Source: a virus. Taken from it: a stretch of DNA of 20,705 nucleotides. The translations under genes were made by a program, and so were the position numbers. Below are positions 1 through 20,705 of this stretch, piece after piece. Under the pieces are notes generated by a model. It was given only the letters and a program-made list of their open reading frames with translations. It was not told the origin of the DNA and ran no database searches. Within the stretch, counting starts at the first letter, position 1. The number at the start of each line of letters is the position of its first letter. The DNA lies in the IMG/VR virus record IMGVR_UViG_3300025771_000245, positions 1 to 20,705 of that record. The stretch is one strand, 5' to 3'.

Positions 1-1027
1 TAATGCTTTCGAGACTTATGTCTACACCTTCGCCTCTTAAAATACTGGTTGTTGCTTGTGAAAGAACTGAATTAACAGCAGCAGAAACAGCAGCAGCTGT
101 TGTACCACTTAAGCCCAGTGCTGAAGAGACAGTAGAACCGACTCCTGCACCACCAAGAGCAGCACCAGCAGCTATCTGAATACCTAACTTTAGGTAATCA
201 CCAGGACTCATATGGTCGTCTACTTTGTAAGTTTTTACATAAGCAGAGCCGTTCCATTCGTACTTGTCGCCGTCACTATTGTAGATTGTAGAACCTACAC
301 CGTACTTAGCTAGTAACGCTTGGTTTTCTTCAGAGTTAACCCAACGATCATAAGCAGAAGACTGCTCTTGCATTCGCTGACCATAGGCTTCCGTATAAAC
401 GTCTTGGTCATCATCTGTGTACTGAGTAAGATCCTCGCCTTCAAGAATCATTAACTCATCTTCAGTTAGTGAACCAGTGTATTCGTCCCAGTTACCTACA
501 TCGTAGTCACCAGCTTGAATCAACTCTTCTCGCTCAGTCATGTAAGCAAGATAGTTATCAAAGTCACCGAAGGCTTGCTGAAGCATTCTAGAGCCTTCGT
601 CATTGAAGTACTCACGTAGTTCAGCTTCAGTTACTTGAGTAGCGTCACCTCTTGCATACAGTGCATTGGGGTTAGCATCACCTGTTTCGACACCTCTAAA
701 GAATGTAAAGGTAGTTACACCTTCAGGCTCAGGCTCAGGTTCTGGTTCTGGTACAGGTGCTGGTGCAGGAGCAGGAGTGTCAGTCCCTGTTTCTTCTGTT
801 GCTCCGCCTACAGGTCCGCCACTTGGATCAAACGGTCCAGTTTCACCAGGTTGTCTCTTTGTTGGGTCACTGGTTGTACCAGTAAGCATCCCTGATTTTG
901 TCGGAGGTGCAGGCTTGCTTTGTACAGGCTGAGACGTAATAGTAGCTCCTAGTTGAGGATTAGCTGCTAAGTACCTAACGGCATCATAGATACTAGGAAA
1001 CTGTTGTGTACCTACATAATACGCCAT
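1..1027 (-). CDS. Large virion-associated protein, 3' end cut by window edge
   Basis: An open frame runs from ATG at 1027 to the left edge (342 codons) without a stop, so only the N-terminal part is visible. The start has an AGGG Shine-Dalgarno inside the end of the holin gene, and the holin stop and this ATG form TAAATG. The protein starts MAYYVGTQQFPSIYDA. It has a Pro/Ala then Pro/Glu linker at about residues 83-102, an acidic, Tyr- and Gln-rich middle, and a Gly/Ala-rich hydrophobic stretch near residues 285-330 (GAALGGAGVGSTVSSALGL). That last type of segment is common in large tail or internal virion proteins of tailed phages. I do not recognise the family. The place downstream of the fibre and lysis genes fits a late virion protein, but this is inference. 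Confidence 0.75.
   Translation of the reverse strand, partial: MAYYVGTQQFPSIYDAVRYLAANPQLGATITSQPVQSKPAPPTKSGMLTGTTSDPTKRQPGETGPFDPSGGPVGGATEETGTDTPAPAPAPVPEPEPEPEPEGVTTFTFFRGVETGDANPNALYARGDATQVTEAELREYFNDEGSRMLQQAFGDFDNYLAYMTEREELIQAGDYDVGNWDEYTGSLTEDELMILEGEDLTQYTDDDQDVYTEAYGQRMQEQSSAYDRWVNSEENQALLAKYGVGSTIYNSDGDKYEWNGSAYVKTYKVDDHMSPGDYLKLGIQIAAGAALGGAGVGSTVSSALGLSGTTAAAVSAAVNSVLSQATTSILRGEGVDISLESI
721..780 (-). repeat. Short tandem repeat encoding a Pro-Ala/Pro-Glu linker
   Basis: On the plus strand the repeats read as CAGGCT/CAGGTT-like hexamers followed by GGTGCTGGTGCAGGAGCA. In the minus-strand gene they encode alternating PAPAPAPVPEPEPEPEPE, a rigid extended linker between the N-terminal segment and the rest of the protein. 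Such hexamer runs can change length by slippage without breaking the frame. Plus-strand open frames over this stretch are low-complexity shadows. Confidence 0.7.
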
Positions 1028-1426
1028 TTACTTTTCCCTTGATACGCCCTTGGTTTTTTCATAAGAGCGCATAGCGCCAAGACCAAGCATACCCATTAGT
1101 ACAGGCATCATAGTCTCTAGGTCAATGAGTGGTATAGTGACTTCAACAGCCAACAGAGCTAGTACAAAGTTAGTAAACGGTATAACCATAAAGTTACCCA
1201 TCATACCCAAGACACAACACCAGCCTACTGCAGGTCTCCAACCAGAGACAAACAAGGACTTGTGTGCTGCTTCTACTTTGTTAACCTCTAGCTGTGCCTT
1301 AGCAAGCTCCTGAGCGTGTCTCTGAGCCATTGTAGCGACTTCATGGGCCAGCTTAGCCTTCTGGTCCTTGTCCTCTACAAACTTGTCTAGAAGCCCTGTA
1401 ACAGGCCCTATGAGCGACTCAATCAT
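1028..1426 (-). CDS. Holin, 3-TM family (GTA_holin_3TM-like)
   Basis: The 132-residue protein has a charged, helical N-terminal half (residues 1-58, rich in Lys, Glu, Ala and Gln). It is followed by the motif FVSGWRPAVGW and three hydrophobic segments at about 65-82, 84-101 and 107-120, and a basic C-terminus. This layout, with the SGWRP-xxGW signature before the membrane part, is typical of the phage/gene-transfer-agent 3-TM holin family (PF11351). Such a protein would sit in the inner membrane and time lysis. It overlaps the upstream XhlA-like gene by 4 bases (ATGA) and so is probably translationally coupled to it. The family call rests on motif memory, but the topology is clear in the sequence. 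Confidence 0.8.
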   Translation of the reverse strand: MIESLIGPVTGLLDKFVEDKDQKAKLAHEVATMAQRHAQELAKAQLEVNKVEAAHKSLFVSGWRPAVGWCCVLGMMGNFMVIPFTNFVLALLAVEVTIPLIDLETMMPVLMGMLGLGAMRSYEKTKGVSREK

Positions 1427-1620
1427 CTAGCAAACTCCAAGATAGCAATAGCCACAGTAACGATAACAGCAATAGACGCAAAGCCACCTGTCATCATCTT
1501 CTCTAGTTTGTCAAAGCGTTGGTTATGTGCGTCCAGTTGCATCTGGATCATTTGATAACGGATACTGCACTCACGCTCGTGTGACTCTAAACGCGATATC
1601 GCTTGCTCTAGGTCTGACAT
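1423..1620 (-). CDS. Small coiled-coil membrane protein, XhlA-like
   Basis: The 65-residue protein has an N-terminal amphipathic helix of about 40 residues (LEQAISRLESHE, then IQMQLDAHNQRFDKLEKMM). One C-terminal membrane span follows at about 45-62 (GFASIAVIVTVAIAILEF). Coiled coil plus a single C-terminal anchor is the architecture of hemolysin XhlA-type and related holin-accessory proteins. It lies directly upstream of the holin with an ATGA overlap. The likely role is to associate with holin or spanin at the membrane. It could instead be an unrelated small membrane protein, since no catalytic motif is expected or seen. Confidence 0.65.
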   Translation of the reverse strand: MSDLEQAISRLESHERECSIRYQMIQMQLDAHNQRFDKLEKMMTGGFASIAVIVTVAIAILEFAR

Positions 1621-1622
1621 GA

Positions 1623-1982
1623 CTATTCCTTATTATTCTGCTCAACAGTTACCTGAGCTTCTAATTTACCAATTTCTACTTCTATCTTGTTAAGCTGCCT
1701 GCGTAACTCGTGTATCTCTACGTTGCGTTCTTCCAGAGCCATAATCTTAGCGTTCTGTATTAGGTCGTCCGGTAACGCACCACGTAAGCCTAAAGGCCAT
1801 TCACGAACAAACGCAGAGTTTTCCTGTATGTTCATGTTTTGTATTTCTTGGCTGTGTTCAACCGTAGTAATACGAGTGTCAAGAGTTACGTAAGCAGTAG
1901 TAGCCATAACGATGCCAGCACCAAGAGCAACTAAGTTCCTTAGCGGTATAGATACCTTGGTGTCGTCATCAATCTCAGGCAT
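1623..1982 (-). CDS. Membrane-anchored coiled-coil protein, possible i-spanin (Rz-like)
   Basis: The 119-residue protein has a short acidic N-terminus, one membrane span at about 15-33 (NLVALGAGIVMATTAYVTL), a middle region with WPLGLRG, and a strong C-terminal coiled coil at about 82-115 (EERNVEIHELRRQLNKIEVE). A single N-terminal signal-anchor with a periplasmic coiled coil is the layout of inner-membrane spanins. The place two bases before the XhlA-like and holin genes suits a lysis cassette. No partner outer-membrane lipoprotein is visible in or beside the gene, which weakens the spanin reading. The Shine-Dalgarno (AAGCGAAG) is weak. Confidence 0.6.
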   Translation of the reverse strand: MPEIDDDTKVSIPLRNLVALGAGIVMATTAYVTLDTRITTVEHSQEIQNMNIQENSAFVREWPLGLRGALPDDLIQNAKIMALEERNVEIHELRRQLNKIEVEIGKLEAQVTVEQNNKE

Positions 1983-2003
1983 TACTGCTTCGCTTTGTCA
2001 ACA

Positions 2004-2123
2004 TTAATCTACAAAACGTCCTTCAGCAAACAAGTGATGAAGCCTATGTGTAAAAATAAGCCACACGAGTCTAACTAAAGTGCTTTCTGTATATGCCCCT
2101 GCTTTGCAGCTATAAGTCCACAT
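2004..2123 (-). CDS. 39-residue hypothetical protein
   Basis: This short frame starts at ATG 2123, five bases after the stop of the preceding gene, and ends TAA at 2004. It fills a gap of 146 bases that otherwise has no gene. The product begins MWTYSCKAGAYTE, has a central hydrophobic stretch (LVRLVWLIFTH) and ends HLFAEGRFVD. The amphipathic, Trp/His-rich character and the fit between two tightly spaced genes favour real coding. I know similar tiny proteins in late regions of marine phages but cannot name a family. The ribosome site is weak, so translation may depend on coupling with the upstream gene. Confidence 0.5.
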   Translation of the reverse strand: MWTYSCKAGAYTESTLVRLVWLIFTHRLHHLFAEGRFVD

Positions 2124-2128
2124 AGCGA

Positions 2129-2434
2129 TTACCAAGGCATACCATCAGCAGACACAGGGTTCTTTTGTCCTGCGATGTTAGCTGTTAGCGCCGCCTCAGT
2201 CTCTTCTTGGTTTACTGATTCCCAAACCCAGCCCATGACAACTTCTTCTGTCAGGCTGTCGTAAGCAACAAAGCCGTCAGCAGAAGCATCGGGTGTGAAG
2301 CCTACAGTGCCGTATGCAGAAGCAGTGAATGTGTCTTCACCAACAGTTTCTTCTTCAGTAACACGCCAGTGTGCAACGGTTACACCGCCGTCTGCCACGT
2401 TACGCTCAAGGTTAGCTATAGTCCATGTAGCCAT
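2129..2434 (-). CDS. Conserved phage protein, DUF7936-like
   Basis: The 101-residue protein begins MATWTIANLERNVADGGV and continues TVAHWRV, with a central YGTVGFTPDAS block and a C-terminal AALTANIAGQKNP and W end. This pattern (TIANLER, VAHWRV, YGTVGF, then a QK-NP/W tail) is one I recognise from a widespread uncharacterised phage family now called DUF7936. It usually sits beside tail-fibre or lysis genes. The function is unknown. The start is well supported by AGGAG at good spacing in the upstream gap. It is acidic, has no membrane segment, and is predicted to be mostly beta strand with a short C-terminal helix. Confidence 0.75.
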   Translation of the reverse strand: MATWTIANLERNVADGGVTVAHWRVTEEETVGEDTFTASAYGTVGFTPDASADGFVAYDSLTEEVVMGWVWESVNQEETEAALTANIAGQKNPVSADGMPW

Positions 2435-2458
2435 TAGTTTTCTCCTAATTTAAATAAT

Positions 2459-2704
2459 TTACGGTTCTGACGCTTCAACTATAAATTCTTGAGTTGGTGC
2501 ATCTGGAATATCAAGCTCTAAATCTTCTGTAACATAAGGAAATTTTGTTTTTATGTTATTGATAGCCGCTTGCCATTCTTCCATTGTAAGTTCGCCTCTT
2601 TGTACCTGCATAAACATAGGGTCAGTTATTTTTTGATACTCTGATTGACGATTAGTGCGAGCTAATTCATTAACACTTTCCATTGGAAATAATTCTATAG
2701 CCAT
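2459..2704 (-). CDS. Small protein next to tail fibre, possible fibre-assembly type
   Basis: The 81-residue protein has the central pattern DPMFMQVQRGELTMEEW followed by a basic helix and a Pro-rich acidic tail. The DP-x-F-x-x-x-x-RGE-x-T-x-x-EW arrangement occurs in many short proteins encoded directly after phage tail-fibre genes, some of them annotated as fibre-assembly or attachment proteins. Its ATG lies just after the fibre stop (TAATAATG), and the ribosome site GAGG sits inside the fibre gene's last codons, so the two are coupled. The function is unproven. Assisting or decorating the fibre is an inference from place. Confidence 0.65.
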   Translation of the reverse strand: MAIELFPMESVNELARTNRQSEYQKITDPMFMQVQRGELTMEEWQAAINNIKTKFPYVTEDLELDIPDAPTQEFIVEASEP

Positions 2705-2706
2705 TA

Positions 2707-5700
2707 TTAAGACCTCTTTATAGTTACTGCTTGCATACGAACATTTGAAGTGGTTGTAGCGCCTGCTAATGCTATTGTCCCGCCAGAATTTGTTGCGTTT
2801 ACAGTTAACCCGTTATTTGCAATTTGCGTAGTTATAACAACTGAGCTTTCATCTTGTTTAAATAGAGCCGCAATTATATATTTTGTTGTGCCTGTCTCAT
2901 AAGCATAAAGAAAACCAGTTTGTGGCTCACCATTTGTTATAGTTGAAAAAATCCCAGACCCACCGTTGTTATCAACAACTTTCCATCTTTGAAATGCGTT
3001 GTTTGCATGAATACCGCCTGACAGGTAGAGGTCTTTGAAGCGGTAATTACTTTGACCTAAATCAACTAGACCGTCGTTGGAATTTAAGCCATCACTATCA
3101 CAAAGAGTAATGGCTGACCCGCCAGTTCCAAAACGCAGGAAACAATCTTGTGTGTCAGCTTTTCCTATTAATAAATCACTTGTACCAACACTAATACTAC
3201 CGACTGTGGAGCCGTCTTTGCGGAAGTCTACAATGGCTCCGTCTGTGCTTGTTCTATTAAAATAAGCAACCGTTCCGCCATATCTAGCTACATTTAAATA
3301 ACCGCCTGAGCCTCTGTTGTAAACAAAACCGTTATCTGCCGTAGAGCCTGCATTGTTATTCTGTGTGTCTGTGTCAGTAGTACCAACCAGCAAGTTGCCA
3401 CTAGAGTCGATACGCATGCGTTCTGTATCGTTAGTACCGAACAGCAAAGCATGATTAGACGTTGTTTTAAGGATTGTGCCGCCACTAATAGAACGATAAA
3501 CGCCTGTATGTGTTCCGTCTGTAAGCCTGTAACCGTCTCCAGTAGAGCCTGATATATCTACCTTGTCATTTGGACTGCTAGTACCAATACCAACGTTACC
3601 GCTTCCCGTAATAGACAGCCTTTCATCAGTAGTTGCATCGCCAGCTACAGAACCTAAAAAGAAACCCATCCTTCTATTTGCTTGAGCGGTGTTGTTAAAC
3701 GACATGATGTACATATCTTGCTGATTGCCAGAGAACTTAATCGCGTTATAAACACTATTCCCTGAACCAGCATTTCCAAGATTTAACGTACTGTTTGAAT
3801 TAGCGGCAGTTACGTCTGTAGAGGTATGGGTTGTTTGTACTTGAAGACGTGTGTCGGGATTGCTAGTGCCGATACCAACATTCCCACTAGAGTCGATACG
3901 CATGCGTTCATCAGTAGTGCTAAAAACAAGATTGGCTGATGTTGACCCGCTTGCATTAAGTACAACATCTCTTGTGCTTTCATTAACAGATAAAAATAGA
4001 CCAGGGTTATTAGTTCCACCAATATACCTAAAAGCGGCTCCTGCTGACCCATCTGAAGGCATTTGAGTATGTAAACGGTAAAGTGGACTGCTAGTGCCGA
4101 TACCAACATTCCCAGAAGCATCGATACGCATGGCTTCTGTGGCGCTAGTAAAGAAGCGCATAAAGTTACTTGAATGGTTATACCCAATGTAACCTTGATA
4201 TTGCTGTGTAGTAGTAGTGCCGTCAGCAAACGCAAGTACACCATTGTTGGCTGTGCCGCTGTAAATAGTGATTCCCTGCTCGCCTGAACCAGAGCCTACA
4301 ACTAACGTGTCAGCGCCTACCTGATTGAAACTAGATGGACTGCTCGTACCAATACCCAACGACTCCGCAGAACTATCCCAGAAGAACTTCGGAGTCGTAC
4401 CCGTGTCTTCGTAGAAGCTGATGTCGTTGTTTGCCTCTATAACAGCGGCTTTATTGCTTCCAGTATAAAACTCAATTTTTCCTGCACTTCCGGTGCTATT
4501 GTATGACTTAAACCACATATTAGACGCGTTACCTACGCCTATGGTTCCTTCGTATGAAGAGTCGTCATCGTAAAGTTTTAGCTTGTCGCCGTTAGATGCA
4601 GTTGAAAACGCCGCTGGTTGTCCGTATGAGCCTGAGCCAGTTGCAGAAAAAAACAACTCTCCGCTTGCACCATCAACAGTCAAACCACCAGCGGTCACTG
4701 TGCCAGACAAAAATAGGTTTTTAAATTCTAAGCCAGATGCGCCTAAACTAACGTTGTTATTGTATGTTGAGCCATCTGCGCCTACTGGTACGATTCTACT
4801 GTTATCAAAATCAAACTGCAGTCCAAGACCGTCAGCAGTAGCAATAAACAACCTATCTGTCGCTACGCTACCTAAAGTACCTAAAGCACCGATATCATAA
4901 CTGTCAGCAACTACTGAACCAGTGACGTCAATGCCTGTGGAGGTTGTGGCTAGCTTAGAGGCGCTTCCATACGACAAAGTAACAGCATTTGCACCAGTTA
5001 AAATTAAGTTTTGCCCTGAACCGTTTTGTACGGCAACTCCAGTGTCTTGACCGCCAAGAATTAAATAGCCTGTTCCAGCATCCTTGATATAACTATTGTT
5101 CGAATCATGATAAATCTGTAGATCAGAGCTAGCACCAAAGATAGCCTTGTCGTTGTCGCCAAAGGTCACATTGGCAGAAGTCGCAAGACCTGCAAAGGTT
5201 GGAGTGTCAGTAGTAGCAACACCTTGGTTCAAAGCCTTGACAGCAGTAATGTTAGTCAACTCTGAGTCCATCAATGCGCCAGCAGCAGTAACATTAGTTG
5301 TGTCCGTTACGTCTGCTAAAGCTTCGATACCGTCAAGTTTGCTGTGGTCAGCATCGGTAAATACATTGGAGTCTGTAGCGGCTTCTACTGCGGCTCTGAT
5401 CTCAGCATTGGTTTGGTCACCTGTAGCACCTGCTTCTATCCCATCAAGCTTACTGTGATCTGCATCAGTAAAGACGTTAGAGTCTGTAGCGGCTTCAACC
5501 AGTGTACGAATCTCTGCGGCTGTTTGGTCAGCAGTAGCACCAGCTTCAATACCGTCTAGCTTAGAGCCATCAGTAGCAACGTCACGTCCGTCTACAGTAC
5601 CGTTTACAGTAATGTTGCCTGTAGCAGAAACAGTAGTAGCAGAGACAGCGGCAGGAGTAGTGCCACCAATGACAGTACCGTCGATAGTACCGCCGTCGAT

Positions 5701-6222
5701 GTCTGGAGTGTTTACGTCAGGAGACGTGAGAGTCTTATTGGTAAGTGTCTGAGTCCCTGTTAGCGTTGCAACGGTAGAGTCAATAGCAAAGGTAACAGCA
5801 TTACCTGAGCCAGACGTATCAATACCAGTGCCGCCAGTAAACGTCATAGTCTCAGTGTCTAGGTCAATGTTTAACGCACCACCAGTGTCAGCTTGGAAGT
5901 CTAGATCTTGAGCTTGGAGTTCTGTGGTTACAGCGTCAACGTAAGCTTTTACGGACTGCTGTGTAGGAACCAGGTTAGCACTGTTGGACGACATATCGTC
6001 TTCATCAACGAATGCAGTAATGCTAATAGTCCCGTCGGAAATAGTTTCGTAGGTCAACGTGCCTGTAAAGGTCGGACCTGCAATATCTGCTTTGGTTGCG
6101 ATAGCAGTAGAGATCGCGTCAAACTCTGTTTCAAACTCAGTTCCGCGAATGATCTTACCAGAGTCGCCTGTCGGTAATGAGTCTTTAGCCCCAAAGTCTG
6201 TAGTCTTAGTGTAGTTCGACAT
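2707..6222 (-). CDS. Long repeat-rich tail fibre / receptor-binding protein
   Basis: The protein has 1171 residues. Its N-terminus (MSNYTKTTDFGAKDSLPTGD) is of the type that attaches fibres of marine phages to the virion. Next come a coiled-coil-like part (STAIATKAD, VKAYVDAVTTELQ), a Thr/Gly-rich beta part with LTNKTLTSPDVNTPDI, and two 37-residue repeats built on KLDGIEAGAT and FTDADHS (residues 221-294). The C-terminal half has repeated GNVGIGTSSP motifs near residues 625, 707, 785 and 880, each followed by a strand and often preceded by ERMRIDSS. These motifs are typical of trimeric beta-helical fibres that bind host receptors. I see no clear S74 intramolecular chaperone end. AGGA precedes the ATG with good spacing. 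A terminator upstream should lower its expression relative to capsid. Confidence 0.85.
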   Translation of the reverse strand: MSNYTKTTDFGAKDSLPTGDSGKIIRGTEFETEFDAISTAIATKADIAGPTFTGTLTYETISDGTISITAFVDEDDMSSNSANLVPTQQSVKAYVDAVTTELQAQDLDFQADTGGALNIDLDTETMTFTGGTGIDTSGSGNAVTFAIDSTVATLTGTQTLTNKTLTSPDVNTPDIDGGTIDGTVIGGTTPAAVSATTVSATGNITVNGTVDGRDVATDGSKLDGIEAGATADQTAAEIRTLVEAATDSNVFTDADHSKLDGIEAGATGDQTNAEIRAAVEAATDSNVFTDADHSKLDGIEALADVTDTTNVTAAGALMDSELTNITAVKALNQGVATTDTPTFAGLATSANVTFGDNDKAIFGASSDLQIYHDSNNSYIKDAGTGYLILGGQDTGVAVQNGSGQNLILTGANAVTLSYGSASKLATTSTGIDVTGSVVADSYDIGALGTLGSVATDRLFIATADGLGLQFDFDNSRIVPVGADGSTYNNNVSLGASGLEFKNLFLSGTVTAGGLTVDGASGELFFSATGSGSYGQPAAFSTASNGDKLKLYDDDSSYEGTIGVGNASNMWFKSYNSTGSAGKIEFYTGSNKAAVIEANNDISFYEDTGTTPKFFWDSSAESLGIGTSSPSSFNQVGADTLVVGSGSGEQGITIYSGTANNGVLAFADGTTTTQQYQGYIGYNHSSNFMRFFTSATEAMRIDASGNVGIGTSSPLYRLHTQMPSDGSAGAAFRYIGGTNNPGLFLSVNESTRDVVLNASGSTSANLVFSTTDERMRIDSSGNVGIGTSNPDTRLQVQTTHTSTDVTAANSNSTLNLGNAGSGNSVYNAIKFSGNQQDMYIMSFNNTAQANRRMGFFLGSVAGDATTDERLSITGSGNVGIGTSSPNDKVDISGSTGDGYRLTDGTHTGVYRSISGGTILKTTSNHALLFGTNDTERMRIDSSGNLLVGTTDTDTQNNNAGSTADNGFVYNRGSGGYLNVARYGGTVAYFNRTSTDGAIVDFRKDGSTVGSISVGTSDLLIGKADTQDCFLRFGTGGSAITLCDSDGLNSNDGLVDLGQSNYRFKDLYLSGGIHANNAFQRWKVVDNNGGSGIFSTITNGEPQTGFLYAYETGTTKYIIAALFKQDESSVVITTQIANNGLTVNATNSGGTIALAGATTTSNVRMQAVTIKRS
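5341..5562 (-). repeat. Two tandem 111-bp units in the tail-fibre gene
   Basis: The codons for KLDGI recur with first bases at 5562, 5451 and 5340, exactly 111 bases apart. This defines two full units of 37 codons and the start of a third that diverges after about eight codons. DNA identity is partial (synonymous changes are common), so the repeats are old enough to have drifted. In the protein the units probably form repeated triple-beta or coiled-coil segments that set fibre length. Confidence 0.8.
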
Positions 6223-6256
6223 CGGAAAGTCCTATTGCAGAAAACGGAGGGAAAGG

Positions 6257-6280
6257 AAAAAGGGGCCATTGCTGACCCCT
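6257..6280 (-). terminator. Rho-independent terminator after the major capsid gene
   Basis: On the minus strand the RNA reads AGGGGTCA-GCAA-TGGCCCCT and then UUUU. The 8-bp stem (one G-U pair) is closed by a GCAA tetraloop and followed by a U run. It starts 10 bases after the capsid stop and lies before the tail-fibre ribosome site. This is a textbook intrinsic terminator, expected to be partial so that fibre and lysis genes are still read. Confidence 0.85.
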
Positions 6281-6290
6281 CTTGTCGTTC

Positions 6291-7283
6291 TTATGCAGAA
6301 GGTACTGCGAGAACGAAACCAGCTTCAGGACGGTATACCTGGACACCGTACAGCGTGTCAGCTGTGTACAGAGTCGAGAGGTATTCCTGCTTGTACTGAG
6401 TCTGTGAACGTACGGCCATTTGCTCTGCCATGACAATTGCGTCTTTGTGGAAGAGAAGAGCAGCACGTGTATCAACGGTTCCTGCAGTGTTATCACCAGC
6501 AGCTTCGATAGTTGCACAGTTAGAAGACACGTAGATGTCTACACCGTACAGGTTACCGATAAGGCCACTGTTAACTGACTGACCACTTACGAAGTCAGAA
6601 GACACGTAACGGTCAATGCCCATAATGGCATTACGAGTTGCAGGTGGAATGATAAGGCAACGGTCTTCCATAGGAACGTCGTTGTCGTCCATCTTCTGAA
6701 TCATGTCACGGAAGAACGCATCAGTAAAATCATCACCAGCAACAAGAGTGTCGTCAGTGTACTGAGTAGTTGTACCACCGTCATTGAAGAAACAACCAGT
6801 GTGCTGGTAGTCAGTAGGAGCTACTGAACCAGAGTACACGATTGCACCACCGTTACCAAAGCCTGTACCTGCAGAGTGCAAGTCAGTGTCTACCTTAAGA
6901 GCAAGCTGGTAGCCAGCGTCTTCAGTGTAGAACTGACGGAGGCTGTTAAGAGCCTGTACTTCTACGATGTCTTCGATCAGACGTGAGTACTCGAAGTGAC
7001 GGTCAACAGTGACAGTCAACTCTGACTCAAGGTTTGCTTGGATTGTTACCGCAGTTGCTTCTGCTTTTGCAGACGCTGAACCACGAGTAGGCTTAGGAAT
7101 GTGAATTACATCGCCTTTCTTGCCAGCCATTTGAATGCGCTTGACAAGAGGTGCCAACTTGAGGTTCTTTTGGTATGCTGCAATTACTTCGTCACTCCAG
7201 ATTTCTGGGATAAAAGTACCAGCAGCAGTTTTGTCAACTACAGCATTAGCTGTAAAATAAGTTCCAGAGGTTTCGCCAGCCAT
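6291..7283 (-). CDS. Major capsid protein
   Basis: The 330-residue protein is preceded by a strong ribosome site (AAGGAG, 7 bases before ATG). The N-terminus MAGETSGTYFTANAVVDKTA and the following FIPEIWSDEVIAAYQKNLK are of the type seen in HK97-fold coat proteins of marine tailed phages: an N-arm, then a helix with KLAPLVKRI and a beta hairpin with GDVIHIPKP. A long spine-helix region (YSRLIEDIVEVQALNSLRQF, YQLALKVDTDL) follows, and a C-terminal part with RCLIIPPATRNAIMG and LYGVDIYVSSN. The gene directly follows a scaffold-like gene and is flanked by a promoter upstream of the module and a terminator just after it, as expected for the most abundant virion protein. Confidence 0.9.
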   Translation of the reverse strand: MAGETSGTYFTANAVVDKTAAGTFIPEIWSDEVIAAYQKNLKLAPLVKRIQMAGKKGDVIHIPKPTRGSASAKAEATAVTIQANLESELTVTVDRHFEYSRLIEDIVEVQALNSLRQFYTEDAGYQLALKVDTDLHSAGTGFGNGGAIVYSGSVAPTDYQHTGCFFNDGGTTTQYTDDTLVAGDDFTDAFFRDMIQKMDDNDVPMEDRCLIIPPATRNAIMGIDRYVSSDFVSGQSVNSGLIGNLYGVDIYVSSNCATIEAAGDNTAGTVDTRAALLFHKDAIVMAEQMAVRSQTQYKQEYLSTLYTADTLYGVQVYRPEAGFVLAVPSA

Positions 7284-7306
7284 GATAAATCTCCTTGATA
7301 ATTAGG

Positions 7307-8119
7307 CTACTTAACTCGACCCTCTGCGTATGCTTTGAATATCTCGTCTGACATAGACTGATATCGTTCAGGGTCGGTTCGCATGAGTTTAATTATGTCA
7401 GCCCGACGATAAGTCTTCTTACGAGATCGCTCTGCTGTTCCTCTAGCAGTACCGGTAGTTGCAGCTTTGAGAGATTGTTTACGTGCTGTTCGTTCTACAC
7501 TGGCTGTCTGCTTAACCATTTGGTTACGCTCTTTCCAAAGACTAAACAACTCGTTAGCAGCGTCATAGTCATATTCCTGGTCTGCTGCTACAAACATCTG
7601 AGTCCTATATTTAGAAGCTTTGATCCACTCAGCAAATTTAGCGTCACCTAGTATCTCTTGCATGTCAGGATGTTCTGACTGTAGTTGTGCAAGTGCGGTT
7701 TGCTTCTTGTACTGCTCAGTGTACTGTTGTGCTTCTCTAATTTTAGGATGATTCTCAATAGCTTTACTAACGGCTGATTTAGGATCAGTAAAGAAATCAA
7801 TGTCGTCATCATCGTCAACGGGCTGTTGAACAGGTGTTTGTTTCTTTTCTTCGAGTTGTGTATGGATGAAGTCGTCTACGACCTTACGTAACTCACCAAC
7901 TTCGGAAGACTGACGACCAAGCATCTTTTCAGCTTCTTGGTGCATCTGTACAATTTCTTGTACTGACTTACCTTGGTACTTATCTGGTAAATCTTCTTCT
8001 TGAGGTTTGGCTTTCAGTTTAGGTTTTTCTTGAGTTGGCTCATCAAATGATGTAGCTTCAAGATCAGTTGTTGTAGAGTCGTCTTCAATACGCTCGTCTA
8101 TAATTGTCGCTCTTGACAT
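7307..8119 (-). CDS. Capsid assembly scaffolding protein
   Basis: The 270-residue protein is very acidic in its N-terminal half (DDDDDIDFF near residue 104), rich in Gln, Glu and Lys with no hydrophobic core, and largely helical. It ends in a strongly basic region with SRKKTYRRADIIKLM and a short helix rich in Tyr and Lys. An acidic helical body with a basic C-terminal helix that binds coat protein is the usual form of scaffold proteins. The place immediately before the capsid gene is the usual one. The start is supported by GGCGGAG nine bases before ATG. No protease domain is present. Confidence 0.8.
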   Translation of the reverse strand: MSRATIIDERIEDDSTTTDLEATSFDEPTQEKPKLKAKPQEEDLPDKYQGKSVQEIVQMHQEAEKMLGRQSSEVGELRKVVDDFIHTQLEEKKQTPVQQPVDDDDDIDFFTDPKSAVSKAIENHPKIREAQQYTEQYKKQTALAQLQSEHPDMQEILGDAKFAEWIKASKYRTQMFVAADQEYDYDAANELFSLWKERNQMVKQTASVERTARKQSLKAATTGTARGTAERSRKKTYRRADIIKLMRTDPERYQSMSDEIFKAYAEGRVK

Positions 8120-8176
8120 ATTAAACTACTCCGCCTTTTATTATGGTTATGGAGATAAATGTAAAAGGGTTAGCCG

Positions 8177-8401
8177 TTAGGCGTCCTTCTTTTTATTGCG
8201 TCCGGCTTTTTCATGTTCCCTAACCCATTTCATGTGCTGACCTGGAAAGTCTCCAGAAGCACCGTCAAGGTGGAAAGATGGGGCAGACACTAATCGCTTA
8301 GCATTAGCGCCACAACCACACCTACTAGTTGTGACGTCAGGCTGTACGAATTCTTCAAAGACATGTCCGTTAGTGCAACGGAAGTCATAGACTTTAAACA
8401 T
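8177..8401 (-). CDS. Small zinc-ribbon-like protein, FmdB type
   Basis: The 74-residue protein begins MFKVYDFRCTNGHVFEEFV and has a second cluster SRCGCGANAKRLVSAPSFH. Cys9 and His13 with Cys28 and Cys30 could bind zinc, in the pattern of FmdB-family ribbons (YxFxC-x-GH-xFE, then C-x-C, then RLxSAPSF). The C-terminus is basic (KAGRNKKKDA). The first knuckle has Gly-His where the family usually has a second Cys-Gly. These proteins are common in phage structural operons, where their role is unknown. The first 8 bases overlap the preceding gene, so translation is coupled. Confidence 0.7.
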   Translation of the reverse strand: MFKVYDFRCTNGHVFEEFVQPDVTTSRCGCGANAKRLVSAPSFHLDGASGDFPGQHMKWVREHEKAGRNKKKDA

Positions 8402-8648
8402 CTAAAGGTTCTTCGTCTTCTGCTTCTGCTTGCTCTCTAGCAGCAGTAATAGTGTTTTGTAAATTTATAATAGTCGCAAAGGCAGCTACTTGTCCTTTAC
8501 GATAATGTAAATCTTCTATGTCTTTTACTGTTTGAATATCAGCAAGCTGAGCAGCATTAGTAGAGAGTTCTTGTACGAGTTGTTTGAAACCTTCGTGGTT
8601 GAAGAGTTCGTTATAATTATTAAAATAAGTTTCAAGCTCGGGAGTCAT
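8394..8648 (-). CDS. Small helical hypothetical protein, first gene of capsid module
   Basis: The 84-residue acidic, helical protein has the pattern FNHEGFKQLVQEL in its first third and DIEDLHYRKGQVAAF with a C-terminal Glu/Asp tail. I know similar small proteins (FNHPGW, then YRRGQ) encoded just before scaffold or capsid genes in many marine phages, but no function. GAGGAAACT directly before ATG is a strong ribosome site. It is the first gene read from the promoter at 8671-8706, followed by the ribbon protein, scaffold and coat. Confidence 0.7.
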   Translation of the reverse strand: MTPELETYFNNYNELFNHEGFKQLVQELSTNAAQLADIQTVKDIEDLHYRKGQVAAFATIINLQNTITAAREQAEAEDEEPLDV

Positions 8649-8670
8649 AGTTTCCTCTAATGTTTAACTA

Positions 8671-8706
8671 TAGTAATAGTATAGCATATTTTTATTCATT
8701 TGTCAA
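8671..8706 (-). promoter_or_regulatory. Strong sigma70-type promoter for the capsid module
   Basis: The minus strand has TTGACA (8706-8701), a 17-base spacer and TATACT (8683-8678). The -10 is extended (TGC before TATACT), and the spacer is A/T rich. The -35 is perfect and the -10 matches 5 of 6. The -35 box overlaps the TGA stop of the QueC-like gene. Transcription should start near 8671, within or just before AACTATAGT (8666-8674), a word also found at the other main promoter. Confidence 0.85.
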
Positions 8707-9380
8707 GTCTTTTTTAGACTTTCTTGCATTGCTTTTTGACGATCACAAGCATGGCAGTCACCACACACAATAAAACCATCAAGAGCATCTGTAGGATGTC
8801 TACAGGACCAGTACATCTCACGTAGCTCTTCAGGCATACTTAAGTAGATACCTTTGCTACGTTCTACAGAGTTGTACGTCATGTGTTCAAAAGGTGCTAA
8901 CCAAATAGGCTTAACACGACGTGTAGTGCATAGTGCGTTTAACACACCTTGTGCTTCAGCACCTTCGTCCCTAAAGATGTTGTAGTCACCTGTATAAACA
9001 ATGTTAAATGTTTTACCTAAACCAGAAGCAACCCTCATAGCTTGGAATAGTGCAAGCACCATGTCTTTACCACCTGGATACTTAGCTTTCCAAGAGTACA
9101 CTGAGGAAGAAAACTCAAAGGGTCTTTGGTTCTTCCTCATGTAGTTGATCGTGTTCTCTATGGCTTTTGCTTCTGCTTTGACACGGCCTTCAGAGTTATC
9201 AATATGTATTGAGTGTACGTGTATGTCTTGTTCTGTGTGTTCCAAAAGGTTCCATAGTAATGACACACTGTCCATACCACCTGAGTACATTACTATGGCT
9301 GTTTCTTTGTCGTTCCCCTTGAAGTAGTTTTTGTTTAAACATATATCTAAAGCTTGCTTTACTTTAGTTTCATAACTCAC
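8703..9380 (-). CDS. queC: QueC-like 7-cyano-7-deazaguanine synthase (PP-loop ATPase)
   Basis: The 225-residue protein has the PP-loop ATP-binding motif SGGMDS at residues 33-38 after a beta strand (TAIVMY), and a following helix. A C-terminal four-Cys zinc site sits at Cys193, Cys206, Cys209 and Cys212 (WSC, then CGDCHACDRQ), as in QueC. QueC turns 7-carboxy-7-deazaguanine and ammonia into preQ0, using ATP. In phages, preQ0-pathway genes are linked to 7-deazaguanine DNA modification that protects from host nucleases, or to host tRNA queuosine supply. No queD, queE, folE or DNA transglycosylase (dpdA) gene is visible here. The gene overlaps the upstream small basic gene by 4 bases (ATGA), within the structural operon. 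A different PP-loop enzyme is possible but the Cys pattern argues for QueC. Confidence 0.8.
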   Translation of the reverse strand: MSYETKVKQALDICLNKNYFKGNDKETAIVMYSGGMDSVSLLWNLLEHTEQDIHVHSIHIDNSEGRVKAEAKAIENTINYMRKNQRPFEFSSSVYSWKAKYPGGKDMVLALFQAMRVASGLGKTFNIVYTGDYNIFRDEGAEAQGVLNALCTTRRVKPIWLAPFEHMTYNSVERSKGIYLSMPEELREMYWSCRHPTDALDGFIVCGDCHACDRQKAMQESLKKT

Positions 9381-9631
9381 TTTTTTCTACGTCTCCCTGA
9401 AGCTGTAACTGCGTGTTTTATTTTAGCAGGTCCGGTTTTTCGTCGCGCAGAAGAAGCCTTCTCAGCTTTGGTCATCTTAGCTGCAACAGCTTTAGGTCGA
9501 CAAGAAGGGTAAGGACGTTTACTCTTGGTAGCTGACTTACGACCACAAGGCTTACCCGTTTTAACGTCCACCCAGTCTTCTTTAAACCATTTCTTAAGGG
9601 CTGCACCCTCTTTACTTTTTCTTACGGCCAC
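9377..9631 (-). CDS. Small basic protein, DUF5872-like
   Basis: The protein is 84 residues if it begins at GTG 9631 (MAVRKSKEGAALKKW), or 92 from GTG 9655. I prefer 9631: GGGG lies 8 bases before it, the overlap with the upstream gene is smaller, and the domain I recall starts near this point. The motifs WFKEDWVDVKTGKPCGR and RPYPSCRPK with a Lys/Arg-rich tail match my memory of DUF5872, found in phages and large viruses and often next to similar small basic proteins. The function is unknown; the very basic, Cys-containing composition suggests nucleic-acid binding. It overlaps the QueC-like gene by ATGA. Confidence 0.7.
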   Translation of the reverse strand: MAVRKSKEGAALKKWFKEDWVDVKTGKPCGRKSATKSKRPYPSCRPKAVAAKMTKAEKASSARRKTGPAKIKHAVTASGRRRKK

Positions 9632-9773
9632 TTTTGTTACCCCAGTTTTTAGCACCTACCTTACGGCATTTGGCTACAGCACCAGAAGCGTACGCGGAAG
9701 GCCAGACTTTATATCTGGACTTGACCTTACGCGCACAAGCGTCGTTTGCCTTTTTAGTTTTTGCTTTTGGCAT
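9612..9773 (-). CDS. 53-residue basic protein with conserved YKVWPSAYASGA motif
   Basis: The frame runs from ATG 9773 to TAA 9612, filling a gap between two basic-protein genes. It begins MPKAKTKKANDACARKVKSR and has the block YKVWPSAYASGAVAKCRKV, then GAKNWG and a basic end. This KVWPSAYASG..CRKxGAxNWG pattern is one I recognise from small proteins in many phages and large viruses. About a third of residues are Lys or Arg and two Cys are conserved in position. The function is unknown. It overlaps the following gene by about 20 bases. Confidence 0.75.
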   Translation of the reverse strand: MPKAKTKKANDACARKVKSRYKVWPSAYASGAVAKCRKVGAKNWGNKSGRKKK

Positions 9774-9778
9774 AGCCG

Positions 9779-10039
9779 TTACTTCTTTTTCTTTCTGTTA
9801 GTTGCTGTTCGTTGACCGCGTTTTGGTAAAGCAACTTTCTTTTTAGGCTTTGTTGTTTTCATTCCGTAACCAGGCATAGCTTTCTCCTTTGCTGTCTTAG
9901 ACAGGTCTTCAAAATGGAAAAGTTTTACAGATGTCTTTCCGTGAGTTTTACCTGAGTGTAACGACCCATCAGGCATCTTGTGCGTACCGCCTGTATATTC
10001 AGTGCCGTCACGCTTATAATGTTTTACACCTTTAGCCAT
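9779..10039 (-). CDS. 86-residue basic protein with Gly/His-rich N-terminus
   Basis: The product begins MAKGVKHYKRDGTEYTGGTH and has KMPDGSLHSGKTH, then KLFHFEDLSKTAKEKA and a Lys/Arg-rich tail ending KKKK. Small proteins with KHYKxDGTEY..HKMPxG..HxGxxH..LFHFxDLS are familiar to me from marine phage structural regions. The N-terminal half looks like a small beta domain and the tail is highly positive. No enzyme motif is visible. The fit within a run of basic genes suggests a common role, perhaps with packaged DNA, which is inference. Confidence 0.7.
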   Translation of the reverse strand: MAKGVKHYKRDGTEYTGGTHKMPDGSLHSGKTHGKTSVKLFHFEDLSKTAKEKAMPGYGMKTTKPKKKVALPKRGQRTATNRKKKK

Positions 10040-10043
10040 AGTA

Positions 10044-10310
10044 TTACCATTTTTTACATGACCAGTATCTAGCTGTTAGTTTACTGGGCGGGTTTGTGTC
10101 ACACTTGTGACGCGCTCTGAACGACTTACGTCGCGCTGGCTGGTCTTTTTTGATAGTCATCTTAGCGTCACCAAAACGTATGGTCTTAGTCTTATCGCCT
10201 TGTTTGGCTACTACTACAAACTTCTTAGTAGGGTGATTAGGTGTTCTCTTTGGTTTGTTGAACCCGCTTACGCCCGCTCGTGCTAGTTTTGGGTCTTTCT
10301 TTGAGGGCAT
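10044..10310 (-). CDS. 88-residue basic protein, DUF5754-like
   Basis: The product begins MPSKKDPKLARAGVSGFNKP. Its core KKFVVVAKQGDKTKTIRFGD is followed by a block with RRKSFRARHKCD and a C-terminal KLTARYWSCKKW. The pattern VVAKxGxKxKTIRFGD...RRKSFRARHxC...ARYWSCKxW is one I recall from small virus and phage proteins, probably the DUF5754 family, though the name is from memory. The function is unknown and the protein is strongly basic. The ATG overlaps the portal stop by one base (TAATG), and the first quarter overlaps the coiled-coil gene at 10237-10422 in another frame. Confidence 0.7.
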   Translation of the reverse strand: MPSKKDPKLARAGVSGFNKPKRTPNHPTKKFVVVAKQGDKTKTIRFGDAKMTIKKDQPARRKSFRARHKCDTNPPSKLTARYWSCKKW

Positions 10311-10422
10311 TACTCAACTCCTCTATTTGGCGCTCCAGTAGGTCCAGTCGGTCGAACTGGCCTTTGAAGTTGTTGTTGATCTGGTCTAGGAGGATTTGCA
10401 TTTCGCGTTGCGTTATTAGCAT
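10237..10422 (-). CDS. Probable overlapping gene: 61-residue coiled-coil protein
   Basis: This frame overlaps the portal 3' end by 113 bases and the next gene's 5' end by 74. It looks real because AAGGA lies 7 bases before its ATG, a strong ribosome site inside the portal frame. The product has a good amphipathic helix (MQILLDQINNNFKGQFDRL, then DLLERQIEELSNAL) followed by a Lys/Arg/Thr-rich tail. The portal in this stretch is low-complexity Pro/Asn/Gln tail, so the second frame may be the constrained one. Short proteins of the type ITQREMQxLLxQIN..FxxxxxRLxxLE are known to me from other marine phages. The function is unknown. A chance frame cannot be excluded. Confidence 0.5.
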   Translation of the reverse strand: MLITQREMQILLDQINNNFKGQFDRLDLLERQIEELSNALKERPKTSTSGRKRVQQTKENT

Positions 10423-12349
10423 TAGATTGTCCTTTTTGGTCTATTGCTTTTTCTTTGATAAGCGTTTCAGCAACTTTTAGACGACGTTCAAACTCTTTGT
10501 CCTCTTGGTCACCTTCACGCAGGTTACGGGTAATAGCGTTAATCTTGTCAATTTCAAGCTCTTGAGGTACTGCTTGAGCTTCTGCAGCCAACTTAGCGGC
10601 TCTAGCCTGTGACTCTTGAGCCTGAGCAGATAGTGCTGCAGTTTGTGACTGCTGGAATGCCATCTGCGCTTGCTGAGCCTCCATTTGCATCTGTTGTGCT
10701 TGAGGATTAGGCTGCATTGCTTGCTGCATAGCTGCAATAAGCTCTTCACGGTTAGACAAGTTCATGTTGTCAATAACTGACTGTATTAGTGTACTGTACA
10801 ATGGTGAGTCCTGACCCATAGTCTGCAACAACTGTACAAGCTGAGTAACTTCGTATTCACGAGCAATAATTCCTAATGTACTGCTTGCATTAAACTTGTA
10901 GTCAGCAACAGGGTAGTTTTCTGGGTCAAACTGCATGTACCGATGTGCAGCTTTCTTAACAAATGGAATTAGGAAAGACTGCTGGAAGTTAATTAGTGTG
11001 CGCTTATGACGCTTAATAATAGCGCCAAGAGACATACTAATACCAGCGGCAGTAGCCTCGCCATTAACCTGACCTGCAATTCCTGCTGAGTCAACGGCTC
11101 CTGTTGCCTGCTGTACCATTTGCTGCAATGCTCCGGCTTGAGCAAAAGTGATTTGATTAACTTGACCAAAGTTGAATGGCTGGAGTACTTCACGCGGATC
11201 TCCGTTAGTCAGAATCATTTTACCAGGACGTACTTCTGGTTTTGCACCGCGTGGTAAACGAGTAGCGTCTATAGCCATCATCGGGTGAATAGTAAGGCTT
11301 AGTGCGTCAATACGTGCGCGTAGTTCTGTGTCCAAGGCTTTCTGACTGTTGTAACCTTTTTCACAAACACCACGACCCCAAAAGCGACCTGGTACTACGT
11401 CCCAAGGAAAAGCTACTACAGGACGATCAGACATCATGTAAGGGTTAGCCTCTGCCTTCAAAAGTATACCGCCGTTAGCAACCACTACAACGGCCTCTAC
11501 GTAACGTGACTCAGCGTCTACCTCTCCTACCACTTCTTCGTCTTCGTCGCTTACAGCGGAATCTAGAAGCTCTCGTGGCACTAAACCGTAGTACTTAGTT
11601 AAACGTACCTTGTCGTCGTTGTAAATAGTTAAGTCTTGGTCAGGTTCCAAATCAGTATCGGGAGCAGCGGAACCTACGTACACGTCACGGTACACGCCTT
11701 GTTCCTGTAGAAGTTCCACTTGGTGTTTACTAACAAACTCATCAATAGCTACACCCATAGCGTCTTCAACATTGGTTGCTACTGGATCAATCAGGAAGTT
11801 CTGAGGCATTACTGGCTTAAGCTTAACAACTACACGGTCAGTAATGTTGACACCAACTGCCTGCAACTGTCCTTCCATAATAGGCTCAGTAGCAGGAACC
11901 ATTTCCTTCATTTCTTCAATAACAATCTCACCAATGCCTGTACCAAAGACTGCTGAGTTAATTAGACACTCTGCGACAGCCTTACGTACCATGCAGTTTT
12001 CAAAGTCTTCCGTAAGCTTGTTACGTAGGAACTGCACGTCTTGTCTTTGGGTGTCACCAAGGTTGTCACTAACGTCAAACCACTTACCACGTCCGAAGGT
12101 GGCTTCTTCTAGTTCTGCTACATTAGACTCAACTGCTTGCTGAAGTGCAGGAGAAATAATACGGGAACGCTCAGACCCACGCTGGCTGTCAGCAGGATCC
12201 CATTGACCACGCCAGAGTCGATAATATTCTTCAAATTTACTTTCATAGTTGCTTTCGTAGTGGTCTCTCCAGTCTTCGCATTTAGTCATGACCCAGTCCT
12301 CAAGAGACTCTTGGATCATCAATGGGTCTTGTTCGTATAGTTCACTCAT
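10310..12349 (-). CDS. Portal protein (head-tail connector)
   Basis: The 679-residue protein starts MSELYEQDPLMIQESLEDW. Features seen: an early helix with WRDHYESNYESKFEEYYRLW, then SRIISPALQQAVESNVAELE, a wing-like central part with VVAFPWDVVPGRFWGRGVCE, and helices with GEATAAGISMSLGAIIKRH before the clip/stem region. A long Gln/Ala-rich helical C-terminus (from about 555) forms the barrel-like tail, ending in a Pro/Asn/Gln stretch. These are typical of P22-like or podovirus-type portals, which form the dodecameric ring for DNA entry and binding of terminase. It directly follows the large terminase gene, with AGGA 7 bases before ATG. Confidence 0.88.
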   Translation of the reverse strand: MSELYEQDPLMIQESLEDWVMTKCEDWRDHYESNYESKFEEYYRLWRGQWDPADSQRGSERSRIISPALQQAVESNVAELEEATFGRGKWFDVSDNLGDTQRQDVQFLRNKLTEDFENCMVRKAVAECLINSAVFGTGIGEIVIEEMKEMVPATEPIMEGQLQAVGVNITDRVVVKLKPVMPQNFLIDPVATNVEDAMGVAIDEFVSKHQVELLQEQGVYRDVYVGSAAPDTDLEPDQDLTIYNDDKVRLTKYYGLVPRELLDSAVSDEDEEVVGEVDAESRYVEAVVVVANGGILLKAEANPYMMSDRPVVAFPWDVVPGRFWGRGVCEKGYNSQKALDTELRARIDALSLTIHPMMAIDATRLPRGAKPEVRPGKMILTNGDPREVLQPFNFGQVNQITFAQAGALQQMVQQATGAVDSAGIAGQVNGEATAAGISMSLGAIIKRHKRTLINFQQSFLIPFVKKAAHRYMQFDPENYPVADYKFNASSTLGIIAREYEVTQLVQLLQTMGQDSPLYSTLIQSVIDNMNLSNREELIAAMQQAMQPNPQAQQMQMEAQQAQMAFQQSQTAALSAQAQESQARAAKLAAEAQAVPQELEIDKINAITRNLREGDQEDKEFERRLKVAETLIKEKAIDQKGQSNANNATRNANPPRPDQQQLQRPVRPTGPTGAPNRGVE

Positions 12350-12350
12350 A

Positions 12351-13601
12351 TTAGTATCCTGCTACTACGTCTAAGATTTCGTGGTCTTCAATCTCGTACG
12401 TATAGTCGTACGCCACATTAGCCAGCTGGTCGATGTAAGCTAAAGCGTCAACCAAGTCATCGTGAGTTAATGGATCAGGGAACTGAAACAGCTGGTCAAG
12501 AAATCTAGCGTTCCATTCACCTTTATTTAACGTAATGTAGCCGTTTTCAAACCTACCTTGTAACGCCCACATAACTCTGTCTGTTTTCTTTTTATTACCG
12601 TGTGTCAGTTCTTCTACTCTAAAAAACGTACCGTACTTCTTTTGTAAGTCCACTAAAGGAGACATTACAGCTTGCTTAGCAATACCTCTTTCGATTCCAA
12701 CCGATATGGGACGATAATCTCTAACGGCCTGAAAGATTTTGGTAGCCGTTTCGTCAAGACTCCATCGTCCATATATGATATTGTCAACAAACCAACCATG
12801 CTCACTAACTTTAACGACGGCAATGGCAGTTTCGTCAAGTTTAGAATTCTTTGTTCGTTTTTTATTGACTTCTTCAAAACCTGCCAAGTCAACGGCAATG
12901 TAGTAATCTCCTATTTCCGGCTTATCCTCACTAAAGCGTACCCAGTCTTCCTTAAACATTTCTGACCCACGCGCTTCAAACGACGCCATAAATTCCTGAC
13001 GAAACGCATAAGACGACATAGAGCGTTTAGCAACATCAATTTCGTCCGCATCCAATAATGGATTGTCATAAGAAGTAAAGTGCCAAGCTTTGTACGTCGG
13101 ATCATCGTCTAACTCCGCATATTTGTACAACTCATAAAAATGGTTGCGACCCATAGGTGTCCCTATGAACATCGCACAGCCCTTTTGGTCAGCCAAAGCA
13201 GGTCTCAAGATTTGTTCAAATACGTCAGGTTTCATGTCTGCGTACTCGTCCATCACTAGGAACTTGAGGCTGACACCTCGCATTGTCTCTGGTCTATCAG
13301 CACCTTTTAGGCTAATGGTAGCACCGTTGACAAGCTTAATTTGAAGATTATTAATGTGACTACCGCTAATAACAGGATGCCCCAGTTCAAGCAGGGTTTG
13401 CCACATGATGTCTCTGGCTTGTCCTTGAGTAGGTGCGACGTAAAATACATGGCCTCTGTCCGCCTGTAGTGCATTAACTATTAACATCCATGCTGCTAAC
13501 CTAGACTTACCTGTACGTCGCCCAGCAGCTACTATTTTAAATCTTGTTTCATCTGCCCAGACTTCCTGTTGCCAAGGCAGTAGTTCTATATTAAGATCCA
13601 T
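12351..13601 (-). CDS. terL: Terminase large subunit
   Basis: The 416-residue protein has both parts of a packaging motor. ATPase: Walker A GRRTGKS (27-33), Walker B FLVMDEY (114-120, Asp118 and Glu119) and coupling motif GTP (147-149). RNase H-like nuclease: Asp238 in YYIAVDLAG, Glu304 in VGIERG, and Asp382/Asp385 in HDDLVDALAY. It binds the portal, pumps DNA into the head with ATP and cuts the concatemer. The length is on the short side of the usual 420-600. The start MDLNIELLPWQQEVW overlaps the preceding gene by 11 bases. The type of DNA end (cos, pac or repeats) cannot be told from motifs alone. Confidence 0.95.
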   Translation of the reverse strand: MDLNIELLPWQQEVWADETRFKIVAAGRRTGKSRLAAWMLIVNALQADRGHVFYVAPTQGQARDIMWQTLLELGHPVISGSHINNLQIKLVNGATISLKGADRPETMRGVSLKFLVMDEYADMKPDVFEQILRPALADQKGCAMFIGTPMGRNHFYELYKYAELDDDPTYKAWHFTSYDNPLLDADEIDVAKRSMSSYAFRQEFMASFEARGSEMFKEDWVRFSEDKPEIGDYYIAVDLAGFEEVNKKRTKNSKLDETAIAVVKVSEHGWFVDNIIYGRWSLDETATKIFQAVRDYRPISVGIERGIAKQAVMSPLVDLQKKYGTFFRVEELTHGNKKKTDRVMWALQGRFENGYITLNKGEWNARFLDQLFQFPDPLTHDDLVDALAYIDQLANVAYDYTYEIEDHEILDVVAGY

Positions 13602-13953
13602 TAAAATTACTAAACGCTGCTGGTCTTTCTAGTAACTGAAAGGTAACTGCTACTTCCATTTGCCCTGTTGACGAAGACGCTTGAGTTTTTACAGTGTCTC
13701 CGTTATGTAGTACAAAAATACCGTTGTCGTTTTGACCGCCTATGATTTCTTTGTTGCCTGCACCAATGCTAGTGCCGTCAAAGAAGTACATTTGGTCTAC
13801 ACCGCCTGTCTCCCACCAAAGACTTATTTGATTTGTACTGCCACCGTGGTTAGCAATAAAGATATACACAATATGTATCGTGTAACCGGATGGTATAGTG
13901 AACAGTGTCTGCTCAGTAGCGTCTGATAACGTAATGTGTTTTGTATGAAGCAT
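13591..13953 (-). CDS. 120-residue beta-rich hypothetical protein
   Basis: I place the start at ATG 13953 (MLHTKHITLSDATEQTLF), which overlaps the endolysin stop as TAATG; an ATG 12 bases upstream is also open. The sequence is mainly beta-forming (TIPSGYTIHIVYIFIANHG, then ISLWWETGG) with Gly/Asn turns and ends LLERPAAFSNFNGS. This pattern (a short strand series with HNGDTVKTQASSSTGQMEVA) resembles small decoration or fibre-tip-like domains in phages, but I cannot assign a family. It lies between endolysin and terminase, so a virion role is plausible. No catalytic motif or membrane segment is seen. Confidence 0.65.
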   Translation of the reverse strand: MLHTKHITLSDATEQTLFTIPSGYTIHIVYIFIANHGGSTNQISLWWETGGVDQMYFFDGTSIGAGNKEIIGGQNDNGIFVLHNGDTVKTQASSSTGQMEVAVTFQLLERPAAFSNFNGS

Positions 13954-14303
13954 TAGTAAGTCCACATAACAGGTGATGTACCGCGTGTGTCTACGTGTAC
14001 AAAACCCTTGTCAATACCAATGCCAGTAAACTTAAGCTCAATGGCTTTGGTTACAATCGTAAGGCGATCAGCGGCATTTGTTATTTTTATGTCTGCCGCG
14101 ATGCCTTGTGCGTGAGTACCAGGTACGTCTTTCTTAGCCTCTATAGGATGCTTGGTTGGATGCCTATAGCCACTCGTGACTTCAAAAGGAAAACCACATG
14201 CCTCACGTAACTCGTCTAACTTTTCTAAAAACTCTCGTTCCATGTTGTTGGTGCCTGTAACCTGACAGTCAAACTCTTCTCGTGTGAAGTACTTAAGAGA
14301 CAT
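13953..14303 (-). CDS. Endolysin, M15 (D-Ala-D-Ala type) peptidase
   Basis: The 116-residue single-domain protein carries the zinc ligands of peptidase M15: His64 and Asp71 in GTHAQGIAAD and His103 in FVHVDTRG (with Asp105), plus the SGYRHP block at 44-49. These enzymes cut peptidoglycan stem peptides. The short length and lack of signal peptide or cell-wall-binding domain suit a Gram-negative phage lysin released by a holin. Residues 1-40 hold the usual helix (FTREEFDCQVTG, MEREFLEKLDEL). It is separated from the holin by more than 12 kb and sits between small and large terminase genes. Confidence 0.85.
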   Translation of the reverse strand: MSLKYFTREEFDCQVTGTNNMEREFLEKLDELREACGFPFEVTSGYRHPTKHPIEAKKDVPGTHAQGIAADIKITNAADRLTIVTKAIELKFTGIGIDKGFVHVDTRGTSPVMWTY

Positions 14304-14676
14304 CTTCTACTTCTCCTTCAATAATGTCAGGTGTTGAGACCTCAGCAGTACCAACGCCACTAATGTTGATCTGAATAGCGTTTCTACCAGTGTCCTTTAC
14401 TACGTCTTTTTCAAAAGCACCTACAGGCAACATACGGTCCATAATTAACTTCCAAGCTGCAGCCTGATTCTTATGGTCGTTGTCCAAAGCAGCATCAAAA
14501 ATAGTCTCCAACACCAGTCGTGACTTAGGTGACGCCAACATACGTGCTTTGTATTCATTGATTATCGCTGCGTCACCCTTTGGTCGGCCTACTTTGCCTT
14601 TGTTACCTGGCTTAACAGCAGCTACTTCTGACTTTCGGGGTCTACCACGACCTCTTTTTTTTATTTCTTGAGTCAT
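14293..14676 (-). CDS. Putative terminase small subunit with two AT-hooks
   Basis: The 127-residue protein has AT-hook motifs GRGRPRK (9-15) and VGRPKGD (29-35) in a basic N-terminus. A helical core follows with IINEYKARMLASPKSRLVLE and HKNQAAAWKLIMDRMLP, and an acidic tail (GEVEDVS). AT-hooks bind the minor groove of A/T-rich DNA. DNA recognition at the N-terminus, helical oligomer core and place upstream of terminase large fit a small terminase subunit, which picks the packaging site. No enzyme motif is present, and a transcription regulator is an alternative. It is the first gene of the late block, read from the promoter at 14698-14733. Confidence 0.65.
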   Translation of the reverse strand: MTQEIKKRGRGRPRKSEVAAVKPGNKGKVGRPKGDAAIINEYKARMLASPKSRLVLETIFDAALDNDHKNQAAAWKLIMDRMLPVGAFEKDVVKDTGRNAIQINISGVGTAEVSTPDIIEGEVEDVS

Positions 14677-14697
14677 GATTAAAATTATCCCTAATTA

Positions 14698-14754
14698 CAA
14701 CTATAGTATAACACAAGTTTACACAAAAGTCAAGTTATTTTTTAGTTATTTTAC
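14698..14754 (-). promoter_or_regulatory. Main late promoter with A/T-rich UP-like element
   Basis: The minus strand has TTGACT (14733-14728), a 17-base spacer and TATACT (14710-14705), with TGT in front of the -10 as an extended element. Upstream of -35, positions 14734-14754 are almost only A and T (AAAATAACTAAAAAATAAC on the minus strand), like a UP element. The -10 region overlaps AACTATAGT (14699-14707). This looks like a strong host-sigma70 promoter for the minus-strand block, with start near 14698. Confidence 0.85.
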
Positions 14755-14969
14755 AAAGTAGTAGTTTTACTAGTGAAAACAATAGGTTACATGAGTAGTA
14801 ATTACCGTTATTTTTTCTAATTTTGGCTTATTTTGTGCTTAGGTGGCTACAACTATAGTTATACAGCGGCAACACGGGCTCCCCCCTTGAATTTACACCA
14901 GGAAACCGAAGAAGTCAAGTGGTAATTTACACAGTTGACATGGGTTGCAACTCGTGTTAGCCACTGGAG

Positions 14970-14986
14970 TTGGCATGGTTCTTGCA
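14970..14986 (+). promoter_or_regulatory. Sigma54-like -24/-12 motif, copy 1
   Basis: TTGGCATGGTTCTTGCA matches the core TTGGCAYG-N4-TTGCA: GG at -24 (14972-14973) and GC at -12 (14984-14985), 12 bases apart. It faces the plus-strand early genes, with a start expected near 14996. It may instead be part of the local repeat family (TTGRCAYGG) with another meaning. Confidence 0.4.
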
Positions 14987-15017
14987 CGAGGTGCACCATA
15001 AGACCAACACGGGAAAC

Positions 15018-15034
15018 TTGGCATGGTGTTTGCA
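15018..15034 (+). promoter_or_regulatory. Sigma54-like -24/-12 motif, copy 2
   Basis: TTGGCATGGTGTTTGCA repeats the same core 48 bases after copy 1, with the GG (15020-15021) and GC (15032-15033) spacing kept while the N4 changes (GTTC to GTGT). The expected start is near 15045. The conserved fixed bases and free spacer are what two real sites would show, but two copies of one repeat would look similar. Confidence 0.4.
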
Positions 15035-15218
15035 TGGGTTGACAAGTGTGTGAGCTTATGTTGGACCCTTTGGAGCTACCTTTATATCACGCACGTACGC
15101 GACTATATGATTCACCTGGTGTTGTCAATAGTCCAAACATGTGAAATATTTACAGTTGACACGGGTCATCAAATGCGGCCTAATGAAGTCAACAGCAACA
15201 AAGACGGAGCAACACAAC

Positions 15219-15467
15219 ATGACTACAACATACAACGGATGGACAAACAGAGAGACATGGCAGGCTAACCTATGGCTTGACAACGACGGCATCTTTGAGA
15301 TGTTTAGAGAAGATCGGGAAGCAGTAACACCGGAACGGCTAGAGTCATTCCTTGAGGAACTGCTACACGAGCACACTGGACAAGGCTCACTATTAGGTGA
15401 CATCGTTACCGACTGGATGTTATCGGTTAACTTTGACGAAATAACAGCCAACGTAAACGAGGAATAA
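15219..15467 (+). CDS. 82-residue early protein, DUF7249-like
   Basis: I place the start at ATG 15219 (MTTTYNGWTNRETWQANLWL), with ACGGAG 9 bases before it; longer frames start in the control region without a good site. The block YNGWTNRETWxxNLWLDND is one I recognise from a large family of small phage proteins (DUF7249). The middle is acidic (FREDREAVTPERLESFLEEL) and helical, and the end has DEITANVNEE. It is the first gene of the plus-strand block. The function is unknown; in this position it may be an early host-interaction protein, which is inference only. Confidence 0.75.
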   Translation: MTTTYNGWTNRETWQANLWLDNDGIFEMFREDREAVTPERLESFLEELLHEHTGQGSLLGDIVTDWMLSVNFDEITANVNEE

Positions 15468-15472
15468 ACACA

Positions 15473-15646
15473 ATGACAACTTATCAAGCGGCGTTGTACA
15501 AACTAAACAAAGCTAAAACACTGAAGGAACTTAAAAGGCTAGACAAAAGTTTTGAAAGGATTTACAACAATGGCTTGTTTACAGTCATTCAGTATCAGAC
15601 ACTAGATCAAAAACTGGTAGATAAACTAATTGAATTAGAGGGCTAA
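15473..15646 (+). CDS. 57-residue helical early protein
   Basis: The frame runs from ATG 15473 to TAA 15646, with GAGGA 9 bases before ATG, and exactly fills the gap between two genes. The product MTTYQAALYKLNKAKTLKE continues LKRLDKSFERIYNNGLF and ends LDQKLVDKLIELEG. It is a Lys/Leu-rich helical hairpin with no Cys or membrane segment. I do not recognise a family. The strong ribosome site and exact fit argue for coding. Confidence 0.7.
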   Translation: MTTYQAALYKLNKAKTLKELKRLDKSFERIYNNGLFTVIQYQTLDQKLVDKLIELEG

Positions 15647-15649
15647 CCA

Positions 15650-15886
15650 ATGAAACTTAAGCAACTAGGCAGCAACAAGACACAAGTCACCTTCGACCTT
15701 CATACTGGCAAGATGGACGTGTTGTTCAGCTATGAGACACCAGTGGCAGCATGGCTACCAAACAGAGGCTACATACGCACAAACCAGAAGTTTAGCGTTA
15801 CCACTACCAAACACATTAACCAGTGGCTAAACGGTGCTGAAGCTCAGGAAGTGCCGCAGTCACAACTAGAGGAGCTAGTATCATGA
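15650..15886 (+). CDS. 78-residue early protein, DUF8033-like
   Basis: The product begins MKLKQLGSNKTQVTFDL and has FSYETPVAAWLPNRGYIRT, then FSVTTTKHINQWLNGAEA. The pattern (KQLGSNKTxVxF, LFSYxTPVAAxxPxRGYIRT, SVTTxxHINQWL) matches a family of small beta-rich phage proteins that I know as DUF8033. The function is unknown. The gene follows the 57-residue gene by 3 bases and overlaps the next by ATGA, in a tight early operon. Confidence 0.75.
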   Translation: MKLKQLGSNKTQVTFDLHTGKMDVLFSYETPVAAWLPNRGYIRTNQKFSVTTTKHINQWLNGAEAQEVPQSQLEELVS

Positions 15887-16104
15887 AGGACACTATTGAC
15901 TGCTTTACAAGCTTTGACATGAACCAAGGTAAAACTAAAGTATTCTGCGGCTACTCAGGCATAAACAATGCTCACATAGTCTGGAGACAAGATGGTGACT
16001 ACGTGGGCAACATGTTGATCTACAGTGACGCTGGAGACGCTTTGGAGGACTTCAATACACGTAAAGAGTTTGCACAGTCTATGGGAGCGCTAGATCATGT
16101 TTGA
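15883..16104 (+). CDS. 73-residue hypothetical early protein
   Basis: The product begins MKDTIDCFTSFDMNQGKTKV and continues with FCGYSGINNAHIVWRQDGDY and an acidic helical end with DALEDFNTRKEF. It seems to be a small alpha/beta protein and I recognise no family. Its start overlaps the preceding stop by ATGA, and its last 8 bases overlap the next small membrane-protein gene. The short spacing and overlaps fit an early operon of host-takeover genes, though its own role cannot be seen. Confidence 0.7.
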   Translation: MKDTIDCFTSFDMNQGKTKVFCGYSGINNAHIVWRQDGDYVGNMLIYSDAGDALEDFNTRKEFAQSMGALDHV

Positions 16105-16222
16105 ACAGTGGCAACCATGGTGGGACGTTGTGATCCTTTTGGTGGGCTTTGGCATCACGTCAATGGTACTTAAGGCATACGAGATGCGAACCAGGAAACC
16201 CAAAGGAGCAACCAGGAAATGA
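16097..16222 (+). CDS. 41-residue single-pass membrane protein
   Basis: The frame runs from ATG 16097 to TGA 16222, overlapping the upstream gene by 8 bases and the methyltransferase-like gene by ATGA. GGGAG lies 9 bases before its ATG. The product is MFEQWQPWWDVVILLVGFGI then TSMVLKAYEMRTRKPKG, with one membrane span (about 10-27) after a Trp-rich start and a positive C-terminal tail, so the tail is probably cytoplasmic. The function is unknown. The overlap on both sides supports it as a coupled gene rather than a chance frame. Confidence 0.65.
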   Translation: MFEQWQPWWDVVILLVGFGITSMVLKAYEMRTRKPKGATRK

Positions 16223-16803
16223 GAGTCTTAGTCGCTTGTGAATATTCAGGGAGAGTAAGAGAAGCCTTTGCAGCTTTAGGGCATGATGCGTGGTCATGTG
16301 ATCTATTACCTGCAGATGATAACTCATCAAAGCATTATCAAGAGGACTGCATCGGAGTAATGAAACGAGAACAATGGGACATTATCATAATGCACCCGCC
16401 ATGCACAGCTTTAGCTGTCTCTGGTAACGCTTGGTACGGTCAAGGCATGCCAAAACATAACGAGAGACTGAAGGCCATAGAGTGGACTAGAGAGCTTTGG
16501 GAGACTGCAAAGGCAAACGCTAAGTTTGTCTGTATGGAAAATCCTGTTGGTGTCTTACCTTTTAAGCCTACGCAGTATGTTCAGCCTTGGATGTTTGGAC
16601 ATCCTGAGTCAAAGAAAACCGGCCTTTGGTTGCACAACTTACCGCCATTAACTGAGACTGACAACGTAAAAGAAGTAATGGACAAACTTCCAAAGAACCA
16701 ACAACAGAGAATTCATTACTTACCACCTAGTGCTGACAGATGGAAGATTAGAAGCACTACCTTTGAAGGCGTAGCGGAAGCTATGGCTAATCAATGGGGG
16801 TAA
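16219..16803 (+). CDS. Small C5-cytosine-methyltransferase-like protein
   Basis: The 194-residue protein has VLVACEYSGRVREAF (3-17) at the usual SAM-loop place, CD at 27-28 after the second strand, DIIIMHPPCTALAVSG (54-69) with Pro-Pro-Cys62 as in motif IV, and MENP (106-109) as in motif VI (ENV in bacterial enzymes). It also has QPWMFGHPESKKTGLWL (122-138) and a C-terminal TTFEGVAEAMANQWG resembling motif X. It lacks the FxGxG of motif I and any target-recognition domain; bacterial enzymes have over 300 residues. Such short forms are common in phages and are usually annotated as DNA methyltransferases, though activity is seldom shown. AAGGAG lies 10 bases before ATG. It may protect phage DNA or act on nucleotides; the target is unknown. 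Confidence 0.75.
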   Translation: MRVLVACEYSGRVREAFAALGHDAWSCDLLPADDNSSKHYQEDCIGVMKREQWDIIIMHPPCTALAVSGNAWYGQGMPKHNERLKAIEWTRELWETAKANAKFVCMENPVGVLPFKPTQYVQPWMFGHPESKKTGLWLHNLPPLTETDNVKEVMDKLPKNQQQRIHYLPPSADRWKIRSTTFEGVAEAMANQWG

Positions 16804-16806
16804 CTT

Positions 16807-16950
16807 ATGAAATTTAACTTTTACTTTTCGTCTAAACCTATGCTACAACTATTGTACATACCAAGCCATAACAACTTAAGATATACCTACGTGTTGTCCG
16901 TTGCATGGTTTAGGTGTGAAATAAGTAAATATTACTGGAGGTACTTTTGA
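16807..16950 (+). CDS. 47-residue hypothetical protein
   Basis: The frame starts at ATG 16807, after GGGGG with 6-base spacing, and ends TGA 16950. The product MKFNFYFSSKPMLQLLYIPS continues with LRYTYVLSVAWFRCEISKYY and WRYF. It is aromatic-rich with a possible short membrane or surface helix. Small proteins with an ending like VLSxAWxxxEISxYYW occur in other phages I recall, without a role. Its stop overlaps the next gene's TTG start (TTGA), in keeping with coupling. The start site and tight placement are the main evidence. Confidence 0.6.
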   Translation: MKFNFYFSSKPMLQLLYIPSHNNLRYTYVLSVAWFRCEISKYYWRYF

Positions 16951-17111
16951 AGAACAGAAGCCACGTAAAGGACTACTTTATGTCACAGGAAGAAGTAGCC
17001 AAAGCGTTAAACATGACACGTTCAGAAGTTCAACAAACGGAATGCACAGCATTGAAGAAGTTAAAACGATCAGGTAAGCTCAGGAGATACGTAGGAGCTA
17101 AGGAGAACTAA
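16947..17111 (+). CDS. Small HTH protein, sigma-70 region-4-like
   Basis: I choose TTG 16947 as start because GGAGG lies 5 bases before it and TTGA joins it to the previous stop; an ATG at 16980 would remove 11 residues and lacks this site. The 54-residue product MKNRSHVKDYFMSQEEVAKA continues LNMTRSEVQQTECTALKKLK and ends in a basic stretch. The block MSQEEVAKALNMTRSEVQQTE..ALKKLKR matches sigma-70 region 4.2 (TLEEVGxxLGVTRERVRQIE..ALRKLR), the helix-turn-helix that binds the -35 box. It has no region 2, so it cannot act as a full sigma factor. It could compete with or redirect host polymerase at -35 sites. Confidence 0.7.
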   Translation: MKNRSHVKDYFMSQEEVAKALNMTRSEVQQTECTALKKLKRSGKLRRYVGAKEN

Positions 17112-17113
17112 AG

Positions 17114-17368
17114 ATGGCGAGAGAACTAGTGGACATCTGGCAGGACGACTATGACAACATGGTGGAAGGCAAAGGCATCTATCGGGACTACGAGAGAGAT
17201 CCTGAAGAGGAGCCGGACTTTGACGCTATGGACACGACAGTAACTAATTTACTGCTAACCACTGAGGAACTAAACCAGGAACACCAGAGGCAACTAGAGA
17301 GAATGCAACAGTTAGCCGACGCAATTAAACACTGGAGATACTTAACAGGGAGAATTAACAATGGTTGA
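17114..17368 (+). CDS. 84-residue acidic hypothetical protein
   Basis: The product begins MARELVDIWQDDYDNMVEGK and has an acidic middle (ERDPEEEPDFDAMD) followed by a long Gln/Glu/Arg helix with LTTEELNQEHQRQLERMQQL and a basic end (HWRYLTGRINNG). The helix would form a coiled coil, so the protein is probably a dimer or binds a partner. I recognise no family. AAGGAG is 8 bases before ATG, just after the region-4-like gene, and the end overlaps the next gene by 8 bases. An acidic early protein could mimic DNA, but nothing specific supports that. Confidence 0.7.
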   Translation: MARELVDIWQDDYDNMVEGKGIYRDYERDPEEEPDFDAMDTTVTNLLLTTEELNQEHQRQLERMQQLADAIKHWRYLTGRINNG

Positions 17369-17558
17369 ACATATGCTGCCACCAGATCCTACAGACTACT
17401 TTAGTGCTGCAGAAATGGATTACATGATGGCTATGATTGAGGACTATGAAGTTGAAATGTTTAGACTTCAGGTGAAACAAAGGCTGAAAGAGATGGACAG
17501 GAGCGACCTAGAGCGCAACATGTTGGACATCTACGGAGACGACTGGAAAAACATATGA
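17361..17558 (+). CDS. 65-residue acidic, Met-rich hypothetical protein
   Basis: The product begins MVEHMLPPDPTDYFSAAEMD, then YMMAMIEDYEVEMFRLQVKQ and ends LDIYGDDWKNI. It is highly acidic, helical and rich in Met, with no zinc or membrane motif. I recognise no family. GGGAG 8 bases before ATG and the 8-base and ATGA overlaps with its neighbours indicate translation in a coupled series. Confidence 0.65.
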   Translation: MVEHMLPPDPTDYFSAAEMDYMMAMIEDYEVEMFRLQVKQRLKEMDRSDLERNMLDIYGDDWKNI

Positions 17559-17743
17559 GATGTAAAGCATGTGATCGAATATTGGAAGAAAAAGAATTGT
17601 TAAAGAAAGACAACCAAGGGAACTTTATTGATCTATGCAACAACTGCTTATTTTCTTCTATAGATACTAATGTAGACAGCATTGGTACTATTACTGAGGA
17701 TTTATTCTTGACAAATGATGAGGACTATGATACCCTCTACTAA
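17555..17743 (+). CDS. 62-residue zinc-ribbon protein
   Basis: The product begins MRCKACDRILEEKELLKKD and has a second pair in IDLCNNCLFSS. Cys3-x2-Cys6 and Cys28-x2-Cys31 make a four-Cys zinc ribbon, and an acidic tail (EDLFLTNDEDYDTLY) follows. Ribbons of the form MRCKACDxxL..LCxxC are common early proteins in marine phages and may bind nucleic acid or polymerase subunits. The specific role is not known. It ends the first early group; the 139-base gap with the 13-bp repeats follows. Confidence 0.75.
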   Translation: MRCKACDRILEEKELLKKDNQGNFIDLCNNCLFSSIDTNVDSIGTITEDLFLTNDEDYDTLY

Positions 17744-17766
17744 AGTAGTACCTATGTAGTACCTTA

Positions 17767-17845
17767 GAAGTAAACAGAAGTAGTTAAACATTAGTAGTAA
17801 ACAAAAGTAGTAAACAAAAGTAGTAAACAAAAGTAGTAAACAACA
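17767..17845 (+). repeat. 13-bp tandem repeats in a gene-free gap (iteron-like)
   Basis: The word AGTAGTAAACAAA is repeated head-to-tail at 17793, 17806, 17819 and 17832 (the fourth copy ends AAC). Two or three degenerate copies precede it (AAGTAAACAG and AAGTAGTTAAACATT from about 17768). GTAGTAC/TAGTAC words flank the array. It lies in the only gap of this size (17744-17882, 139 bases) within the early block. Such arrays act as iterons of replication origins or as binding sites for regulators. There are no spacers of constant length, so it is not a CRISPR array. Confidence 0.8.
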
Positions 17846-17882
17846 TTAGTACTTCAGTAGTACAACAGGAGATAACTTAAGT

Positions 17883-18137
17883 ATGATTAGAGACGAGTTT
17901 AGTGTGTACGAAGTGACCGGAGGTGACTACTCCATTTATCGACTAGGCTTCATTGAGGCCAGAGAGATCGCTAACGAGATAATGAGGCGTGACCCTTATG
18001 GTGGTATACCTTTTGTTTTTAAGCTTGAGATGGACGCTAGAGAAGCTCCTAGCGACACTGTGAAAATCAGTAGGTCCGACTTTGAAGTATTCCTGGACAA
18101 AGTTAGTGATCCATTTCCAACACCAGAGGACGATTAA
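17883..18137 (+). CDS. 84-residue hypothetical protein
   Basis: The product begins MIRDEFSVYEVTGGDYSIYR and has LGFIEAREIANEIMRRDPYG, then FVFKLEMDAREAPSDTVKIS and an acidic end (PFPTPEDD). It is predicted to be a small alpha/beta protein. I recognise no family. It is the first gene after the 13-bp repeats; AGGAG is 11 bases before ATG. It is followed by a 62-residue gene after one base and then the SSB gene, so a role in replication or its control is possible from place only. Confidence 0.65.
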   Translation: MIRDEFSVYEVTGGDYSIYRLGFIEAREIANEIMRRDPYGGIPFVFKLEMDAREAPSDTVKISRSDFEVFLDKVSDPFPTPEDD

Positions 18138-18138
18138 C

Positions 18139-18327
18139 ATGACTTACAAACAACTATTGGAAGTTTTACAGCGTATGCCTGAGTGTTATCTTGACCAACA
18201 AGTGACTTTCAGTTCTGGAGAAGAAGACGAGCAAGTAATCAATGCAGCTAGAATTTCCTACTTTACGTACCTTGTGAACGATCCTAGTATGCCAACAGAA
18301 GGCAACTTTGTGTTGGCTTTTGACTAA
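18139..18327 (+). CDS. 62-residue hypothetical protein
   Basis: I place the start at ATG 18139, which has GAGGA 8 bases before it, rather than at the in-frame ATG 18082 within the upstream gene. The product MTYKQLLEVLQRMPECYLDQ continues QVTFSSGEEDEQVINAARIS and ends FVLAFD. The layout (a first helix TYKQLLExLxxMPxxxLxxxVT, an acidic loop and short strands) is shared with short phage proteins that I have seen without a function. It follows the previous stop by one base. Confidence 0.65.
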   Translation: MTYKQLLEVLQRMPECYLDQQVTFSSGEEDEQVINAARISYFTYLVNDPSMPTEGNFVLAFD

Positions 18328-18342
18328 ATGATGTGGTATAAT
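18313..18342 (+). promoter_or_regulatory. Extended -10 promoter before the SSB gene
   Basis: TATAAT (18337-18342) is a perfect -10 box with TGG directly before it (an extended -10). A partial -35, TTGGCT, lies 18 bases upstream (18313-18318). Transcription should start near 18349, about 50 bases before the SSB ATG at 18400. An inverted repeat CTAGA-GAGGA-TCTAG (18353-18367) lies at the start of the transcript and could be an operator or hairpin. Confidence 0.6.
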
Positions 18343-18399
18343 ATTAGTATGGCTAGAGAGGATCTAGTCGCAACCCAAGTAGAAACGGAGATTATTCCA

Positions 18400-18771
18400 A
18401 TGGCAACAATCGAAGGCATTTGTAACTTTAGCAACCTAACTGAGCATGACGTGTACAACGGTCAGGACACCGGCCAATTCTCTATGACTATCACTGTGTC
18501 AGAGGACGACGCCAGTGAATTAGCGGCGCTAGGTGTAAAGATTAAGGACTACCAAGGTGCTAAGCAGCGTAAGTTTAAGTCAAAGTACGACGTACGGACA
18601 TTTGACGCTGAAGGTAATCCTTACAGAGGTGAAGTACCTTATAACTCTAAGGTTCGCCTGAAGTACAAGCTAGGTCAGCCACATCCTGTACACGGTGTGT
18701 CTACTTACCTGGAAGCAGTAAAAGTTTTAGAAGAAGCAGAGTTGGAACTAGGAGAACTCGCAGACTTCTAA
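18400..18771 (+). CDS. ssb: Single-stranded DNA-binding protein
   Basis: I choose ATG 18400 (MATIEGICNFSNLTEHDV), with CGGAG 9 bases before it; the frame is open back to 18328 but that part includes a promoter and has no site. The 123-residue product is beta-rich with an OB-fold pattern (FSMTITVSED, KSKYDVRTFD, SKVRLKYKLGQPH). It ends in an acidic tail with a C-terminal Phe (ELELGELADF), the mark of SSB proteins that contact polymerase or helicase. It coats single-stranded DNA during replication. It is shorter than T7 gp2.5 (232 residues). The primase-helicase gene follows after one base. Confidence 0.75.
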   Translation: MATIEGICNFSNLTEHDVYNGQDTGQFSMTITVSEDDASELAALGVKIKDYQGAKQRKFKSKYDVRTFDAEGNPYRGEVPYNSKVRLKYKLGQPHPVHGVSTYLEAVKVLEEAELELGELADF

Positions 18772-18772
18772 C

Positions 18773-20380
18773 ATGGCTAACTTTGTGAGACATGAAGGGT
18801 GTCCCAAGTGTAATTCTTCGGACGCCCTTGCTATTTACGACGACGGTTCTACGCATTGCTTTAGTGCCGTTTGTGATTACCATACAGGTGGAACAGGTGA
18901 CATGTCCGAAGTTATACCCATTGCAAAAGCTAAGCCACTACAGATGTTTGGTACAGTGGCGGCTATACCTAACAGAAGAATATCCAAAGAAACCTGTATG
19001 CGCTTTGGCGTTACCATTGAGTACGGCACTACAGGTGAAATAGTCAAACACTACTACCCTTACTATGACGTAAACACAGGTGAAGTATGTGCAGCCAAAG
19101 TCAGAGAAGTCAAAACCAAAAACTTTTTTAGTAACGGAGACCCAAAGAATGCTGGGTTCTTCGGACAACAACAGTGCAGTACTAACAAGTTCATAACAAT
19201 CACGGAAGGTGAACTTGACGCCTTAGCTGTGTACGAGATGTTCAACAAGCAGTACGACGTGGTGTCACTACGTGCAGGTGCGTCCTCTGCAGCCAAGGAG
19301 ATCAAGGAACAGCTAGAGTGGCTCGAAGGGTACGACCAAGTGGTACTCTGCTTTGACAATGACAAGGCCGGTGACGCTGCTCTGGAACAAGTCAAAGATC
19401 TCTTTAGCCCCAACAAGTTAAAAATAGTAAAGTTACCGTTGAAGGACGCCAGTGACATGCTCATGGCGAACCGTGTTAAGGACTTTACGCAAGCATGGTG
19501 GAATGCAAAGGTTTACCGTCCTGACGGCATTGTTGCAGGAACTGACACATGGGACACACTGGTACAAAAGCGCCAGGTGAAGTCCATACCTTATCCTTGG
19601 AACGGCCTCAATGAGTTAACAAGAGGACATCGGCCTTATGAGTTGGTCACGATCACTAGCGGCAGTGGTATGGGAAAGTCCCAATTTATCAGAGAAATCG
19701 AATATGATTTACTACGCCGATGCGAAGGCAATATTGGAGTCTTGGCGCTTGAGGAAGATTTGGCCAGAACATCGCTTGGTATCATGTCGGTGGCAGCAAA
19801 CAGACCCTTACACTTGGAAGAGGACACGCCAGTGGACGAGCTTCGGCCATTCTGGGAAGCCACATTGGGAACAGGACGTTACTACTTATTTGACCATTGG
19901 GGGTCAACTTCAGCAGATAACTTGCTCGCCCGTGTTCGCTACATGGCAAAAGCACTTGACTGCCGGTACGTCGTACTGGATCACTTGTCCATCGTCGTCA
20001 GTTCCCAAGAGTCAGGAGACGAGAGAAAAGCCATTGACGAGATCATGACACGCCTACGCACACTCGTAGCTGAAACAGGCATCTGCCTATTCCTCGTGTC
20101 ACACTTACGCAGGTCACAAGGCAAGGCACACGAGGACGGAGCACAGATCAGCTTAGGTGAACTACGTGGTTCACAAGCTATCGCACAGTTGTCAGACATT
20201 GTCATTGGTATGGAACGTGACCAGCAGAACGAAAACGAAGACGTAAGAAACACTACTACTGTTCGTGTCCTCAAGAATAGGTACACAGGTGAAACTGGAC
20301 CCGCTTGTTGGCTGCAGTACGACAAACAAACAGGGAGGTTACAGGAAGTCGTAAATCCTAATGCAAATGAGGACTTTTGA
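18773..20380 (+). CDS. Primase-helicase, T7 gp4-type
   Basis: The 535-residue protein has an N-terminal zinc ribbon with Cys10, Cys13, Cys29 and Cys34. A TOPRIM primase part follows, with ITEGELDAL (about 142-150) and LCFDNDKAGD (about 192-201). The C-terminal DnaB-type helicase has Walker A ITSGSGMGKSQF (about 293-304), Walker B VVLDHLSI (about 400-407) and SHLRRSQ/GELRGSQAIAQ. It makes RNA primers and unwinds DNA at the fork as a ring, powered by nucleotide hydrolysis. The end NEDF is an acidic tail with a final Phe, as in T7 gp4. It lies one base after the SSB gene, with no strong ribosome site, so it is probably coupled. The polymerase gene should be nearby to the right. Confidence 0.92.
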   Translation: MANFVRHEGCPKCNSSDALAIYDDGSTHCFSAVCDYHTGGTGDMSEVIPIAKAKPLQMFGTVAAIPNRRISKETCMRFGVTIEYGTTGEIVKHYYPYYDVNTGEVCAAKVREVKTKNFFSNGDPKNAGFFGQQQCSTNKFITITEGELDALAVYEMFNKQYDVVSLRAGASSAAKEIKEQLEWLEGYDQVVLCFDNDKAGDAALEQVKDLFSPNKLKIVKLPLKDASDMLMANRVKDFTQAWWNAKVYRPDGIVAGTDTWDTLVQKRQVKSIPYPWNGLNELTRGHRPYELVTITSGSGMGKSQFIREIEYDLLRRCEGNIGVLALEEDLARTSLGIMSVAANRPLHLEEDTPVDELRPFWEATLGTGRYYLFDHWGSTSADNLLARVRYMAKALDCRYVVLDHLSIVVSSQESGDERKAIDEIMTRLRTLVAETGICLFLVSHLRRSQGKAHEDGAQISLGELRGSQAIAQLSDIVIGMERDQQNENEDVRNTTTVRVLKNRYTGETGPACWLQYDKQTGRLQEVVNPNANEDF

Positions 20381-20705
20381 TGGTAGACAGAAAAAGAAGA
20401 AGAGGAATGCAACAGACAGAAAAAAAACTGTTCATTCAAAACTACAAAACTGAAAAGGGGTGTCAAGAGTGTGGCTACAATAAACTACCAGCAGCATTAG
20501 AGTTTGACCACATTGACAGATCAAAGAAAAACTTTAAATTGTCACAAGGACATCTTTATTCTTGGGACAGATTGATAACGGAACTAGAAAACTGTATTGT
20601 CCTTTGTGCAATATGTCACAGACAAAAGACAATGGAAGAAAAGGACTACTTAGAAACTGACTACGTGGAGCCTGAAGAGCTACAGTATGATTTATTTGGA
20701 TCTTG
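20380..20705 (+). CDS. HNH endonuclease, 3' end cut by window edge
   Basis: An open frame runs from ATG 20380 (overlapping the helicase stop as TGATG) to the right edge; 108 codons are visible. The product begins MVDRKRRRGMQQTEKKLFIQ. A zinc pair Cys-x2-Cys (CQECG) comes before the HNH core: LEFDHIDRSKKNF with the catalytic His, then the Asn and CIVLCAICHRQ with the second Cys pair and His. This is a beta-beta-alpha metal nuclease of the small, free-standing phage kind that may be a homing endonuclease or have a packaging or recombination role. The basic start would bind DNA. The coupling to helicase is unusual only in that it is so tight. The C-terminus is not visible. Confidence 0.85.
   Translation, partial: MVDRKRRRGMQQTEKKLFIQNYKTEKGCQECGYNKLPAALEFDHIDRSKKNFKLSQGHLYSWDRLITELENCIVLCAICHRQKTMEEKDYLETDYVEPEELQYDLFGS

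Follow-up and report, generated by a model that had tools for sequence, protein, structure and literature searches.

What are two sequences that match the recognition core of the bacterial sigma factor sigma54 doing between the late and the early genes of a marine phage? The locus lies in a 20,705-base fragment of an uncultured marine phage, here called the window (i.e. the whole stretch of DNA analysed; the record itself is no longer than this fragment). Its leftward genes, encoding the capsid, an SU10/P22-like portal, the large terminase and a likely small terminase, diverge from rightward early genes across a gap at 14677-15218. The likely small terminase gene (terS; 14293-14676, minus strand) is named solely from its position before the large terminase gene; its product has no match in PHROGs and an AT-hook motif in Pfam. 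The early genes begin with DUF7249 (82 aa; 15219-15467, plus strand) and include a methyltransferase-like gene, a gene for a weakly matching Gp2.5-like ssDNA-binding protein and one for a T7-type primase-helicase. The 25 best-listed primases of cultured phages are 44-50% identical and belong mostly to marine phages, those of Pelagibacter and Roseobacter first. When the DNA of 14677-16810 was compared with that of cultured phages, five records matched, solely within query positions 1541-2127 (the methyltransferase-like gene), and nothing matched inside the gap; the whole window gave no Rfam match at the gathering threshold. A portal search of bacterial genomes gave a single MAG contig, labelled Sphingobacteriales, which is too little for naming a host. 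Two further genes of the window may be mentioned: a 54-aa protein (16947-17111) with a sigma-70 region 4-like match (Pfam PF04545, E 8.9e-6) is possibly a small -35-binding regulator, and a leftward gene amid the structural genes (8703-9380) with weak PP-loop/QueC matches (Pfam E about 5e-5) possibly has a role in DNA modification.

The two copies of TTGGCATG-N4-TTGCA were found exactly where the earlier note had placed them, at 14970 and 15018. Site 1, TTGGCATG-GTTC-TTGCA (14970-14986, plus strand), has its GG at 14972-14973 and its GC at 14984-14985 and is kept in relatives; site 2, TTGGCATG-GTGT-TTGCA (15018-15034, plus strand), lies 48 bases past it. If transcribed, they are predicted to give starts near 14997 and 15045, respectively. 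In both, GG and GC are 12 bases apart within TGGCAYR-N4-TTGCW, as in sigma54 promoters. These are the sole matches to TTGGCATGNNNNTTGCA in the window with up to two mismatches, a count that is unimpressive by itself, since whole-window shuffles contained 0.78 matches on average and 19 of 100 also reached two. The core TGGCAYR-N4-TTGCW, with no mismatch allowed, is more telling: none of 20,000 dinucleotide shuffles of 14677-15218 contained two sites and 18 contained one, and there is no further match elsewhere in the window.

Relatives were fetched without use of the motif, by searches with TerL and the primase-helicase, each of which contributed its best 80 loci (160 in all). The regions upstream of terS cut from these loci, together with copies of the window, number 87, of which 77 are distinct. 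Fifty loci, the window included, have TerS at least 85% identical and form the close set, in which the first 620 bases were scanned. A count of the motif, suggested in the earlier note, gave just two sites in the window and, with a lax pattern, one to six in the gap between terS and the early genes in 32 of the 50 close loci; the strict form TTGGCAYG-N4-TTGC matched in 28 of the 50 records and its reversal in none. (Loci repeating a contig were dropped, eight from the spacer, mismatch and tree counts and a slightly different eight from the gene-content test.) Across the 50 loci, TTGC stands after TTGGCAY at the sigma54 spacing 84 times; no such combination was seen with any of twelve other spacers, or downstream. 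Every distinct plus-strand TTGGCAY site with full flanks (77) has TTGC in that position, the next base being A (69%) or T (30%). It had also been proposed that relatives keeping the repeat while losing its GG or GC would speak against sigma54. The opposite was observed: among the 21 loci that have at least two sites (chosen for two or more lax matches, window included) there are 96 perfect copies of TGGCAYR-N4-TTGCW and one with a single mismatch, at W, and the N4 between the half-sites varies across relatives while GG and GC are kept.

The degenerate columns point the same way. Among 29 intergenic Salmonella sites predicted in ChIP-enriched regions, Y is divided 59/38, R 66/34 and W 48/45 (Table 3 of PMC3844500). 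The corresponding figures for 898 phage sites are 57/43 for Y (C/T), 86/14 for R and 46/44 for W (A/T), where the choice at Y and R was restricted by the search and W was free. Thus, Y and W resemble the Salmonella columns, and R is less alike (G 86 in phages vs 66 in Salmonella; PMC3844500). Sixty-six arrays outside the window's family contain 108 single departures, of which 74 affect the first T of TTGC or the W and one the GG or TG. The Salmonella sites depart at the last C in 4/29 and at W in 2/29 (PMC3844500), whereas the phage arrays seldom do so at C and most often at W. With the fixed columns kept, the spacing specific and the degenerate columns Salmonella-like, the sequences appear to behave as sigma54 recognition sites, as the earlier note had supposed, and it seems improbable that both kinds of column should agree with sigma54 by chance.

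The same note had lumped the two sites with repeats of TTGRCAYGG at 14935 and 15156. TTGACAYG is indeed found nearby, and in several relatives the TTGACAYG of the 14935 element stands 35 nt before a sigma54-type site. The TTGACATG at 14935, however, belongs to a different element, the dyad-like TTGACATGGGTTGCAACTCGTGTTAGCC around the palindrome GTTGCAAC (14935-14962); its TTGC is two bases closer than the sigma54 spacing and it is devoid of the GG, so it is not a sigma54 site. TTGRCAYGG itself is not enriched (with one mismatch, 18 in the window vs 13.3 expected). That the sites are a matter of chance or a by-product of such a phage-specific repeat is hardly credible, for all the TTGACAYG elements nearby, given the 0/20,000 shuffles, the absence of pairs at other spacers and the 0/50 records with the reversed control.

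Several other elements share the gap. The stretch 14677-14830, beside the array, is AT-rich (76% A+T) and resembles a DNA unwinding element, and within it lies a weak IHF-like site (14777-14789, plus strand) with one mismatch to WATCAANNNNTTR, a pattern that has an exact match close to the array in 22 of the 70 related loci. A sigma70-type promoter, TTGACT-N17-TATACT (14705-14733, minus strand; 10 of 12 letters), reads to terS and the late genes. On the plus strand, a putative sigma70-type early promoter recognised by eye and missed by both promoter scans, TTGACA-N17-CCTAAT (15156-15184; 10 of 12 letters), could serve the early genes. A block GGGTTGACAAGTGTGTGAGCTTATGTTGGACCC (15036-15068) is recognisable by eye in relatives with DnaA boxes and in those with sigma54-type sites alike. 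At 14816-14889 a block like CTAATTTTGSCTTATTTTGTGCTTAGGTGGCTAC is followed by a C-rich run, seen by eye in the terS gap of relatives, also at TerS identity near 66%; it could be a packaging site or part of an origin. The gap of the window (14677-15218) contains no DnaA box, even with one mismatch allowed.

Sister phages carry such boxes at this very place, which the letters of the window alone could not reveal to the earlier note. In 18 of the 50 close loci the gap holds 4-11 copies of the DnaA box TTATNCACA; six loci combine a DnaA-box array with sigma54-type sites (L005, L006, L007, L010, L015 and L034), and six have neither a site nor at least four boxes. Two or more sigma54-type sites (21/50 loci) never occur together with four or more DnaA boxes. 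A DnaA-box scan of 20 records revealed five dense clusters (G012, G013, G017, G018 and G040), all of them in this gap, the remaining boxes being scattered. Of 27 regions further removed (TerS below 80%), four have one or two sites, two have DnaA boxes and 21 have neither; some of these distant regions show other repeats. Two loci whose TerL rows are identical carry different arrays: L011 has ten boxes and no sigma54-type site, L012 three sites and no box. In a TerL tree obtained by a short search for 39 loci, the labels for array type cluster by kinship (10 changes in total; none of 200 shuffles needed so few), and the DnaA type requires four changes, at least three of them forced by the starred branches. 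Early-gene cluster 17 is present in 7 of 10 DnaA-type, 2 of 2 mixed and 0 of 19 sigma54-type loci, with clusters 20 and 26 behaving similarly, and small early genes accompany the DnaA-box arrays of L005, L015, L018, L034, L122, L123, L124, L127, L128 and L135. Since cluster 17 goes with the DnaA-box arrays, the array and its adjoining early genes seem to be exchanged as a single module. The replacement of sigma54-type sites by DnaA boxes in place suggests that these phages may use two host proteins interchangeably at their control region.

Sites of this kind are not confined to the window's family. Viral contigs contain at least 120 stretches with two sites 6-36 bases apart (5-base-spacer control 1, reversed-motif control 0) and at least 120 head-to-head pairs. 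A set of 218 loci (L164-L381) was fetched by the motif itself; therefore, they count as evidence only in what the search had left free, namely the unspecified columns, additional sites, neighbours and DnaA boxes. For 122 of them, tblastn with six window proteins gave no match in the stretch examined, which in some cases is short, and some (e.g. L240, L229, L340) have quite different terminases with the same site specificity. Loci were classed as outside the family when they had no tblastn match, a TerL match under 45% at most, or none of four family gene clusters, so that some short ones may still be kin. The densest arrays comprise up to 12 sites in 500 bases; L255 has ten tandem sites in 288 bases, the sole ones in its 55,863-base record, and across 20 whole records, none of which matches the reversed control, sites mostly occur in clusters. 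In 245 distinct arrays (sequence-identical ones counted once, here as in the counts of DnaA-box density, orientation and promoters) neighbouring sites are mostly 18-22 bases apart when head to head, 23-25 or 35 when back to back and 25-28 when in tandem. A hairpin explanation of the dyads was dropped: in 180 dyads the two N4 were identical once, with 26% base agreement vs 33% for random pairing, so the unlike arms represent two sites. The sigma54 holoenzyme covers about 30 bases, and head-to-head partners at these spacings could therefore not be filled together.

Cultured phages offer few examples. Three arrays compared by blast with cultured phages gave weak matches, and of the four followed, Pseudomonas phage vB_Pae_Kat (6 sites) and Vibrio phage D419 carry sites, and Colwellia 9A and Ruegeria 45A6 carry none. 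These two carriers, both reached through an array, are the only ones among 17 cultured records scanned; some of the other 15 presumably infect hosts that have sigma54. In D419, five sites and five perfect DnaA boxes, partly intermixed, lie within about 5 kb of a DNA transfer gene.

DnaA boxes accompany the arrays more widely. In 132 motif-fetched loci that are not close kin, TTATCCACA is 9.6-fold denser within 300 bases of an array than further away (14 boxes in nine loci), with reversed and permuted box controls in the same loci at 0-1.7. There, IHF-like and LexA-like patterns are also denser near arrays (4.4-fold and 2.7-fold, respectively), so part of the DnaA-box rise may reflect intergenic base composition. 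In 70 related loci, TTATNCACA is 52.5-fold denser near the array, and the reversed control ACACNTATT is also up, 9.8-fold. TTATCCACA stands within 30 bases upstream of a site in 97 stretches (reversed box 0), of which 90 belong to the wider family of the window (mostly TerS 60-79%) and seven have no match; gaps of 10-11 or 21-22 bases are found at 31 of the 53 family junctions (59 distinct junctions in all), a spacing that may be inherited because 90 of the 97 come from that wider family. A title-level search for phage DnaA boxes in print turned up papers on bacterial genomes instead.

Which protein binds the arrays? Searches of 50 records (20 outside the family, 2 cultured; many of them fragments) found no sigma54 DNA-binding domain, and no sigma54 activator domain was found in 50 family records, again including many fragments, a result that says nothing of activators encoded by the host. 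The same applies to the T7-type RNA polymerase that sites acting as T7-type promoters would call for (0 of 50 family records, many fragments); the first run of this search had no control match, and the same search finds P-SSP7 and CRP-125. One of 41 records, many of them fragments, encodes a DnaA box-binding domain. This is G065 (the L166 record), in which a 142-aa frame at 11579-11767 has domain PF08299 (E 2.9e-11); the phage has an array of five sigma54-type sites, and its small terminase is a different one. A lineage-specific phage protein was dropped as the binder on the basis of gene content: in 37 loci whose early region exceeds 3,800 bases, the sigma54-type arrays have no gene cluster that goes with them, and clusters 20 and 26, like cluster 17, follow the DnaA-box type instead. 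For 133 of 197 neighbours of non-family arrays, terminases top the tally (largest family 9 members), and no recurring DNA-binding family is present among the families shown (25/79 PHROGs, 25/28 Pfam). The occurrence of one specificity in phages with unlike terminases therefore suggests that a conserved host protein, itself fixed in its specificity, is the binder. As sigma54 is the protein known for this sequence, we infer that E-sigma54 is the probable ligand of the arrays.

We favour, while giving it close to an even chance, the view that the two motifs are high-affinity docking sites for host E-sigma54 in an origin-like control region and not ordinary early promoters. The region may be called origin-like because of the DnaA arrays in sister phages, the AT-rich stretch and the IHF-like sites. 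E-sigma54, which needs an activator ATPase to open DNA, would bind the two motifs as an inert closed complex. Alone or together with DnaA on adjacent boxes, it would build a nucleoprotein complex beside the AT-rich stretch, while sigma70-type promoters at both sides would read the early and late genes. The arrays of the multiplying phage copies could also draw away host sigma54 (or DnaA). As to what such docking serves, origin control, promoter occlusion, DNA entry and titration are all conjecture. Among the observations against docking are that the best-listed cultured primases are mainly those of Pelagibacter and Roseobacter phages and that 15 of 17 cultured records are free of sites. SAR11, to our knowledge, lacks rpoN.

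The chief rival is that the sites are ordinary repeated sigma54 promoters, at which E-sigma54 and a host activator start early transcription near 14997 and 15045. The earlier note had proposed that the early genes may in this way be tied to host nitrogen or stress control. The perfect -24/-12 core with W after TTGC agrees with this reading, and so does the orientation, since both window sites face the early genes, and 38 of 42 majority-oriented family arrays with a callable gene likewise face a co-oriented ORF. Outside the family, this holds for just 46 of 70 such arrays (ORFs called mechanically, those overlapping an array set aside). An ORF of at least 75 aa, again mechanically called, overlaps 32/60 family and 64/88 other arrays, so the latter are only putatively non-coding. 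Sigma70-type promoters (up to two mismatches, within 300 bases) moreover stand beside many family arrays: 38 of 60 have one upstream, on the opposite strand and the terS side, and 12 of 60 one downstream on the same strand (shuffles 1.5 in both cases). For non-family arrays the figures are 12/88 downstream (shuffles 2.1) and 6/88 upstream (2.2), and most of these arrays thus have no sigma70-type promoter by that scan. The promoter reading is also disfavoured by the packing, with dense and partly head-to-head arrays whose spacings seem too small to give each site its own polymerase (head-to-head pairs mostly 18-22 apart, tandems most often 25-28), and by the exchange of arrays with DnaA boxes. 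Some large phages fit it better. In three records of 94-161 kb, sites are strung over kilobases (G061, 16582-19611; G067, 8095-11762; G068, 82667-104404), with 14/18 sites of G061 and 12/13 of G068 on one strand; they differ from the compact arrays of small phages and could be true promoters. In the window, which has just two sites, each pointing at the early genes, and lacks DnaA boxes, the sites may be ordinary tandem promoters. Sequence does not separate docking from plain promoters for these two forward sites; we favour docking and regard promoters as rather unlikely.

Unlikely, too, and a little more so, is the proposal that the repeats are iterons of an origin initiator or regulator other than sigma54 (a phage protein, or a conserved host protein not yet described) that shares the specificity of sigma54 by coincidence. 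The dense direct and inverted repeats by an AT-rich stretch, with IHF-like sites and DnaA boxes, would suit it, as would the near absence of one-mismatch sites in the family. However, no initiator gene accompanies the arrays (no tracking cluster in 37 loci, and terminases lead the non-family neighbours), and it is improbable that fixed and degenerate columns should both equal those of sigma54 by coincidence. The DNA specificities of phage proteins, furthermore, seldom stay fixed across unrelated phages.

We consider it very unlikely that the arrays mark a DNA end or a packaging or entry region similar to the injection stop of T5, where bound host proteins would brake or anchor the entering DNA. 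A TerL-like protein cluster is found in 61 of 115 dense loci, mostly kin of the window, and terminases head the neighbour tally outside the family. D419 has its sites and boxes near a DNA transfer gene whose product suggests a T5-like phage, and the left end of T5 itself has perfect DnaA boxes at 6121, 6194 and 9510, the last inside the annotated injection-stop signal and the other two about 3 kb before it. Yet T5 is without a sigma54-type site, and in family records of about 35 kb (G010, G012, G034) the array or boxes lie at 18-23 kb, which, if these records are complete, is not at an end.

If E-sigma54 does bind the arrays, sigma54 would acquire a further role in phage biology, and phages relying on it could be found by a simple pattern. 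The replacement by DnaA boxes at the same spot supplies natural paired variants for testing what arrays for host proteins do. Sigma54 regulons include those for nitrogen, pilus/flagellum and phage-shock functions, and if the arrays titrate sigma54, infection would switch these off via the DNA itself. A wider generalisation, which we offer as doubtful, is that many kinds of phage carry docking arrays for E-sigma54 and DnaA, two host proteins with a DNA specificity that scarcely evolves, and that these arrays replace each other because they do the same job, the loading of a scarce host protein, whose dilution would act as a copy-number clock and strip the host of sigma54 or DnaA. Arrays of sigma54 sites in phages were not described in the titles and abstract openings returned by an open PMC full-text search.

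Compared with known systems, the phage sites share the fixed columns of TGGCAYR-N4-TTGCW with bacterial sigma54 (RpoN) promoters and have degenerate columns similar to those of the 29 Salmonella sites (PMC3844500). They differ from such promoters in showing fewer departures at the last C than these Salmonella sites (PMC3844500) and in the absence of an activator domain from the 50 family records. Unlike sigma54 promoters, the phage arrays are dense, often head to head and often accompanied by DnaA boxes and sigma70-type promoters. In the iteron origins known from phages and plasmids, dense direct repeats stand beside an AT-rich stretch, and window-type arrays have the same build; they differ in that no initiator gene tracking the repeats was found and in that one sequence recurs in phages with different terminases. 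The injection-stop region of T5 is reported to have DnaA boxes and palindromes and to be a place that may meet host components (PMC13250531). D419, with its mixture of sigma54-type sites and DnaA boxes near a DNA transfer gene, resembles that region, whereas the window phage has a T7-type primase-helicase and an SU10/P22-like portal, and T5 is without sigma54-type sites. DnaA boxes also form titrating clusters such as datA. The window differs from DnaA-box origins (oriC) in that its sites are of the sigma54 type, with no DnaA box even at one mismatch; it is like them in its AT-rich stretch, its IHF-like sites and its array of sites for a host protein, and its sister phages carry arrays of TTATNCACA.
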